Source: a virus
Direction: 5' to 3' (one strand)
Length of the DNA stretch: 64,000 nucleotides
IMG/VR virus record: IMGVR_UViG_3300025151_000022
Location: 1-64,000 of that record
Shown: positions 1 through 64,000 of the stretch, one piece after another
How the letters are laid out: every line of letters starts with the position of its first letter
Position numbering within the stretch: the stretch's first letter is position 1
The notes under the pieces: model-generated
Databases searched by the model: none
What the model saw: the letters and a program-made list of their open reading frames with translations, nothing else
What the model was told of the DNA's origin: nothing
Program-made: the position numbers and the translations under genes

Positions 1-371
1 CGATGCAAAGAATGATAAGTGGTGAAGATAATTACATTCTCACCAGCAGTTCTAGCGGTATTTACAAATAGATTGATCTTTTCTGCCTTTGTTGTAGAGA
101 AATATGAAGTTTCTCCACTGTGAACATGCATTACATGTGTGTGAGCAGTATCAATAATCTCCATAAATTCGCTGCACAGTTGTTCTGCCAGCAGAATACG
201 CGGAGCAACAACAACGGTAGTGGTTCCATTGTTGATAGAATCATGACGATCCCGAGTATCAACAATCATGGTGAGAGTTTTACCACCACCAGTAGGAACA
301 ATAATCTGACCTTTGTTGTAGTCACGCATACGATTTGTGATGCGTTCCTGATGTGGGCGAAGTGTAATCAT
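1..371 (-). CDS. DEAD/DEAH (Res/SF2-type) DNA helicase, N-terminal part, cut by window edge
   Basis: The reading frame starts at an ATG and runs off the left edge, giving 123 residues. It begins MITLRPHQERI (a Q-motif-like start) and has a Walker A motif PTGGGKT at residues 26-32, then a VVVAPRILLAEQ segment typical of motif Ia. Walker A lies very close to the N-terminus, as in type I/III restriction Res subunits and related phage helicases, whereas T4 UvsW carries a longer leader domain. The likely role is ATP-driven translocation or unwinding of DNA in replication, recombination or restriction. It follows the methyltransferase gene after 47 nt containing one copy of the CTGAAGCC box, and no Shine-Dalgarno sequence is visible. 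The helicase superfamily call is firm; a precise role is not possible from this fragment. Confidence 0.85.
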   Translation of the reverse strand, partial: MITLRPHQERITNRMRDYNKGQIIVPTGGGKTLTMIVDTRDRHDSINNGTTTVVVAPRILLAEQLCSEFMEIIDTAHTHVMHVHSGETSYFSTTKAEKINLFVNTARTAGENVIIFTTYHSLH

Positions 372-393
372 CTAGGGCGTATCAGTATTACTA

Positions 394-415
394 GGACATT
401 TTAGGGGCTTCAGTT
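394..415 (-). promoter_or_regulatory. CTGAAGCC box, copy 1
   Basis: On the minus strand this reads AACTGAAGCCCCTAAAATGTCC, followed by TAGTAA at the -10-like position; the helicase ATG is 42 nt from the first C. It lies three bases after the TAA of the methyltransferase gene. Confidence 0.6.
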
Positions 416-418
416 AAT

Positions 419-1366
419 TTAACTGACCATTGCGTCGAGCAATGGATTTTTAATTGATTCTTCAAATAGTTTTTTGCCTTCAGTGTTAAGATCGAATAAA
501 ATGTAATTTCTATCTGTCTGTCTGGCGCTTCTGCCTACTGTACCAGATCCAGCACAAGGATCAAGAACAATAGAGTTTTTGTTACTGAACATGCAAAGTA
601 TGCGATTTAAGAGTGCAACAGGTTTTTGAGTTGCATAATCCAACTTCTCATTTCCCTGAATCTGCTTTACATCAGACCATACATCTTTGACAGGGATTCC
701 ATCCATTTCATCCAAATACTTCTTGACTCTAGGAATACCTGTGTTAGGGGAATATTCTAGTCGATTATCATCATGAAGCATCTGCATCCTCTCTTTTGAT
801 ACATGCCACTGGAGATGATTACCATTCCATTCATATCTCAAATTAGGGCGAGATACAACATTTGGTTGACGATTAACAAGTGCAGATGTGTTGTATTTCT
901 TTTTGCGAATTGGACAGATCTTTGCCTTCCTTACAGTATCCTCATCATATTCTTTGTGCTCTGCATTATAGATGGACTCTTTTCCTTTCTGATAAACAAT
1001 GATCGTATCATGATTACGTTGCAGTTGCTTTTTTGATTTGTGGTTGCCACCAGAAACCCAAGCAATCTCATTCTTAAATCTATTCTCACCAAATACATCA
1101 TCAAGGACAATGCGAATATGGTGAGAGATCTTAGGTTCTACATGCACAACAATGTTGCCACAATCAGTCAGAACTCGATGACACTCTTCCAATAAAGGAC
1201 GCATCAACAATTCACGATAATCTGCACTTGATTTGAATCTGTCATCAAAGTGATAGAAGTCTCTGCCAGTACAATATGGTGGATCAATATAAATTAGATC
1301 CACCGAGTTTGCATCAACTTCTTTCAGTAGTTCTCTACTGTCACCGATTGTATATTCATTCAGCAT
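419..1366 (-). CDS. Beta-class DNA methyltransferase (probably adenine-N6)
   Basis: A 315-residue SAM-dependent DNA methyltransferase. The catalytic motif IV DPPY is at residues 28-31, and the SAM-binding motif I DPCAGSGT lies near residues 269-276. This order (IV before I) defines the beta class, and DPPY favours adenine-N6 over cytosine-N4. An ATQKP segment before motif I is also typical. The ATG was preferred to a TTG four codons earlier; it lies inside the end of the upstream nuclease gene, an 11-nt overlap that suggests translational coupling. The helicase follows. It could be the modification half of a phage restriction-modification set, or a solitary protective methylase. The specificity cannot be read from the sequence. 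Confidence 0.92.
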   Translation of the reverse strand: MLNEYTIGDSRELLKEVDANSVDLIYIDPPYCTGRDFYHFDDRFKSSADYRELLMRPLLEECHRVLTDCGNIVVHVEPKISHHIRIVLDDVFGENRFKNEIAWVSGGNHKSKKQLQRNHDTIIVYQKGKESIYNAEHKEYDEDTVRKAKICPIRKKKYNTSALVNRQPNVVSRPNLRYEWNGNHLQWHVSKERMQMLHDDNRLEYSPNTGIPRVKKYLDEMDGIPVKDVWSDVKQIQGNEKLDYATQKPVALLNRILCMFSNKNSIVLDPCAGSGTVGRSARQTDRNYILFDLNTEGKKLFEESIKNPLLDAMVS

Positions 1367-1889
1367 TGTTGAGAGCAACCAGAACCTCCTTTGCGCGACC
1401 AGTGTACTTTTTACGGACAGCAGCAGGAACAGAACCTACACAATATCCAGGCATATTTTTATCTTCAAGTTCACAACTAGGAATAGCAAGATACTCCCAG
1501 GTTGAAATATCTTCGTGACCTTTGGGGATAATAAACAGTATAACATCAAACGAGTTCACTGCATAGCGAACCTGCCCATTCTTAGCACCATTGTTTGCAT
1601 TTTTGCCAGTAGTGCGGCGAGTTTGTTCCATGTGGAGAGTATTTCCTCCACGATACTTAACTTGAATACGCAGACCTTTTGAAGAAAGTCTATCGTACTT
1701 TTCTTGCTGACCATCAAGATCATCGGGAGATTTATCATTTTCGATTCCACATTCTTCGCGCAACCATTGCGGGGCGATGATACGTTCGGTTGGAAATGCA
1801 AGAAACTTGCCAATTTCCCTTGTGTCACCCTCAGCAATGAGTTCTTCAAAACCGAGAGCAACGATTTCGGAAAGTTGTGAAACTCCCAT
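1356..1889 (-). CDS. Putative PD-(D/E)xK-type restriction endonuclease-like protein
   Basis: A 177-residue protein with a likely nuclease core: glutamates at residues 15-16 in an N-terminal helix, Asp66, then the strand RIQVKYR with a Q76-V-K78 motif in place of ExK. The QxK variant is known in Mrr-like and other restriction nucleases. A following segment, YAVNSFDVILFIIP, resembles the next core strand of this fold. The gene has its own sigma70 promoter and a Shine-Dalgarno AAGGAGA seven bases before the ATG, and its end overlaps the methyltransferase start by 11 nt. Gene order nuclease-methylase-helicase suggests a restriction-type function. The fold call rests on motifs seen by eye and is moderately sure; a phage nuclease with a different role is possible. 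Confidence 0.6.
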   Translation of the reverse strand: MGVSQLSEIVALGFEELIAEGDTREIGKFLAFPTERIIAPQWLREECGIENDKSPDDLDGQQEKYDRLSSKGLRIQVKYRGGNTLHMEQTRRTTGKNANNGAKNGQVRYAVNSFDVILFIIPKGHEDISTWEYLAIPSCELEDKNMPGYCVGSVPAAVRKKYTGRAKEVLVALNNAE

Positions 1890-1895
1890 CGGTGG

Positions 1896-1902
1896 TCTCC
1901 TT
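1896..1902 (-). promoter_or_regulatory. Shine-Dalgarno site of the nuclease gene
   Basis: AAGGAGA on the minus strand, six bases before the ATG at 1889. It fixes the start of the nuclease gene and contrasts with the missing Shine-Dalgarno sites of genes placed behind the CTGAAGCC box. Confidence 0.75.
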
Positions 1903-1910
1903 AAAATAGT

Positions 1911-1939
1911 AGTTTAACAGAGTCAGAATCGCCTGTCAA
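1911..1939 (-). promoter_or_regulatory. Sigma70-type promoter for nuclease/methyltransferase/helicase
   Basis: On the minus strand there is a perfect -35 TTGACA (1934-1939), a 17-nt spacer and a -10 TAAACT (1911-1916, four of six consensus bases). It lies 22 nt before the start codon of the nuclease and immediately after the terminator of the preceding gene, so it should start a separate early transcript. Confidence 0.7.
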
Positions 1940-1940
1940 T

Positions 1941-1982
1941 AAAAAAACAACCTCAACAGTACAAATATACCTAGAGGTTGTT
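1941..1982 (-). terminator. Intrinsic terminator after the 168-aa basic protein gene
   Basis: On the minus strand AACAACCTC (from 1982) pairs with GAGGTTGTT (to 1946), giving a 9-bp stem with a 19-nt loop, followed directly by a T run. It separates the upstream small-gene operon from the nuclease promoter that begins at the end of the T run. Confidence 0.75.
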
Positions 1983-2000
1983 TCAGAGGTCTTGCAGGCG

Positions 2001-2020
2001 GTCCCAGACACTACTGGGAC
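2001..2020 (-). repeat. Perfect inverted repeat GTCCCAG/CTGGGAC beside a CTGAAGCC box
   Basis: A 7-bp stem (2001-2007 with 2014-2020) around a six-base loop. Its right arm overlaps the GTCC end of the second copy of the conserved intergenic box. It is not followed by a T run, so it is not a terminator by itself. Confidence 0.6.
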
Positions 2021-2037
2021 GCTTTAGGGGCTTCAGT
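2017..2037 (-). promoter_or_regulatory. CTGAAGCC box, copy 2
   Basis: On the minus strand this reads ACTGAAGCCCCTAAAGCGTCC and starts directly after the TGA stop of the 168-aa gene. It is one of five related copies. This is the only copy with no start codon about 45 nt downstream: a terminator and a sigma70 promoter follow instead. Confidence 0.6.
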
Positions 2038-2544
2038 TCAATTCTGGTAGGCGGATGCTGGTTTGTCTTTACCCTTACGAATGTCGCGAATAATTCTATC
2101 GCCAGTTCTCTGGAGTTTCTGTCTTTCGGTTCTAGTATATCCAGATGCTTTTTGTGGTTTATAGTTAGGATTTACTTTCTTAGCAGATTTCTTAGACAGA
2201 AGTTCTGATGCAGATTTAGTCTTTGCACCCGATTCTCTTGCCTTTCTTTCTCTATATGCCTTGCGTTGTGCTTCTTTTGCTGACAATGCAGCAGATCCTC
2301 TTTCCTGTGTTGGTTGTTGCTCTCTTGTAGATCTTTGCCTTTGAGAACCAATATCTTTGCGAGGTTTGTAATCTTTTGCGGGGACCATTTTTCCACCACC
2401 CGCTGCTTTCATTCTACGCTTTTCTGGTTCTGTTTTCTTTCTATTAGCACCAACTCTTCCACCCTCTCCTTGCTTACGGATTTGGGAAGATCCCATGACA
2501 TCCTTATCATATGCTTCTGCAACAAATTCAGCAAAGGTTTTCAT
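2038..2544 (-). CDS. Very basic small protein with MKTFAEFVAEA start, function unknown
   Basis: A 168-residue protein. After the opening MKTFAEFVAEAYD it becomes extremely rich in Lys, Arg, Gln and Ser, with low complexity and probable disorder, which suggests nucleic-acid or capsid-interior binding. An N-terminus of the type MKtFxEFxxEA recurs in several unrelated cyanophage proteins and may be a targeting or processing signal (my recollection, not checked). Terminators flank the gene on both sides, so it may be a single-gene transcript. The only visible promoter-like sequence upstream is a CTAAATAAT late-type element inside the preceding terminator. No enzyme motif is visible. Confidence 0.75.
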   Translation of the reverse strand: MKTFAEFVAEAYDKDVMGSSQIRKQGEGGRVGANRKKTEPEKRRMKAAGGGKMVPAKDYKPRKDIGSQRQRSTREQQPTQERGSAALSAKEAQRKAYRERKARESGAKTKSASELLSKKSAKKVNPNYKPQKASGYTRTERQKLQRTGDRIIRDIRKGKDKPASAYQN

Positions 2545-2559
2545 TTTAGACAGGAAAAA

Positions 2560-2588
2560 ATCTCCTATTATTTAGTATAATAGGAGAT
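2560..2588 (-). terminator. Strong intrinsic terminator with a late-promoter-like loop
   Basis: ATCTCCTATTA on the minus strand pairs perfectly with TAATAGGAGAT (11-12 bp) around a small loop and is followed by TTTTTT. It ends the transcript of the 73-aa gene. The loop and left arm read CTAAATAAT, matching the late-promoter-like element at 55068-55075. Confidence 0.85.
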
Positions 2589-2623
2589 AATGAACGTTAA
2601 ATCAAGTGGTTATGGACAGTATC

Positions 2624-2845
2624 TCAACTGTCTTCAGATTCAATTTCTTTTTCTTTTGTCACTTTGGGACCAACTTGAACTCGTCCAGTTTCATAAAACC
2701 ACCTAACTCGTTCTGCTCGTGCTTGCTTTAGCATATCATATTCTTCTTGTTGCTCTTTAGTAAATCGAAAATCTTGACGCCTCCAAGTCTCTCGGAGTTC
2801 ATTCATGTGAGGCAAAACGTTGACAGTTTGAGTAGGGAAGTTCAT
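2624..2845 (-). CDS. Small phage protein of unknown function (73 aa)
   Basis: A 73-residue soluble, charged protein with a helical central part rich in Glu, Gln and Arg (residues about 20-50) and an acidic tail ending SEDS. The ATG start was chosen over an upstream TTG because it sits one base after the TGA of the 44-aa gene (TGA-A-ATG), an arrangement typical of coupled phage genes. No domain was recognised. A terminator follows 36 nt after the stop, so it closes this small-gene operon. Confidence 0.7.
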   Translation of the reverse strand: MNFPTQTVNVLPHMNELRETWRRQDFRFTKEQQEEYDMLKQARAERVRWFYETGRVQVGPKVTKEKEIESEDS

Positions 2846-2846
2846 T

Positions 2847-2981
2847 TCAGTAATCAATGTTGGAGTTGAGGTATTCTTTCATGTTGAAATTTTGATTGTC
2901 TTCAATCAAATCTTCAAGATCTTCTTCAATGTGATCAAAGTTTTGAAGTTCTTCAACTTGAATGTCGTCGTACCAGTCCAT
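2847..2981 (-). CDS. Acidic 44-residue protein, unknown function
   Basis: A small reading frame starting MDWYDDIQVEELQNF and very rich in Asp, Glu, Asn and Ile/Leu, with a predicted strongly negative charge. It begins 23 nt after one copy of the CTGAAGCC box, with no Shine-Dalgarno sequence, and ends one base before the next ATG. Small acidic phage proteins can be DNA mimics or inhibitors of host enzymes, but nothing here shows such a function. Support comes from the tight fit between neighbouring genes and from plausible codon use. Confidence 0.6.
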   Translation of the reverse strand: MDWYDDIQVEELQNFDHIEEDLEDLIEDNQNFNMKEYLNSNIDY

Positions 2982-3003
2982 AAGTGTTGTGCTTACAATA
3001 ATA

Positions 3004-3025
3004 AAACAGTTTAGGGGCTTCAGTT
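3004..3025 (-). promoter_or_regulatory. CTGAAGCC box, copy 3
   Basis: On the minus strand this reads AACTGAAGCCCCTAAACTG, six bases after a TAA stop. Fourteen bases beyond CTGAAG is TATTAT, a fair -10 element, and the ATG of the 44-aa gene begins 42 nt downstream of the first C of the box. The neighbouring TGTAAGCAC is shared with copy 4. Confidence 0.6.
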
Positions 3026-3029
3026 TAAT

Positions 3030-3317
3030 TTACTGAGGATCAATATATCTGCCTTCTTGAGATTTATATTGATCAATGTCAATATCTCTTCGATTTTTTA
3101 TATATTCCAACTCATGCCAATTCTCAGGAAAACATAAGACTAGGCAGTGAGTTTTCTTATGAATAGGACAATGTTTGATGTTTTCATCATCTTTACATTT
3201 TACACCAATTTCAATCGTAATGTAAGTATCAGAAACGAAATACACCCATCCTTTAATAACTCTCCCTAGAGAGTCATTCCATACAACATAATCATCTAAT
3301 CTGGGGACATAAGACAT
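3030..3317 (-). CDS. Small conserved-type phage protein (95 aa), SH3-like barrel possible
   Basis: A 95-residue protein. Residues 1-45 (LDDYVVWNDSLGRVIKGWVYF followed by a YITIEIGVK strand) look like an SH3-like beta barrel. The segment KCKDDENIKHCPIHKKTHC holds three cysteines and two to three histidines that could bind a metal. This resembles a family common in cyanophages, from memory. It overlaps the end of the next gene upstream by 22 nt and is followed by a CTGAAGCC box. The function is not known. Confidence 0.75.
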   Translation of the reverse strand: MSYVPRLDDYVVWNDSLGRVIKGWVYFVSDTYITIEIGVKCKDDENIKHCPIHKKTHCLVLCFPENWHELEYIKNRRDIDIDQYKSQEGRYIDPQ

Positions 3318-3604
3318 TGCATTAAAGGATTCAAGTTGAGTTGCATTGCAGTATAGGGACGAGTATTAGAAATATCTACTACTTTTCCAGGTTTTTTTGA
3401 ATTGATGGGAGCGATGTAGGTGCGTTGTTTGACATTGTAGAAACCCCAGATAGTTTTTGAAACAGCACCGCCGTTGTAAGAGAATTCAGCATGATTGCAA
3501 CACCAAATAGATAAAATGTTGCGTCGGAATTCTTTAACTTCGTAAGTATAGTTTTCAGGTGGTTCATGAGGAAAATCAGGGGGCAATTCTAACTGGTTCA
3601 TCAT
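3296..3604 (-). CDS. Conserved-type phage protein of unknown function (102 aa)
   Basis: The double ATG (MMNQLELPPDFPHEPP) was taken as the start; a longer TTG-initiated version would add a hydrophobic tail of doubtful coding value. The protein has a proline-rich beginning and then a compact segment with SIWCCNHAEF, TIWGFYN and YIAPINSKKPGKVVD, which reads like a small globular beta-rich domain. It overlaps both its upstream neighbour (by 29 nt) and its downstream neighbour (by 22 nt), as expected in a dense early phage operon. No function can be given. Confidence 0.75.
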   Translation of the reverse strand: MMNQLELPPDFPHEPPENYTYEVKEFRRNILSIWCCNHAEFSYNGGAVSKTIWGFYNVKQRTYIAPINSKKPGKVVDISNTRPYTAMQLNLNPLMQCLMSPD

Positions 3605-3809
3605 CAACAGAAATAGATTGATATTCAGAATACATTGTAGACACAATATATTGTGCCAGTTCTTGAGTTGGTGACACTACATATACATCTACATTATAGA
3701 ATGTTACATCACCTCCAGGAACATCTTGCATAGGGAGTTCTACATTCACCCTCCATACATTACCATCCCGAAGATGTTGTTTCCAACTTAGAACCATGTC
3801 AGGTTTCAT
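3576..3809 (-). CDS. Small phage protein of unknown function (77 aa)
   Basis: A 77-residue protein opening MKPDMVLSWKQHLRDG, followed by alternating hydrophobic strands (VWRVNVELPM, VTFYNVDVYVVS) and a C-terminal helix. It is probably a small alpha/beta fold. The ATG overlaps the stop of the preceding gene in an ATGA arrangement, so translation is likely coupled. No family was recognised with certainty. Confidence 0.75.
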   Translation of the reverse strand: MKPDMVLSWKQHLRDGNVWRVNVELPMQDVPGGDVTFYNVDVYVVSPTQELAQYIVSTMYSEYQSISVDDEPVRIAP

Positions 3810-4048
3810 GTAGTAAATTCCTCAACAATAGTAGATTCTACATCTTCTGCCAAGGCATAAGTGCGAGACTTTAGAATGTTTTCACGAAGGTTTCCATAAT
3901 ACTGTTGATTAAATCCATCATCACTATCAGTGATAAGATTAAAACAATCTTCGTCACTTTCAGCAATCACATTCCAAACACCACCATATTCGCTAGAAGG
4001 AAAAGGAACAAAGTGGTCAACAATGTAGAAATACTTTTGAGTCATCAT
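3806..4048 (-). CDS. Small acidic phage protein (80 aa), unknown function
   Basis: An 80-residue protein starting with a double ATG, MMTQKYFYIVDHFVPFP, then GGVWNVIAESDEDCFNLI. The second half is acidic with a predicted helix. The 'xYFYIVD...GGVWNVIAxSxEEC' pattern looks like a conserved small cyanophage family, but no role is known to me. It lies in an overlapping chain of early-type genes, and a GAGG element precedes the start. Confidence 0.75.
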   Translation of the reverse strand: MMTQKYFYIVDHFVPFPSSEYGGVWNVIAESDEDCFNLITDSDDGFNQQYYGNLRENILKSRTYALAEDVESTIVEEFTT

Positions 4049-4059
4049 CCTCGGTTAGT

Positions 4060-4260
4060 TTACTCCTTAATTTTACTTTGGTCTGTGAGATTAGTCAACT
4101 GGCGCTTTAGTTCATAATAAACTGGATTGAGGTGCATGTAAATGAATTGTTTGTATTCATTTTCCTCTGTCAGGTTGATAATGTTTTCTACTTGATGAAT
4201 TGCTGCTAGTAGCAGAAATTTCTCATCTTTGATTCTTTTCGGTTTGATTTCTTCTTCCAT
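4060..4260 (-). CDS. Small helical phage protein (66 aa), unknown function
   Basis: A 66-residue protein, mainly helical, with a charged start (MEEEIKPKRIKDEK) and leucine/isoleucine-spaced central helices. Its ATG shares one base with the stop of the preceding 39-aa gene (TGATG), which supports both starts. Nothing in it indicates an activity. Confidence 0.7.
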   Translation of the reverse strand: MEEEIKPKRIKDEKFLLLAAIHQVENIINLTEENEYKQFIYMHLNPVYYELKRQLTNLTDQSKIKE

Positions 4261-4379
4261 CAGTAAAATTCAGCAAGATAGTAATCAACCGTAACTTCAA
4301 GTCGTTCCGCTTCGGATTCAACCTCTGCCCAAAATTCTTCTGCAACGATTTCCATTTGCTTGAGTTCTTTTTCAGTCAT
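4260..4379 (-). CDS. 39-residue acidic helical protein
   Basis: A very short reading frame, MTEKELKQMEIVAEEFW..., rich in Glu and almost certainly one long helix. It is supported by perfect junctions at both ends: its ATG overlaps the TGA of the gene before it (ATGA), and its TGA overlaps the ATG of the gene after it (TGATG). Unknown function. Confidence 0.65.
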   Translation of the reverse strand: MTEKELKQMEIVAEEFWAEVESEAERLEVTVDYYLAEFY

Positions 4380-4567
4380 TGTGGTTTTTTTACGAAGCGA
4401 TCAAAACGTTGTAATTGATATCCCTCTTTAATTGCATGTATGATGATATTATCATACGAATGAGAATAAAGAGGGATGTTTCTATGTAAAAGATAGTCCT
4501 CACAGTCTTCTGACAGACGTTCTTTATCATCATGAGACATTTCTGTCAGAAAACCTCTATCAATCAT
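4376..4567 (-). CDS. Small phage protein (63 aa), unknown function
   Basis: A 63-residue protein, charged, opening MIDRGFLTEMSHDDKERL with a YDNIIIHAIKEGYQL segment later. The start codon overlaps the stop of the 144-aa gene (ATGA), and its stop overlaps the start of the 39-aa gene in the same way. No motif was recognised. Confidence 0.7.
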   Translation of the reverse strand: MIDRGFLTEMSHDDKERLSEDCEDYLLHRNIPLYSHSYDNIIIHAIKEGYQLQRFDRFVKKPQ

Positions 4568-4998
4568 ACTGCCAATGCTCCTTCAGGAATGGAAATCTGC
4601 TCCTTATATGTATCGGACCAGTCTTTAGTATCATAACACTTCCATTCACCATTTTCAAAGATGTAACCATATTCTTCACCATTAGTAAGGTATTTCTCAA
4701 TGTTGTCATCAAGACGAGGAGGGCAATCTTCACCGCGTCCAGAGTAATACTGAGGACCATACTCTTCTGCTTCTTTCTGCTCAGTCACATAAGCAGCAAG
4801 TTGTTTACCAGTCCAGCGATCTTTTGTCCATGCACATGACATGTCACCACCATCAATCAGTTCCGCTGCTTGTTCGCGGGAGTTGTAATGTGTGGTAAGG
4901 ATGCGACCCAACCACTCAGGATATCCATCCCAGTGATGATAAGAACTCAGAATACTGCCATCTTTGAGTTGAATACCGATGCGAGAGCGGGTTCCCAT
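4564..4998 (-). CDS. Conserved phage protein of the MGTRSRIG...HWDGYPEWLG family
   Basis: A 144-residue protein starting MGTRSRIGIQLKDG, followed by YHHWDGYPEWLGRIL and later a GEEYGYIFENGEWKCYD strand pair. Proteins with this start and HWDG(Y/F)P motif occur widely in phages and some bacteria as a conserved family without an assigned activity. It is the first gene of its chain: it follows the CTGAAGCC box (copy 4) at 46 nt, without a visible Shine-Dalgarno site, and is coupled by ATGA to the next gene. Confidence 0.85.
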   Translation of the reverse strand: MGTRSRIGIQLKDGSILSSYHHWDGYPEWLGRILTTHYNSREQAAELIDGGDMSCAWTKDRWTGKQLAAYVTEQKEAEEYGPQYYSGRGEDCPPRLDDNIEKYLTNGEEYGYIFENGEWKCYDTKDWSDTYKEQISIPEGALAV

Positions 4999-5024
4999 GT
5001 GTTTGAGTGGTGCTTACACTACAG

Positions 5025-5046
5025 GGACACTTTGGAAGCTTCAGTT
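5025..5046 (-). promoter_or_regulatory. CTGAAGCC box, copy 4 (variant CTGAAGCTTCC)
   Basis: On the minus strand this reads AACTGAAGCTTCCAAAGTGTCC, two bases after the TGA of the glycine-zipper gene. The box begins 46 nt before the ATG of the MGTRSRIG-family gene. The -10-like position reads CTGTAG, and TGTAAGCACCAC follows as in copy 3. Confidence 0.55.
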
Positions 5047-5047
5047 C

Positions 5048-5470
5048 TCAACCACCATCAATCTGACATCCCACCATGGCACCACCAACAACTCCAGCAG
5101 GAATCGCCCACCAGCGACCATCACCCCGGGATGCAGCAGCACCAATTCCGCCACCTAAGATGCCACCGAGAACAGATCCTTCAATGCAAGAATTATCATC
5201 AACATTTGTATTTGGATGTTCTCGATATTCTTGCTGTGGATTAGATCTGCGACAAGGAACACTTTCTTTCGTAACTCTTACTTGTCCGCGAACATATTGA
5301 CCCCGACTATTATAGTGCCCTGGAGTATATTTCTCTACATGCTTAAAGCATTCTTCATAGACATTTGTTTGTCCATGATTATGATTAACTCTCCTATAAA
5401 CTGGACCTCCCGCCAATGCAGGTAGAGGCAAAAATAATAGAGTTGAAAGTAAAAGTGCTTTAGATTTCAT
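5048..5470 (-). CDS. Exported glycine-zipper protein
   Basis: A 140-residue protein with a clear signal peptide (basic start MKSK, hydrophobic core, cleavage probably after LPALA near residue 20). A charged, polar middle with two to three cysteines follows, then a C-terminal glycine zipper (about residues 97-135, GSVLGGILGGGIGAAAS and AGVVGGAMVGC). Glycine-zipper segments pack as paired helices in membranes and occur in outer-membrane lipoproteins and pore-forming proteins. A phage copy could act in superinfection exclusion, envelope disturbance or lysis, which is inference. Its ATG overlaps the stop of the preceding gene, and the CTGAAGCC box follows. Confidence 0.8.
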   Translation of the reverse strand: MKSKALLLSTLLFLPLPALAGGPVYRRVNHNHGQTNVYEECFKHVEKYTPGHYNSRGQYVRGQVRVTKESVPCRRSNPQQEYREHPNTNVDDNSCIEGSVLGGILGGGIGAAASRGDGRWWAIPAGVVGGAMVGCQIDGG

Positions 5471-5622
5471 TGTTTTTTGTGTGGTAATGGGGTGAGAGGT
5501 TCAATTTCATCCATTTCTCTCCAAATTTCTGCAAGAGGTCGATCATCTGGTTCATGTAACCAAAAATCATACCATTCAAGAGAAGTCAATGATCCTGTTT
5601 CTGGTTGAATTTTTTCCTGCAT
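5467..5622 (-). CDS. 51-residue acidic protein, unknown function
   Basis: A small reading frame, MQEKIQPETGSLTSLEWYDFW..., with Trp, Asp and Glu-rich composition and a proline-containing tail. Its start is well supported by a strong Shine-Dalgarno sequence, AAGGAGG, eight bases upstream. The gene begins inside the end of the 60-aa gene and ends in an ATGA overlap with the exported glycine-zipper gene. No function was recognised. Confidence 0.7.
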   Translation of the reverse strand: MQEKIQPETGSLTSLEWYDFWLHEPDDRPLAEIWREMDEIEPLTPLPHKKQ

Positions 5623-5768
5623 TTTTTAACCTCCTTAAGTTCATCCTTGATCATTTGATACGCATCTTCGGAAGACAATCTTTTGGATAATTCCATAGCA
5701 CAGATGATTTCAACTCTAGTTCCAAAATGTTTAAGTGCTTCCTCAAAACAATTTAGCTCTTCATACAT
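5586..5768 (-). CDS. 60-residue helical protein, unknown function
   Basis: A small helical protein beginning MYEELNCFEEALKHFG, with a charged C-terminal helix (DELKEVKKCRKKF). It overlaps the following gene by 37 nt, and that gene's Shine-Dalgarno site lies within it. The composition suggests a soluble protein or a small binding protein. No family was recognised. Confidence 0.65.
   Translation of the reverse strand: MYEELNCFEEALKHFGTRVEIICAMELSKRLSSEDAYQMIKDELKEVKKCRKKFNQKQDH
5631..5637 (-). promoter_or_regulatory. Strong Shine-Dalgarno site of the 51-aa gene
   Basis: AAGGAGG on the minus strand, about eight bases before the ATG, located inside the preceding coding sequence. It decides the start of this very short gene. 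Confidence 0.75.
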
Positions 5769-5770
5769 GA

Positions 5771-6079
5771 CTACTTTCCATTTTTCTTACGTTTTGAATT
5801 GCCAGAAGTGTTTCGAGTGGAATCCACGCTGGATTTTCGTTTGTGAACTGCACTTGAACTTCCGTTATTTTTCTTTGATGTTGGCGACTCCACGTTTCTC
5901 TTGTGTTTTTCACGGGATTCAAAGGGTTTTCCATCTTTATGTGTAATGCTACAGTTTCTAGGTTTCAGTTTATATCTATCTAAGTATTTCTGCAAGTGCT
6001 CTCTACACTCAAAATGGCATATTGTGTCACCATTCACTAACCTCCACGGAAAGGCATCATGATATTTAATGTCAGGCAA
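5771..6079 (-). CDS. Phage protein with basic Ser/Lys-rich tail, TTG start
   Basis: A 102-residue protein without any ATG in frame. A TTG start is supported by the Shine-Dalgarno sequence AAAGGAGG about nine bases upstream, located in the end of the overlapping 71-aa gene. Residues 1-48 form a small domain containing CHFECREHLQKYLDRY, with Cys, Cys and His that might bind zinc. Residues 55-102 are a low-complexity tail rich in Lys, Arg, Ser and Asn, likely to bind nucleic acid. The function is not known. Confidence 0.7.
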   Translation of the reverse strand: MPDIKYHDAFPWRLVNGDTICHFECREHLQKYLDRYKLKPRNCSITHKDGKPFESREKHKRNVESPTSKKNNGSSSAVHKRKSSVDSTRNTSGNSKRKKNGK

Positions 6080-6287
6080 ATCCTTTCCCTCCTTTTGGTG
6101 GATCTAAAACCTCCATATGAGAGAGAAAATCTTTTTTATTCCACCATATGACAAAGGCATCTTGCCAGTTGTCAACTACAATAGTATCACCTTCTTTAGA
6201 TATAACTTTATAATGATGCCTATCGTATAGACCATCAGAAGTCTTTGTAAAATAACGTGGATCTTTTGGATCAATCAATTGAGTCAT
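6072..6287 (-). CDS. Small phage protein (71 aa), unknown function
   Basis: A 71-residue protein with a beta-rich middle (HHYKVISKEGDTIVVDNWQD, then AFVIWWNKKDFL), which may be a small SH3-like barrel. Its ATG overlaps the TGA of the upstream membrane protein gene (ATGA), and its end overlaps the TTG-started gene by eight bases. The end of the gene carries the Shine-Dalgarno site of that next gene. Confidence 0.7.
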   Translation of the reverse strand: MTQLIDPKDPRYFTKTSDGLYDRHHYKVISKEGDTIVVDNWQDAFVIWWNKKDFLSHMEVLDPPKGGKGFA

Positions 6288-6421
6288 GATGCGGCGTTCT
6301 TTAATGTGGTGAGAAGATGCATATTGCCATGAAAATACCCTGCCGCAATTACTACCAGTGTGGAAACAAAAAGTCCCACTAACATGAGTACATTCGGCAG
6401 AGGAGATTTTATATTACTCAT
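6284..6421 (-). CDS. 45-residue single-pass membrane protein
   Basis: A reading frame MSNIKSPLPNVLMLVGLFV... with one hydrophobic helix (about residues 10-28, LMLVGLFVSTLVVIAAGYF) and a short polar tail. The N-terminal K and C-terminal basic residues leave the topology open. It ends with an ATGA overlap onto the 71-aa gene, which supports it as a real gene despite its size. Small early phage membrane proteins can act on the host envelope; nothing more specific can be said. Confidence 0.65.
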   Translation of the reverse strand: MSNIKSPLPNVLMLVGLFVSTLVVIAAGYFHGNMHLLTTLKNAAS

Positions 6422-6431
6422 CTTTATCAAT

Positions 6432-6632
6432 TCATTTCCAACGAAGAGTCTTCAAGTAATTCAGAACATCTTGGCGAACATCCATCAATTCATGAAAACA
6501 TTTTTGGTTATGAGCACATGCTCTCAGATCAGGATCTGGTTCAATTACAGATTCGATAAAAATGTCTAAACCTCGATTCCATTTATCTTGTTTAGTTTCG
6601 TTGTCATCGATGATTGTGTTCTGATCCTTCAT
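6432..6632 (-). CDS. Small acidic phage protein (66 aa)
   Basis: A 66-residue soluble protein, MKDQNTIIDDNETKQDKW..., with a likely helical bundle and a CAHNQKCFHEL segment that holds two Cys and two His. This could be a small metal site, but the spacing is not one I recognise. Its start overlaps the end of the 67-aa gene (ATGA). Unknown function. Confidence 0.7.
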   Translation of the reverse strand: MKDQNTIIDDNETKQDKWNRGLDIFIESVIEPDPDLRACAHNQKCFHELMDVRQDVLNYLKTLRWK

Positions 6633-6832
6633 TTAATAATCTCCCAGTTGTCGTCAGATGATTCGTTCATCCAAAAAAAGTATTTACCACTGATAGAAGC
6701 AAGGAATAATTTACCATCTTCACGTTTCTCAATACGACAAGAGTGGAGGTTATTCATCAAATTTGCAAACCTATTTTTTGCCTTAGAGGATCTAGGTTTA
6801 ACACAAATAAATTCAGTTTTAATAGAAGTCAT
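6629..6832 (-). CDS. Small basic phage protein (67 aa)
   Basis: A 67-residue basic protein, MTSIKTEFICVKPRSSKAKNRF..., with two beta-hairpin-like stretches at the end (GKLFLASISGKYFFWMN). The first gene behind a good sigma70 promoter (6857-6885), it probably heads the early operon that continues down to about 5048. It may bind nucleic acid, judging only from charge. Confidence 0.7.
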   Translation of the reverse strand: MTSIKTEFICVKPRSSKAKNRFANLMNNLHSCRIEKREDGKLFLASISGKYFFWMNESSDDNWEIIK

Positions 6833-6856
6833 AGTTTGATTAACCTCGACAAAGGT

Positions 6857-6885
6857 ATTCTAGTGGGTTTTTAGGATGCTGTCAA
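6857..6885 (-). promoter_or_regulatory. Sigma70-type promoter heading a small-gene operon
   Basis: Minus-strand TTGACA (6880-6885), 17-nt spacer, TAGAAT (6857-6862; five of six consensus bases). It straddles the end of the metalloprotease gene and lies 25 nt before the ATG of the 67-aa gene. Confidence 0.75.
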
Positions 6886-7338
6886 GCGATTGGGAAATGG
6901 TGTGCCACGACCAAAAGATTCGGGTCCAAGACCCAAATAGCAATAATAAAGTTTCCTCTCCATTTCTCTTGCTTCAAGTTCCCAGGGTTGATTGGAATAG
7001 TCCGTATCAGAGTGGTCTATGCCCTTCCAGAAGCGTTTTTCACCCTTATCCTTTAGATTACCCTTGACATGTTGATAAACGTGCCAGAGTTCGTGTAAGA
7101 GGGTGCTGGTGTAATCATCAATACTCATCTGATTGTGTAGTTCAATTTCAAATGCTCTTGGTCTCCAGTCACAATCAAGGACAGTACACCAACCATATAC
7201 ACCTTCATGAACTAATCCGCGATGATGTACAACAATTTCTAGTTTGTGTCGTGGTAGATACTTATCCACAAACCATTGAACTATACTTTCGCAACGATTT
7301 TTGCTATAGTTGTATCCTGAGTATTCAAGAGAGAGCAT
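6871..7338 (-). CDS. HExxH zinc metalloprotease-like protein
   Basis: A 155-residue protein with the zinc-binding motif HELWH at residues 82-86 on a long helix (STLLHELWHVYQHVKG). Acidic residues downstream in NQPWELEAREME (Glu119/Glu121) could supply the third ligand, which would make it gluzincin- or SprT-like. The N-terminal half contains beta strands and a conserved-looking HHRGLVHEGVYGWC. The size fits small phage/SprT-type peptidase domains. The substrate is unknown; cleavage of a host regulator or of a phage protein is possible. The ATG was chosen over a TTG three codons upstream. A sigma70 promoter for the next operon lies inside its last codons. Confidence 0.8.
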   Translation of the reverse strand: MLSLEYSGYNYSKNRCESIVQWFVDKYLPRHKLEIVVHHRGLVHEGVYGWCTVLDCDWRPRAFEIELHNQMSIDDYTSTLLHELWHVYQHVKGNLKDKGEKRFWKGIDHSDTDYSNQPWELEAREMERKLYYCYLGLGPESFGRGTPFPNRLTAS

Positions 7339-7423
7339 TGATCGCAAGCGAAGTCACACGAGTTCCCCATTGCATCATCCATAAAAATGATCCAATGAAA
7401 ATTAATTTTTCAGTAGTTGACAT
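7325..7423 (-). CDS. Tiny hydrophobic protein (32 aa)
   Basis: A short reading frame, MSTTEKLIFIGSFLWMMQW..., with a hydrophobic stretch at residues 7-18 and a polar second half; it may associate with the membrane. It starts 25 nt after the last base of CTGAAGCC box copy 5 and overlaps the metalloprotease start by 14 nt. Its position relative to the box is like that of three other box-led genes, which is its main support. It could be a leader peptide for the metalloprotease gene, or not translated at all. Confidence 0.45.
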   Translation of the reverse strand: MSTTEKLIFIGSFLWMMQWGTRVTSLAINALS

Positions 7424-7426
7424 CAA

Positions 7427-7456
7427 AAAGTGTCTCTGATATAACTAGGACACTTT
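7427..7456 (-). terminator. Hairpin with T run after the 223-aa gene
   Basis: On the minus strand AAAGTGTC pairs with GACACTTT (8 bp) around a 14-nt loop, followed by further T residues. The left arm is part of CTGAAGCC box copy 5. It would end the late transcript of the 223-aa gene. Confidence 0.55.
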
Positions 7457-7467
7457 AGAGGCTTCAG
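7448..7467 (-). promoter_or_regulatory. CTGAAGCC box, copy 5
   Basis: On the minus strand this reads CTGAAGCCTCTAAAGTGTCC, eight bases after a TGA stop, with TAGTTA at the -10-like position. The next ATG lies 44 nt from the first C of the box. It overlaps a terminator-like hairpin. Confidence 0.55.
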
Positions 7468-7474
7468 ATACTAT

Positions 7475-8146
7475 TCAGGTCAGATAATTAAAGAACCAAG
7501 TATCGATTTCTATTTCATCATTATTCGATGATATACCATCATTATTTTTTTCATATCTTATACGTATCAGCATTTCTGAATCTCCTCTATCTCCTATATC
7601 ATAATCATAATCGTTATTGTATTGAATTAATAAGTCGGAAACATTAGTCTTCAAATTCTTGCTAAAGCTGAAGAGTTGCGAACCGCTGAAGTTCGATGAT
7701 ATTGCATACCACTTCAGATCAGAGTCAGAATATTGACTAATAGGGGCAGTCCACTTAGGTTGATTAATTCTTTGTTTCGATCCTGCACTAACATGTATTC
7801 GACCAACGTCTTGGCCAGTTTGACTAGAAGGTCGTATTGCCGATCCTAATGTACAAAATTTATTTACCGCAAAATATATGTAACCTGTACTACCATGATC
7901 TTTATTTGTACTGGAGAATTGCCGTGCTCTATTATTATAGGTAATCATTGAACCATCACCAGCATAGCTTGGTGTCTCCCAATCAACCGTCTCTACAAGT
8001 CTAATTTTTAACGGAACCTCTGGTAGTGGAAGAGATCTTCCTACATCAATCGAACTAGAAAAAGATCTCATATTTCCATCTAGAACTGCTTTTTGCTGTC
8101 CGAGATTAATTTTAGTCGAAAATGGTCTTGATCTGATGGGTGACAT
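7475..8146 (-). CDS. Probable virion-associated protein (223 aa), unknown function
   Basis: A 223-residue protein that is beta-rich with many Ser, Asn and Asp residues, resembling a phage tail-accessory or fibre-tip protein more than an enzyme. No cysteine-rich, hydrolase or transferase motif is visible. It lies last in the late region, directly after the radical SAM gene, and has its own late promoter (AATAAATA) 27 nt before the ATG. The assignment to the virion rests on this promoter, composition and position. Confidence 0.55.
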   Translation of the reverse strand: MSPIRSRPFSTKINLGQQKAVLDGNMRSFSSSIDVGRSLPLPEVPLKIRLVETVDWETPSYAGDGSMITYNNRARQFSSTNKDHGSTGYIYFAVNKFCTLGSAIRPSSQTGQDVGRIHVSAGSKQRINQPKWTAPISQYSDSDLKWYAISSNFSGSQLFSFSKNLKTNVSDLLIQYNNDYDYDIGDRGDSEMLIRIRYEKNNDGISSNNDEIEIDTWFFNYLT

Positions 8147-8172
8147 TTTAAAATATTTTGGATCTTTGAATA

Positions 8173-8180
8173 TATTTATT
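8173..8180 (-). promoter_or_regulatory. T4-type late promoter (AATAAATA)
   Basis: The minus-strand octamer AATAAATA lies 27 nt before the ATG of the 223-aa gene and overlaps the end of the radical SAM gene. It matches the cyanophage late pattern NATAAATA. Confidence 0.55.
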
Positions 8181-9036
8181 CTTGGTTTGGTACTTTTCCA
8201 TTTTCACAAAATCTGCATAGGTCAAAGCAAGTATTCATTTTTGGTACAACATCTTCATACTCTTGCTCAAATAAATTCCCAAGAATATGCTTTAGTCCAT
8301 AATCCATACAACATAAAGAAACATCACCATTGGGCAACATGACATTGTGATATAGTTCTTCTACACATCCGCATGTCATATCCTTCTCTCCGTGATATAC
8401 CGACTTCCATTCATCTTTTCTATTCATCAATTCTGGTTTTAGAATTGCCTCGTGAAAAAGATTTCCAGACCTCGACCACATTTGAGACTGAGTTGGGTTG
8501 TCCCAAAGGTGCATTACTCTTTGATGGGGTTTTCCCATACACATAACATTAAAATTGCGATGAAGTTCTCCTCTTCTCCATGTCATGTAAATTGTTTCAA
8601 GTAAATTGATGTACTTATCAGTAATTGGATGTTTTGCTCTTAAATCATCATCAGGTACATGTAAAGTAAATCCACCATTTGGTTGTCCTGCCCAAGGAAT
8701 ATGTTTTATTCTATTCCAATCTCTTACTGTCATACCAATTCCAGTTGTAAATACTGAAACATCATGCCCTTTTTCGGATGCATAGAGAATCATATCAGTA
8801 CAACGTGGATTTAAAAAAGGTTCAGTAAATCCAGCAAAAGTAACTCTTATTTCTTGTGGTAGTTTGTCAATTACCTGCTTAAATTCAGTTAATTCAAGAA
8901 ATTTTTTACCTTTATATGATCCCTGTAAGGTTCTCTGTGGACAATAAACACAATCAACGACGCATCCAGTTTTAACGTCGATTGAAGTTGTAAATTCTAA
9001 AGTTGGACAATCTGTAACCGACCAAGGTTTATTCAT
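8176..9036 (-). CDS. Radical SAM enzyme with C-terminal SPASM-like cysteine cluster
   Basis: A 286-residue protein. The CxxxCxxC iron-sulfur motif is at Cys25, Cys29 and Cys32 (CVVDCVYC). About residues 75-85 hold a beta strand ending FAGFTEPFLNP, where this family has its SAM-binding GGEP-like loop. The C-terminus has a cysteine cluster CGCVEELYHNVMLPNGDVSLCC...CFDLCRFC, the pattern of SPASM domains that carry auxiliary iron-sulfur clusters. Such enzymes modify peptides or sugars by radical chemistry, for example in anaerobic sulfatase maturation and RiPP pathways. No small RiPP precursor is visible beside it. Its neighbours are the methyltransferase/oxygenase fusion and a glycosidase-like protein, so a glycan or virion-protein substrate is plausible. 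Confidence 0.88.
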   Translation of the reverse strand: MNKPWSVTDCPTLEFTTSIDVKTGCVVDCVYCPQRTLQGSYKGKKFLELTEFKQVIDKLPQEIRVTFAGFTEPFLNPRCTDMILYASEKGHDVSVFTTGIGMTVRDWNRIKHIPWAGQPNGGFTLHVPDDDLRAKHPITDKYINLLETIYMTWRRGELHRNFNVMCMGKPHQRVMHLWDNPTQSQMWSRSGNLFHEAILKPELMNRKDEWKSVYHGEKDMTCGCVEELYHNVMLPNGDVSLCCMDYGLKHILGNLFEQEYEDVVPKMNTCFDLCRFCENGKVPNQE

Positions 9037-9056
9037 AATACTCTCATGTCTAGGGG

Positions 9057-11009
9057 TTATTTAGTGTCAAAGAAGAACATTTGCCACAATCTTCCATTAT
9101 TCATATTTGATCCAAAGTATTCTGAAGCAGAATGAATGTTGCTGGCATCAAAAATGAAAAGACGATTGTAAACATTTCCGCAAACATCTACCTTTTCAAA
9201 ATGAGTTCCGTCACAATGAACTCCTCCTGAATATATTTCATTTGGATCTGGCGACCATGCATCTCCCCAACCTTGTTGGAAGAAATTTCTAGCTCTAGTT
9301 TTTTTATGTGCATATAAAGTAGTTCCACACTGATATGGAGCGTCTGGAGTTAGATATAACATTCCACCCCATTTTTGTGAGTCGCAATGATATGCAAGTG
9401 GTTCTCCACCAACTGCATTTTGAAATCTTCCATTCATATTATGTTCTTCCCATGCAGTTATTTCTTCTCCCATAATTTGTTCGAATTTTTCCTTCAATCC
9501 AGGAAATAGAAATTGCTCTGCACTTCTTCTTCCAATAAATCCTCTACCCCATCCACCTTCAAAATATTTTTGTTTAAGAGCAAAGTCTCTAACAGAGTTT
9601 GGGTCATCATAGAAATTATCAATAATCCACATAGTTTTTAGTTGTTGTGATCCATTGAATTCAAACTCCGTTTTTGTTGTGGTTACATCAATAATTTCAG
9701 CAAAAGTTTCTTCTTCATTTGATGCTTGTTGAATATTCACTAAATTAGAAAATGATGGTTCTCCTGGGAACATATAATCTTCTGCATATTTTGTTTTTCC
9801 ATCTACCAAAGTCATAGATGCTAATGCAGTTTTATCCACTAAATCTGGATGAACCCACCAGTCTTCAAAAGGACAGTTTTGGTCGGGGGAAATATTATCC
9901 GCAACTAAAACATATCCCTTTGATCTTAAGTACTCTCTAGACTTATCTCTATATGATTTTGTTGGATCTGCATAGTAGTCATGCTCATATGTAATAACTC
10001 TAAATTTATACTCTTCGAATGGTATTTTCATCAAAACATCATAAGTTGCATTTGGAGGATCAATATCTAATTGCAAATAGTCAATAGTTTTGTCTGCAAA
10101 CATCATACCAAGAAGTTGACTGTAATCAGTTTGCGTAGCATCTACACAAAACATTGTTGTGTTATGTCTTTGTGCTCTATATTCCTCTGCAAAATTTGAT
10201 TCTAATTCTAAAGATACTCCTGTCCAATCATATTCCAGTTCTAATAATGCAGTGTTATTTCCAAAGAAAGGTCTTGCCCCACCAACTTCTAAAAAGCAAC
10301 CGTTTCTTTTTCCATCAAGCATACAAAGGACGAATAAATCCTGATATACCTGTGCATAATTTTTTTCTAAAAGGTGTGATCCTAAAAATTTATATCTAAA
10401 TTTTTCATATTGGTCTTTTGTATATGGTAATGGATCATGCCAAGCAGTAGTTTTTTGAATTTCTTGTATATTTGTTTCTACTAACACTTTTTCTTCCTCC
10501 GTCAAATAATCTTTTTGGTTTAATGTATTGAATAATTTTGCTGCTTTTTGATGCTTTCCTGTCCACCAGGCACTATGCGCTTCTTCAATCTCGAAATATG
10601 TTTTTAAATTTCTAAAAGGTGTCTTATAAAATTTAAAATCTGGAGAATCAAAGTTGCAAATTTTTAATGCAAATTTACAATAGTTATGTGCAGATGAAAA
10701 ATTTTTTGCAGTTACATCCATGTCACATATTCTTTGATATGCTTCTGGTCTCTCTGATTTGGTTGACAATGCAAGTTCATACATGAATTTTGTATGAGTT
10801 TCTCTCTCACCTTGAGCAGCAAAGCAATCTCCCATGTGAATTAAACATTCATATGCTAAATCTAGATCACTGGTTCTATCTGCACATCTAAGAAAATATG
10901 TCACAGCAGCTGCTGTTTGATCTATTTTATAATATCTTACCGCAAGGTTGTAGTTAGTGATTGGATTTTCTGGATCAGCAAGATATTCGTGTAAAAATTT
11001 ATTTTCCAT
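9057..11009 (-). CDS. Three-part fusion: TPR region, FkbM-like methyltransferase, 2OG-Fe(II) oxygenase-like domain
   Basis: A 650-residue protein. Residues 1 to about 190 contain TPR-like helix pairs (NYNLAVRYYKIDQTAAAVTYF). Residues about 220-390 resemble FkbM-type SAM methyltransferases: YAQVYQDLFVL, GCFLEVGGARPFFGNNTALLE, and LQLDIDPP before a YEHDYYAD strand. Residues about 455-650 form a DUF6445-like 2OG-Fe(II) oxygenase module starting MWIIDNFYDDPNSVRDFA, with HCD (H-x-D), a distal IHSAS histidine and GRLWQMFFF arginine as expected iron and 2-oxoglutarate ligands. Such a fusion could methylate and hydroxylate the same glycan or protein, with the TPR part binding the target. Its start overlaps the end of the glycosidase-like gene by 11 nt. 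Confidence 0.8.
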   Translation of the reverse strand: MENKFLHEYLADPENPITNYNLAVRYYKIDQTAAAVTYFLRCADRTSDLDLAYECLIHMGDCFAAQGERETHTKFMYELALSTKSERPEAYQRICDMDVTAKNFSSAHNYCKFALKICNFDSPDFKFYKTPFRNLKTYFEIEEAHSAWWTGKHQKAAKLFNTLNQKDYLTEEEKVLVETNIQEIQKTTAWHDPLPYTKDQYEKFRYKFLGSHLLEKNYAQVYQDLFVLCMLDGKRNGCFLEVGGARPFFGNNTALLELEYDWTGVSLELESNFAEEYRAQRHNTTMFCVDATQTDYSQLLGMMFADKTIDYLQLDIDPPNATYDVLMKIPFEEYKFRVITYEHDYYADPTKSYRDKSREYLRSKGYVLVADNISPDQNCPFEDWWVHPDLVDKTALASMTLVDGKTKYAEDYMFPGEPSFSNLVNIQQASNEEETFAEIIDVTTTKTEFEFNGSQQLKTMWIIDNFYDDPNSVRDFALKQKYFEGGWGRGFIGRRSAEQFLFPGLKEKFEQIMGEEITAWEEHNMNGRFQNAVGGEPLAYHCDSQKWGGMLYLTPDAPYQCGTTLYAHKKTRARNFFQQGWGDAWSPDPNEIYSGGVHCDGTHFEKVDVCGNVYNRLFIFDASNIHSASEYFGSNMNNGRLWQMFFFDTK

Positions 11010-11991
11010 TTATAAAATCTCCCAATACTTTTTCTGGAATTTTAACAACATAAGCAGCGTTGTCTTGATATCCAAAAGTAATATAATAGTATCCTTTATG
11101 TTCACACATTCCACAACAAAATTCAATTTTTGCTCCCATAAAAGAAAAGATGGGAGACCTTTTAATTACATTCCAATCTTTATCCCAATAAGTTAATTGA
11201 TGGCGATACGTTCCATTTTTTCTATCAGTCTTACTTCTATACAAAACAGTTAGATGTTGAACTGCCAAATATCCATCTTTATAAGGAATTACTTGTGAAG
11301 CACCTCTAATGTCTTTGATTTTTGGTGAATTATCAAAAGTTCCATGGTATAAAGTTTTACATTGTATATTATTTTCTTCCTTTATATTAGCTTCTACAAC
11401 TTCAACGGGATTGCTCCATTTTATATACTGGAAAGGTCTATCCAAAATTGGCATCCAGTTTTTTTCACAATAACTATTATTTGGTGGAGGTGCTGGAATT
11501 CTAGATCTTTTTACTTCAGTTACTTTATCTCTTTGAATATCAATTTCTGATAATTCCATTCTTCCAGTGCCAATAGGATCAACATCTCTTCTGACACCTG
11601 TTAAGTAATATTTTCCATCCCATTTTACCAATCTACCATCTTCAAGACCGACAAATTCCCATAACGGTTCTTTGTCAAGAGAGGTAGTATCAACTCTTCG
11701 TACATTATCCAAAACCATATTGTCATCCAAGACGCCAATATAATTCGTAGTTCTTAAAGTTTTATCATCATCGGGGTTTAGATAAAGCAGAGGACCCCAA
11801 GGATGTTCATAATTATTGAGTTCTGAATGATATAAAGTATATTGACAATGGCGCACATTAACTAGTAGTGTGCCATTGTCATTTAAAATACTTGGATTAA
11901 ATAAACCCGTTCCGTTTGTGATTTCTGCTGGAATAATAAGAGGTTTAATAATCCCACCATTATCAATACAGTGTTTTACAAAATTCTCCAT
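10999..11991 (-). CDS. Five-bladed beta-propeller glycosidase-like protein (GH130/GH32/43-like)
   Basis: A 330-residue protein with repeated blades typical of propeller glycosidases and mannoside phosphorylases: FNPSIL with VNVRH near the start, an EDGRLVKWDGKYYLTGVRRD blade with the acidic residue at the blade start, CEKNWMPI then IKWSNPVEVV, GASQVIPYKDGYLAV and FCCGMCEHKGYYYITFG. The substrate cannot be read. It could trim a host glycan or act on sugars attached to virion proteins. The ATG was chosen over a TTG four codons upstream. A CATAAATA late-type element lies about 33 nt before the start, so it is likely expressed late with the fibres. Confidence 0.8.
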   Translation of the reverse strand: MENFVKHCIDNGGIIKPLIIPAEITNGTGLFNPSILNDNGTLLVNVRHCQYTLYHSELNNYEHPWGPLLYLNPDDDKTLRTTNYIGVLDDNMVLDNVRRVDTTSLDKEPLWEFVGLEDGRLVKWDGKYYLTGVRRDVDPIGTGRMELSEIDIQRDKVTEVKRSRIPAPPPNNSYCEKNWMPILDRPFQYIKWSNPVEVVEANIKEENNIQCKTLYHGTFDNSPKIKDIRGASQVIPYKDGYLAVQHLTVLYRSKTDRKNGTYRHQLTYWDKDWNVIKRSPIFSFMGAKIEFCCGMCEHKGYYYITFGYQDNAAYVVKIPEKVLGDFINGK

Positions 11992-12023
11992 TAAAAAAAT
12001 CAATCAAACAAATCATTATACTG

Positions 12024-12031
12024 TATTTATG
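12024..12031 (-). promoter_or_regulatory. T4-type late promoter (CATAAATA)
   Basis: Minus-strand octamer about 33 nt before the ATG of the glycosidase-like gene, spanning the stop of the 1652-aa gene. Confidence 0.5.
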
Positions 12032-15000
12032 CCTGAGATTCTGCCCAAGAAATTCTAGATGCAACCTGGAATGAAGAAGTAGAGTCAATTTCAGCGGTGT
12101 TAATAACCGATGCTGCGATTGTAATAATATCAGGACCATTGGGGAATACTCCATCTCCACCAAGAATAGAATTACCCAAATCAACTAATCCAGATAAATC
12201 AAATTGCGTCGAAGACACAAATCGTTTTCCAGCAGCGTCTTCAGAACCACCAGATGCTCTAAACTGATAGACGACTGTTCCTCCATCTACTGTATCGCCC
12301 GCTTCATGTGCAACATACTGAGAAAGTGATGGCGATCCAACATTTGCATAATTGAGATTACTTAAAGAACCGTTCAGAATGACACTAATATTAGCATCAT
12401 GAGAAACAGAAATGCCAAGTTCTCTCATCTTTAATTGCATTCGATTGATAATATCTCTTTCACCAAGGTCGCCAATAATATTATTATCAGCTGATGGAGC
12501 AAGTCTAACACTAATCAATGGAATATTAGAATTAAGATCAATTCCGGTGGTGCCGACCACTTGAGCACCAATGCTCACAGTTGTTCCTCCAGCAATTGAC
12601 GGATATGCTACTGGAGCACTATATCCACTAGAAATAAAGATATGGACATCGAAACTGGTACTACTATATGATGTATAATCAACTGGTTGTCCATTCAATA
12701 CATTATCGGCAGTAAACAGTGGAATACCTGTTTGGAACTTTGAACTATCACTAGTTGCAAATGGTATTTTAACATAGTAAGTTCTATACCTACCCCATCC
12801 ACTTGAAACCAGACTTGATGCTCCACCAGTTACGGCAGTAGCTGCGTCACCATTTGTAAATGTAAGTGTATTACCTGATGCCGTAAATAAGTAACTATCG
12901 TCATCATCAAAACCGCCATCCATAATTACAGATGTGCCCCAGTGGAACAATGATGGTATGTATGTAGGAGAAGCATCTTCATTGTATACTTCATACCTAG
13001 CTGGAACGTTTCCAGATCTCATATACGCTTCATTGAGTTTGTTATTATGAATAAACTCATGAACATACTTAACATGACCATAAGTATCTTTAAATCCAAA
13101 ACGAATCTTTCCAGCACCATACCAAGAATAATCCATGTATGCCATCTGAATCTTATTAACATCTAAAATATATCCAGAAGGACCAGTACCATCAGATTTA
13201 TCAATGTTCCACCTATGCTGTGGAACTCTTGTATCTACTGTTTTTGTAACAATAACTCCTCTATTTGATGTTCCTCTATATGCTGGTTGTACGTGTATCG
13301 AAGTATCTGATTCTATACTAGTAATTTTATAAGTTTGACCACGTATTACGACTCGATCTCCAGCTACTAAATTATCACTAAATTTGGTATTAGTGCCATT
13401 AATAATATTACTTTTGTTGACAACTTGAACTGTGCCTGGAATTTGTTGAACTGAAGATCTTCTTACACAATACAGATATTTTCCGTCATATTCAAAGAAG
13501 AATCCATTTTGGAAATCAAATAATCCAGCACGAATACCTGCATTCTTATATCCAGAAATAACATAATCAACAAATCCTTTTGGATTAGTTTGGACCACAC
13601 TTCCATTAGTAGTGTAACCAAATGTGAAATCTGTAGCAGATGTAACTTCAAAAGTTCCATTATATGCATTACTGGTGTCAATATGAGTAACTGCATTTGC
13701 ATCAGCACTAACAAAAGTATGTGCTCCAACATATGTTGAGGTGCCAACATCAACAACAAATGTATTTGTTGTCACTGACAAGACCTTAAGACGCTCTCTT
13801 TCACCAGCTGGGTCAGTGGAACGTGGATATGGATGGTTTGTTGCATGTGCATCTTTAGCACATGTAAATGTAATTGACTCTTCTTCAAGAGTTATAAATT
13901 CACCTTTTAAAATTCCATGACCATTAACGGTGATGGTTAAAAGTCCAGTTGATGAATCATATGTAGCATCGGTGGGTGTAAGTGATATGTGCTCTTCTGT
14001 TCCGGTAATAGTAACAGTGTCTCCAGAGGTTAATCCATGAGGATATTCTGTTGTTGCGGTTGCATTTGTTCCGCTTCCTGTTATAGAAAGAACTTGTCTT
14101 GATGGATTAAAGTTAATTGCCATCGAGCATTGAATGCCTTTACCTGACTGATATCTAAAGTATTTTCTAGTTTGTCTGACAATTTGAGAATCTGGTGAAC
14201 TTCCAGCAGTAATGTCAACTCCACCATCAAAAGGTCTATGAAGGAATGTTCCATCTGCTCTAACGTTGACTTTAGTGTCAACATAATGAGCTGCTCCAGT
14301 TGTAACAAATCCAACCCCACCATCTATAGCTAAAGACGTATCACTAACAATTGATGTAATCTCTCTACTAACATATTGGTTTACAGTTGAACCATAAGAA
14401 ACTATATTAAACCTATCTCCAATTTTATAAGTCGATGAGAATTTAGTAGAAGTTCCCTCTACAACTTTACTATCACTTGATGCTATTGAAATAGTTCCTG
14501 TAGATGCAACTCTTCCACTGATAGAGAATACCAATAGTTTATACGATGAAGATACTCCCTGAGTTCCAGTTATAGCATTTATGTTTCCTGTCCATTCACT
14601 TTGAGTTGATGCTAATTGTATATTATTTGCATCAACAACTATTGCATAATATTGATTTCCTCCAGTAAGACCCCCAGGAGCAGATCCACTAGTTATACTA
14701 TATGTAACGATAGATCCATTACTTAAACCATGACCATCAATGTTTATGTAATATTCACCACCATTTTCAATTACATTACTATTGGTAAATGCAAGTTCCC
14801 TAGCTGGTATTGTTCCAGACCCCTGTAGAGTAAATGAGGTTGCTGCAGATCCCGTTAATGCATAATAATCATCATGAACTCCAGCAACTTGTTCTGTTTC
14901 TATTAAAATAGGTCCTTGTCCACTACTCGTAAAATTAAAGGCATTATTATTAGCATCACTTAATGTAATTCTATTAGTACCTTTATTTGTAACAAAAGCT

Positions 15001-16985
15001 GTATTTTGATTTCCAGTACCAGTATTTTGCCATGAACCAAAAGCAATATTGTTAGCAACTTCAGATGCAATGTTACTTGCTATTTGAGCATATGTTAAAT
15101 ACGAAGCATTACTAGCTGCAAAGTAACTGCTGGTATAAGAAGTACTTCCATCATGATATGGAATTATGGTTTTTATGAGGTATGATCCACTATGTTGGTT
15201 ATATAACTGTGCTGTCAGTGGGTACGTACCATTCATATAATTCCATCTCCAATTCACACTATTTGAAAAATATCCCGACCAATTAGTATTTTCTAAGTGA
15301 ATGGTCATTCCAATGTAACCGGGCAATCCATATCTTGGATTATATTCTGCACAGTAATATGTGTATTGCCATCCATTAGATAAAATTTGTTTTGTTGTTT
15401 GTTGAGTTTGAACATCAAGAGGACGATAATTGGAAGTTCCTGCATACTGTGAATAATAATCAGTTTCTCTCCAAAGCGTCCTAGCTCCATTAGCCCATAA
15501 ATTGGGTTCTGGAATTTGATATATTGTTAAAGCATAAGGTAAACTTCCTAAGTATTCAAATGCACTAAACTTAGCGAGAAATACTCCATCCATAGATCCA
15601 CTGATTGGATCAACTCCAGCAGTTTTTGCGCCCAATGCTCCATAATCAACAACTTGACCTGTATAAAGTTGTGAAGGACTAAATGAATCTTGATTGAAAG
15701 TATAACTTGCTATGATTTGAGTACTATTCTGGTTGGATATACCAAGATAATTATCTTGGTAATAGTTGCCATAATGCCCATAGACCAACTGTTGATATTT
15801 GTTTGCTAATCCATTAGCAGTTATTTGTGTATAACTACCCCGAGAATAGTATAATAAGGTTGCAACACTATTTTCCATGGCAATGTACGCATCATTGCCA
15901 TCAGCATTGATCTGATCTTTAATAGCTTGGATGGCATTACTTGCATGAGTCCAAACATTGTTCAATGCTTCTTCGCCAGATGGTGGTGGAGCACCTGTAG
16001 CTGCGGTAGGTAATACACCTCCTACTTGTGCAGTTGCATATACTTTTTGACCCGTAAATAAATTATGATTTTCTAAGTATAAACTTTCATCTGTTGGATC
16101 AATTGTAGGAGATCCATCCGCAGCATTTGAAGATGTATTATTAAGTGTAAACTCTTTTTTACCTACAGTATTGCTGAGGTAAACACTAGTTCCATTGATG
16201 AGACCATGTTTGTAGTCTGTAGATATAGTTAGAGTGGATGGACTTGATCCATCAGTTTTTATCCCATCATATAAGTTAAAAACAATATCCGAACCTGTAA
16301 AGAAAGAACCAGGAATAATTGTTGTATATGCTGTTCTAATATCAGCAGATGTTGATTGAACAGCTCGTGCCTTGTATATAAATGAAGTCGATGATGCAAC
16401 TGTTGTTACAACATATTTTCCATTTGCAGTTCTTGAAGTTGTGCCTTGCACTTCAATTGGATCACCAACTGCTAAATCATGAGGAACTCCAGTAAATACT
16501 GTTATATAATTGGAACTTGCAATAGTTGTAACTCTATTAATTTTTCCAATAGATATACCAGATTCTCTAGTATATACAGAAGGAATATTATCTACTAATT
16601 CAATTGTTTCCCACTTAGTTGGTTGTAGACCATATTCAAAATCTGTATCAATCAAGTTTTGAGGATTTGAAACCCTCATTTTGTGAACTGGATCTAATAT
16701 AGATTCTCCAGGATCAATTTTATTTTCTTGTTCATCAACTAAAATTTGAATTTCATCACTATCACTCATTGAGGTAGTGTTGTATTCTAATGTAATTGTA
16801 GTTTCATTACTATCAGCATCATATGATGTAGTGCCTCCAGTATTGGCATCGGCAAAATTATAGATAATGGCACCATCGGTGACATTAGTAATCAGAATTA
16901 ACGTTCTGAGAGTAAATAACCCACTTATGGTGATTGTCTGTGCAGAAGCGTCAAATGCATAATTGTAGATTAATTTCTTTGCCAT
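12027..16985 (-). CDS. Very large virion structural/fibre protein (1652 aa)
   Basis: A 1652-residue protein made of repeated beta modules rich in Thr, Ser, Gly and Asn. Phrases such as HGLTSGDTVTITGT, PHDLAVGDPIEVQGT and GTNTKFSDNLVAGDRVVI recur, a style seen in large cyanophage and pelagiphage virion proteins. A conserved-looking core near residues 930-1250 (IVRQTRKYFRYQSGKGIQC, FFFEYDGKYLYCVRR, VPQHRWNIDKSDGTGPSGY, KIQMAYMDYSWYGAGKIRFG) may be a globular domain. There is no enzyme motif. A GATAAATA late promoter lies 31 nt upstream. It is probably a tail-fibre or baseplate appendage; no T4 gene number can be given safely. Confidence 0.85.
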   Translation of the reverse strand: MAKKLIYNYAFDASAQTITISGLFTLRTLILITNVTDGAIIYNFADANTGGTTSYDADSNETTITLEYNTTSMSDSDEIQILVDEQENKIDPGESILDPVHKMRVSNPQNLIDTDFEYGLQPTKWETIELVDNIPSVYTRESGISIGKINRVTTIASSNYITVFTGVPHDLAVGDPIEVQGTTSRTANGKYVVTTVASSTSFIYKARAVQSTSADIRTAYTTIIPGSFFTGSDIVFNLYDGIKTDGSSPSTLTISTDYKHGLINGTSVYLSNTVGKKEFTLNNTSSNAADGSPTIDPTDESLYLENHNLFTGQKVYATAQVGGVLPTAATGAPPPSGEEALNNVWTHASNAIQAIKDQINADGNDAYIAMENSVATLLYYSRGSYTQITANGLANKYQQLVYGHYGNYYQDNYLGISNQNSTQIIASYTFNQDSFSPSQLYTGQVVDYGALGAKTAGVDPISGSMDGVFLAKFSAFEYLGSLPYALTIYQIPEPNLWANGARTLWRETDYYSQYAGTSNYRPLDVQTQQTTKQILSNGWQYTYYCAEYNPRYGLPGYIGMTIHLENTNWSGYFSNSVNWRWNYMNGTYPLTAQLYNQHSGSYLIKTIIPYHDGSTSYTSSYFAASNASYLTYAQIASNIASEVANNIAFGSWQNTGTGNQNTAFVTNKGTNRITLSDANNNAFNFTSSGQGPILIETEQVAGVHDDYYALTGSAATSFTLQGSGTIPARELAFTNSNVIENGGEYYINIDGHGLSNGSIVTYSITSGSAPGGLTGGNQYYAIVVDANNIQLASTQSEWTGNINAITGTQGVSSSYKLLVFSISGRVASTGTISIASSDSKVVEGTSTKFSSTYKIGDRFNIVSYGSTVNQYVSREITSIVSDTSLAIDGGVGFVTTGAAHYVDTKVNVRADGTFLHRPFDGGVDITAGSSPDSQIVRQTRKYFRYQSGKGIQCSMAINFNPSRQVLSITGSGTNATATTEYPHGLTSGDTVTITGTEEHISLTPTDATYDSSTGLLTITVNGHGILKGEFITLEEESITFTCAKDAHATNHPYPRSTDPAGERERLKVLSVTTNTFVVDVGTSTYVGAHTFVSADANAVTHIDTSNAYNGTFEVTSATDFTFGYTTNGSVVQTNPKGFVDYVISGYKNAGIRAGLFDFQNGFFFEYDGKYLYCVRRSSVQQIPGTVQVVNKSNIINGTNTKFSDNLVAGDRVVIRGQTYKITSIESDTSIHVQPAYRGTSNRGVIVTKTVDTRVPQHRWNIDKSDGTGPSGYILDVNKIQMAYMDYSWYGAGKIRFGFKDTYGHVKYVHEFIHNNKLNEAYMRSGNVPARYEVYNEDASPTYIPSLFHWGTSVIMDGGFDDDDSYLFTASGNTLTFTNGDAATAVTGGASSLVSSGWGRYRTYYVKIPFATSDSSKFQTGIPLFTADNVLNGQPVDYTSYSSTSFDVHIFISSGYSAPVAYPSIAGGTTVSIGAQVVGTTGIDLNSNIPLISVRLAPSADNNIIGDLGERDIINRMQLKMRELGISVSHDANISVILNGSLSNLNYANVGSPSLSQYVAHEAGDTVDGGTVVYQFRASGGSEDAAGKRFVSSTQFDLSGLVDLGNSILGGDGVFPNGPDIITIAASVINTAEIDSTSSFQVASRISWAESQA

Positions 16986-17015
16986 TTATCAGAACACAGT
17001 CTTTTTGATTATTTT

Positions 17016-17023
17016 TATTTATC
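17016..17023 (-). promoter_or_regulatory. T4-type late promoter (GATAAATA)
   Basis: Minus-strand GATAAATA, 31 nt before the ATG of the 1652-aa structural gene. Confidence 0.65.
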
Positions 17024-17026
17024 GGA

Positions 17027-20000
17027 TTACAACGCAGCAGCAAGAGCAATAGCGAGAGGAGTTGAAACTACATCTCCTCCAACAGATCCTGATGGACCCT
17101 GAATACCTTGAACGGATGCTGCATCTCCTTGAGTACCTATTGCACCTTGAGAACCAGCACCAGTCAAACCTTGAGGTCCAACAGATCCTTGTGCAGCAAT
17201 TGCAGATGCATCTTGACCTTGAATTCCCTGCAATCCTGTTCCAGGAAGACCTTGAATACCTTGAATACCAAGATCACCTTGTAATCCGGTTCCATCAGGA
17301 CCTTGAAGACCAGTGCCACCCTGAGGACCATCAGGACCTTGAACACCTTGGAGACCTGGAGCTGGTCCAAGAGTCATTAACCATCCATTGGCAGTTCCTG
17401 CTCCTGGATCACTGCCACCAATAGAACTATTACCATTGACTGCATAATACCAGTTATGCATTCCAGTATTGGAATTTGAAAAACTAAGGCCAGTTACGTT
17501 GATTGTATAGAATGCTGGATTGCCACCAGAAGCATTAGTGGCACCACCACTAGAGTTTGCTCTAAATCTAAAATATTGCCATCCAGTTGAACTCTTGAAT
17601 TGAAGTTCCAATTCAGCAGGGAAATTAGATGATGCCCAAGGAACAAAGTTTCTTCCATCAGCATCAAATACTGAAACGTATATAGCAGTTGTATTTCCAA
17701 GTCTGAAATTATTAAATGCAAACGCACCACTCGCTAAAGATGATGGTGTGGTATAAGCAGTAGTGTTTGAGTGTACTATTACATTATATTTTCCACTCTT
17801 AACTGGGAATCCAACTTCACCTTGGACACCCAAATCTCCCTGAATGCCCTGGAGACCTTGGACACTAGCAGCATCACCTTGTAATCCAGAACCAGTTAAA
17901 CCTTGATTTCCGTCAGAACCTTGAGTACCTGCGCCAGTTCTACCTTGAACGCCAAAAACTCCCTGAAGTCCATTGGTTCCTTGAAGACCCTGTAGACCTT
18001 GTAGACCTTGAACATTAGCAGCATTACCTTGAGGTCCAGCAGCACCTTGTGAACCTGCTCCTATATCTCCTTGAATACCTTGAACAGATGCTGCATCACC
18101 CTGAATACCTTCATCTCCTTGAGTACCTTTAATACCTTGAAGATCTTCAGCATTTAAATTTTTAATAATAATGCTCGCACCCATTCCAGAGTGGTTGGGG
18201 CAATAATAATATAATGTATTTGGTGCATCGAAAGGAACTATGAATTCTCCTTCTCCATTTGAACCTGCTGTTCCAGTATATGTCCATCCAGATGTATATT
18301 GAGATCCGCCACCATGTGTTCCGTTACTTGTTGTAGAAAGTCTTATTGGATGGTTATTATTTGTAGAAGATGATTGATCAAAGATATATCTTTGACCTCT
18401 TATGAGATAAAGAGTATCTCTCGATACACCATTAACCCAATATCCACCACCAGTTCCTCCTGGAACAGAGATTGTATAAGTTTGTGCTGTAAATTGTTGA
18501 CCAGTTGTTCCTTGCGCTGCTTGCATACCTTGCAGACCTTGGACTGATGCTGCATCACCTTGGACACCACCAGTTCCCTGAGATCCTGTTCTACCTTGAG
18601 TACCCGTTAAACCTTGAACAGATGCTGCATCACCTTGAATACCCAAGTTTCCTTGGTTTCCTTTTCTACCTTGAATACCCTGAATACCTTGGACAGATGC
18701 TGCATCACCCTGAAGACCAACACCAGTTGTACCCTGGCTTCCTCCTCCACCTTGAATACCCTGAATACCTTGGACAGATGCTGCATCACCTTGGACACCT
18801 AAGTTTCCTTGGAATCCTCTTCTACCTTGAACACCTGTTAAACCTTGAACAGATGCTGCATCACCTTGGACACCTAAACTTCCTTGGTTTCCTGTTCTAC
18901 CCTGAATACCCTGAAGACCTTGGACACTAGAAGCATCACCCTGAATACCTAATGTTCCCTGGTTTCCTAATCGTCCTTGAATACCCTGAAGACCTTGGAC
19001 AGACGATGCATCACCTTGAATACCTGTTCTACCTTGGTTTCCTGTTCTACCCTGAGTACCTAGATTACCCTGAACACCTATACCTGCATATTGCCCATCA
19101 ACACCCTGAGCACCTTGGGCACCAGTTACATTAAAGTTGAAATGATATTCATCATAATTAGTGAATGAAAAAGATCCTGTTCCAGTTACGTTATGTGATG
19201 ATATATGAGAAACACTAAATCTCCAAACAGAGGCTCCACTACTAGCAGTACCTGAACTTAATGTAATTGCAGTAACTTCATATACCATGTACTGAGACCA
19301 GTCAAACTTATTGACGGTCATGTACATCTTACTGCCACCATTTATTTGTGACCGTAAATCATCTAAGTAATCAACAACAGTAGTAGTACCACCAAAATAC
19401 CACCAAGCATTACCAGAGAAATCATAGTAAGTAGCACCACTCGTTCCATTAGAATTAAATCTTTTCCAACTACTACTGCTGGTAGTAATGTTATTAGCAC
19501 TTTTCTCCCAAATTATATTATTTGTTCCGGAGAATCCAATAACACCTTGACCACCCTGAAGACCTTGGACACTAGAAGCATCACCCTGAATACCTAATGT
19601 TCCCTGGTTTCCTAATCGTCCTTGAACACCTTGAAGACCCTGAACAGAAGCGGCATCACCCTGAACACCTAATGTTCCCTGGTTTCCTGTTCTACCCTGA
19701 ACACCTTGAAGACCCTGAACAGAAGCGGCATCACCCTGAACACCTAATGTTCCCTGGTTTCCTGTTCTACCCTGAACACCTTGAAGACCTTGGACACTAG
19801 AAGCATCACCTTGAACGCCCAGAGTACCCTGATTTCCTAATCGTCCTTGAATACCCTGAAGACCTTGGACACTAGAAGCATCACCCTGAATACCTAATGT
19901 TCCCTGGTTTCCTGTTCTACCCTGAACACCCTGGAGACCTTGGACACTAGAAGCATCACCCTGAATACCTAATGTTCCCTGGTTTCCTGTTCTACCTTGA

Positions 20001-21439
20001 ATACCTTGAAGACCTTGGACAGACGATGCATCACCTTGAATACCCAGAATACCCTGGTTTCCTGTTCTACCTTGAGTACCCTGGAGACCTTGGACAGACG
20101 ATGCATCACCTTGAATACCCAGAGTACCCTGGTTTCCTGTTCTACCTTGAGTACCCTGGAGACCTTGGACACTAGCGGCATCACCTTGAATACCTGTTCT
20201 ACCCTGGAATCCTAATCGTCCTTGAGTACCCTGAAGACCTTGGACAGTAGAAGCATCACCCTGAAGACCAAAAGTACCCTGGTTTCCTTTTATACCTTGG
20301 AGACCTTGGACACTAGCAGCATCACCTTGAAGACCTCTATCACCAGTTCTATAGAATTGTAGGAAACAAGTTTGCCCATTACTAAAAATGTAATTTGTAT
20401 CAACAGCACTAACGGTTATTTCAAAATAACCACTATGTTCTGTTACAGCAGTGACATTCCAAATGTGAAGTTCAGCTTCATCCCAAGTTTGATCATCATC
20501 ACTTCCATAAATTACCAAATGTCCCGTACTATTGGGATTAGTGGAATCATCAAAAGTTCTCAACCAAGGTTGAACATCAGAATTTCCACCTAAACATACA
20601 TCATCAATATAAATTCTAGTTGTTTGCCACTGCTGGAAGGAATTGTTGTATCTAAATTTTCCACTGCCAGGATCACTATTAGTTGTAGTAGTGTCAAATT
20701 CAAATGGAATTCCTGCTTGTTGTCCTTCTGTTCCAGTAATACCTTGAGTGCCCTGAGTGCCCTGAACACCTTGAACACCTTGATCTCCTATAGCATAGAA
20801 TTGTAAAAATATACGATCACCATCACTAAAACCATAGTTTGTTTGTTTAATTGTAATATCTATTACTTTATAACCAAAGTAACTAGTAACATCATTTACT
20901 GTAGCAATAATAAATTCATTCGTATCCCAAGTTTGATCATCATCACTTCCATATATCCATAACGTTCCTAAATCACCAGGATTAGTAGAATCATCAAAAG
21001 TATTAACCCAATTAGAGATTGAATTACCATGGTAATCTTGGTTACTGATGATAATTTGTGTTGCATTATAAAGATTAGAGTTATTGAACCTAATTTGTCC
21101 ATTAACCATACTAGAAGTACTAGTAGAGCTATCATATTCAAGCTCAACTCCAGGATGCTTTCCTTCTGTTCCTAGAATGCCCTGAATACCTTGAGTGCCT
21201 TGAACGCCCTGAATACCTTGAATGCCTTGAGTACCCTGAGTACCCTGAGTGCCTTGAGTTCCTTGAACACCTTGAATACCCTGGAGACCTTGTAGTCCTG
21301 CATCATATGGGTGAATCCAATTCACCTCTCCATTTTGAGTGGCGACTAAAATTGAGGAAGCGGCTCCAACATTACCACTTCGGTCATAAAATTTACTATT
21401 AGCTCGTATTGGTTGCTTTCCGATATGCATATCTGACAT
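17027..21439 (-). CDS. Collagen-like tail fibre protein with cupredoxin-like insert (1470 aa)
   Basis: A 1470-residue fibre protein. After an opening domain (about 50 residues) it alternates collagen-like Gly-X-Y blocks, dominated by G-X-Q triplets, with globular inserts. Many blocks use a 25-residue unit in which six triplets are broken by GDA(A/S)SVQ. Two inserts near residues 100-220 and 250-370 are paralogous (TFDDSTNP...[10 protein letters not shown]). An insert near residues 980-1095 has HPIRL and CPNHSGM, a cupredoxin-type Cys/His/Met ligand loop. The C-terminus is [11 protein letters not shown], which resembles the end of the 1321-aa fibre. It should form long trimeric fibres. Adjacent oxygenase and glycosyltransferase genes are possible modifiers. 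Confidence 0.92.
17040..18160 (-). repeat. Collagen-like coding repeat block, C-terminal
   Basis: DNA encoding Gly-X-Y triplets with frequent GDAASVQ breaks, interrupted by a non-collagen domain at roughly 17365-17815. Codons for G-X-Q recur in near-identical runs on the minus strand. Confidence 0.8.
18510..19130 (-). repeat. 75-bp-period collagen-like tandem repeats, middle block
   Basis: Successive copies of a 75-bp unit (25 codons: six Gly-X-Y triplets plus the seven-residue GDAxSVQ break) with small sequence differences. It is bounded by the cupredoxin-like insert on the C-terminal side and a globular insert on the other. Confidence 0.85.
19540..20340 (-). repeat. 75-bp-period collagen-like tandem repeats, N-terminal block
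   Basis: The longest regular array, about ten consecutive copies of the 75-bp unit, several almost identical over the whole unit. Such an array should expand and contract by recombination or slippage. Confidence 0.88.
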
Positions 21440-21450
21440 CGATGTCTACC

Positions 21451-21783
21451 TCAAGTTTGTTCGAGAACGCTTACTATGACATCCACGCTAAAATTAGCAC
21501 TTGCCGACATTTTCAATTTATCACCAGTATTTAAGATTATTTTTCCCGTTCCTGCTAAGGTAAAAGAACCACCATCGTACAACTCAACATTTCTAATCAT
21601 ATAAACATCTGATCCAGATGCTTTATCAACAAAAACATCAGCCGTTACAGTACTACCTGTATTAAGTTTATTCGCTAAAGCAATACCAATAACGATCGTT
21701 GTAGTCCCACTTGGAACTGTATAAACCGTACTTGAAGACTGACCAATACTGGCAGTGGTATAACTTTTGAATGTGTTTGCCAT
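21451..21783 (-). CDS. Small beta-rich virion protein (110 aa)
   Basis: A 110-residue beta-sandwich-like protein (STVYTVPSGTTTIVIGIALANK, ADVFVDKASGSDVYMIRNVELYDGGSF, GDKLKMSASANFSVDVIVSVLEQ). The same pattern of a scalar-field-like strand set is seen in the middle of the 524-aa protein and in the 131-aa protein of this window, so it may be a shared fibre module. It lies between the two largest fibre genes, 3 nt from one and 11 nt from the other. It is probably a fibre head or adapter. Confidence 0.75.
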   Translation of the reverse strand: MANTFKSYTTASIGQSSSTVYTVPSGTTTIVIGIALANKLNTGSTVTADVFVDKASGSDVYMIRNVELYDGGSFTLAGTGKIILNTGDKLKMSASANFSVDVIVSVLEQT

Positions 21784-21786
21784 TTC

Positions 21787-24700
21787 TTACCCTAGAGCGA
21801 TTGCCAATGCTGTTGCATCACCAGAAGCTGTGTCAAGAACACTGACACCATTTACTTGGATTGCCGTACTGCTATTTATAGCACCTGTAACTGTGAGATC
21901 TGTTAGGGTTCCAACTGACGTTAATGAAGAATTAACAACACTCGATCCCAATGTTGTTGCTGACAAAACATCAACTCCATTAATCATATAAGTTTTTGTC
22001 GAGGCAATATTTACATTTTCAGAAAATGTCCAAGCATCGTTAGAATTAACCCAATTAATTGTTTTATTTCCTTGACCAGATTCAAGTGTAATTCCACCAC
22101 CATCTGCTGCTGCATCATTAGATGCACCAGATGCTAAAACAATATTTTTATCATCTACAGTTAAAGTAGTAGAATTAATTTCTGTAGTTGTTCCATCAAC
22201 TTGAAGATCGCCGGCAATAACAACTGTACCAGTATTATCACCAACACCAGCAGGATCAATTGTTAATGTCGCTGGACCAGATATGGTATTTGAGGAAATT
22301 CTAATCGCAGATCCTAAAGTACCTGTATTGAAATTCGGAGCAGTAACAGCAGCAAATGTTGGACTATCCGTAGTAGCAACACCTTGATCTGCATCCGAAA
22401 GATCGGTAATTGATGCTGCAGAAATTCTACCATCAACTCTTGTATTGGTATAATATAAATTTGTACTGCCTTCAGATAATGCATCAGTAGTATGATTTGA
22501 AATATCAGAAACAGTTCCCGTTACATTACCAGTGACATTACCCGTCAAAGGACCACTGAATGTTGTTGCAGTTATTGCACTAGAAACATTGACATTATCA
22601 AGTTCTGTGAGTCCACTAACATCCAGAGTTCCATTAAAATCGACTGCTCCAGCAACTGTTAATGCTGATCCAACATTGACATCATCAAATTCTGAAAGTC
22701 CATCAACATCTAAATCTCCAGAAACATCAACTGAAGAAACGTTTAATTTTCCAGTTATATTAGTTTCACTTGATCCTGCAGGATCAATTGTAATATCACC
22801 ACTCGTCGATGAGAAAGTATTTGCTGCTAATTGTAAATTACCAATTGTTGCACTGGTTGGCGTAATAACAGATTGATTAGATCCACCATCAGTAACCGTT
22901 AATTCTCCTGTGGTTTCAAGATTGTAAGTTGTAGCAGCAAAAGAAACATTACCAGTTTCTTGTTGAACAACAAATGCATCACCAACTCTAAAGTCTCCAG
23001 ATTGGTCAATACTTACATAAGAAACTTGACCATTGTTTGTTTCAATAACTTCATTTGCTTGAATTGTCAAAGTTGAATCATTACTGAAATCTTTTCCAGA
23101 TCCAACATGATTGAAGTTGGTGGCAAAGAGTCTTAACTTAACTCCAACACCATCAGCAACAACACCTTGAGAACCATATTCAACAGCACAACCAACTGAA
23201 CGCATTTCTGCGCCGAACATAGTATAATCCGCAAGACTAATTGCACTTGCAATACCAGTTTGAGTTGTACCATCAGACTGATAGAATTTGATATCTTGAG
23301 TTGATCCAGCACCTACAGTAAATGTTCCGTGACCTTTACCATCAATCTCTGCATATGGGCTGTTGTATGATGTAATTGTACCAACAGCAACAACAGTTCC
23401 TCCACCATCGCGCAACTTAACAACATGATTGACTGATGGTGTTACGCTTGGATTATCAAACTTCAGTCGTACATTTGCAGTCCCAGCAATACCAACGGTT
23501 CCAGAAGTACCAACAATTGCTTGTGATGCAAAATAATGGAAACAGTTAAGATATTCTGCTCTCGCACCATTTGTAAGAGTTACACCAGTATTATTTGGAG
23601 TGAAGAATGTTACTTCATTGAAAAGCATTCCTGCTTCTAATGAATTTGAAGTAACCTTTGATCCATCAACTAATGCACCTCTACCAGCAATGAATGATGT
23701 TGGGTTTGAATCCGGAGTATCATATCCATATGGATCACTCGCCGTAACTTGTGAACCAGTGTTTAAAACTGTTATTCTTTGAATATATGGCGATCTAGTT
23801 GTGATTGCAATACCAGTTGCATATGAAAATGCATATCCTGTATCTGTAGTTGAATTATAATAAGATCCTTTAATTGTAAAATCTTCAACCGTTGATGCAT
23901 CATTTAATAAGAAAACATTTTCCTGCCTTGTAGCAGTTGTTGGTCTGATTGTTGTTGCTCTCAGTCCAGCACCCTTAACTGTTACACCTGCTGGTACGGT
24001 TAAAGGACAAGTTTCTTCAAATACTCCAGCACTAACACTAATAATATCTCCGTTAGTTGCAACACTTAATGCTTGTGCAATCGTGAGGAATGGTTTATTA
24101 ATATTATCACCATCATTTGAATTACTACCAGTCTCAGCAACGTAGAAAGTATTTCCAAGTACATTTAAATCAATGTCAACAGATCCACTAATATCCAGAG
24201 TTGATGCAGTGATGACACCAGAAATATTTACATTTCCAACTATTACATCGCCTGTTACATTTAAATCACCACCTACGGTGCCGACCCCAGAAATGTTTAA
24301 ATTGTCGGCATTTATGCCAGAGTCATGTAAAGAAGTTGTTCCAATATCAAATCCATTATTATGAATAGAACTATTACCAACTTCAATTCCTGTAGAATGA
24401 ACTGTGGTTATTCCAACTTCAAGACCAGAGGTGTTTACTGTTGTAGCTCCACCAACAGAGATGCTATTATTTGGTCCATCAAATATAATAGAACTAGTTC
24501 CAACTGTTAGAATACCAGTAACTCTTGCATCACCCTGAACAACTAAGTCTTCTGTAAATGTTGTTGCTGCACCAATTTTTGCTGTAGTTGATGATGTAAC
24601 ACCAATGATTCGAACACCATCAGCAGTAGTTTCAATTTTTTTAGAATTGTCGTAATATAATTCAGATGCACCATCAATATTAAATCGCGCATAAGTTTCA

Positions 24701-25752
24701 TTACCATTATCATTTTCAAGTTCAATGCTAGATGTTCCTCTAATGAACATGCTTCCAACACCTACATCGACGATGTAAGCATTTAAACCATCATGAAATA
24801 TTTCTAAATCATTTCCTCCACCAAATAATAATGATTGATTATTAGCAAACCGGGCAAATGTGTCAAACTTAACCCCACCAGTAGTAAATGTAGCACCACC
24901 AGAAACTATATTAGTTGCTTCTACTCTAGATATAGTGCTAAGTCCAGTAGCACTTAGATTTGCAATATTAGTAGTACCTGTAAAAGTAGATACTCCAGAT
25001 ACATTTAAATTATCAAGTTCAGTATCTCCATCAACATTAATTGCTTGAGTGAAATTAACATCATCAGTAAATGTAGAAAAACCAGATACATTTAAGGCCG
25101 ATGCGAAGGTAGATACACCAGATACATTTAATTGATTAGTATCTAATGTTTCTTTTACATAAGAATATCTCCACCTCTTGGAGTCTGAACCTAGACTATA
25201 TTGTCCATCATTCGTTGGAGTTAAACTGGATGCAAATTCTCCGCCAATTACAACATCATCACTATCAGAATCTCCAAGATTAATTGTTCCTCCTCTAAAA
25301 GTTACAACTCCAACAAACTCTGAAGTTCCTGTAACCTTTAAATCACCGCCAACATTTAAATTATTTTGGAATGTTGATACTCCAGCAACATTTACAGCAG
25401 GTAAAACACTCTCAAAAGTTAAATTTCCTGCACCATCAGTAATTAATATTCCACCATACGAACCATCAACGCCTGGAAGCGTAAATGTTGTGATTCCTGA
25501 TAATGAACCTGGTGCTTGTAGAGTTAAAAATGCAGACCCATTATCCGAACCTTCAACCAAGTTAATTCCACTACCCGTGGTTGTGGTTTCTCTTGTCCAA
25601 TATCGGTGAGAACCAAAAAATTTATTGCCGTCTGTCGTAGAGTTTAGACCGACATAAAGTTCATTAGTATCAAGGGTAAATGCTGGCTCCCCAGGTTGAA
25701 GCGCAGGTAAATTCGCATAATTACCCCTTTTAAACCGAATAGGAACTGCCAT
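21787..25752 (-). CDS. Large tail fibre protein with beta-helix region (1321 aa)
   Basis: A 1321-residue fibre. Residues 1 to about 50 (IRFKRGNYANLPALQPGEPAFTLD... then ELYVG) match the N-terminal attachment module seen in many phage tail fibres. Then come dozens of short repeats of the NVSGVSTF / VTGDVIVGNVNISGV type, a shaft-like beta structure. Near residue 540 a pectin-lyase-like segment begins (FYVAETGSNSNDGDNINKPF, VSAGVFEETCPLTVPAGVTVKGAG). The end, SGDATALAIALG, resembles the collagen-like fibre's end. It is likely a trimeric receptor-binding fibre, with the beta-helix possibly contacting host polysaccharide. Confidence 0.88.
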   Translation of the reverse strand: MAVPIRFKRGNYANLPALQPGEPAFTLDTNELYVGLNSTTDGNKFFGSHRYWTRETTTTGSGINLVEGSDNGSAFLTLQAPGSLSGITTFTLPGVDGSYGGILITDGAGNLTFESVLPAVNVAGVSTFQNNLNVGGDLKVTGTSEFVGVVTFRGGTINLGDSDSDDVVIGGEFASSLTPTNDGQYSLGSDSKRWRYSYVKETLDTNQLNVSGVSTFASALNVSGFSTFTDDVNFTQAINVDGDTELDNLNVSGVSTFTGTTNIANLSATGLSTISRVEATNIVSGGATFTTGGVKFDTFARFANNQSLLFGGGNDLEIFHDGLNAYIVDVGVGSMFIRGTSSIELENDNGNETYARFNIDGASELYYDNSKKIETTADGVRIIGVTSSTTAKIGAATTFTEDLVVQGDARVTGILTVGTSSIIFDGPNNSISVGGATTVNTSGLEVGITTVHSTGIEVGNSSIHNNGFDIGTTSLHDSGINADNLNISGVGTVGGDLNVTGDVIVGNVNISGVITASTLDISGSVDIDLNVLGNTFYVAETGSNSNDGDNINKPFLTIAQALSVATNGDIISVSAGVFEETCPLTVPAGVTVKGAGLRATTIRPTTATRQENVFLLNDASTVEDFTIKGSYYNSTTDTGYAFSYATGIAITTRSPYIQRITVLNTGSQVTASDPYGYDTPDSNPTSFIAGRGALVDGSKVTSNSLEAGMLFNEVTFFTPNNTGVTLTNGARAEYLNCFHYFASQAIVGTSGTVGIAGTANVRLKFDNPSVTPSVNHVVKLRDGGGTVVAVGTITSYNSPYAEIDGKGHGTFTVGAGSTQDIKFYQSDGTTQTGIASAISLADYTMFGAEMRSVGCAVEYGSQGVVADGVGVKLRLFATNFNHVGSGKDFSNDSTLTIQANEVIETNNGQVSYVSIDQSGDFRVGDAFVVQQETGNVSFAATTYNLETTGELTVTDGGSNQSVITPTSATIGNLQLAANTFSSTSGDITIDPAGSSETNITGKLNVSSVDVSGDLDVDGLSEFDDVNVGSALTVAGAVDFNGTLDVSGLTELDNVNVSSAITATTFSGPLTGNVTGNVTGTVSDISNHTTDALSEGSTNLYYTNTRVDGRISAASITDLSDADQGVATTDSPTFAAVTAPNFNTGTLGSAIRISSNTISGPATLTIDPAGVGDNTGTVVIAGDLQVDGTTTEINSTTLTVDDKNIVLASGASNDAAADGGGITLESGQGNKTINWVNSNDAWTFSENVNIASTKTYMINGVDVLSATTLGSSVVNSSLTSVGTLTDLTVTGAINSSTAIQVNGVSVLDTASGDATALAIALG

Positions 25753-25785
25753 CTCTTACGCTGTAGAAAACTTTACCTCAAAGTG

Positions 25786-26004
25786 CTAAAAAGTGCCACC
25801 ATCAATAGTTTTATTGGTGAAATTATTTAGGTCTACATTATTAATCACAAATTCAGCAAATGTATTAGATATTGGAACAAATGCTAAAAATTCGTCTGGA
25901 TCCTTGATGTCAAATTTATCATCAGTTGAATTATATTGTAATGTTGATCTGTTTTCAGTTGGAGTGAATTTTGTATCATTAAAGTCTTGAATACGTAATG
26001 CCAT
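25786..26004 (-). CDS. Short fibre-associated protein ending IDGGTF (72 aa)
   Basis: A 72-residue protein whose last part, NNFTNKTIDGGTF, matches the end of the next gene upstream (DGIIPDIDGGTF). Both also share a phrase of the type TxxKFDIKD / TGKFNLNTADD, so the two are probably diverged duplicates. Its ATG shares a base with the upstream stop (TGATG). A small tail-fibre connector or cap is a reasonable guess. Confidence 0.65.
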   Translation of the reverse strand: MALRIQDFNDTKFTPTENRSTLQYNSTDDKFDIKDPDEFLAFVPISNTFAEFVINNVDLNNFTNKTIDGGTF

Positions 26005-26297
26005 CAGAAAGTTCCTCCATCAATATCTGGAATAATGCCGTCAAATGTGATTTGATTTTCCAAATTAGTTATAAATCCCGAAGGAAGACTACCATCCTCA
26101 ATTGCTTTAGCAAAAAGATCATCAGCAGTATTTAAATTAAATTTTCCTGTTGTTGAATTAAACGCAATAAATCTTCCATCTTGAACAGAATCCAAAGTTC
26201 CAAAATCAGCATCCAATGCATCACGCATTCTTGTGACTGGAACTGGACTACTAATCTTTTTTGTTGTAGTAGATTGTTTTCTGACTACGAATGCCAT
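26004..26297 (-). CDS. Short fibre-associated protein ending IDGGTF (97 aa)
   Basis: A 97-residue protein with a basic beginning (MAFVVRKQSTTTKKISSP) and a C-terminal region (RFIAFNSTTGKFNLNTADDL ... DIDGGTF) related to the 72-aa protein encoded next. It is coupled to that gene by a one-base TGATG overlap and lies 4 nt from the 113-aa gene. The function is unknown, and a structural role is inferred from its neighbours. Confidence 0.65.
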   Translation of the reverse strand: MAFVVRKQSTTTKKISSPVPVTRMRDALDADFGTLDSVQDGRFIAFNSTTGKFNLNTADDLFAKAIEDGSLPSGFITNLENQITFDGIIPDIDGGTF

Positions 26298-26301
26298 TTA
26301 A

Positions 26302-26643
26302 TTACCCCGCAGTAGTGATTCCAGGACTTACGAATGCCATACCTTCAACAAGACGAGAAATATCTCCACTACCAGAAACTAACTTCACATCATATACATA
26401 TCTTCCTGGTTCAATATTAGAAGTTTGTGAACCAGTCATTGTGATTTCAACTTCTCCAGTAGCACTAGTGATTCCTACAGTAAAAGCATGAGATGATGTT
26501 GCGCCCCCATGTTTTTTTAACTGAGAATAACCACTATAACCAGTCAAGTCTGTCGCAGAATTATCAGTTTCTTTTGATAAAAAAGATTCTGTAAAATCTG
26601 CTCCTTGCAAAATATTGATATTAATTGAAGGACTGACCGCCAT
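26302..26643 (-). CDS. BppU-like N-terminal-type fibre/baseplate protein (113 aa)
   Basis: A 113-residue beta-rich protein with ILQGADFTESF, DLTGYSGYSQLKKHGG, ATGEVEITMTGSQTSNIEPGRYVYDVKLV. This arrangement (binding-like RGDDF start, TGY, then GRYVYDV) is familiar from small phage tail proteins related to the BppU N-terminal domain, which joins receptor-binding proteins to baseplates. A GATAAATA late promoter lies 18 nt upstream, so this gene likely heads the transcript that continues through the two small genes and the 1321-aa fibre. Confidence 0.7.
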   Translation of the reverse strand: MAVSPSININILQGADFTESFLSKETDNSATDLTGYSGYSQLKKHGGATSSHAFTVGITSATGEVEITMTGSQTSNIEPGRYVYDVKLVSGSGDISRLVEGMAFVSPGITTAG

Positions 26644-26660
26644 TGTATTACTTTTTTAGT

Positions 26661-26668
26661 TATTTATC
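26661..26668 (-). promoter_or_regulatory. T4-type late promoter (GATAAATA)
   Basis: Minus-strand GATAAATA, 18 nt before the ATG of the 113-aa gene. Confidence 0.65.
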
Positions 26669-28531
26669 TTATACTATTGGAGTAACTTCCATTAAAACCT
26701 TTCTAGCGTTGCTGCTCAGCTGATAAGATTTGTATATATTGTTCAAAATCACAATTCCTTTATATGTTCCGTCAACATTTAGATTATCACCTCCAAAAAG
26801 TTCTTCTGTTGCATAATTAGAACCAGCACCCCAACCATTAGGTTGTGATGCCGAAAAAGGAGCTCCTCCTGCGCCAGCAGCACCTTGTGTTTCAGAATTA
26901 GTGCCAATAAAAGTAAAATCATTATTAATCGCGCATTTTTGACCAGTAAAACTATTTGTACCATCATAAACTGGTATTTGAACATTATTATGAATCGTGG
27001 CACGGTTCGCGGCGATGGCAGCCGAATCTACCCAACTGACACCAGTGAGAATGACTGTAAATCTTCGAGGAATTGTTAATATATCGCTATCAGCAGCATT
27101 CGAATAGTAATTACTAAACGTAGAAGTGTTTTGATATGTAACACCATTGTATGTAAAGTCGGAATAACTACCCGATATAATACTACGCGATTCCGCGTAT
27201 CCATAACTACTATGATTATATATTCCCTCTGATTTATTATTCCATGCCATCTGAGTACCCAGTCTCACATTATCATAAGATGAATACCACGAAACACCAT
27301 AATCGTCCGCTATATCACTGCTATAAACCGGACTACCATTACTTTCTTCTCTTATCACTGGAGGAAAAGAACCAGTATTTGCATCAATTTTAAAGCGATA
27401 TATCCTGCCGTCACCAGGGGAAGCATATGGAGATGCAACAAATAAATTGAAAGATGCATTCGTATCTGTCAGAGCATCATCACCTGCAGATATGCTCATG
27501 CCAAAGTGTTCCTGATCGTCTTCATCACTTTCCCTATTAGATGATGGAAAGTGGTCATAATGAAATGATACAAACCGATTTTTAAATGTTCCACTTACAT
27601 CAAATTGATAGACTCTTCCTTGTCTATACCAAGTATTATTACCATCATCACGAGCACTCGGAGCACCAGCAAAAATTTGACCACGATGTATGCATACTGA
27701 ATATCCAAAATGTGCGTTCTGTCTTTTAATATCATAAGTGCCACCATCGAACTCTGAAGATGGGATGCTTAATCTATTTTCTCCTGTCCCATCTAAATTA
27801 AAAATAAAAACTGCTCCTTCGCGTGATCCAGTAGATGCACTTGAATCCGAAGTGCTTTGAAATGCTGGAGCACCTACAACAATTTTACCACTTCCTATAC
27901 CAACAGAATGACCAAATTGTCCTCCAATTTCATTACTTGATGGAGTAATTATAGTTTGATTACTGCCATCTAAATCCCAAACATACACTCTACCTGCAGT
28001 GTCAGTTGGCCACGAAGCTGGATCAGTCCCACTTGAATTTTCAACTCGTTTAGTTCCTCTATCTCCAACAGCGATCTTTCCTTCTCCTACTGCAACAGAA
28101 AATCCCCAACTTGTAGATGCTACTCCAACTGGTCTAGGAATAAAAGTATATCCAGTGGAACCAAAACCAATATTGCCGTGGTCTCCAAAACCACCATGTT
28201 CTTGATAGATATCAAGATCTCCATTGTAAACACGAACTCCTTCTGGGGAAGTAATTGCAAGTACAGTGCTACTTGGATCTGGATCTGCGACAATTGCTCT
28301 ACCAAGTCCTTCAGATTCTGATACGCAAAGTGCCTTCATAACATAATCAAAGTCTTTAGTTTTTGGTAAAGGAGTTGCTGGAGGAGCAGGAGTTACTGTA
28401 CCATCAGCAAATTTAAATTCAGGTCCACCACCATCAGGAAAAATCCAAACGTTGTCTGTGGATTCCCATTCAGATTCTTTTTGAAGTGAAAAAACTTCGT
28501 TTAAAGATAATACTCCTCTAAGATCTGACAT
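26669..28531 (-). CDS. FG-GAP-like propeller virion protein, copy 1 (620 aa)
   Basis: A 620-residue protein. The N-terminus MSDLRGVLSLNEVFSLQ...EW..DNVWIFPDGGG and the linker TVTPAPPATPL are almost the same as in the next gene upstream. A set of integrin-like blades follows: FGHSVGIGSGKIVVGAP, FGYSVCIHRGQIFAGAP, FGMSISAGDDAL...LFVASP. FG-GAP-like repeats form a seven-bladed propeller in integrins and bind partners through one face. The C-terminal third is a separate beta region. It is probably an adhesin on the tail, attached through the shared N-terminal module. Late promoter CTAAATAT lies 27 nt upstream. Confidence 0.85.
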   Translation of the reverse strand: MSDLRGVLSLNEVFSLQKESEWESTDNVWIFPDGGGPEFKFADGTVTPAPPATPLPKTKDFDYVMKALCVSESEGLGRAIVADPDPSSTVLAITSPEGVRVYNGDLDIYQEHGGFGDHGNIGFGSTGYTFIPRPVGVASTSWGFSVAVGEGKIAVGDRGTKRVENSSGTDPASWPTDTAGRVYVWDLDGSNQTIITPSSNEIGGQFGHSVGIGSGKIVVGAPAFQSTSDSSASTGSREGAVFIFNLDGTGENRLSIPSSEFDGGTYDIKRQNAHFGYSVCIHRGQIFAGAPSARDDGNNTWYRQGRVYQFDVSGTFKNRFVSFHYDHFPSSNRESDEDDQEHFGMSISAGDDALTDTNASFNLFVASPYASPGDGRIYRFKIDANTGSFPPVIREESNGSPVYSSDIADDYGVSWYSSYDNVRLGTQMAWNNKSEGIYNHSSYGYAESRSIISGSYSDFTYNGVTYQNTSTFSNYYSNAADSDILTIPRRFTVILTGVSWVDSAAIAANRATIHNNVQIPVYDGTNSFTGQKCAINNDFTFIGTNSETQGAAGAGGAPFSASQPNGWGAGSNYATEELFGGDNLNVDGTYKGIVILNNIYKSYQLSSNARKVLMEVTPIV

Positions 28532-28557
28532 TTATACTGCAATAGAATAATCTTTAT

Positions 28558-28565
28558 ATATTTAG
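28558..28565 (-). promoter_or_regulatory. T4-type late promoter variant (CTAAATAT)
   Basis: Minus-strand CTAAATAT, 27 nt before the ATG of the 620-aa propeller gene. Confidence 0.5.
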
Positions 28566-30070
28566 AGAATAGGAGGAAATGGCATCATTTGCCAATTATC
28601 CTCAACATCATTCACTAACCTTTCTGCATATAATGCTCCATTTAGGTTTCCAGATGCGTGATTATTACCCACTAAAATATGCCTTTCTATACCATCGAAT
28701 GGTGGTTGCTCATGAGCAGGATCATATTCACTCAGAGACACAGTAACAGAACTCCAATAACCGGTGCCAACAAAACTAGTTGTCTTATAGTAAATTCTAT
28801 TTGTTCCCGGAGCCATAACCATGTTTAGTGAGCTGATACTGGATCCACCATTCGATAGTCGGGCTCGGTATGTTCCAATATTGCTGCGATGACCAAACAT
28901 ATCACCTCTTTGGAAAAGATCATTATATGCCCAATCCTTATAAGTTCCAGCCATTATGTATTCTCCTGCTGAAGTAGAACCCGGAATACTTGAATGATAA
29001 ATTACTCCACTTTTATCTTTAGATCCAGTACCAAAAGAACTAGTTTGTTCATCACACTCACTAGATCCGCAAACAAATTTTCCATTTTTTGCAGCAACAT
29101 GATAACCCATACGATCATAAGAAGTGACTCCATCACCATAATTGTCAGATGCATCATCAGGATCTTCAGCAAAATGCCAAGTTTCGCCAGTACCATCGAG
29201 TTTATATGTAAATACTTCTCCATGATAATATCGTATAAAATCTTGTGAACCTCCTGGAGCTCCGACTACAATACGACCATTACTTATAGCTACACTATAT
29301 CCAAAGAGTATATCATATGCATTGTAATTTTCAGTACCAGCTCTAGTGAGAGCATTTGCAGAAGGTTGTATTTTAAATTCACCAGTGCCATCTAAATTAT
29401 AAACATACACTGCTCCAGCATTGGTGTCATTTCTAGAACCATATACTTTAGTTTCATTTGGGTTGCCAATTGCAACCTTACCATCTCCACAGGCACATAT
29501 TTTTCCGAAATCATCGGCAATTCCTCCAGTTCCTGTACCTGCTTTGTCTATGTTTACATACCCAGTTCCATCATAATTCCATAAATGAGCTCCAGTAGTA
29601 CTACTAACGCAAATCTTTTCATTGGTGGTGTCAACTGTTAAATAATCGCCCCAGGCATCATCAGTTTCTGCATTAGCATAACTTATTTTTCTTAAAGCAC
29701 CTGGGGGATAATCATCAGGATTTGTTGAAATAGTAACTTCTTCATTAGAAGAATCCCAAACAAATATACTTTGTTTTCTATATATTAAAATACTATTAGT
29801 ATTACTCTTAGCAGCTAAAAAAACAAGATCATCAGTCGCATATATTCCTCTCACTCTAGGGAAGGAAGCGACAATATCAAAATTTATACCTATTTTTGCG
29901 AGAGTCATACCTAAGGGAGTGGCAGGTGGCGCAGGAGTTACTGTACCATCAATAAATTTAAATTCGGGTCCACCGCCATCAGGAAAAATCCAAACGTTGT
30001 CTGCAGATTCCCAGGTATTTTCGACAGCTTTTTCATTTGCTTCAGTTAAAGTAAATACTCCTGCTGACAT
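28562..30070 (-). CDS. FG-GAP-like propeller virion protein, copy 2 (502 aa)
   Basis: A 502-residue paralogue of the 620-aa protein. The N-terminus MSAGVFTLTEANEKAVENTWES, DNVWIFPDGGGPEFKF and TVTPAPPATPL are shared. Blades include FGYSVAISNGRIVVGAPGG, DDFGKICACGDGKVAIGNP and MGYHVAAKNGKFVCGSS. It differs from the other copy in its C-terminal domain, as expected for duplicated receptor-binding proteins that have diverged at the tip. A GATAAATA late promoter lies 18 nt upstream. It borders the first enzyme gene of set A. Confidence 0.85.
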   Translation of the reverse strand: MSAGVFTLTEANEKAVENTWESADNVWIFPDGGGPEFKFIDGTVTPAPPATPLGMTLAKIGINFDIVASFPRVRGIYATDDLVFLAAKSNTNSILIYRKQSIFVWDSSNEEVTISTNPDDYPPGALRKISYANAETDDAWGDYLTVDTTNEKICVSSTTGAHLWNYDGTGYVNIDKAGTGTGGIADDFGKICACGDGKVAIGNPNETKVYGSRNDTNAGAVYVYNLDGTGEFKIQPSANALTRAGTENYNAYDILFGYSVAISNGRIVVGAPGGSQDFIRYYHGEVFTYKLDGTGETWHFAEDPDDASDNYGDGVTSYDRMGYHVAAKNGKFVCGSSECDEQTSSFGTGSKDKSGVIYHSSIPGSTSAGEYIMAGTYKDWAYNDLFQRGDMFGHRSNIGTYRARLSNGGSSISSLNMVMAPGTNRIYYKTTSFVGTGYWSSVTVSLSEYDPAHEQPPFDGIERHILVGNNHASGNLNGALYAERLVNDVEDNWQMMPFPPIL

Positions 30071-30087
30071 TTTACCACTTTTCTAGT

Positions 30088-30095
30088 TATTTATC
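30088..30095 (-). promoter_or_regulatory. T4-type late promoter (GATAAATA)
   Basis: Minus-strand GATAAATA, 18 nt before the ATG of the 502-aa propeller gene. Spacing and sequence match the promoter at 26661-26668. Confidence 0.65.
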
Positions 30096-30770
30096 TTAGT
30101 TTTCAACCTTGATATTATATTTTTTTGAAAGTTTTTCATTTTGTTTTTCTAAAGAAGCAAAACCTTGAACTGTCAACCATGTTACGATAGAATATCTAGT
30201 TCCTTTGGTCACTGGTTCAACTCCATGCAAAAAATAATGGTTAGAGGGGAAACAAACCAACATACCTTTCTCTGGTCTAATTCTAATTCCACACTCAGGA
30301 AAAATTAAATCACCACCTTCAAAATCTTTTCCACCATCATTTAAAAAAAATATCATAGATAAATCTCTATCGACACTTTTTTTGAAAATTGGACCATCAG
30401 GAGAATTCCATAAAGCTTCTCCATCAACGTGAGGTCGGTAGTGTCCACCAGGTTTATATATTAATAATTGGGGTAATTCTCCATCAAGTACATTTATACC
30501 ATAAAATTGATTAACAATATTTTTTACACTATGAAAAAGTAATTCTTTTAAACCCGAATAAATGGGTTCTATAGGAACAGTTTGTGTATTTCTGATATTT
30601 TTATCCGTTCTCCATTTTGGTTCTTTACTAGATTTATTAGTTTTTTCGGGGTCAAAGATAGATAAATCTGAAATTTCTGAAGAATTTTCAATATGAGAAA
30701 CTATTTCTTTTATTCCTCGTTCAGAAATAACATTTCTTTCTATTAAAATATTTGAAAGTAGTTTGTTCAT
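30096..30770 (-). CDS. Prolyl-4-hydroxylase-type 2OG-Fe(II) oxygenase (224 aa)
   Basis: A 224-residue protein with the full iron-binding triad of the prolyl-hydroxylase group: His114 and Asp116 (YRPHVDGE) and His182 (YFLHGVEP), plus Arg192 (GTRYSIVTWL) for 2-oxoglutarate. The strand pattern LSMIFFLND and GGDLIFPECG between them is also typical. The likely reaction is hydroxylation of a protein, possibly proline or lysine, using 2-oxoglutarate and oxygen. Phage copies have also been proposed to act in nucleic-acid repair, but the protein-hydroxylase form fits best here. The start overlaps the stop of the reduced DUF6445-like gene (ATGA). The target is unknown; nearby collagen-like and other fibre proteins are candidates. 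Confidence 0.88.
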   Translation of the reverse strand: MNKLLSNILIERNVISERGIKEIVSHIENSSEISDLSIFDPEKTNKSSKEPKWRTDKNIRNTQTVPIEPIYSGLKELLFHSVKNIVNQFYGINVLDGELPQLLIYKPGGHYRPHVDGEALWNSPDGPIFKKSVDRDLSMIFFLNDGGKDFEGGDLIFPECGIRIRPEKGMLVCFPSNHYFLHGVEPVTKGTRYSIVTWLTVQGFASLEKQNEKLSKKYNIKVEN

Positions 30771-31219
30771 TGCATACGAAATATGGTAAATGTTACAGAC
30801 AAATCATTACCAAAAGAATGCCAAAGATTTGAACGAAATAAGACTAATTTATTATACTTTGATTGTATATTTGCATATTGATTCCATAAATTAATTTCAT
30901 TTGATACATTATATTGCTCATGTATGGATTCATTTGGACAATATTCAAGTCCAGTTTCTTTATGCGAAAAAAACTTTAATACTAGTTTCTTTGCATTAAG
31001 TGATAGTGGATCATCTAAGAAGTGAACTCCAGTCCATCTACTATTATTGTCTGATATAACTCCTCTAGAAACTTCTTTGTCAGTCGAAAAAGATTTAATT
31101 TCTACTTTTTCATTTAAAATCTGAGAAATTCTTTTTGGAACTTCATCAAATACTTGTTTGAATGAAATTTTTTCAACACCATCAATAAAATTGTCTACTA
31201 TAATAATATTCCGATCCAT
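30767..31219 (-). CDS. Reduced DUF6445-like (2OG-oxygenase-related) protein
   Basis: A 150-residue protein with the start IIIVDNFIDGVEKISF (compare IIVIDNFYDDPKKVRD in the 207-aa gene) and the end LVLFRSNLWHSFGNDLSVTFTIF, matching the C-terminal strand and distal histidine of that protein. The central part is short, and no clear H-x-D pair with correct spacing is visible, only VHFLDDP. It may be a degenerate or catalytically inactive relative, or a partner subunit. Its stop overlaps the start of the prolyl-hydroxylase-like gene, suggesting linked action. Confidence 0.65.
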   Translation of the reverse strand: MDRNIIIVDNFIDGVEKISFKQVFDEVPKRISQILNEKVEIKSFSTDKEVSRGVISDNNSRWTGVHFLDDPLSLNAKKLVLKFFSHKETGLEYCPNESIHEQYNVSNEINLWNQYANIQSKYNKLVLFRSNLWHSFGNDLSVTFTIFRMQ

Positions 31220-31224
31220 TAAAT

Positions 31225-33069
31225 TTAATCTTCATAATATCTTTGGGAAGTATTTGTTCTACTATTAAAATATCCTCCAACCTCATTATCATCACCTTTT
31301 AATTTAAGTTGATTTTTTTCTTCAAATGCTTTGAGAGCACCTGTTCCAAGATCAACACCTGTAAGTTTTTCGTATCCGCGCATCACTTTAGTTTCTAAAT
31401 CTTTAATGAATTCATCTCTTCCTTCTTGAGAAAGAAGTTTATCAATAGACAAGTAACCTTCTTTCAGATTATTTCTTTCGTCAATAAGTGATGGTGCAGA
31501 AGCACGTCTCATTGCCTGTAAATTTCCACCAGAAATACCAGTTCTACTGGACATTAAATCATCAAGTGCTTGTTCTGCAAGACGAGTATCCCAATATTCC
31601 TCATTTTCTTCTAAGAATTGTTCTCTTGTTGGAGGAGTGCCTCCATTTCTTTCTACCAGTTTGTCGAGAATTTTATCAAATAATTCTAATTGATGTAAAC
31701 GATCTCTAATCTCATTCTCTGAAGTTTTTAAATAATGCATTAGTTGAAGTTCTTCCAAATCATACCAATGGGGAACTTTATACTTATCAGAAGATTTTTG
31801 ATCACCTTCATCTCCATCTGCAGAATAGAGAAGAGGTTTAGATTTATCATGATGATCTTTCCACTTAAATTCAAAATTACGAACTGTTCTTTTCATATCA
31901 ATTAATTTATGCATATATCCTTCCGCCATAATTCGACGTTCTTTCAAGATATGCTCAAAAGTAACTGAAATATTGTGAGTATTTAAAGTAATAAATTTTT
32001 CAATCTGGAAGTTAGTTCTCCCCTGCGCCATTTCTTTATCACTTTCTTCCCACTTTAATACATTTGCAGATGCTTGACGAAGATAATCATCATTTTCAAC
32101 AGCTTCTCTTGCACTAAGAGGTCTGTAACTTAAAGAACTTTCTTCATTCATCATGGTATTTTCGGTAAATTTTGAAATTAATAAATTCCACTGATTAGCA
32201 ATGGTTTTCCAATCATATTTTTCAGAAACATAATCAGAAATAGTTTTTGAGACTTTTTGATAAAACGATTTATCTCTATCAAAATAATCTAATAAGGAAC
32301 AACAAGTCTCGGTGAATTTATTTATAAAGTTTTCTGAAACCTTGTAACCCGTATTGGTAGATTCTCCATCAATTGGAACAACAACTGAATTTTGTTTTCC
32401 AGCAACTTCATTTAGTGCTCCGATATCAGTGATGATTGGAAATGCTCCACATTTCATTGCTTCTATCATAGAAACGCAAAAAGTTTCTTCCCATATACAA
32501 GGATGTACAAAAAAAGCAGATTCTTGATAGTGTTCGATAAGTTTTTCCCTATCAACTGCAGAAGAATACTCTACATTTGGTAATCTTTTTAGATAATTAT
32601 ATACTTCTTGATATGTATCTTCCATATCATCTCCATACAATGACATAGAAGAAAATATTTTAAATTTTACATCGGGATGTTTTTCCAATACTCGTGGAAT
32701 AATTTTAGACAAAACTTCTAGTCCTTTATATGGAATAGAAGTGAAAATCATAGTCTTACTTTTTCTTTGAGAATACTTAAACATATCCGCAACTCCATTT
32801 GGAATTACAGTAATTTTTTCTTCAGGAACATTGTGATATTTAATAAACATATCTTTATTCCATTGAGATGGGGATACGATATGATTTACAATATTATGAT
32901 CAAAATTTAAAAATATTCTCTGATCATATGCATGGTGTGCCCATAAAATCTTAATAGGATGATTTGACTCTAAAATGTACGAAGGTAAATGTGATACAAA
33001 CACATTTTTGGGAAATTTATAATGTTCTTGAAGATAATAGTAAGAAGTTTCAGTTGCTCCAGATTTCAT
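31225..33069 (-). CDS. GT4-type glycosyltransferase fused to a ~300-residue unknown domain (614 aa)
   Basis: Residues 1 to about 290 form a GT-B glycosyltransferase of the GT4 kind: IPNGVAD (near 89-95), FTSIPYKGLEVL, and the donor-binding WEETFCVSMIEAMKCGAFPIITDIGALNEVAG region (E-x7-E). The N-terminal acceptor lobe is short, about 90 residues before IPNG rather than the usual ~180. From about residue 300 to 614 is a highly charged, helical region without similarity to known enzymes, with coiled-coil potential around residues 360-400 and 440-480. Its ATG overlaps the stop of the GT-A gene. It likely transfers a sugar, perhaps onto a virion protein held by the C-terminal part, which is inference. 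Confidence 0.82.
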   Translation of the reverse strand: MKSGATETSYYYLQEHYKFPKNVFVSHLPSYILESNHPIKILWAHHAYDQRIFLNFDHNIVNHIVSPSQWNKDMFIKYHNVPEEKITVIPNGVADMFKYSQRKSKTMIFTSIPYKGLEVLSKIIPRVLEKHPDVKFKIFSSMSLYGDDMEDTYQEVYNYLKRLPNVEYSSAVDREKLIEHYQESAFFVHPCIWEETFCVSMIEAMKCGAFPIITDIGALNEVAGKQNSVVVPIDGESTNTGYKVSENFINKFTETCCSLLDYFDRDKSFYQKVSKTISDYVSEKYDWKTIANQWNLLISKFTENTMMNEESSLSYRPLSAREAVENDDYLRQASANVLKWEESDKEMAQGRTNFQIEKFITLNTHNISVTFEHILKERRIMAEGYMHKLIDMKRTVRNFEFKWKDHHDKSKPLLYSADGDEGDQKSSDKYKVPHWYDLEELQLMHYLKTSENEIRDRLHQLELFDKILDKLVERNGGTPPTREQFLEENEEYWDTRLAEQALDDLMSSRTGISGGNLQAMRRASAPSLIDERNNLKEGYLSIDKLLSQEGRDEFIKDLETKVMRGYEKLTGVDLGTGALKAFEEKNQLKLKGDDNEVGGYFNSRTNTSQRYYED

Positions 33070-33725
33070 TGTTCTTCTCCATAAATGTGATATCCAGTAT
33101 GATTTAATTTTATTGAGACATCAAGCCATATATCATAACCAACTTGATTTGCTCTATGAAAAAATGATTTATCTTCCGATAAAAATGTATTACCTCTCTT
33201 ATATTCCGAAAAATAGTGATATGAGTTTTTTATTTCATTTGGACTATGTGGGTATTCAGTATGATAATCTGTTGGAATATATTTTAAACCTGGATATTTC
33301 ATTGCAATATCGACAAAAACTTTACGATGAATTAATGCAAACCCCAAACCATTTCCATAAATCTTAACTAAATCACCTCTTCTTTCTTCTGGTTCATATG
33401 GATTAAAGCAATATTTTGTTGGCAAAGTTTTCATTGGATATGCCCCAGTAACAATTGGAAGTTTATATGAAATTAATTTCATAACATCTTCTTTTTGAAA
33501 CCCAATATCACTATCTAAGAAAAACAAATACTCATGATCAGTATTATTCAAGAAAAAATTAACTATTCTTGATCTTCCCTGAGAAATTAAAGAAGAATTT
33601 GATAGACTCAAAATTGAATGAGGAATATCATTTCTTACAAATTCTTTACCAAGATTGAACAATCCAATAGTAGTTTGTTCAGATACATTTCCGCCCCCGC
33701 ATGGGAGTCCTATCATTATACTCAT
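33066..33725 (-). CDS. GT-A fold glycosyltransferase (219 aa)
   Basis: A 219-residue protein with the metal-binding DxD-type motif DSD at residues 71-73 in YLFFLDSDIGF, the preceding QGRSRIVNFFL helix, and a NGLGFALIHRKVF strand-loop where this fold places the acceptor site. A further acidic element, FLSEDKSFFHRA, is usual in GT-A enzymes of the phage/GT2-like group. It probably uses a nucleotide sugar, but donor and acceptor cannot be read. It is coupled by ATGA overlaps to the 207-aa oxygenase-like gene before it and the GT4 gene after it. Confidence 0.85.
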   Translation of the reverse strand: MSIMIGLPCGGGNVSEQTTIGLFNLGKEFVRNDIPHSILSLSNSSLISQGRSRIVNFFLNNTDHEYLFFLDSDIGFQKEDVMKLISYKLPIVTGAYPMKTLPTKYCFNPYEPEERRGDLVKIYGNGLGFALIHRKVFVDIAMKYPGLKYIPTDYHTEYPHSPNEIKNSYHYFSEYKRGNTFLSEDKSFFHRANQVGYDIWLDVSIKLNHTGYHIYGEEQ

Positions 33726-34345
33726 TTATCAAAGAAATTAATTGGATTAAAAAAGAATAGCTGAACTAAACGACCATCAGAAATATCTTTACCAAAATTA
33801 TAGTTGTGAGAATGCCAGAGATTTGAACGAAATATAACCATTCTATTATACTTCATTGGACATAAAAAGTATCTACTCCATAACTTTCTATCAAGACCAT
33901 CACCATAGACAACTTTTTCCCAATGAGAATTCTTAGAAGTATATCCATACATTCTAGCTTTTTCATCACTATCAAGTAACTGATCTTGACCAGAAGAATT
34001 ATGAATCCAAAAAGATGTTCCTCCTTCATCAATGCATTGTTCTGGAGTATTTAAATAACAAACTGCCCCAAATTGCCATATAGGATCTACATGAATATCT
34101 TGTTTAAACTTATCTTTCTCTAAAGATAAACGAAAATAACCATTCTGATCCGCTGGAATAAGTTTTCTACCAAGAATTTCTTCAAATTTATTGTGTATTT
34201 CTTTTGTATAGAAATTTGTCTTTGAATTTTTTCCTGGATATGTATGATTACCTGTAGGGGTTGGATATTGAGAATTTATAGCAGCATCTCGTACTTTTTT
34301 TGGATCATCGTAAAAATTATCAATGACTATTATACTTCTCTTCAT
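33722..34345 (-). CDS. DUF6445-type 2OG-Fe(II) oxygenase-like protein (207 aa)
   Basis: A 207-residue protein that starts SIIVIDNFYDDPKKVRDAA, shared with the C-terminal domain of the TPR/FkbM-like fusion at 9057-11009. The expected ligands are present: H-x-D in DIHVDP, the distal histidine in SNLWHSHN and the arginine in GRLVQLFFFN. It is likely to hydroxylate a protein, sugar or amino-acid substrate. As the first gene of the GT-A/GT4 chain (ATGA overlap), it is likely part of the same pathway. It follows the 884-aa fibre gene by 24 nt. Confidence 0.82.
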   Translation of the reverse strand: MKRSIIVIDNFYDDPKKVRDAAINSQYPTPTGNHTYPGKNSKTNFYTKEIHNKFEEILGRKLIPADQNGYFRLSLEKDKFKQDIHVDPIWQFGAVCYLNTPEQCIDEGGTSFWIHNSSGQDQLLDSDEKARMYGYTSKNSHWEKVVYGDGLDRKLWSRYFLCPMKYNRMVIFRSNLWHSHNYNFGKDISDGRLVQLFFFNPINFFDK

Positions 34346-34369
34346 AATAATTATGACAAAAAATATTTT

Positions 34370-37024
34370 TTAGACTATAGATCTGCTGTGATACTTAGCG
34401 GTCCTTTGTTCTGGTCCTCCCATTCCATTATTTTCATTACAAGCTCCATAAACTGCACCACCATAAGTTTGACCCGGACCTCTATCATCTGGTGATGATG
34501 AGATATGGTAGATAGTTCCAGTTGTAGTGCCTTGTTGATACATGTTGCCGTCGTCTTTAAGAATATGGAAAGTATATCCAGTATACCAACTATACGTCCT
34601 GTATCCATCATTGTAAAGTCCACTAGAGTTAGTAAGATTAGCGTAAGCACTGTCCAATGTATCAGTTGAGAACTGTATTCTTCCAATATTACTAACACCA
34701 TCATGAGCATAAAGCATACCATAAACACCATCAGAAGTTCTAGTATAACCACCAGAAAAAGAAGCACCTACATTAGGTAAGGCAGAAAAACTTTCTGTTG
34801 AGAATGTAAATTTTTGGAAACCACTTGCACCTCTAATAAAATAAAGATAATCCATAGTTCCAATAGTATGTCCTGCAAAACTCGAATATCCACTTCCTAG
34901 TGTAGTATATGCATGAGTTGGAGTATTGGTTGGAATAGTAGAATATGTCTCTGTTGAATATGTAATTTTTTCACAGTCTGTATTGTTTGGATAGTCTCCT
35001 TGAATATAAAAGTTTGCATTTGGTGCATTTTCTGTTCCATTAACGAATCCCCCTAAGACATATCCAGTACTTGTATCTCCACCGTATTGTGATAGACCTT
35101 TTTCCCTCGGAAGACTTGAAGATGGAAGGTATGTAATTGTGTCTTGAATATAACTTATCTTATGTGTATCGCTTCTCAGTATTCTTCCACTTCTCGCACC
35201 AGGATAATCACCAGTATTAACTGGATAGATGTTATCGTTCTGTCCACCAACATATTCATCTCCGCCCGATACATATCCCGCTGATCTATTAGATAAAGCT
35301 GCTGATGCATAAACTGGCAAAGTTACTGCTGCCTTTCCTTCTGGGGGATCCGACTTCCATCTATACCATCCATTAGTGCCTGCAGTTCCCGAAGTTAAAT
35401 TGCCAGTTTTCATCCAACTAGCACCTAACGAAACTGAAACATTACTGTATCGTGGATTTAATAGCGAAGTGTCAAAATTATTATATGGAGCTGGATTTGT
35501 TGCGTTATTAATAAATGTACTTATTTTATAAAGGGTCATTCCACTTCCTAAAATGTATCCATATGTTGGCCCTCCACTATACAGAAAATCTGGGTCTTCT
35601 TCGAGTGTTTCTGTTGGAGGTGTTCCTGGTTGCCCATAATAATTTGTCGCAGGACCACGATCAAAAGGTATTTGATAACCACCTTGATATGGTTTTCCTT
35701 GTCCAGTTGCCGAAGCAAACGTATTTGTACGTAAACCAGTACTAGTTAAAGTACTTACAGTTCCAGTGGAAATATTAAATTTATCTGCAAATCTATCGGA
35801 TGTACCTGGAGTAGCACTCATTGCATACACAGATGTCCCAGAACTTGCTGATCTTACATCAAAACCACTTTTATCATCAGCAAAAGTACTACGATTTGCA
35901 CCAGAAACTACATTCATAGTTTCTGTAGAAAATGATATTTTATCAATTTCACTTGAAGCGTTTCTAGTAGAAGAATATTTAAAATCACTACTATCTCTTC
36001 CCATAGTGTATGCTTCTGTACTGTTTCCATCCGCACCATTAGAAAATGAGGCACTTCTAAATGGACTATTATTTGCTGCATGGGAGACTAGATTTATACT
36101 TGGAACTCTAGAACTAGTTTCAGTACTATACGTTAGTCTGAACATAGCAGAACTGTAATGGTAATGCCATGGACCATGACCAGAATAACTCCGCCATTGA
36201 CCATAAGTTGGTAAATTTGATTCATCAACATTCTTACCAGCAGCTTCTCCACCACCAACATATCCTCTATCTAGGTTTCCAAAACTTAAAAAATACGCTC
36301 CCTTATAAGATTCTCCTGTGCTATATCCAGGCAACACTGATTTTGCATCATTAGTATAGTTGATTTTATAATATTGAGAACTTGCATAACCACGTTGATT
36401 GGGATATGTGTAGTAATAATTTCTGAACCAAGACTCCGTTATATAATCATATTTCTTGCCACCTATTATATAACCAGCCTCATTATTACCAATTGTTGAT
36501 GCTGCATATCTACCTGTACCAAGAGTATTTTCTAGACCTTTAGATTTATCAACAAACCCAGCACCAGGGGAAGGATCATAATCTACATAATCTAATGTTA
36601 CTGATGGAAGAGATGATTGACTATCATTAGAAAAAGATATTTTCCTTACTACCGCACCATTACCACCTGGCCAATTATCAGCACCGACAGACGTAGGCAT
36701 AAAATATTCTGTACCACCACAATGATATGCATCTCTACTGTTTGCTAAAATCCACCTATTTTCGGCATCACTGTCTAATGAAGGCAAAGGTGAAGCAGTT
36801 TCAGTGTCAAAGGAAAGTTTGTCAAGATGTGTTTGTGCTGAAAAAATTCTATCTGAACTTGGAATTGCATAAGAACTACTTGCATCGACAGTAGCACTAC
36901 GAAATCCATATGCACTTCTGTTTACAGGATTGCCTTGGTAGTGCCAAACATCAGAATAATCGACCCATTCATCCTTTATCTTTTTTGTTCTTACTCTGGA
37001 TAATGTGAATATACCCCTTGCCAT
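34370..37024 (-). CDS. Kelch-like repeat virion adhesin (884 aa)
   Basis: An 884-residue protein. Its N-terminus MARGIFTLSRVRTKKIKDEWV...DVW is the same short module as in both FG-GAP-like propeller proteins. At least ten kelch-like blades follow, with the pattern KISFSTET...LPS then GYVLGG/GYVSGG/GYIIGG. The C-terminus, with GPGQTYGGAVYGACNENNGMGG, differs. The repeats suggest one or two beta-propellers exposed on the tail. It is adjacent to the enzyme set (24 nt) and overlaps none of it. Its promoter is not obvious; it may be transcribed with the 524-aa gene (3-nt gap). Confidence 0.85.
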   Translation of the reverse strand: MARGIFTLSRVRTKKIKDEWVDYSDVWHYQGNPVNRSAYGFRSATVDASSSYAIPSSDRIFSAQTHLDKLSFDTETASPLPSLDSDAENRWILANSRDAYHCGGTEYFMPTSVGADNWPGGNGAVVRKISFSNDSQSSLPSVTLDYVDYDPSPGAGFVDKSKGLENTLGTGRYAASTIGNNEAGYIIGGKKYDYITESWFRNYYYTYPNQRGYASSQYYKINYTNDAKSVLPGYSTGESYKGAYFLSFGNLDRGYVGGGEAAGKNVDESNLPTYGQWRSYSGHGPWHYHYSSAMFRLTYSTETSSRVPSINLVSHAANNSPFRSASFSNGADGNSTEAYTMGRDSSDFKYSSTRNASSEIDKISFSTETMNVVSGANRSTFADDKSGFDVRSASSGTSVYAMSATPGTSDRFADKFNISTGTVSTLTSTGLRTNTFASATGQGKPYQGGYQIPFDRGPATNYYGQPGTPPTETLEEDPDFLYSGGPTYGYILGSGMTLYKISTFINNATNPAPYNNFDTSLLNPRYSNVSVSLGASWMKTGNLTSGTAGTNGWYRWKSDPPEGKAAVTLPVYASAALSNRSAGYVSGGDEYVGGQNDNIYPVNTGDYPGARSGRILRSDTHKISYIQDTITYLPSSSLPREKGLSQYGGDTSTGYVLGGFVNGTENAPNANFYIQGDYPNNTDCEKITYSTETYSTIPTNTPTHAYTTLGSGYSSFAGHTIGTMDYLYFIRGASGFQKFTFSTESFSALPNVGASFSGGYTRTSDGVYGMLYAHDGVSNIGRIQFSTDTLDSAYANLTNSSGLYNDGYRTYSWYTGYTFHILKDDGNMYQQGTTTGTIYHISSSPDDRGPGQTYGGAVYGACNENNGMGGPEQRTAKYHSRSIV

Positions 37025-37027
37025 GTT

Positions 37028-38602
37028 TTACTCCGATGCTAGGATGCCAGAAACTTGAAGATGTATTGATTGTCCTGTAGAGTTTCCTATACCCAATCTC
37101 ATATTTTCTTCTAATCTCTTTGGTTGTTCAAGAAGTTCTACTACAGCATATTTTGGAATAATTAAATTTTTAACAATATATATTGGTTTTTCATCTTCTG
37201 CTTGGGCAGCAACATAAATGAATCCACGCATATCAGCTGGGTGATTTGTACACTCATATCTGTATGTTCCTGGAGTTATACTAGTTGTATCCCAAGTTAC
37301 TGTCGTTGTTCCTGCTCCAGTAACTCCTGTCGTAAATCCTGCACCACCGAATGCATCAACAATCGTAAATGGATGACTAGAATGAGTTTCATCCATGTTG
37401 AATTTAAGAATATCACCTTGATTTACATTAAAAGAAGTGTCAGTATTATCAGTTAGTGTGCCATTTCGATCACTTCCTGTAAAATAGTAATCTAAACTTG
37501 TAGTAGAAGCTGCAATACTTACTATATTGAACGTTTGCTGAGGTGACTGTGTATATACCGAGATCAAATGTGGTCCAGTATTAGTTTTATTACATGCACG
37601 AATCGACTGTAATACAGTTGGGTTACTTTCTGAGGTATAAACAGTTTTTGTTTGATTTGAAGTTGCTAAAACACCATCTCCAAGTCCAAATCCAAAATAA
37701 TTAGTATCATTTTTTTCTTCAATCGTCATATGAACGTCAACGGACGTACTGACACCAGACCTATTATAGTCGGTTGATCTCATCACAAGTCTATCTGATG
37801 GACCTAGTACAATTGGTTGGGGTAAAACTTCTATAGCACCACCCGATGAAATTGGTACGTTATATGCAAAATAACTTCTTTCTACACTTGTAGGGTATGA
37901 TGTATAATCAGCACCATTACTGAGAGTATTACTACGGTCGTAATCTATTGCACCAATAATATTTACTTCTGTAGTTCCAGCAGCAACATTACTTGCCATT
38001 AGGGAACGTATGATATATCTACTCCCAGTTGGAGCAGCAGGAGCTACGAAAAGAGTAGCACCAATTCCAGTAAGTACTTCTCTAACACTACTAGAAATAC
38101 CAGAATTAAAATCTCCTCCTCCAGCACCAGCACCACCGACAGTTACTTCTACTGTATCATTTACGATTGCAAAAGTATTACCAGCTCCAAGAAAATTAAA
38201 TTGAGTGACACCAGTACCAATTAATACTCCACCAGATTGAATACCAACGCCAGTTCCTCTAATGCCAATATTTACAGTGCTTCCATCAACTGAAAATGTA
38301 TTTCCTGCCCCAACAAAGTTTAATTGAGTTATACCAGCACCAATAGTTGTTCCTTCTGACTGAACACCAACTGCTGTTATGAAGGTAGTTGTCAATCCAG
38401 TGAGAGAAGAACCGTCACCAATAAATGATTGAGCAGTTACAACACCCGATACACTTGCATTACCACTGAAATTTGCATCGGCACCAGAGACTTCTCCACT
38501 GCCGCCATCTATTCCTCCCGTTGCAGTTACAATACCAGCAAATTGGGCACCGCTTAAAATGTTTGTACTAATTAATTGGGCCTTTGTTTGTTGCTCCGAC
38601 AT
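37028..38602 (-). CDS. Virion protein with cupredoxin-like domain (524 aa)
   Basis: A 524-residue protein. Residues 1-150 are repetitive beta-rich sequence (FVGAGNTFSVDGSTVNIGI and a near copy). Residues about 175-300 resemble the 131-aa protein (LFVAPAAPTGSRYIIRSLMASN, VLGPSDRLVMRS). Residues about 355-465 are cupredoxin-like: a strand with SSHPFTI and a CTNHPADM loop, providing His, Cys, His and Met in the order of type I copper proteins. A last domain (PIYIVKNLIIPKYAVVELLEQPK) follows. The domain could stabilise the structure or bind a metal. It has a TATAAATA late promoter 25 nt upstream. Confidence 0.8.
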   Translation of the reverse strand: MSEQQTKAQLISTNILSGAQFAGIVTATGGIDGGSGEVSGADANFSGNASVSGVVTAQSFIGDGSSLTGLTTTFITAVGVQSEGTTIGAGITQLNFVGAGNTFSVDGSTVNIGIRGTGVGIQSGGVLIGTGVTQFNFLGAGNTFAIVNDTVEVTVGGAGAGGGDFNSGISSSVREVLTGIGATLFVAPAAPTGSRYIIRSLMASNVAAGTTEVNIIGAIDYDRSNTLSNGADYTSYPTSVERSYFAYNVPISSGGAIEVLPQPIVLGPSDRLVMRSTDYNRSGVSTSVDVHMTIEEKNDTNYFGFGLGDGVLATSNQTKTVYTSESNPTVLQSIRACNKTNTGPHLISVYTQSPQQTFNIVSIAASTTSLDYYFTGSDRNGTLTDNTDTSFNVNQGDILKFNMDETHSSHPFTIVDAFGGAGFTTGVTGAGTTTVTWDTTSITPGTYRYECTNHPADMRGFIYVAAQAEDEKPIYIVKNLIIPKYAVVELLEQPKRLEENMRLGIGNSTGQSIHLQVSGILASE

Positions 38603-38626
38603 TATATTTCAATGGATCTTTTTATA

Positions 38627-38634
38627 TATTTATA
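38627..38634 (-). promoter_or_regulatory. Consensus T4 late promoter (TATAAATA)
   Basis: Exact T4 late consensus on the minus strand, 25 nt before the ATG of the 524-aa gene. Confidence 0.75.
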
Positions 38635-38635
38635 A

Positions 38636-39373
38636 CTATGAAATATACTCAGAAATTTTATACCTTGTTCTTAGAGTAAAATATTTATTGGGAGTGGAAT
38701 AGGATCCTGAAACTTCAGTAAATACGAAAATCCCAAAAATAGATCCGTCACTATCAGTACTTGGACCCGTACCCGTACTTGGTGTTCCATTACCACCTAA
38801 ATTCCACATACCATTGGTGGACGTAGAAGATGTATTTAATACTTGATATTGAGAATTGTGGTCTGACTTCGAAGTTTGTCCGTAACCACTTCTTTCAAAA
38901 TTAGAATCGGTAGTTGTAATTTCAGCCATAACAGTTCCAGTGTTAGGATTTTCTATATCTATGTCGTCTATTGCAAAATCACCAGCATAACTTGTTCCAG
39001 AAAGATAATAAATATAAAGTACTCCATCAGTTGGCAATTCAACTAAAATTTCTCCCCATGAAGCTGAACTAGAAGACTGTTGCTGTCCACTGAAGGAGGA
39101 AATAGGATTTCCCCCATCTTTACTAAATTCTAGATCTTCAGGAGAAGTAGAGAAATCTGGAGCATATCCTAGTGAAAAAGTCCCTATATTGTAACCATAT
39201 GCATGATAAGGAATTCTTAGTTGATACGCTGCAGCACCCGAACTAGCCCTTGGGGGTGATGCTAAACCAGTTCTTCTTGTTGAACGAAAATATTCAGCAC
39301 GACCTCGGTTAAGTCCTCTTTCAGTAGCCTTTCTTTTCTGACCTGTTCCCGTCCTAAAACTTTTTACGCCCAT
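38636..39373 (-). CDS. Virion protein with MAM-like segment (245 aa)
   Basis: A 245-residue protein with a basic N-terminus (MGVKSFRTGTGQKRKATERGLNRGRAEYFRSTRR) that could bind the baseplate or DNA. It continues with a beta-sandwich region (LPTDGVLYIYYLSGTSYAGDFAIDDIDI) whose end FAIDDIDI is typical of MAM-like folds, and a Gly/Ser/Thr-rich tail. It is grouped with other fibre genes (3-nt gap to the next) and should be an accessory structural protein. Confidence 0.65.
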   Translation of the reverse strand: MGVKSFRTGTGQKRKATERGLNRGRAEYFRSTRRTGLASPPRASSGAAAYQLRIPYHAYGYNIGTFSLGYAPDFSTSPEDLEFSKDGGNPISSFSGQQQSSSSASWGEILVELPTDGVLYIYYLSGTSYAGDFAIDDIDIENPNTGTVMAEITTTDSNFERSGYGQTSKSDHNSQYQVLNTSSTSTNGMWNLGGNGTPSTGTGPSTDSDGSIFGIFVFTEVSGSYSTPNKYFTLRTRYKISEYIS

Positions 39374-39375
39374 GT

Positions 39376-39771
39376 TTAGATGTCTGTATCACCAAGAAGT
39401 TGGAAATTAACCACAGTTCCAATTCCAGATCCTCCGTTAGTTGAAGGTGAAATTTCTACAACTATTTGATCACTACCTGTCATAGTAATTGGATAGTTTG
39501 TTTCATAGAAAAATGTTTCACTATCAGCGAGATCAACTCTTGCCATTCTATAAGAAGTATTTGCATGAGAAAGAACATTCTCACCGGTTGGATAAAAATA
39601 AAGAGAAGTAACAATAGAACCAATTCCTACGTTATGCATTACAATTCCTTTGATATAACTCGTACTCGTTACACCAAGAGGAGTTACTGATTGACCTACA
39701 GTAAAAATACCAACAGTAGTGACTCCTGCCACCGAGATTACATCAGTTAATTTTGTCTTTTGAAGAGCCAT
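39376..39771 (-). CDS. Small beta-rich virion protein (131 aa)
   Basis: A 131-residue protein with VTTVGIFTVGQSVTPLGVTSTSYIKGIVMHNVG, SLYFYPTGENVLSHANTSYRMARVDL and SDQIVVEISPS, the same module as the middle of the 524-aa protein and, more distantly, the 110-aa protein. Probably a beta-sandwich adapter of tail fibres. An AATAAATA late-type promoter lies 23 nt upstream. Confidence 0.7.
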   Translation of the reverse strand: MALQKTKLTDVISVAGVTTVGIFTVGQSVTPLGVTSTSYIKGIVMHNVGIGSIVTSLYFYPTGENVLSHANTSYRMARVDLADSETFFYETNYPITMTGSDQIVVEISPSTNGGSGIGTVVNFQLLGDTDI

Positions 39772-39793
39772 CTTATTTTCTAAGTTTTTCTAT

Positions 39794-39801
39794 TATTTAT
39801 T
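39794..39801 (-). promoter_or_regulatory. T4-type late promoter (AATAAATA)
   Basis: Minus-strand AATAAATA, 23 nt before the ATG of the 131-aa gene, at the end of the 228-aa gene. Confidence 0.55.
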
Positions 39802-40486
39802 AAAGAAACAGTGATGCGGTAACATCATTAGCTTCACCGACTTGGTTATTGGTAATATCAATAGTAGTATCACCGAGAGCGTTTGATCTAATTGCAAACG
39901 TTTGCCCTACACCAATAAAATTTATTTGAGTTGCAATACCAACAAAACTACCTGCAGATGAAATTCCAACAGCAGCATTAAACTGAGAACTAACCCCCGT
40001 TAATCTATTTCCAAGTCCAGAAAAAGTAACTGCAGAAACGGTTCCAAGACCACTCCAAGAAGGTCCCCCAGTACTTATTTTTGATGGTGTGACAGCGCCA
40101 TCAAGAACTGTATCAGTTCTATTTGGAGATGTCCCCTGTAAACTTAATCCATGAAAAGTAAGACCACTTGCTGGAGGGATATAAAAAGTGACTTCTGCTG
40201 GATGTGTATCACTGGTTGTGTATGCTGAATATGGTTCTTGAGTAATACCACCAACATTTAATAGATACTTCTCTGCTTGTCCAGGAAGTCCAGGAGATCC
40301 ATTTATATTGATGGGGAAAGTAGTTCTATTTCCATCAAATAGATGAGCGATAGTATCAATTTTTTTAATATCTCGTGAAGAACCTTCATAAAAACTTCTC
40401 CACTTGGTTCCATCCCAACGGTAAAAGAATTCACCAGTGAAAAATACTGTTCCTATTCCTGGATTATCTGGAAAATTGAGTCCCAT
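39800..40486 (-). CDS. Fibre/baseplate protein with phage tail N-terminal motif (228 aa)
   Basis: A 228-residue protein starting MGLNFPDNPGIGTVFFTGEFFYRWDGTKWRSF, the 'YxWDGTKW' attachment motif frequent at the beginning of phage tail-fibre proteins. A middle domain (DTIAHLFDGNRTTFPININGS, YLLNVGGITQEPYSAYTTSD) is of the beta-sandwich kind, and a C-terminal section (FVGIATQINFIGVGQTFAIRSN) repeats phrases of the 524-aa protein. TATAAATA lies 18 nt upstream. Confidence 0.75.
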   Translation of the reverse strand: MGLNFPDNPGIGTVFFTGEFFYRWDGTKWRSFYEGSSRDIKKIDTIAHLFDGNRTTFPININGSPGLPGQAEKYLLNVGGITQEPYSAYTTSDTHPAEVTFYIPPASGLTFHGLSLQGTSPNRTDTVLDGAVTPSKISTGGPSWSGLGTVSAVTFSGLGNRLTGVSSQFNAAVGISSAGSFVGIATQINFIGVGQTFAIRSNALGDTTIDITNNQVGEANDVTASLFL

Positions 40487-40504
40487 TATTTCAATACTTT
40501 TTTG

Positions 40505-40512
40505 TATTTATA
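40505..40512 (-). promoter_or_regulatory. Consensus T4 late promoter (TATAAATA)
   Basis: Exact TATAAATA on the minus strand, 18 nt before the ATG of the 228-aa gene. Confidence 0.7.
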
Positions 40513-40527
40513 TGGTTTTTACTATTA

Positions 40528-42672
40528 TTAATCGTAGATTCGTTTTTTACCACCATCAAGAACCATACCAGAGAACTGGACATTCCAAGGTTGTCCAGTA
40601 TTAGTATCCCAAATTACAAGACGATAATATTCAGTACCGTAATACCATGTTGGTTCACTACCATCAACCTTTGGTTTAATTCTGCATGTTCCGACTCCAC
40701 CTGATATAACTATTTCTCCATCCAAGTTGTTGAAATAGAAAGATTGTCCAGGTGCGGGTCCAGGATCTGGTTGATCCCAGTCACCATCAAAAGAGTTTCC
40801 ATAACTACTACCTTCTTCACTTCTGTTTCTAATTTGGAAGTAAACAACAGTTCCATCCTGAACTGGTGCGTTAAAGTCGAAATCATATGTAGTTCCTTCA
40901 TATACAGCAAATCCTGGCGCATTTATCCAGGAAAATACTGGTTCAGAAATACCTACAGTTGAACCAGTAGCGACTAGATTAGTTCTTGCGGAATCGGTAT
41001 ATACTTTAATAAAATAATCTTCCCATTCATTATTATTATTATCTGGTGCAATAGAAACGTTGACAGTTGCTGTACCTGGAATTCCTAAAATAGAAGTGTC
41101 AGCAACAGATACAATAGAAGAACCAGTTGTTGAGGAAAAGTCTGCAGATGTTGCCCCAGTGTTAGAGTTAACTTCCCAATACAAAGTAGTTCCGGCAAAC
41201 ACATCTGTAGTATTGATAGTTGAAATAGCTACTACATTTTCTGGTGTTGAGAATGGTGATATTATACTATAAGTTGGATCTTGAGAAATGTCAGTGATAG
41301 TTACAGATGCAGAATTTGCAACATTATATTGTTCACCCAATGAAGAATCTGTATAAAGTGACATATAAAATGTCTCGGAACCTTCAGTAGTTTGATCGTC
41401 TATCGCTCGAATAGTAACAGTACCAGTATTATTGTTAATTGTTACTGATCCATTCATTGCATCAAAGTCTGCAGTTTGACTAGGCATTATAATTTTCCAA
41501 TATAAAACAGTTCCATCGAATATATCGGTTGTAGTAACTCCAAAACTAAAATGGGATCCCTCATTAATTGAAGATGGTACATTAGTCCATGTATATGTTG
41601 GATCTTCGGATGTATCATTAATTGTAGTTGGGACGAGTTGAGTGCCCAAAACATATGAAGTTGCTGCCGCACCAGTTCTAGCTACAAGACTAAATGTTTC
41701 ACTTCCTTCTGTAAGTTGATCTAGAGTTGGTGTTAATGTAACTACGTTTGTTCCAGAAGCATCAATTGTAAATGAACCTGACATAGATGTATCAAAATCT
41801 GCAGCAGTTGAAACTCCAGATACGGCATAATATACAGTATATCCAATTGGAGCACCAGTTGTGGTAAATGTGAAATCTATATTACTTCCTTCATCTACAG
41901 ATGGGGCACTTGGTAAGATGTCAACTTCTGGATAATCTGTTGTATCATTAATTTGAATACTTTCCGAAGTTGTATATATTCCTCCAGTGTATCCCCCAGC
42001 TCTGATATTAATTACAAATAATTCTGTGCCTTCTGTGATATAATCAGGCTCTATATTAATAGTTGTTGTTGATGACGCAACACCTCCCCCACTTGCTCCA
42101 TCAAGAGAAACTATTCCATATGACACTGTTACAAAATCATCATCATCAAGATTAGCACCAAGAGCACCACTGCCATCAAATGTATAATATACTATACCAG
42201 GTACTGGTTTGTTAGTAGTGACATCAAATGTAAAAGAACTTCCCTCATCTACCGATGTAGAAGAAGGCGTGACAGTGTAAACTGGATCTTGAGATGAATC
42301 GGATATTACAACAGTTCGTTGAGCTACAATTTGACCAGTAATACTTCCCCTGCGAAGAGAAATTGTAACGGTTTCAAATCCTTCAGTAAAATAATCTTCT
42401 GTAGTTGTAAATGAAAAAGATCCTGAATCGTTATTAATAGTAAAATTACCAAATGTGGAGTTTTCGACGAAATCAAATTGAGTTACATTTACCCCAGTCA
42501 ATGTGTAATATAATACAGTTCCATCTAAAATGTTAGTAGTCGTAATATCAAAAGTTACTGTTTGATCTGTTGTTTCATCTAGAGAAGTTCTAGATGCAGT
42601 CATGTCAAAAGTAGGACTTGGTGGTGTTCTACCAGCAGCGTTTCCAGAAGTAGCAGATGCGATAATAGGCAT
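40528..42672 (-). CDS. Calx-beta repeat adhesin-like virion protein (714 aa)
   Basis: A 714-residue protein built of about six Calx-beta-like repeats of some 100 residues: each has (V/L)DEGSSFTFDVTT-type strands, an (G/A)TxLYYxxxG strand, DFD or DDDF, and a TEGxExFxxxxR segment, ending in ITDxSQDPTY. Calx-beta repeats bind calcium in animal and bacterial adhesins; acidic residues at the expected loops are present. The C-terminal part (residues about 610-714) is a separate domain. It is coupled by a one-base TAATG overlap after the 578-aa gene. It probably forms a rigid calcium-stiffened stalk. Confidence 0.85.
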   Translation of the reverse strand: MPIIASATSGNAAGRTPPSPTFDMTASRTSLDETTDQTVTFDITTTNILDGTVLYYTLTGVNVTQFDFVENSTFGNFTINNDSGSFSFTTTEDYFTEGFETVTISLRRGSITGQIVAQRTVVISDSSQDPVYTVTPSSTSVDEGSSFTFDVTTNKPVPGIVYYTFDGSGALGANLDDDDFVTVSYGIVSLDGASGGGVASSTTTINIEPDYITEGTELFVINIRAGGYTGGIYTTSESIQINDTTDYPEVDILPSAPSVDEGSNIDFTFTTTGAPIGYTVYYAVSGVSTAADFDTSMSGSFTIDASGTNVVTLTPTLDQLTEGSETFSLVARTGAAATSYVLGTQLVPTTINDTSEDPTYTWTNVPSSINEGSHFSFGVTTTDIFDGTVLYWKIIMPSQTADFDAMNGSVTINNNTGTVTIRAIDDQTTEGSETFYMSLYTDSSLGEQYNVANSASVTITDISQDPTYSIISPFSTPENVVAISTINTTDVFAGTTLYWEVNSNTGATSADFSSTTGSSIVSVADTSILGIPGTATVNVSIAPDNNNNEWEDYFIKVYTDSARTNLVATGSTVGISEPVFSWINAPGFAVYEGTTYDFDFNAPVQDGTVVYFQIRNRSEEGSSYGNSFDGDWDQPDPGPAPGQSFYFNNLDGEIVISGGVGTCRIKPKVDGSEPTWYYGTEYYRLVIWDTNTGQPWNVQFSGMVLDGGKKRIYD

Positions 42673-44408
42673 TAGTCAAAAATAGTTAGTTGTCCGAGTA
42701 CTTTCCATGCATTATTTACTCTAAGCATTGTAAATGTTACAGTATCTATATTAAGTGTACTTGGTGTTGGTTGAACTCCACCTTGCCACTTAATCACTTG
42801 AGCAACACCATCTATTTTAAATCCACTAGGAACATATCCATTTACTCCTTGATCTAAAATCAAAGTCATTGCTATTGCTCTGTTATTAACAGTTGGTACA
42901 TTAGTAGCATTAACAGTAAAATTGCCTGCGATTGAAGTGTGATACCATAATGCACTGGTTTCTAAATCATGTTCAACATCACCACCTCCACCAGCACCGG
43001 TTAAGTTTCCAACAACTTCAGTGACCTCATTAATATTGAGAAATCCATTAACAGTAACAATGGATGCAGATAGGTTTGCTATTGTAGATATGCCATTTGC
43101 ATTGAAATTGGCAACAGTAGTAGTTCCAGAAATATTAACATTATCTAATTCGGATTGACCATATAATGTATTTCCAGAATCAGAAGATATAAATCTTGCA
43201 TTACTATTGTTATAAATTTCAATACCGCCATCATGTGTTATAGAAAGTATATTTTCTGATGTCTGTATTCTTAAATCATTTAATCTTGGATTATCAATGA
43301 TACTCCTTGTTCCATCGTGATATATTTGTAAATCAGTATTATCACCCAAAAGAATTTTCCCATTATCAGAGAATGTAGCTGTAATAAAACCTACTGTATC
43401 TGAAAATGTAGAAACTCCACTTACTTCTAAACCACCGTTTAAAGATGCTGTAGCACCTACAGTAAAACTACCACTAGCAGAAAAATTACCCGTCGTAGCA
43501 GGTCCAGTAACAGTTAAACTATCCGCATTGATATGGATAAGATCAATTTCACCAACGTTAAATGGTGCCGCATCAATCCAGAATTGAGCAGTGCCTACTC
43601 CAGCAATTGCCTCATCGTAATAGACATAAGTTCTTCCATCAACAACATTATACCAAAGGTCTCCCCCATCTGGATCTGATGGTGCCTCAGTTCCAATACC
43701 AACAGTTGATTCTCCAGCACCTTCAAAATATACGGTTCCAATTCCAGAATCATAATATACAGTTGCAACACCAACTCCTCTGAAATCAAATAAAGTAACA
43801 GCAGCACCAACTAATGTACCAGGAACAGTAATATCATGAGGACCAGTTTGAATTCCAATACCATTTAGTTCGGTTACACCTTGAATACCAGCGTATCTAC
43901 CACCACTAACGTAAATACTTTTTCCACTAAAGTTTGCTCCATGGGGAAGATTATCTCCCATAAAGTGCAAGACACCTGCTTGATAATCAAAAAACCATTC
44001 GTCATTATTTTCAGAACCAGCAGCAAATAATTGAGTTCCACTTGATGCAGCATTAGCAGCATCTCCAGAAGTATGGAGATATATTTTTACTGCATATGTT
44101 GCACCAAATTCTGGTGGAATCCAATCACTATGTCCAGTTGTCCAAGTTCTATTTAATGTTGCAGTACCATCCGCAGTAGTTTCTACTGGATTTGTTGTTG
44201 GGTAAACTGTTACAAGATTTGTACTGCTTGCTGGTAATGTAGTAGGTACTTCGTCTGATTGTGCCCAGACATTACCACCTCTCATAAGTATGGGACTAGA
44301 AATAGACTCATTATTCGCGTGCTTATTAGCACTTACATCAGTCTTTGCTTTGCCATAACCAAGTTTTTTCCAAAGATAATCAACTTTTTGGGAATCTGAA
44401 ATTGCCAT
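42672..44408 (-). CDS. Fibre protein with conserved cyanophage-type N-terminus (578 aa)
   Basis: A 578-residue protein whose start, MAISDSQKVDYLWKKLGYGKAKTD, and following ISSPILMRGGNVWAQSDEVP are a familiar attachment region of cyanophage structural proteins. A middle region with repeats (LNGGLEVSGVSTFSDTVGF) resembles the 1321-aa fibre. The last about 80 residues (AIAMTLILDQGVNGYVPSGFKI, VIKWQGGVQPTPS) match the C-terminal domain of the 1961-aa protein. It is likely a short tail fibre that shares its tip module with the big baseplate protein. Confidence 0.8.
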   Translation of the reverse strand: MAISDSQKVDYLWKKLGYGKAKTDVSANKHANNESISSPILMRGGNVWAQSDEVPTTLPASSTNLVTVYPTTNPVETTADGTATLNRTWTTGHSDWIPPEFGATYAVKIYLHTSGDAANAASSGTQLFAAGSENNDEWFFDYQAGVLHFMGDNLPHGANFSGKSIYVSGGRYAGIQGVTELNGIGIQTGPHDITVPGTLVGAAVTLFDFRGVGVATVYYDSGIGTVYFEGAGESTVGIGTEAPSDPDGGDLWYNVVDGRTYVYYDEAIAGVGTAQFWIDAAPFNVGEIDLIHINADSLTVTGPATTGNFSASGSFTVGATASLNGGLEVSGVSTFSDTVGFITATFSDNGKILLGDNTDLQIYHDGTRSIIDNPRLNDLRIQTSENILSITHDGGIEIYNNSNARFISSDSGNTLYGQSELDNVNISGTTTVANFNANGISTIANLSASIVTVNGFLNINEVTEVVGNLTGAGGGGDVEHDLETSALWYHTSIAGNFTVNATNVPTVNNRAIAMTLILDQGVNGYVPSGFKIDGVAQVIKWQGGVQPTPSTLNIDTVTFTMLRVNNAWKVLGQLTIFD

Positions 44409-44424
44409 TTTTTTAAATAATCTC

Positions 44425-47400
44425 CTAACTTATGCTGAGGCTTGATACGGTTTGACCTGTGTTTAGGGCAATTCTAACTAAAACAACATTACCAGTAGCA
44501 TTACTCATGTTTTCACTTCCCAAAGTCAATGTGAATGCATCATTTATTGCTGATCCTGTTGTAACTCTGTCACCAGAAGTAAAGGCACAACCATCACTTC
44601 CATTACCACCAGCACCAGATCCTGGAACGCCAGAACCAGCATATGTGACACTGGCATTTAGCCATCCATTTAAACCACTAGTACTATCTATTTGAGTTCC
44701 TGGTGCAGCAATCCAAAGACCATGAATACCAGTAGAACTATTAATATTTACAGTAAAGTTTGCAACTAATTGTCTTCTAAATGCAAAAGTAAAATATTGA
44801 GTTCCTGTATCAAGAGTTCTATCTGGTCCTACTGGTAAATATCCATCAGAATAATCAGTAACATCATACTTCAGGACGCCAAATCTGACGGTCGCTTCTT
44901 TAGTTCCTGATACTCCAGGATCAGAAGACTCAGTGTATGGATTATTAGTATAGAAATTAGTGGATCCATTAAATGATGGATTATCTGTAGTTGCTGCGTT
45001 AAAATCAAAAATTCTAACACCATCATCATCAAAAACTGATCCTAGCGCATCAGCGACAGGAACTGCAATTTCACTAATTCCACTCTGTGATGCAGTATGA
45101 ACATTAATTTTAGTAGGAAGATCACTTGTATATGAACCAAATCCATTATTATTTTGTGCGCGAATCTTTAATTTATTGACGCACCTAACGTTAGATGTGG
45201 TAATATCAACAGGTAAAATGCCAACATTATATTCACCAATTGTTCCAACTCCTGCATTTGGTATTCCTCCTGTCAACATTGGAGAAATAAGATTATTGAC
45301 CTGGGTATAAGAGAAATCACTATTCTGAATAGAACTTCCAGTTGTTCCTTCTAAATTAGTAGAGTCGTCAATTTCAATAATATTTGTGACATTTGCATAA
45401 GTGTTTCCTGTTAAATTATCTACTGCCAATCCACTAACTCTAATTTGAGGTGAATTGCTATTATAATATGGAATTCCTGAAATAAATCTTTTTGTTCCTC
45501 CACTCAATTCAGTAACTTGTGCTGATGTAATATTAACGTTAGGAGTTGCTGTTAGATAGTCGCGCATAAACTCGGCAACATTTGTATTACCACTTTCAGT
45601 ATGAGTTAGTTGCATACCATTCATACCAAATGGTAAAGATGAACTAGTAATACCTGCTTTAAATCCTCTAGCAAATCCAGGATAATAAATGCTGTCTGCA
45701 AGTGTAAGATCATCACCATCAGCATCTAAAAGTTGATAATCTTGTTCGGAGAAAATTATCAAGTCCAGGTAAGTTCCAGATTGATCACCAGTGGTGAGAG
45801 TTCTTCCACCACGACCTACTCCATTCACTAATGCCTGTAAAAATCCACTGTCAGCATTATATGCAAAAGATTGAAGAGGTCCAGCAGTTGCGACTCCAGT
45901 TACTCTATTTACAAGATCTCCTGCAGTTAAACTCGTTCCACCTGGAATATTATCGGCAAATCCAACAGCAAGTCTTGCAGATACTCCAACACTTGCTGGT
46001 GGTGGTAAAGTTTTGGTACTTAAATTATTTGGTAAAGTTGGAGTATCTTCATATACTTTGATTTGTTTTGTACCACTTAGAGGAAGAATTGCTGGATCAG
46101 CAGTCGTATGTGTTGCAAGAGTTAAAGTGATTGTATCCAATCCAGTGCTCTTTGTACCTTCAACCCACTGATGCCCAAGTCTAGGAGCACTTTCACTGGC
46201 TCCGCCACCAACAGTATTACTATTAACAAGAGAAATAGCAGATTCATCTCCCCAATTTATGGAATATGTAGGACTTACTCCATTTGATGTTCTTGTAGTA
46301 TTATTATCTAAGTACAGGTATTCTCCTTCAAGAACATATAGATCGTTTCCTGTAAGTGCAGTTCCTCCAGTGGTTGTTCTGTAAAGTTCAAATGTGACAT
46401 CAGGATCTGGAGTGTATACAGTAATATAATTGCTTCTAGTCTGAGTTTGACTACTTCCTGCTCCAGCACCACTACTATCTTTTGCAGTTACTGCAACACT
46501 GAAAACTCCTCCAAGAGGATTAGTATAGGTATGAGATTTATTAGCAGTAGATTGATTGTAGTCAATATTTCCATCTCCCCAATCATAATCATAGAAGTCA
46601 GCATTGCCAGTATGAGTTACTGTTGCAGTAACTGTAAGTGGAGAACCTCCAGCGAGTGTATTTGCCGAAAAATCAACTTCTGTGACTGTAGTATTCTTAA
46701 TTATATTAAGTGCCAATTCATTAAGATCATCAATACTATCAATTAATTTAGTATTAGATGTAAATGTATTGAGTGCGCCAGGTGTTACTAAATTGCCATC
46801 CGTATTTCCAGTGCCAAGTGTTAGATTGCCACCACTTCCGGAGTAACTAGTCGCAGAAACAACCCCTACAAAATTTTTCTCAGTAGATGAAATTGTTCCA
46901 GATAGTACACCTTTATTATAAAGGTATAAAATATCTTCATCTGCACTCGCTGTACTTTCTGCAATGATGAATGTATCAGAATCAACGTCTCTTAATCCAG
47001 CAAGACTATTCCAAACATTACCCCCACCATATCCTTCAAATGTGTTGAGAGTATTATTATATCTTATTTGACCTATTTCTGCAGGAGAAGGTCTTTCGGT
47101 TGTTGCACCAACTGGAAGTCTAAGAGTTGCAGCACTATCAATAACAACTGAAGACTTGAAAGTAGCTAGTTGTTCAACTGTTAATGAATTATCAATACTG
47201 GTTTTTCCGCCAATTATAACAGTATCTCCACCTCCAACAATATTTGCTTCATTGGAATAAACATTAAATACTGTTCCAGATGATCCAACAATAAACTGAT
47301 CTGTGATAGTAGCTGTATTTGACGCTACTTTTCCTTTAACGTCAAGAGTTGCGTTTGGTGTTGTAGACCCAACGCCAACTCTGTTTGTGATAGAATCTGC

Positions 47401-47463
47401 CACAATGAGGTTTTCATTAACCTCAATACCATTTTTTACGACAAAATTCTTACTTACTGCCAT
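44425..47463 (-). CDS. PKD-domain virion adhesin-like protein (1012 aa)
   Basis: A 1012-residue protein. The N-terminus (FVVKNGIEVNENLIVADSITNRVGVGSTTPNATLDVKG) is a fibre attachment and shaft region like those of other phage fibres. Residues about 265-345 form a PKD domain with a clear YDYDWGDGN strand, HTYTNPLGGVFSV and VTAKDSSG. A second PKD-like unit (YSINWGDESAISLV, HQWVEGTKS) follows. The C-terminal half is beta-rich with no recognised family. A TATAAATA late promoter lies 33 nt upstream. It is likely an adhesive fibre or tail decoration. Confidence 0.85.
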   Translation of the reverse strand: MAVSKNFVVKNGIEVNENLIVADSITNRVGVGSTTPNATLDVKGKVASNTATITDQFIVGSSGTVFNVYSNEANIVGGGDTVIIGGKTSIDNSLTVEQLATFKSSVVIDSAATLRLPVGATTERPSPAEIGQIRYNNTLNTFEGYGGGNVWNSLAGLRDVDSDTFIIAESTASADEDILYLYNKGVLSGTISSTEKNFVGVVSATSYSGSGGNLTLGTGNTDGNLVTPGALNTFTSNTKLIDSIDDLNELALNIIKNTTVTEVDFSANTLAGGSPLTVTATVTHTGNADFYDYDWGDGNIDYNQSTANKSHTYTNPLGGVFSVAVTAKDSSGAGAGSSQTQTRSNYITVYTPDPDVTFELYRTTTGGTALTGNDLYVLEGEYLYLDNNTTRTSNGVSPTYSINWGDESAISLVNSNTVGGGASESAPRLGHQWVEGTKSTGLDTITLTLATHTTADPAILPLSGTKQIKVYEDTPTLPNNLSTKTLPPPASVGVSARLAVGFADNIPGGTSLTAGDLVNRVTGVATAGPLQSFAYNADSGFLQALVNGVGRGGRTLTTGDQSGTYLDLIIFSEQDYQLLDADGDDLTLADSIYYPGFARGFKAGITSSSLPFGMNGMQLTHTESGNTNVAEFMRDYLTATPNVNITSAQVTELSGGTKRFISGIPYYNSNSPQIRVSGLAVDNLTGNTYANVTNIIEIDDSTNLEGTTGSSIQNSDFSYTQVNNLISPMLTGGIPNAGVGTIGEYNVGILPVDITTSNVRCVNKLKIRAQNNNGFGSYTSDLPTKINVHTASQSGISEIAVPVADALGSVFDDDGVRIFDFNAATTDNPSFNGSTNFYTNNPYTESSDPGVSGTKEATVRFGVLKYDVTDYSDGYLPVGPDRTLDTGTQYFTFAFRRQLVANFTVNINSSTGIHGLWIAAPGTQIDSTSGLNGWLNASVTYAGSGVPGSGAGGNGSDGCAFTSGDRVTTGSAINDAFTLTLGSENMSNATGNVVLVRIALNTGQTVSSLSIS

Positions 47464-47495
47464 TTCGGGTTCACTCTCCCCCGCTTAGTTTTTAT

Positions 47496-47503
47496 TATTT
47501 ATA
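47496..47503 (-). promoter_or_regulatory. Consensus T4 late promoter (TATAAATA)
   Basis: Exact late consensus on the minus strand, 33 nt before the ATG of the 1012-aa gene and overlapping the 3' end of the 550-aa gene. Confidence 0.7.
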
Positions 47504-49156
47504 CTAGGTTAAAGTACTACCATAATCTTCAATTTTTATATAACCATAATCATTATTACCACCAACAGTTGAAGAAATTATAGTAATTTCTCCGTTAGAA
47601 TATCCAGATCCACCTCCACCACCGGATCCATCTGATAATGCCGCTGATCCACCTTCAACTCCAGCGCCACCACCTCCTTGATTTCCACTACCATTACCAC
47701 CGTTTCTTCTAAAATTTCCTCCTGCTTTATAACCCCTATCTATCTGTGCAGTTTGTGCAATCTCAGTTCCACTAGAGTTTCTATACTTTATATTACCTAA
47801 GTTTTGACATTGAGAATATCCTTGATTCGCCCAGTAATCACCTACAGTACATGTTGAAAGTTTTCCTCCAACTATATTATTTGAATTATTGCTATACGAT
47901 GTAGTGTTATTAAAGTTCACTGTTTTTGCATACGATCCAACGTCATCTAATACACCAATATTAAATCTTACTCCTCCATTTCCACCATTTCTTCCTACAC
48001 CATCTTCTCCAGCAAGATTTACTCCACCACCATCACCACCTCTATTATTTTGTCCGCCACCGCCACCTCCGCCGCAGACTGCAACTAAGTTTGCTCTTCT
48101 ATGAAAAATGGATGCTCCTCCCCCACCAACAACTCCACCAAAATCATTACTGCCGCCAACTGAATATGGAACGCCAAGTCTAATGAAGTATTCTTCATCT
48201 TGATTTAAAGTTAATCGGAAAGAAGATAATCCACCCTCACCACCACGATTTCCATTTTTAGTATCGCCCTTAGAACCACCCAAAGTAATAAGAACATCAA
48301 CATCTTTCTCTGTTGGATATATTACAACAGATCTTTCGTCAGAGTCATTTGCGTCAAATTCTAAGAATCCTTGATTGACTAAATCTTTAACTCCTCCACC
48401 ATTCCAAGAAGAATCTACTAGTTCATATGCAAGTATAGACCTTGCAGAAACAACATTTAATAATATGTCATTACTTACTACTTGAGAAGGTATTGCGTTT
48501 GGATTTGATACTGTGCAATTTACAAGATAAGTTCCAATGCCAAGATTTTGCCCATCAATGTCCCCTGTCGTAACTGTATATGTTGTTGATTGATCACCAC
48601 TAGCATATGCAGGTTCATTTATGATTTGCCCATCAATTCTCCATTGATATGATAATGCACTATCATCCGTGATAGTTGCAGATACATTAAATGTTGCATT
48701 TTGGTTTTCTGCAGTAGTTACTGTAGTCGCAGCAACAGATACTCCTATTTCGGGTGCAGTAATTACAATAGCTACATCAGAATTTTTCGGATCTACTACT
48801 GCATTTCCAGTTGTTCCATTTGCATATGCTGAAGGAATATAGTCTGCACGAAGAAAAAATTGATCTTGGGCGTTGTTGGGGTTTAGAAGATTTGTGACCG
48901 TAAGACTTGTAGTTGCTGATCCAACTACGTTATTACTATCGATTAAAGGTCCGCTATTGTTATACCACTGATAAACAATTGATCCAGTATTTGATGATCT
49001 CTCTGTTTGCCCCTCTGGAAATATTGCAGTAGCAAATCCAGATAGTGTTACAGAACCTCGATGGTTTGTCGTAAGTCCGACAGGATTTTCGGTGAAGACT
49101 ATCGTTGGACCATTAAGATCCAACGTTGTGTTTACTTTGGGGAATAACTCACTCAT
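47504..49156 (-). CDS. Ig-like and glycine-rich virion protein (550 aa)
   Basis: A 550-residue protein. Two Ig-like domains are visible: about residues 50-120 (IVYQWYNNSGPLI...SLTVTNLL) and 140-240 (LSYQWRIDGQII...TYLVNCTVSNPN). From about residue 290 a glycine-rich region follows with GGEGGLSSF, GGVVGGGGASIFHRR and GGGGGGGQNNRGGDGGG, like the Gly-rich tips of receptor-binding tail proteins (T4 gp38-like loops), and ends at a KIEDYGSTLT strand. The start overlaps the stop of the 1961-aa gene (ATGA). The Gly-rich part could be the host-contact region. Confidence 0.82.
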   Translation of the reverse strand: MSELFPKVNTTLDLNGPTIVFTENPVGLTTNHRGSVTLSGFATAIFPEGQTERSSNTGSIVYQWYNNSGPLIDSNNVVGSATTSLTVTNLLNPNNAQDQFFLRADYIPSAYANGTTGNAVVDPKNSDVAIVITAPEIGVSVAATTVTTAENQNATFNVSATITDDSALSYQWRIDGQIINEPAYASGDQSTTYTVTTGDIDGQNLGIGTYLVNCTVSNPNAIPSQVVSNDILLNVVSARSILAYELVDSSWNGGGVKDLVNQGFLEFDANDSDERSVVIYPTEKDVDVLITLGGSKGDTKNGNRGGEGGLSSFRLTLNQDEEYFIRLGVPYSVGGSNDFGGVVGGGGASIFHRRANLVAVCGGGGGGGQNNRGGDGGGVNLAGEDGVGRNGGNGGVRFNIGVLDDVGSYAKTVNFNNTTSYSNNSNNIVGGKLSTCTVGDYWANQGYSQCQNLGNIKYRNSSGTEIAQTAQIDRGYKAGGNFRRNGGNGSGNQGGGGAGVEGGSAALSDGSGGGGGSGYSNGEITIISSTVGGNNDYGYIKIEDYGSTLT

Positions 49157-52100
49157 GAGAAGTTTTGACCTCCGATGACTCCATAGAGAACTCTTTGAGT
49201 TTCTAATGTTTGACCATTAAGAATCTTGAATGAGTAGATGTCAACGGCATTAGCAGCATTCGTTACGATTGGAACAACTCCTCCTGGCCACTTAACATCA
49301 ACAACAGCACCATTACTTTGCATCTTAAATGAATCAATAGCAATATTCTTCGGAGGATTTGTATTTGTCACAACTAAAGTGAACGTACTACTACCATGCG
49401 GCGGATTTGCAACAATAAAGTCAGTAATATTTCCTGCACCACCTCCAACATAGAAAGTTTGTGCCAAACTAAGGTCGAGAGTGACTTCACCAGAAACTGA
49501 ATTAACTGTTCTAGAGTCCTCGGACTGAGTTCTAATTCTTGCATGACCAAGAATGTCAACATCTGCTCTTGGTGCCGTTGTGCCGATTCCTAGATGTCCA
49601 TCCGACTTAACAACTAAAAGATCACTTCCACTACCAACTTGGAAAGATGCCAACTCTGTAGGAGTTTGAGTTCCAACAGAAATTTGTGAAGCACGAATCA
49701 ATCCTGAAGTAACATTGTCAATCGTATAGGTTCCTACAGCAGTCAATGCTCCACCAACTGCTACTGCATTAGCAGTAAGAGTATCGGTAAATTCAGATTT
49801 GCCATTTACTTGGAAGGTCTTCGTAGTTTGTCCAACATGACCAACTTCTAAGACAAATCTTGGTGTTGTGGTACCAATTCCAACATTTTTACTTAAATCA
49901 CTATTATAGAGAGCATCAGTAGCATTGTCCCATCCAGTTGCTGCAGCATTTAAATTTGTCAAATACTGACCAGAACCAACAAATTCAGATGCAGTAATTA
50001 TTCCAGAAATATTAGCATTACCAATTACATTCAGAGAATAACCAGAAGCAGTAGTTCCAATTCCAACACCATCTTCATTAACAGTGAATATGTCAGAACC
50101 AACTCTTAAGAGAGAATTTAAAACACTAGTTGCTCCGATTCCCAATTTATCAAGAGTGCTAATATCAAGGTCTTTGGAAAGACTTACATTGCCAAATCTT
50201 CTCCAATCATTTGCTTGTGTGTAAATCCATCCAACATATCCACCCTCATCTGGATTTGCATAGTAAACAACATCACCTGGGTTTCCAGAAAGAACTGGAG
50301 TGGAAATTCCTACAGTTTGCTTTCTAGAAACCGTGGCATCACCCTGAAGGAATAATGAATTTGCTTCAATACCTTTAGGAGAGTTTGAAGTAATCTTATT
50401 ATTAACAATCAGAGGACCATTAAATTCAGATGCAACCTTGTTGTCTGCACCACCCTCAACACGAATTGATCTACTAAAAGATCCTTCAACAGGGCTAATT
50501 ACATTAAGTGCAGGTACGTTTGAAATATCTTCACCAGTGATTGTTTTAATAGGAGTGTCAAAGATTTCTTCACTTCCAGTAATTGTGCTTAATTTTTTAT
50601 TACCAGAGTAGGAAATACCCTTATCATTCATTCCGGTGTAGAAATTGATTCCACCTTCTCTCTTAGTTGATTGTGCTAAGAGTTCTTCATCTGCACTGAT
50701 TTGTCTATCTTGCTTATCTGGTAATGCAGTTGAGTAATTACCAGGACCGAATCCAACATATTCAAAAGTATGACCAGAAGCACGAATAATCGAGTGTCTT
50801 CTAAATTCAACGGGATTTATAAAAATCTTTCTGACAACTGAATTTGCGGCATGTGCCTTTCTTCTTGTTCCCAGAACACCACGGAAAACAGTTAAAGGAT
50901 TCAATCCCGTAACAGTTGTTTTAATCCTTACAATTTCATCTTCAATCGCAAGATAATCTCCAATATTAACATCGAGTTGTGCTATTCCAGATAGAGAAAT
51001 ATTTTCGTCTGATGGACTTGAAATTGTTGCAGAAAGCGTAGTTGTTATACCTGCATAATTTGCAACCATTCTTCCATTGAGATTTTCATTATCAACTGTG
51101 ATAATGCCATCATTGGACGAAACACCTTCTCTGTAAGCAAAGATTGTGCCAGTTGCGGATGGAGATGCAGTTCCTACACCAATTCTAACTGAGAATGAAT
51201 AAGTAGGAAGTGATAAATCGTCAAGAATTTCTGTAACAATAAAATCACCATTATATTGAGATTGATTTGCTCCAGTTAATTTAACTTTTTGGTCAACAGC
51301 AAGTCCATGTGCATTTGAAGAAGTTACAGTTGCAATACCAGAAGTATGATCATAAGTTAAACCAGAAACTCTTATTGATTCTCCCGTTAAGTATCCATAT
51401 GCCTCAGCACATGCTGTAACACCGAGACCCAAGACAGATCTGTTTACATTATTATTAACAGATACTGCATTAAAAGTTTTATCTGATGTAACACTAGTGA
51501 TTCTGTAAAGATCATTGAATTTTGAATATCCTTCAGATGAAATACCAATTACTTTAACAGTATCTCCAACATTACTGTAAACTGAATCAACACGAACTAC
51601 TGCTTCAGAGAAACCTGTTGTTTGAGCAACTCCAGCAACAGTTAAAGTATTACCAACACCATATGCACTACCACCATCCATCAATTTAACAGCAGTAATT
51701 GTACCACTACCATTTACAGTAATTTTAGCAGTAGCATGTTTACCATCACTAGCACCACCAACTAATCTTGCATTGTAAATATTTGCTGGTGCTCCAGAAC
51801 CGTATCCAGAACCAGCATTAACAATACTCAAGCTAGTAGCTCTATTAAAACCATGATCTACTTGAGTGTAAATTGTATGAGCAGTTCCTGACTGAGAAGC
51901 AAGATCAGTTATACCAAAACCAATATTAACGTCACGAACAAATTTATTTGTAGTTTCTTTGGTTACACTCTTCTTGGGATCATTTACAACAACTTCACCA
52001 ATCAATCCAGAAGATGCAAAACATTTGGATTCGTCTGGATCTGCATTTGGAGTATCTCTGTCAGTTTGTGGGAAAAGATTCTTAACTGGTTGAGAGAATT

Positions 52101-55038
52101 TTTCTTCAGTAAATGGTGTTACGGTTGGAGAATTGGATGCATTAAGAACGGTCAGATAGTATACACCATCTTGCTCTCCAGCAATGTATTGCTGAGACTC
52201 ACTAATTCTGTAAGTATAGAATGTATTATCAAATTTCTTTCTCTTAAAGTGAGGAAGATCTACAGTTCTTAACGTAGTATCAGTATCAAATGAACCAGGA
52301 TTTGTTGCAAGACCAACAGTAAATTGCTTTGCACTATTAATTCCTGTTACAGAATAATTTCTATTAAATCCAGAATTTCCAAGACCAGTTGGATTTAGAG
52401 TACTCTTGACATTGATAATTTCAACTTCAGAACCAATTGAGAGTTTGTGTGGAAGTTCTGTATCAATTCTTGCTTCAAGGTTTGACCAATTAGCACCTGC
52501 AATAAACTTAAAGTTTCTTTGCTGGTTTACATTCGTAATAGATCCAGTTCCAAAGTATGTTTGAATCTCCGCATCAGTTGATCCAATTGATGTATTAGAT
52601 TCTTGTAAAATAAATCCATCTGTAGGTGGTCTTGAAACATCTGCTGTTGATGGAATTACATATCTTAGTTTGTATAGAATATCTTCTGCGTTTCTATTAT
52701 CAGTTTTTCTAGATATGAATGTTCTTGGGGTTGCTGATCCAAGATTTGCCACTCCAAGTCCGACTACTGTAGAATAAATCGTATTTTCAGTTGAAGCAGT
52801 TGAAACCTTTACATACCACTGATTGTTTGTAGTATCAAACTGGATGGGGTGTCCAATATCACCGGAGTTTTTATCAGAAACTCTACTTACAACACGTAAA
52901 TTACCACCCTTTTCATTAATTACGACATTATCCGCATTAATCGCATCGTTGAACGTTTTAGCAATTTTAATATTTCTATTGGTGGTCAGTCCACTCAGAA
53001 CATTAGTATCAGTAATTGCATAGTAAACAGTATTTGGACTTAATCCATCTGGAAGTTGACCATCATCACTAATAACACGAATAGATTCTCCATTTGCAAA
53101 AGTATGGGCATCTTTTAATGTAATTACATTATCAAATCCATCTTTACTGTATCTTCCAATACTATTAATTCCAGATACATTTCTTTCAACACTAAAAGTC
53201 TTCTCAGAACTTGTCTGAGATCCAGACATTACAACTCTTGCTTGGTATTCATCGGAACCAATGAGAAGTTTTACTTGATCATTTTCTCTAGCACCAACTC
53301 TGTATCCCTCAAGAACATTCTCTGGTGGAACGTCTTGGTTAGTTTGATCATATAAGAATAATTGTCCTGTAGAACCAACACCAACTGTCTTAGATACATC
53401 AATTGCCTCAAACTCAAGAGAACTTTCGGTCAGAGGAATTTCTTTTGGCGGAATGACGTGAGTAATATATCCGATGTCATCTTGAGAAAATGCATCTGCC
53501 TTAAATCCTTCCGCAACCAGTGCTTTAGCACCAAAGTTGGAGTTAGAGTTGGTGATAGAAATGTCACCACCAGATTCAGTTACAAAGTGCTCTGCAAATC
53601 CAATAGCGAAAACAGAAACTGCCTGAATAATTGAATTATTTGTAACCTTAATATGGAAGTTCTTATACCTTGGTTTATATCTTGCTCTGGAATTATTACT
53701 TATTGTTTCATTACCAGCAATGGTATTGTCATCATAATTACCTGTTGGTGGAGAATCTTGGTTAAAGACAACAAATGCCTTATCATCCTTTTGAAGACCA
53801 ATACCCGTGAACTGTGCCACGACCATTGACTTGAATCCAGTAACCTTATCTCCATCAGCAAGCATTCCGCACATACCAAAAACGGATCTCAGAGAGATGT
53901 TGAAGATATATGGTGATGCTGATGTTACTGTATCAGACTGTAATGATAAAGATGCACCAGCAGTAGCAGGAAGTGCAATTGCTGGAGGATTTTGAACTTT
54001 ATATTGAATTTGAGTGGAAGATAATTTCTGATTTACGACAAATTGACCATTATATCCACCAGCAACAACACCTTCAACTCTAAAGGGAGTATCAACATCT
54101 AAACCATTTACATCAATATTCGTAGTTACTGTAATTGTATTGCTTGGAGTGATTCCATCACCAGACCTAATACTAGTAATACCTACAGAAAGACCTGATG
54201 ATCCAACAATTCTCGTTTCATCAATTTTTGGTTGAATGTCGAGAGTATTAGTTGGGAAGTCGGGTTCAATAGGTCTTCCAGAGGACTGACCATAAACAAG
54301 TCCGACCTTAGCATAATACATTTCGAGATCTGTTAGATCTGATTCAAAATTAAGAAACTCATCTCTGATAAAAGTACGATTTTTTCCATCTGCATATTCA
54401 AAACATGCAAGTTTATGGTGAGAGAAGTTTGGAACTGCAGTATTAGCAGTGTAATCTCTATAAACAACTCCGTTTGGATCACCATCAAACATACTGAATT
54501 GCCAGAGATAACAAGCTCCAGTTACTCTGAACAAACAAGATCTTTCAATAGCATCATTCTCTGGATTTGGAACATACTTAGGACGAACCTTGGTCTTACG
54601 AAGATCTAATCCAACAATTGATGTACCTCTAGGGATGATTACACCACCATAGATACTGTTTACTTTATATAATTCATTATCTGGAGAACTCAGATCAAAA
54701 TTTGATGCAAGATCATATGGAGGAAGATCATTAGTCGTGCCACCATTTCTTAACTTATATTGATTAGTTCCATCAATAATAAATCCAGGTCTATTATCAA
54801 CGATATGATCACCTGGATATAGTAAAATAGTTGTATTTCCAAATCTGTCATTATCAAGACCTCTTTGATATGAGAATCTTGCTGCTTCAATTAAAGCACG
54901 TTGGATTGTTTTAAATGGACGTGTTAAAGAATTGCCCTGATTTTCTATACTATCTGTAGCATCCAAACTATTTGGATCGACATAAAGAATAGTACCACGC
55001 GAAGACTTCAGAAAATTATCTAATCTGGAAAGACCCAT
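49153..55038 (-). CDS. Giant baseplate/fibre structural protein with beta-helix start (1961 aa)
   Basis: A 1961-residue protein, the longest here. Residues 1-150 contain a pectin-lyase-like beta-helix signature (TILYVDPNSLDATDSIENQGN, RPFKTIQRALIEAARF, TTILLYPGDHIVDNRPG), a start I associate with a conserved large virion protein of cyanomyoviruses and related phages. The remaining 1800 residues are repeated beta modules with many HGL/HTFANGESIRV-type phrases. Residues about 1620-1961 form a shaft and end in WPGGVVPIV, a tip shared with the 578-aa fibre. It is likely a baseplate or long-fibre component. T4 numbering would be a guess. A CTAAATAA late element lies 30 nt upstream. Confidence 0.88.
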   Translation of the reverse strand: MGLSRLDNFLKSSRGTILYVDPNSLDATDSIENQGNSLTRPFKTIQRALIEAARFSYQRGLDNDRFGNTTILLYPGDHIVDNRPGFIIDGTNQYKLRNGGTTNDLPPYDLASNFDLSSPDNELYKVNSIYGGVIIPRGTSIVGLDLRKTKVRPKYVPNPENDAIERSCLFRVTGACYLWQFSMFDGDPNGVVYRDYTANTAVPNFSHHKLACFEYADGKNRTFIRDEFLNFESDLTDLEMYYAKVGLVYGQSSGRPIEPDFPTNTLDIQPKIDETRIVGSSGLSVGITSIRSGDGITPSNTITVTTNIDVNGLDVDTPFRVEGVVAGGYNGQFVVNQKLSSTQIQYKVQNPPAIALPATAGASLSLQSDTVTSASPYIFNISLRSVFGMCGMLADGDKVTGFKSMVVAQFTGIGLQKDDKAFVVFNQDSPPTGNYDDNTIAGNETISNNSRARYKPRYKNFHIKVTNNSIIQAVSVFAIGFAEHFVTESGGDISITNSNSNFGAKALVAEGFKADAFSQDDIGYITHVIPPKEIPLTESSLEFEAIDVSKTVGVGSTGQLFLYDQTNQDVPPENVLEGYRVGARENDQVKLLIGSDEYQARVVMSGSQTSSEKTFSVERNVSGINSIGRYSKDGFDNVITLKDAHTFANGESIRVISDDGQLPDGLSPNTVYYAITDTNVLSGLTTNRNIKIAKTFNDAINADNVVINEKGGNLRVVSRVSDKNSGDIGHPIQFDTTNNQWYVKVSTASTENTIYSTVVGLGVANLGSATPRTFISRKTDNRNAEDILYKLRYVIPSTADVSRPPTDGFILQESNTSIGSTDAEIQTYFGTGSITNVNQQRNFKFIAGANWSNLEARIDTELPHKLSIGSEVEIINVKSTLNPTGLGNSGFNRNYSVTGINSAKQFTVGLATNPGSFDTDTTLRTVDLPHFKRKKFDNTFYTYRISESQQYIAGEQDGVYYLTVLNASNSPTVTPFTEEKFSQPVKNLFPQTDRDTPNADPDESKCFASSGLIGEVVVNDPKKSVTKETTNKFVRDVNIGFGITDLASQSGTAHTIYTQVDHGFNRATSLSIVNAGSGYGSGAPANIYNARLVGGASDGKHATAKITVNGSGTITAVKLMDGGSAYGVGNTLTVAGVAQTTGFSEAVVRVDSVYSNVGDTVKVIGISSEGYSKFNDLYRITSVTSDKTFNAVSVNNNVNRSVLGLGVTACAEAYGYLTGESIRVSGLTYDHTSGIATVTSSNAHGLAVDQKVKLTGANQSQYNGDFIVTEILDDLSLPTYSFSVRIGVGTASPSATGTIFAYREGVSSNDGIITVDNENLNGRMVANYAGITTTLSATISSPSDENISLSGIAQLDVNIGDYLAIEDEIVRIKTTVTGLNPLTVFRGVLGTRRKAHAANSVVRKIFINPVEFRRHSIIRASGHTFEYVGFGPGNYSTALPDKQDRQISADEELLAQSTKREGGINFYTGMNDKGISYSGNKKLSTITGSEEIFDTPIKTITGEDISNVPALNVISPVEGSFSRSIRVEGGADNKVASEFNGPLIVNNKITSNSPKGIEANSLFLQGDATVSRKQTVGISTPVLSGNPGDVVYYANPDEGGYVGWIYTQANDWRRFGNVSLSKDLDISTLDKLGIGATSVLNSLLRVGSDIFTVNEDGVGIGTTASGYSLNVIGNANISGIITASEFVGSGQYLTNLNAAATGWDNATDALYNSDLSKNVGIGTTTPRFVLEVGHVGQTTKTFQVNGKSEFTDTLTANAVAVGGALTAVGTYTIDNVTSGLIRASQISVGTQTPTELASFQVGSGSDLLVVKSDGHLGIGTTAPRADVDILGHARIRTQSEDSRTVNSVSGEVTLDLSLAQTFYVGGGAGNITDFIVANPPHGSSTFTLVVTNTNPPKNIAIDSFKMQSNGAVVDVKWPGGVVPIVTNAANAVDIYSFKILNGQTLETQRVLYGVIGGQNFS

Positions 55039-55067
55039 CTTATTAGTGCTTATAGTTCCGTTATGGA

Positions 55068-55075
55068 TTATTTAG
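55068..55075 (-). promoter_or_regulatory. T4-type late promoter variant (CTAAATAA)
   Basis: Minus-strand CTAAATAAT, 30 nt before the ATG of the 1961-aa gene and immediately after the terminator of the Mom-like gene. Confidence 0.55.
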
Positions 55076-55078
55076 TAA

Positions 55079-55107
55079 TAAAAAAGCATCCAGTTTCCTG
55101 AATGCTT
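55079..55107 (-). terminator. Intrinsic terminator after the Mom-like gene
   Basis: Minus-strand stem AAGCATTCAG/CTGGATGCTT (10 bp, one G:T pair) closed by a GAAA tetraloop and followed by TTTTTTATT. It is the strongest terminator in the window and separates the early-type operon from the late structural genes. Confidence 0.88.
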
Positions 55108-55143
55108 ATATGCACATTAAGTACGTCTTCCTTCACACGGAAC

Positions 55144-55758
55144 TTAAATTGTACCATATTTTTCTTCGTTCCACAAGATATTTAATGACTTATCAAATAC
55201 CATCATATATCTATGTTTTCTAGTTCTATTCTTCCATTTCCCCTCGATTCCTTTTATACTTCCTCTAGAATGTTTGGTTCCGTCACTATAATAAAAGTCT
55301 TTTTTAGGATCAGTCAAACCATAGTATTTAAAATTACAAGCCCGATAAATTATTCCATCATGATGAGAAGAATCAGCGTAACTAAGAAGCGATCGAACAT
55401 TTGCATCTTTACGTAACCTCTTTATACAACGACTGACGAACCAAGAGGTAATATTATACTCTTCTTTTTGGAGTTCTGGATCAACACATAATCTGGATAA
55501 TTCAAATAATCCATCTTGTTCGTCTCTTTCTAGTCCGAATGCTCCCTTAGCGATTTCAGGAACAGGGAGCCCAGTAAAAATACATACGGCAAGGCACCCA
55601 CCAATATTAAGAGGGCAGTCCCAGTCGGTGTGTCTAAAAAGTCCATAGTTATAACCTGACTTAAAATCTTTTGATTCATCTTTCAGGTAGTGATGTTTAT
55701 AGAGTAAGGGTTTACAACTATCTTTATCTACTCTATCAATATAAAAATCTGATTTCAC
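55144..55758 (-). CDS. Mom-like adenine-modification protein (GNAT-type)
   Basis: A 204-residue protein with ELSRLCVDPE, NITSWFVSRCIKRLRK, LLSYADSSHHDGIIYRACNFKYYGLT and FYYSDGTKHSRGS. The phrase pattern ELxRL ... TSWFxxRxIxxL ... (V/L)SYADxxxxHxGxIYxAxNxxYxG is that of phage Mu Mom and relatives, which have an acetyltransferase-like fold and convert adenine in DNA to N6-carbamoylmethyl-adenine, blocking host restriction. There is no in-frame ATG, so a GTG start is used; it overlaps the stop of the 65-aa gene (GTGA), implying coupling. A terminator follows. The family call is strong; the modification made here is inferred. Confidence 0.85.
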   Translation of the reverse strand: MKSDFYIDRVDKDSCKPLLYKHHYLKDESKDFKSGYNYGLFRHTDWDCPLNIGGCLAVCIFTGLPVPEIAKGAFGLERDEQDGLFELSRLCVDPELQKEEYNITSWFVSRCIKRLRKDANVRSLLSYADSSHHDGIIYRACNFKYYGLTDPKKDFYYSDGTKHSRGSIKGIEGKWKNRTRKHRYMMVFDKSLNILWNEEKYGTI

Positions 55759-55952
55759 TGATCACATTCTGGAATTTTGATGTCCATATTGACATCTTTT
55801 TCATTCATTAAATATTCTACGGTGGTTGCGATATCATTCATTGCATCTCTGATATTTTCTTGTGTTCCAGAGTGCTGATCTAAATTTTTGGGATTGGAGA
55901 GAGTCCATCTCCATTGTTTCATCGCGCTATTGTGCCAAAGATTTATAACCAT
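55755..55952 (-). CDS. Small protein coupled to the Mom-like gene (65 aa)
   Basis: A 65-residue protein, MVINLWHNSAMKQWRWTLS..., then an acidic helix (NIRDAMNDIATTVEYLMNEKD). A clear Shine-Dalgarno sequence AAGGAGA lies seven bases upstream, just after the tRNA-Thr 3' end. Its stop is embedded in the Mom-like start (GTGA). A role in Mom function (as Com acts on mom translation in Mu) is conceivable only by position; the sequence has no Com-like zinc finger. Confidence 0.7.
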   Translation of the reverse strand: MVINLWHNSAMKQWRWTLSNPKNLDQHSGTQENIRDAMNDIATTVEYLMNEKDVNMDIKIPECDQ

Positions 55953-55968
55953 TTTTTTCTCCTTAATA

Positions 55969-56042
55969 AGCCAACTAACGGACTTGAACCGTTGACCTGA
56001 GCTTTACAAAAACCCTGCTCTATCCAGCTGAGCTAAGTTGGC
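55969..56042 (-). tRNA. tRNA-Thr(UGU)
   Basis: A complete 74-nt cloverleaf on the minus strand: acceptor GCCAACT pairs with AGTTGGC, D arm GCTC/GAGC, anticodon loop TTTGTAA with anticodon TGT, and T arm AACGG/CCGTT around TTCAAGT. No CCA is encoded. The anticodon stem has G:T pairs but folds properly. It supplies ACA codons. Confidence 0.92.
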
Positions 56043-56044
56043 GA

Positions 56045-56320
56045 TCAATCTACAGGTAGTAGTTCTGGGTTTTCTAACTCCAAATCAAACATTAATGGAT
56101 GACACTCTTCTGCCATGAGATACATGGAAGAACGATATAGTTCTTCTGGTTCCCACCTTTTCTCTTGGTCAGCAAGTGTTACTACTTCTGGATGTGACTT
56201 GGCAATCTCTGGAAGTTCATCAAATGTAAAAGGTACATTTTGAATGAAATATAACAGTATTAATGTACTTCCTTCGTGATGATCATACCAAGCATATTTT
56301 GTGTCTATGTGGTATTTCAT
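56045..56320 (-). CDS. Small protein between the two tRNA genes (91 aa)
   Basis: A 91-residue protein, MKYHIDTKYAWYDHHEGSTL..., that is acidic, with a FTFDELPEIAKSHPEVV helix and many Glu/Leu residues toward the end. The start was moved to this ATG because the longer version would begin inside tRNA-Leu. No function recognised. It stands 2 nt from tRNA-Thr and 35 nt from tRNA-Leu, so all three probably share one transcript. Confidence 0.7.
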   Translation of the reverse strand: MKYHIDTKYAWYDHHEGSTLILLYFIQNVPFTFDELPEIAKSHPEVVTLADQEKRWEPEELYRSSMYLMAEECHPLMFDLELENPELLPVD

Positions 56321-56355
56321 GGGACTAAGTTTACCCTGAAAATATTTAGGGTAAA

Positions 56356-56440
56356 TGCGAGTGGCGAGACTTGAACTCGCACGACTGTAATAGTCAACAG
56401 ATTTTAAGTCTGGTGTGTCTACCGATTCCACCACACTCGC
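56356..56440 (-). tRNA. tRNA-Leu(UAA)
   Basis: An 85-nt class II tRNA on the minus strand: acceptor GCGAGTG/CACTCGC, anticodon arm CCAGA-CTTAAAA-TCTGT-like with anticodon TAA, a long variable arm (TTGACTATTACAGTCG), T arm TGCGA-GTTCAAG-TCTCGC and discriminator A. No CCA is encoded. tRNA-Leu(UAA) is a frequent phage-borne tRNA and matches an AT-rich codon use. Confidence 0.92.
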
Positions 56441-56442
56441 GC

Positions 56443-56461
56443 AAAAAGGAGATTACTCTCC
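56443..56461 (-). terminator. Short hairpin with T run before tRNA-Leu, possible weak terminator or attenuator
   Basis: Minus-strand GGAGA-GTAA-TCTCC followed by TTTTT. The five-base stem is short but closed by a GNRA-type GTAA loop that includes the stop codon of the 59-aa gene. It may partly terminate or only mark a processing point ahead of the tRNA. Confidence 0.35.
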
Positions 56462-56632
56462 GATATAATTACCTAGTCTATCGTAGATAGGAGGATGAAA
56501 AGCACAGTATTCGTTAAATGTAATCTTCATTTCCTTATTAGTAAGATTAGCATTTTTTGCTGCTTTTGGCAAGTTCCATTTTGCCGCAAATAACATTTCC
56601 ATGGATCGACGTGTTTCTGGTCTCATACTCAT
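56453..56632 (-). CDS. 59-residue basic protein, unknown function
   Basis: A short reading frame MSMRPETRRSMEMLFAAKW..., then NLPKAAKNANLTNKEMKITF and YCAFHPPIYD. The middle LPKAAKNANLTNKEMKITF looks like a helix-turn-helix-type segment, so a small DNA-binding protein is possible (weak inference). A second ATG two codons in is an alternative start. It lies 13 nt before tRNA-Leu. Confidence 0.65.
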   Translation of the reverse strand: MSMRPETRRSMEMLFAAKWNLPKAAKNANLTNKEMKITFNEYCAFHPPIYDRLGNYIGE

Positions 56633-56736
56633 AGCACTTAAGAATTTCTTTGTATAGAGAAGGTTTGTGGTGAATCATTGTTGAAAACCCTACAGGTGAA
56701 AATTTTTGCCGGGATTTTTTTCGACCAAAAATGGAA

Positions 56737-56943
56737 TCAAAGGTCGATTTTGGTTAGGGGGTCAGAATACTTAAGGATATCATCACCCAAAAGATTGCGA
56801 CATAACTCAAGCACTGCCATGAATTGATCCACGGTTTCGCATTCTACTACACGCTCTTCTCCCTCACTAGAATAGAGAAAGAATTTGCGGGACACGGGAT
56901 CAACAACACACCTAGTTAGAAACTCGTCTTGCATAGGATTCAT
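56737..56943 (-). CDS. Small phage protein (68 aa), unknown function
   Basis: A 68-residue protein, MNPMQDEFLTRCVVDPVSRKF..., with a FFLYSSEGEERVVECETVDQFMAVL beta-hairpin-to-helix run and an acidic end. It is the first gene behind a perfect consensus sigma70 promoter and should be expressed strongly and early. No family was recognised by me; the sequence looks like a compact alpha/beta domain. Confidence 0.75.
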   Translation of the reverse strand: MNPMQDEFLTRCVVDPVSRKFFLYSSEGEERVVECETVDQFMAVLELCRNLLGDDILKYSDPLTKIDL

Positions 56944-56957
56944 CTGTTTACCTGCTT

Positions 56958-56986
56958 ATTATAGGACTATCCAAATCCCTTGTCAA
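56958..56986 (-). promoter_or_regulatory. Perfect sigma70 consensus promoter
   Basis: Minus-strand TTGACA (56981-56986), 17-nt spacer, TATAAT (56958-56963): all twelve bases match consensus. It overlaps the end of the 211-aa oxygenase gene and lies 14 nt before the 68-aa gene ATG. Confidence 0.88.
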
Positions 56987-57602
56987 GCTTAGAACCCATC
57001 TTACTGACATTGAAAGAATCTGATCCATAATGATATGAAGAATCAAACTGAAAGACCTGAGAACTTGGCATGAAATTCATCGCTAAAGAATGCCTAGAGT
57101 ATGGTGTGTTATTAAATTCACTGGCATGTCTCACACTTGACGGAAAAATAATCATGTGTCCTTTCTTAGCGTTGATTGGAACCCCTCCATGCATCCTTAA
57201 ATCTAGTTTTGTCGTAGTAAATGGAACTTCAATACCTGTATTACCTTTTAAAAGAATAAGTGGAGAAGCGTCATGTAAATAAAAAACTGCACTCCAAAAA
57301 CTATTATTATGATTGTGCTCTTCCACTCTTCTCCCTGGTTCTGTGTTAGTGAACCAACTTGTAGTCATTTCCATAGACACACAATATTTAATGTCATCTA
57401 GTACAAAATTAATAATTTTTTCAAATTTTTTTGTCAGTTGTTTATATTTTTTCAAAACTAAAAATCCATCAGAAACTCCTGGATTGTTTTTCATCCAAGG
57501 AGTTTTCTTAATAACTTCAGTAACCTCAGGCAATAACTCAGAACAGTCAACATTCCAAACTAAGGTTGGAAATAATTTATATTCTTCTTCAATAGTTGCC
57601 AT
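56967..57602 (-). CDS. 2OG-Fe(II) oxygenase-like protein of phage type (211 aa)
   Basis: A 211-residue protein with a pattern known from the conserved phage group related to 2OG-Fe(II) oxygenases (2OG-FeII_Oxy_5-like): EEHNHNNSFWSAVFYLHD (H-x-H instead of H-x-D), KKGHMIIFPSSVRHASEFN with the distal histidine, and a YSRHSLAMNF arginine strand. The substrate is unknown; cyanophages often carry several such enzymes. It has its own sigma70 promoter upstream (57628-57656), so unlike the fibre-linked oxygenases it is probably expressed early. Confidence 0.75.
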   Translation of the reverse strand: MATIEEEYKLFPTLVWNVDCSELLPEVTEVIKKTPWMKNNPGVSDGFLVLKKYKQLTKKFEKIINFVLDDIKYCVSMEMTTSWFTNTEPGRRVEEHNHNNSFWSAVFYLHDASPLILLKGNTGIEVPFTTTKLDLRMHGGVPINAKKGHMIIFPSSVRHASEFNNTPYSRHSLAMNFMPSSQVFQFDSSYHYGSDSFNVSKMGSKLDKGFG

Positions 57603-57627
57603 TTATGTACCACCTTATACTTTTACA

Positions 57628-57656
57628 AGAATAATTGAAACCACTTCACTTGTCAA
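57628..57656 (-). promoter_or_regulatory. Sigma70-type promoter for the 211-aa oxygenase gene
   Basis: Minus-strand TTGACA (57651-57656), 17-nt spacer, TATTCT (57628-57633, four of six). It overlaps the stop codon of the 330-aa structural gene and lies 25 nt before the ATG. Confidence 0.65.
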
Positions 57657-58645
57657 GAGTTATAGTCTTGAATTATTTGTCGGTTTTGATTCAGACCATC
57701 GAGACCATCTTGGAAATTTGTAATTTGATTATTTCCTGCTTGTCCTTTTTTCTCAAACCATAAATTAACATTAGATCTTGATTTCAATGCTCTCATTTTA
57801 TTTGTTCCATTAGTAGAATCAGTATAAAGATTATTAATTTCTGTTCTTAAACTTTCAATATCAGAAACAAGATTTGTAATTGATGTAGCAGCTCCTGAAT
57901 TAACAGAACTTAAATTTGAAAAGAAATAATAGTATCCAAGACTTGATCCTGATGTGACCAAATTAAGATAATCTGTATTTCCTGCAGCGTCTCCAAATTC
58001 ATATGCTGAAACACCTATCCCAAGATTTGAACTTGTAACCTTTACATATGACTCACCTTCTTTATAAAATGCTTCTCCTACAGAAAGACTTTCTACATTT
58101 GGATAATGCCACGCCGCAATAATATCTGGATAAATTTCTGCTCTAACGCCGACTAAACAGCAGTTGGATCCAGAGATGCATGTAGGATCTGTAGCACCAG
58201 TGGATACACAACCATCAGGATAAATGAATGTTGAAATACCTGCCATGTAAGTAACTTTTTCGCCTGTACTATCACTTACACTACCAGTACTTGAAACTAA
58301 TCTTTCATTTGCAGAAGGATAATTTACTCCAGTATTATTAATACTCGTAAATACTGTGCTCATAATATCGACAATTTCTTGCTTTTTCCTATTCAAAATA
58401 GTGAGCTTGCCTAAAGCATGAGAATCCGTTGCCGAAAGTGCAACTCGATAATTATTAGTTTCTTCCTGATCTTCTGCCTCATAATCTGCAGATGTTTTTT
58501 GTGGGGCAGACGCATTTCCTGGAGAAATAACACCAGAACTTCCAGCGACACCTTGAAATTCATTATCATCATGTATATCTTTATATAAAGTTCTCGCTGC
58601 TCTGCCGCCTACAGTAGTTGGTTTAAATGGATTTGAAAATGTCAT
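57653..58645 (-). CDS. Virion structural protein (330 aa), unknown position
   Basis: A 330-residue protein starting MTFSNPFKPTTVGGRAARTLYKDIHDDNEF. A helical part follows (KLTILNRKKQEIVDIMSTVFTSINN). The middle contains SGSNCCLVGVRAEIYPDIIAAWHYPNVESL, and the end is a helical, coiled-coil-like segment (ITNLVSDIESLRTEINNLYTDS). The mixture of a disordered start, beta middle and coiled-coil tail resembles a baseplate-associated protein. Its start overlaps the stop of the 245-aa gene (ATGA), so it belongs to the same structural operon. Confidence 0.7.
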   Translation of the reverse strand: MTFSNPFKPTTVGGRAARTLYKDIHDDNEFQGVAGSSGVISPGNASAPQKTSADYEAEDQEETNNYRVALSATDSHALGKLTILNRKKQEIVDIMSTVFTSINNTGVNYPSANERLVSSTGSVSDSTGEKVTYMAGISTFIYPDGCVSTGATDPTCISGSNCCLVGVRAEIYPDIIAAWHYPNVESLSVGEAFYKEGESYVKVTSSNLGIGVSAYEFGDAAGNTDYLNLVTSGSSLGYYYFFSNLSSVNSGAATSITNLVSDIESLRTEINNLYTDSTNGTNKMRALKSRSNVNLWFEKKGQAGNNQITNFQDGLDGLNQNRQIIQDYNS

Positions 58646-59379
58646 TTATTCTCATCCTCCTGAGTATTTTTATTTCCACGAGCATCGTAATCATAACCAG
58701 AGATAGAATATTGGCAATTATCACCAGGATATTCTGCTGGAGTTTGACCTTCATATTCAACAATCAATGGTTCTCCATCAGTTCTTGCTGCATGGATGAC
58801 ATAATAACAATCAATTTTCGTTGCATTTCCGGATTTAATAATAATTTTTTGCCCCCACTCAATTTTATCTACAATTAAATCTTGAGATGTTCCTATTTGA
58901 GTTAAAGAAACTGTGATCGTCTCAGGATCAATCAAACCATTCCAGTATTCTGGAAGATTAATAACATTTGAATTAGTAAGTCTACCTCTATAAAATACAC
59001 CTGCTTCTGGTCCTTCAAGACAAATATGGCGAAGTCTATAATTTTCTTTATTGGGATGTTTAATATCAAATCCTTTCCAAGATTGCGGATTAATCGTTCC
59101 TTGGAAAGTTCCAGTAAAATTTCCTCCTTGAAAACGAGGTGCTTGAATTAAAGTTGCAGAACGAATATTACCTTGTGCAATAATTCCTTCATCAGCTTGA
59201 ATATTACCAATTCTCATGTTGTAATGTAACCAAGGTTGACATGCATCTTTTGGGTAATCATCATCCTCTGTGATTCCTTTTACAGGATAATCATATCTGG
59301 TAGACAATCTACCAAATGTTGATTGATCTCCGCAGTGAGAGGTATTTGAATTTTTTGGAATAAATTTTCCTGCTGTCAT
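58642..59379 (-). CDS. Virion protein with conserved LRHxxxEGP...YYRG domain, copy A (245 aa)
   Basis: A 245-residue protein. Residues about 105-220 (FDIKHPNKENYRLRHICLEGPEAGVFYRGR, LPEYWNGLIDPETITVSLTQIG, YVIHAARTDGEPLIVEYEG) match the same domain in the next gene upstream. This domain, with xHPxxExYxLRHxCxEGPExxVxYRG, is known from the C-termini of many phage and bacterial fibre-like proteins and resembles a beta-rich trimerisation or end module. It lies one base from the paralogue and overlaps the next gene by ATGA. The N-terminal about 100 residues differ from copy B and may set its location. Confidence 0.75.
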   Translation of the reverse strand: MTAGKFIPKNSNTSHCGDQSTFGRLSTRYDYPVKGITEDDDYPKDACQPWLHYNMRIGNIQADEGIIAQGNIRSATLIQAPRFQGGNFTGTFQGTINPQSWKGFDIKHPNKENYRLRHICLEGPEAGVFYRGRLTNSNVINLPEYWNGLIDPETITVSLTQIGTSQDLIVDKIEWGQKIIIKSGNATKIDCYYVIHAARTDGEPLIVEYEGQTPAEYPGDNCQYSISGYDYDARGNKNTQEDENK

Positions 59380-59380
59380 T

Positions 59381-60166
59381 TTACTTTACGTCGTAGTGGT
59401 AACCTGAAATAGAATACTGATTATTATCACCAGGATAATCTCCAGGACTTCTACCTTCATATTCTGGAATGAGTCTTTCTCCATCTGCTCTAGTTCCAAA
59501 TACATGGAAATAGCAATTAATGGGCATTCCACCATGAGATTGTAAATGTATTTTATTATCCACAATCCTTTTCACAATTACATTTTGATGGGCTCCGATT
59601 GGAGTTAGATTGACTGTAATTGTTGATGGATCAACTAATTTTTTCCAATATTCTGGAAGTAATATTTCAGTTTTATTTAACACCTTCCCTCTATAATAAA
59701 CGTCATTACTTGGTCCTTCTGGGCAAGTATGTCGAAGTCTATATCCTTCTTTTGTTGGATGAGGAATATCAAAATTCTTTTTAGCAGAAAGAATATGTCC
59801 ACCGCATCGAGACATAACTTCTCCCTGAGCAATAACATTCCCACCACAACCTATGTTCTGTGCAGCATCTAGAGGTCCTAAGAATCCGGCAGCACCTGAA
59901 ACGGCAAGAGAGTAAGGATTATTCACTCCACTGCATAGTCCACCAGGGATCAAGGGAGGTTTTACATCAGGATCTGCATTAGATAATGGACCAATATTTA
60001 CAGTTGCATATGCAGTTGGAAATTCCGTTGGAGCACCAAAAACAACAGGACCTTCAGCAAAAGCAGATCCATTGATCTTCCTATCACCCTCCCCTATAGC
60101 AGGAACAATACCAGTTCCTACTTTTAGTTGTCCTCCTACATTTGCATCGTCTAAATTAAAAGACAT
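59381..60166 (-). CDS. Virion protein with conserved LRHxxxEGP...YYRG domain, copy B (261 aa)
   Basis: A 261-residue paralogue of the 245-aa protein. The shared C-terminal region reads FDIPHPTKEGYRLRHTCPEGP, VYYRGKVL, LLPEYWKKLVDPSTITVNLTPIG and DGERLIPEYEGRSPGDYPGDNNQYSISGY. The N-terminal part (LDDANVGGQLKVGTGIVPAIGE ... SNADPDVKPPLIPGG) is a shaft-like region. The tandem arrangement suggests duplication followed by divergence, so the two may form a hetero-oligomer at the baseplate. The closing phrase GDN(N/C)QYSISGY(D/H)YD is nearly identical in both. Confidence 0.78.
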   Translation of the reverse strand: MSFNLDDANVGGQLKVGTGIVPAIGEGDRKINGSAFAEGPVVFGAPTEFPTAYATVNIGPLSNADPDVKPPLIPGGLCSGVNNPYSLAVSGAAGFLGPLDAAQNIGCGGNVIAQGEVMSRCGGHILSAKKNFDIPHPTKEGYRLRHTCPEGPSNDVYYRGKVLNKTEILLPEYWKKLVDPSTITVNLTPIGAHQNVIVKRIVDNKIHLQSHGGMPINCYFHVFGTRADGERLIPEYEGRSPGDYPGDNNQYSISGYHYDVK

Positions 60167-60176
60167 TTGTTACTCC

Positions 60177-60824
60177 TTATACTTTGACACATTCTTGTTG
60201 GAATTTTTTTCCTCCAACTTTTGAATCTTTTTTACCGCAGGCATCACTAATTCCACGAATCATAGATCCATAAATTTTTAATACACTATTAGCACAAATT
60301 TCACATGTTCCTGGAGATGCAATTTTAATAAAACTTTTAGCATTAATCAGAACTTTTTTAGCATCTAAGTAAAAATTTTCTGTTGCCGTCATTTTTATAT
60401 TGCCTTGACTTCCATCAGAACCTCTAGCAACGAACTCAATATCGTCCGCTTCCATTCTAATTTTGCCATTAGTCGCTACAATAACGATATTACCATTCTT
60501 TGCATTTAATATCAAGCTGTCTTGACTTTGCTCATTAGCACTTCCACACTCTACTTGAAAATTTCCAGGAGCAATAGATGATGTCCATCCTTTTCTTTGT
60601 CCATCTTCATCCAGACAAATAGAATGTTCTCCATCAAATCCTTGTAAGAGAACAGATGATGTTACATCACCTTCTTTATGAATATGACCAAAAGAAATAG
60701 ATCCATGATTATTTCCATATCTTACAGCATCATAATTTGTCTTTGCCGTATCTGTTGGATTTTTTGATGGATTAGCTCTAGGTATTCTGTCAAGCGACTT
60801 CGAACTATTTGCAGAGATTGGCAT
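60177..60824 (-). CDS. Baseplate-type beta-helix protein (215 aa)
   Basis: A 215-residue protein with a C-terminal run of short beta turns (SLILNAKNGNIVIVATNGKIRMEADDIEFVARGSDGS ... NFYLDAKKVLINAKSFIKIASPG), as in the triangular beta-helix of phage spike proteins such as the C-terminal part of T4 gp5. The last region (CEICANSVLKIYGSMIRGISDACG) has four cysteines. The N-terminal part has a SFGHIHKEGDVTSSVLLQGFDGEHSI strand set. It is 10 nt from the 261-aa gene. It could be a spike or hub component; no lysozyme domain is present. Confidence 0.7.
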   Translation of the reverse strand: MPISANSSKSLDRIPRANPSKNPTDTAKTNYDAVRYGNNHGSISFGHIHKEGDVTSSVLLQGFDGEHSICLDEDGQRKGWTSSIAPGNFQVECGSANEQSQDSLILNAKNGNIVIVATNGKIRMEADDIEFVARGSDGSQGNIKMTATENFYLDAKKVLINAKSFIKIASPGTCEICANSVLKIYGSMIRGISDACGKKDSKVGGKKFQQECVKV

Positions 60825-60861
60825 CTAGTTATATTATTTGTGTAGTAACTATTTAACGACT

Positions 60862-63800
60862 TTATGTAAGATTCTCTGGAGTACCTGGAATATTGAGGCG
60901 AGGATCGTTGCTTTGAATGTTCGTACCCTGCCTCTGAATTGCTGATGGTTTCGTAGTAACAACTCCATCGATGCTTTCTTGTAAAGTGTCATAGACCTGA
61001 ACAAGATCTCCTGGAGTTTCATAATAACCAGCATAACGTATTCCATCTTTGTAAAATACTGCGCCATAGTATGGTCTTCCCTCAACATAACCAGTCTGCT
61101 CAAGACCAACCAAATCAGTGACCTGAATCAACTTCTCTGGTTCAGCAATTGGATCGCGAATGACTTCGAATTGTGGTCTGAATCTAGCATTTACTCCTGT
61201 ATCAGAAACCATTGTAATTTCTGGATATTGTGTAAATCCAAATCCACCATCCAAAACTTTTACTTTTCTTATTTTACCGAAGGGGTCACACTCATAATCA
61301 AGAATAGCACCATTACTAGGAGTAATTTGAAGTTGATCTACACCACAATTATAGTTGATTCCTGGATTTTCAACTTCAATGCTTCTTAATTTTAATGCAA
61401 CTGGATAACCTTCTCCTGGCGGCGCAACATATCCATTTCCTGGATCATCAACATCCACTCTACAGACAATACCTTGTCCCCTAACTTCTTTTGGACATGG
61501 TGGTGGTATAAGTATTGCAGAAATACCCATTGGATTTAACTTCCATGATTGAGTGCCATCAGAAACTTTGACATCTGTTGTAATCTTACATGCTACATTC
61601 GTAGGATTTGTTGCAAAAGGTCCCCGCTGTTCACCCTGATTAAACAGTTCAATTTCAACTGTTTTCTTTCCAATATTTGAAGTGAACTCTCTAGTAACAA
61701 TACCTTCAAATGTTTTTGCCACTGCAACTTCTATACCATCAACAAAAACTTTCGCTACATCATCACCTTCCACTTGAATTTGATATTTACCTAGAGTAGG
61801 AAAGTCAACATTAGTCCACTTCATACGCCAAGTTTTTCCTTGGAAATTTGCCAAGTAATCTTCATCATTTTTATATGCTGGAGTAATAAAAGGTCCCAAT
61901 CTACCTTTCAGATAAGTTGATAATCTTGGACCGCTATAAGTAACTCCATTCCTGGTAGCACCACCAGCAGTTCCTCCTTTTAATTTTGTATCTCCATCAA
62001 CTATAAATTTACAAGTTGCTTTATTTGCTCCTTGTTTGAAATCAAAAAATCTTCCCTTGCTTGCTGCACAAGTTAAATCTGACCAATCATTATCTCCTGC
62101 CTCTTCTGTTTGAAGAACTCCTCCGCGAGTTCTCAATCTAACTCCTGACTTACTCTCTGGACTAAAGACTTCGACCGTATATACTCTTCCAGCTTCAACT
62201 TCCTTTGTAACACTAGACCTTATCTGAGATCCTCCATATGATTTACCAACGTCCAATCCAATATCAGGTATTCTAATTCTATTAGAATACTTTGCGGAAC
62301 TATTAATATTGAAATTAACATTGGTTCTGCTAATTGAAGTTTTAGCTGCTGTTGCCCATTTTGCTGTATCAAAAACAACTCCTCTAACAGTTTTTGTTAT
62401 CTCCTGAGAATAGTTTTCAAGTTGAACTTCAATAGTATGCCTTCCTTCAGAAAGGAATATTTTTTTGGTATTAGGATTTTCAGTTTTAAATCCCTGTAAT
62501 GATTTTCCTCCAAATTTTGCTCCAGAGAAATACCCACCTATTAATTGTTCTTTTCCGTCTATAAGTATTCTTCCAGCATTATCAACCGTTCCTTGAAGCC
62601 CATAGAAACCTTCATATGGGATTTCAATATCCCATCTATTACTATAAACAACCCCACCATTATCTGTTCCTTTTGTTGCAAGAGGAGGAACAGGAGAAAT
62701 AGCATATCTATCTTGAAACTTACCCCACCTACCAAGAGTATCTACAACTGGCCACCATCTTGATGATGCTCCAGGAAATCTAGTTGTCCAAATTGGATTA
62801 TTTGGACATCTTCCTTCCTGTTGAGGAATGGGTTCTTGAGGAATTGGTGGAAGGGGTGCATCAATCGTGAGAGCAACTCCCATCGGATTTACCGTCCAAG
62901 ACTTAGGAGAAACTACTACTGTGTCTACATTCTCAGTAGAGATATTGATTGCAACGCCCATAGGGTTTCCATCAGATAATCCTTTACCTGGTTTTTGTTG
63001 TAATTCAACTCTAATTCTATAACTACCTTTTTTAAAGTATCTCGTATAAGAACTTTTACCAGTGCTTTTTCCTGGACCACTAAATCCTATCTTTGTAATT
63101 ATTGTTTCATCTCCACCCCTAGTAACACTTCTCAATCCATTTCCAATTTCTTTTCTTCCTCCTCCAGATCTATTTCCAATAAAAATTTTCGCATTATCAT
63201 CAGCCATTACTTCAATAATATAGTTTCCATCAATCGGGAAATCAACTTTTTCCCATCTAATCAGATGAGTGCCAGCAAAAGAATCTGATGTTTTGTTTGG
63301 GTAGTTAGTTTTTTGTGCTCTACTAGTTGGAACTCTTACTGCTTTAGTGCTCAAAATTTCTAGTAGACCATTTTGATCAAATCCATTGTTAATATCATCA
63401 TCAAATCCAATACTCCTAGAATCAATACTTTTGAATCCGCTAGTTGGACTTCCACCAATAACTTTTATATCATAAGTTTTACCTGCAGTAAAAACACCAC
63501 TACCATAAATGGTTTCTCTTTTTTTACCACTCAAATAAGTGCCTCTACCAGCTTGTCGAGTTTTAATATCTCTTTTAAGTGTTACTTGATCAGTATCTGT
63601 ATCGATAATAACTTCTTTTGCAAATACTCCTGAAGTTCTAAGGTTGTCATTAACTTTTAATTTAAAATTAACTTTGACTTGTCCAGTACCTGTAACCTTT
63701 AATTTTAAATTTCTTCCATCACTTACAAGTTTTACTTGGGGTTTTTCTAATCTTGTATTAGAAGCAGGAACGTCTTGTATTACTTCTTTTCCTGGATCAA

Positions 63801-64000
63801 AAGGAAGAACACCAAATCGATTCAAGAAGTCAGACCCTCTTCTTGAACCTGGATTCATTTTCCAGAGTCTTCTATCCGCCTTATCAATAGAATCTAAGGT
63901 ATTAAAGATATTTTGAGAACCATCTGTTCCTTTTACTGTTTCTTTAATAGGAACATTAAGTAAATCTAATCTGATTTTATGAACACCAGATTTCATAAAT
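60862..64000 (-). CDS. PA14-like domain structural protein, possibly incomplete at the window edge
   Basis: At least 1044 residues. An ATG at 63996 (MKSGVHKIRLDLLNVPIKE) lies only four bases from the edge, and nothing shows whether it is the true start. Four or more PA14-like units (WEKVDFPIDGNYIIEVMADDNAKIFIG; GFYGLQGTVDNAGRILIDGKE; MKWTNVDFPTLGKYQIQVEGDDVAKVFVDG) are followed by a C-terminal part with LDYECDPFGKIRKVKVLDGGFGF. PA14 units bind carbohydrate in many adhesins. It is probably a baseplate or tail appendage of the host-recognition apparatus. Confidence 0.8.
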   Translation of the reverse strand, partial: FMKSGVHKIRLDLLNVPIKETVKGTDGSQNIFNTLDSIDKADRRLWKMNPGSRRGSDFLNRFGVLPFDPGKEVIQDVPASNTRLEKPQVKLVSDGRNLKLKVTGTGQVKVNFKLKVNDNLRTSGVFAKEVIIDTDTDQVTLKRDIKTRQAGRGTYLSGKKRETIYGSGVFTAGKTYDIKVIGGSPTSGFKSIDSRSIGFDDDINNGFDQNGLLEILSTKAVRVPTSRAQKTNYPNKTSDSFAGTHLIRWEKVDFPIDGNYIIEVMADDNAKIFIGNRSGGGRKEIGNGLRSVTRGGDETIITKIGFSGPGKSTGKSSYTRYFKKGSYRIRVELQQKPGKGLSDGNPMGVAINISTENVDTVVVSPKSWTVNPMGVALTIDAPLPPIPQEPIPQQEGRCPNNPIWTTRFPGASSRWWPVVDTLGRWGKFQDRYAISPVPPLATKGTDNGGVVYSNRWDIEIPYEGFYGLQGTVDNAGRILIDGKEQLIGGYFSGAKFGGKSLQGFKTENPNTKKIFLSEGRHTIEVQLENYSQEITKTVRGVVFDTAKWATAAKTSISRTNVNFNINSSAKYSNRIRIPDIGLDVGKSYGGSQIRSSVTKEVEAGRVYTVEVFSPESKSGVRLRTRGGVLQTEEAGDNDWSDLTCAASKGRFFDFKQGANKATCKFIVDGDTKLKGGTAGGATRNGVTYSGPRLSTYLKGRLGPFITPAYKNDEDYLANFQGKTWRMKWTNVDFPTLGKYQIQVEGDDVAKVFVDGIEVAVAKTFEGIVTREFTSNIGKKTVEIELFNQGEQRGPFATNPTNVACKITTDVKVSDGTQSWKLNPMGISAILIPPPCPKEVRGQGIVCRVDVDDPGNGYVAPPGEGYPVALKLRSIEVENPGINYNCGVDQLQITPSNGAILDYECDPFGKIRKVKVLDGGFGFTQYPEITMVSDTGVNARFRPQFEVIRDPIAEPEKLIQVTDLVGLEQTGYVEGRPYYGAVFYKDGIRYAGYYETPGDLVQVYDTLQESIDGVVTTKPSAIQRQGTNIQSNDPRLNIPGTPENLT

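Follow-up and report, generated by a model that had tools for sequence, protein, structure and literature searches.

The window analyzed here comprises 64,000 nucleotides (positions 1 to 64,000) of the virus record IMGVR_UViG_3300025151_000022, which is 88 kb long. Structural genes of this record match PHROG families of tailed phages and, judged by the fusion protein described below, its nearest named relatives are Synechococcus phages. The virus is T4-like (cyanophage-type), resembling phages of cyanobacteria. The gene under study and the features discussed with it are the following.

9057–11009, minus strand: whole fusion gene, 650 aa, TPR, FkbM-like methyltransferase and DUF6445 (2OG-oxygenase fold) domains (reading frame, alignment of relatives, AlphaFold2)
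10440–11009, minus strand: TPR domain, residues 1–190, about ten helices (profile against the PDB, AlphaFold2, foldseek)
9759–10427, minus strand: FkbM-like Rossmann methyltransferase domain, residues 195–417 (AlphaFold2, foldseek, hhalign, conservation)
9639–9758, minus strand: low-confidence linker, residues 418–457 (AlphaFold2)
9060–9638, minus strand: DUF6445 domain with predicted 2OG-Fe(II)-oxygenase fold, residues 458–650 (Pfam, AlphaFold2, fold search)
9381–9389, minus strand: HCD, residues 541–543, with predicted iron ligands H541 and D543
9132–9134, minus strand: H626, predicted third iron ligand
9090–9092, minus strand: R640, predicted 2-oxoglutarate anchor, 14 residues after H626
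10999–11991, minus strand: GH130-like/beta-mannosyltransferase-like partner, 330 aa from ATG 11991 (open reading frame listed from TTG 12003)
8176–9036, minus strand: radical SAM/SPASM protein, 286 aa, directly downstream of the fusion gene
12027–16985, minus strand: virion structural protein (phrog_5838), 1652 aa, upstream of these genes
17027–21439, minus strand: collagen-like (Gly-X-Y) tail-fibre protein, 1470 aa, candidate target
33722–34345, minus strand: stand-alone DUF6445 protein, 207 aa, second copy in the genome (64.9 bits)

The fusion gene reads from 11009 to 9057 as 650 codons with an ATG start and no internal stop, and the plus strand across the same interval is full of stops. A single uninterrupted frame had been predicted; it is intact, and its strand, absent from the original prediction, is the minus strand. 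The motifs quoted there were all located in the protein: GCFLEVGGARPFFGNN, LQLDIDPP, HCD, IHS and, near the C-terminus, GRLWQMFFF. An 11-nt overlap between the start of the gene and the end of the upstream GH130-like gene suggests translational coupling. A CTAAATA element, which we take to resemble T4-like late promoters, was seen at 9058–9064 on the minus strand, about 21 nt before the start codon of the radical-SAM gene.

The full-length protein was modelled by AlphaFold2 with a mean pLDDT of 84.6 and a pTM of 0.46, a value that leaves the relative placement of the domains uncertain. The model consists of TPR helices (1–190), a Rossmann alpha/beta domain (195–417), a low-confidence linker (418–457) that is probably disordered, and a beta domain (458–650). 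These boundaries agree well with the Rossmann fold expected at about 220–390 and the double-stranded beta-helix expected at about 455–650, and the three-part reading of one polypeptide proved right. Pfam profiles gave a more divided answer: the DUF6445 domain exceeded its cut-off (35.3 vs 24 bits), whereas the methyltransferase domain fell below that of FkbM (PF05050, 13.1 vs 22.7 bits) and the single window sequence below that of TPR (14.2 vs 27). Pfam TPR_17 was nevertheless matched at E≤0.1 by 14 of the 29 alignment members, and the profile of this protein family, run against the PDB, found designed TPR proteins at 3e-21. In the model, region 1–190 is helical with high confidence, and foldseek retrieved OGT, SPINDLY and designed TPRs for it, OGT and SPINDLY being the best fold matches. 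Together, the profile search and the model identify the N-terminal part as the tandem helix pairs of a TPR superhelix.

The second domain has the features of a class I Rossmann SAM methyltransferase. Its closest folds were the rRNA methylase 3eey (TM 0.60–0.64 by target) and fibrillarin-type enzymes, and the SAM-binding motif residues are conserved: all 101 unique domains have E241, G243, N252, E257, D310 and H343, and 100 of them have an acidic residue (Glu or Asp) at position 268. The predicted link to FkbM held only in a distant sense. PF05050 was matched at E≤0.1 by 7/29 alignment members (best 0.0013), the NCBIfam FkbM model did not match the domain, and a PDB sequence search with the methyltransferase profile gave nothing useful. 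Nevertheless, hhalign aligned the domain with the PF05050-positive domains of related phages over 106 columns (probability 93%, E 3e-7). Both families have a glycine-rich motif I followed by an acidic residue in a Rossmann fold, and the 'iDyL.lD' and 'iT.EH' motifs of the window family align with the FkbM domains of those phages. They differ in that the window family carries LDIDPP or LDCDP where FkbM domains have D-x-E-G, and in a conserved FEDWWVHP block of its own, common to chlamydial proteins. The domain thus appears to be distantly related to FkbM and is called FkbM-like here only on the grounds of profile-profile comparison and motifs. The same domain, with DYLSLD and FEDWW, was also seen in many metagenome-assembled genomes (MAGs) of Chlamydiae (L092–L106), in which it was the only part to match the query. 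Relatives of the TPR-methyltransferase portion occur in a few other bacterial MAGs as well.

DUF6445 (PF20043) is a Pfam family of unknown function whose members are called coat proteins in phage databases. All 29 alignment members matched it at E≤0.1. Because the top 50 matches of the full-length model were confined to the TPR and methyltransferase parts, the domain was modelled alone, from an alignment of 45 sequences, and reached a mean pLDDT of 93.9. The named enzymes among its 50 best PDB matches were 2OG oxygenases, among them PHD2, OGFOD1, HalD and Tpa1 (E from 2.9e-5, TM by query up to 0.63). The HxD...H...R set formed by H541, D543, H626 and R640 is invariant in 107 of 107 unique DUF6445 domains, those of the stand-alone family included. 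On the strength of this model we are confident that the domain adopts the double-stranded beta-helix of 2OG-Fe(II) oxygenases, as had been suspected from its motifs. The iron triad and the 2OG-binding arginine are thus predicted to be shared with prolyl hydroxylases such as PHD2 and OGFOD1, but identity in the fold alignments is 8–16% and a PDB sequence search with the DUF6445 profile found no significant match to any chain. Likewise, hhalign found no significant match (probability 0.5%) between DUF6445 and the PF13640 oxygenase family of the same phages; at this depth, the two are related by fold only. Cyanophage proteins of DUF6445/PHROG 1644 have the same HxD...H...R residues and the NR motif before the distal histidine, and the window domain differs from them in being fused behind TPR and methyltransferase domains. 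The giant virus Satyrvirus encodes a close structural relative, a protein that bears the name GT2-like. The 207-aa protein, suspected to be a relative of this last domain, is indeed one, with 28% identity; such stand-alone copies adjoin PF13640-type 2OG oxygenases in tail-fibre regions. With its predicted fold and invariant residues, DUF6445 becomes a testable 2OG oxygenase.

Several observations on other copies and names were made in passing. The stand-alone gene belongs to a second enzyme cluster of the tail region (window 30096–34345, minus strand), where it is accompanied by a 224-aa PF13640 2OG oxygenase, a glycosyltransferase of 614 aa, a phrog_1574 protein and a protein of 150 aa that weakly matches DUF6445; stand-alone DUF6445 and PF13640 oxygenase recur together in other phages. 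A DUF6445 protein in OR032571 (50606–51199) is named FkbM methyltransferase and a three-part protein in PQ898602 (165855–167720) is named CcmH/NrfG, both likely misannotations.

In order to evaluate how well the fusion is conserved, 80 viral loci, the best of 285 confirmed relatives, were compared. The three-part order is kept in most of their complete genes. Alignments over the whole length, in which the same motifs are conserved, were obtained for 28 diverse full-length relatives (39–54% identity), and there is one near-identical relative (95%). The fusion persists in dozens of viral contigs and is not a chance joining. Variants are nonetheless frequent. Where the window protein has its linker, other phages insert a true FkbM domain (L068 and L073, with others of similar length among L069–L074) or a further methyltransferase (L076, 1073 aa; L080 is alike in length), and an N-terminal Methyltransf_24 is added in L023. 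The parts can also be separate: L075 encodes TPR-DUF6445 and TPR-methyltransferase as two genes, and in L067 and L079 the oxygenase is split off. In view of these variants the fusion, although widespread and evidently useful, is not obligatory, and the two activities do not have to share one atom or residue. A phage protein that methylates and oxidises one target had been considered unusual. This emphasis on rarity is not supported, given that the fusion is common and that relatives exist as separate genes, and a shared target for both activities is only a possibility.

The original prediction also missed the setting of the gene. Directly upstream of the fusion gene lies that of the GH130-like protein (330–334 aa). 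The window protein scores below the Pfam GH130 cut-off (22 vs 26 bits), 7 of 23 relatives match the family at E≤0.01 (best E 4.8e-6), and its chemistry is for these reasons uncertain; a PDB sequence search with its profile returned nothing useful. Used as the sole query, this protein retrieved at least 599 viral hits, and among 55 non-redundant loci found independently in this way, 49 have the same TPR domain in the gene that follows. Within 5 kb downstream of the GH130-like gene, TPR was found in 38/40, methyltransferase in 22/40 and DUF6445 in 21/40 cases, compared with 0/19, 1/19 and 0/19, respectively, within 5 kb upstream.

What follows the TPR domain varies from phage to phage: methyltransferase, methyltransferase-DUF6445, methyltransferase-FkbM-radical SAM, GT2, GT17-MTase24-GT2, GT17-MTase24 or the GH130-like protein. 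Elsewhere GT2, GT17 and GT25 precede it. Exchange with glycosyltransferases is seen in these loci, TPR being joined to GT2 (L143), to GT17, MTase24 and GT2 (L145) or to GT2, GT25 and GT17 (L206), and DUF6445 to GT17 (L145, L214 and L205). Fusions of radical-SAM relatives also exist, with the GH130-like protein in L164, L182 and L199 and with TPR-methyltransferase in L161. When the radical-SAM protein itself served as query, only four loci were returned, which marks its gene as an optional module. These results show that the fusion represents one form of a wider modular cassette in which the TPR domain is joined to varying enzyme modules. Near the cassette in several relatives, and at 6871–7347 (minus strand) in the window, there is also a 158-aa protein with weak matches to SprT/M78-type metallopeptidases and a HELWH motif.

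The genes immediately upstream of the cassette encode tail-fibre or virion proteins (phrog_5838, collagen-like or long tail fibres) in 7 of 8 loci examined; the eighth, L075, has a ribonucleotide reductase there. Runs of at least 8 Gly-X-Y triplets were found within 5 kb upstream in 14/30 loci and downstream in 1/30 (Fisher p = 0.00017, the loci not being fully independent), a collagen-like gene being absent upstream in about half of the loci tested. The window protein at 17027–21439 has over 200 such triplets, with Y mostly Gln, alternating with globular inserts. In general X is mainly Thr, Ala or Ser and Y mainly Gln or Thr, and the tracts contain almost no Lys and little Pro. Collagen-type prolyl or lysyl hydroxylation was judged unlikely from this composition, and O-glycosylation of Thr would be more plausible given the Thr/Gln-rich, nearly Lys-free tracts. 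Two further genomes are informative. In DSL-LC02, a metagenome-assembled genome, the cassette is flanked by a collagen-like protein on one side and a tail fibre on the other, on the strand opposite to the tail genes, and a separate glycosyltransferase/fucose cluster is present elsewhere; the paper on DSL-LC02 makes no mention of FkbM, mannosyltransferase or collagen. S-SCSM2R, whose host is Synechococcus sp. WH7803, carries a three-part protein 50% identical to that of the window, with the GH130-like gene as its neighbour here too, and its cassette follows a gene annotated baseplate wedge subunit and tail pin. Also noted in the tail region of the window (26669–30070, minus strand) were two large neighbouring proteins with FG-GAP repeats and without PHROG match.

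We propose that the fusion is a multi-domain glycan-tailoring enzyme working with its GH130-like partner, likely on glycans of tail fibres or other virion proteins. As a whole, with its activity, glycan substrate, virion target and joint action, this proposal has in our judgment about an even chance of being correct. The TPR domain would serve as a docking scaffold for the partner or the target. The FkbM-like domain would move a methyl group from SAM, most likely onto a sugar hydroxyl, and DUF6445, as an Fe(II)/2-oxoglutarate oxygenase, would hydroxylate or oxidise the glycan in the same part or in one nearby. Both would act together with the GH130-like protein, which is probably a sugar enzyme of phosphorylase- or mannosyltransferase-like type, and in the window also with the radical-SAM enzyme. 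The likely target would be a glycan carried by the products of the genes just upstream, tail-fibre or other virion proteins. The glycan chemistry is suggested by the partners and the tail-fibre target by gene order, which does not prove it, as tail regions of cyanophage type collect many accessory genes.

More tentatively, and with the balance of our judgment somewhat against it, the cassette could be a combinatorial virion glycan system in which a fixed GH130-like and TPR core receives interchangeable modules and the 'glycotype' of the tail fibre evolves by swapping. If so, related phages would give their tail fibres different chemical coats, and aquatic phages would vary their own host-recognition organs chemically. 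This would add a layer of host range and resistance that is invisible to comparison of fibre sequences alone. S-SCSM2R, a phage with a named host, makes the idea directly testable.

The same enzymes could instead remodel the surface glycans of the infected cell, for example O-antigen or S-layer sugars, and so block adsorption of sibling phages or trapping of progeny on debris. Bacterial surface-polysaccharide clusters typically hold glycosyltransferases, FkbM-type methyltransferases and radical-SAM enzymes, the types found in the cassette. The bacterial relatives, in Chlamydiae for the methyltransferase domain and in a few other MAGs for TPR-methyltransferase, fit this explanation, as does the separate sugar cluster of DSL-LC02. 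However, the position of the cassette directly behind tail-fibre and virion genes in many contigs suggests late co-expression with virion parts, and a non-systematic look beside the cassette recognised no membrane anchor, flippase or polymerase. We consider action on the host surface unlikely.

Direct modification of protein, in which side chains of the collagen-like fibre (e.g. Thr or Gln of Gly-X-Y) would be methylated and hydroxylated, is in our view distinctly improbable. Such modification has precedents in collagen and in ribosomally made peptides such as polytheonamide. It would agree with the prolyl hydroxylases among the best DUF6445 fold matches, with the collagen-like proteins upstream in the window and many relatives, and with the radical-SAM/SPASM enzyme adjoining the fusion gene; the TPR domain could bind peptide, and its best fold matches, OGT and SPINDLY, glycosylate proteins. 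Against this, the composition of the tracts speaks against classical collagen hydroxylation, about half of the loci do without collagen-like genes upstream, and the swapped variants often contain glycosyltransferase modules. Slightly less probable still is a small molecule, nucleotide-sugar or nucleic acid as substrate in place of a polymer-bound glycan: the methyltransferase fold does match rRNA methylases and fibrillarin, as most Rossmann methyltransferases do, but a polymer-bound glycan agrees better with the TPR scaffolding, the GH130-like partner and the swapping of glycosyltransferases. Finally, a structural protein with non-catalytic domains is very improbable, since this idea stems from transferred names only (a PHROG 1644 'minor coat protein' match at 3e-29 and the same name in RefSeq phage entries such as S-WAM2), nothing found here backs the coat label, and both the invariant HxD...H...R and methyltransferase motif residues and the fusion of DUF6445 to glycosyltransferases speak against it.

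Glycosylation of virions by phage- or virus-encoded enzymes is already known. Among the papers listed in our literature search there was no report on the function of DUF6445 or on an enzymatic reading of it, nothing on a module-swapping cassette of GH130-like and TPR parts, and nothing combining cyanophages with FkbM and oxygenases. Giant viruses are described as capable of autonomous glycosylation (reviewed in PMC4691112) and mycobacteriophage Maravista as having glycosylated virions (PMC11256854), virus-encoded glycan enzymes being believed to decorate the virions in both cases. The present system has in common with them the virus-encoded glycan enzymes, and the Satyrvirus GT2-like protein with its DUF6445-like domain provides a further point of contact. 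As a working analogy for the fusion itself, OGT and SPINDLY likewise place a TPR superhelix before the catalytic domain, but the catalytic part of the fusion is a predicted methyltransferase and oxygenase and not GT41.
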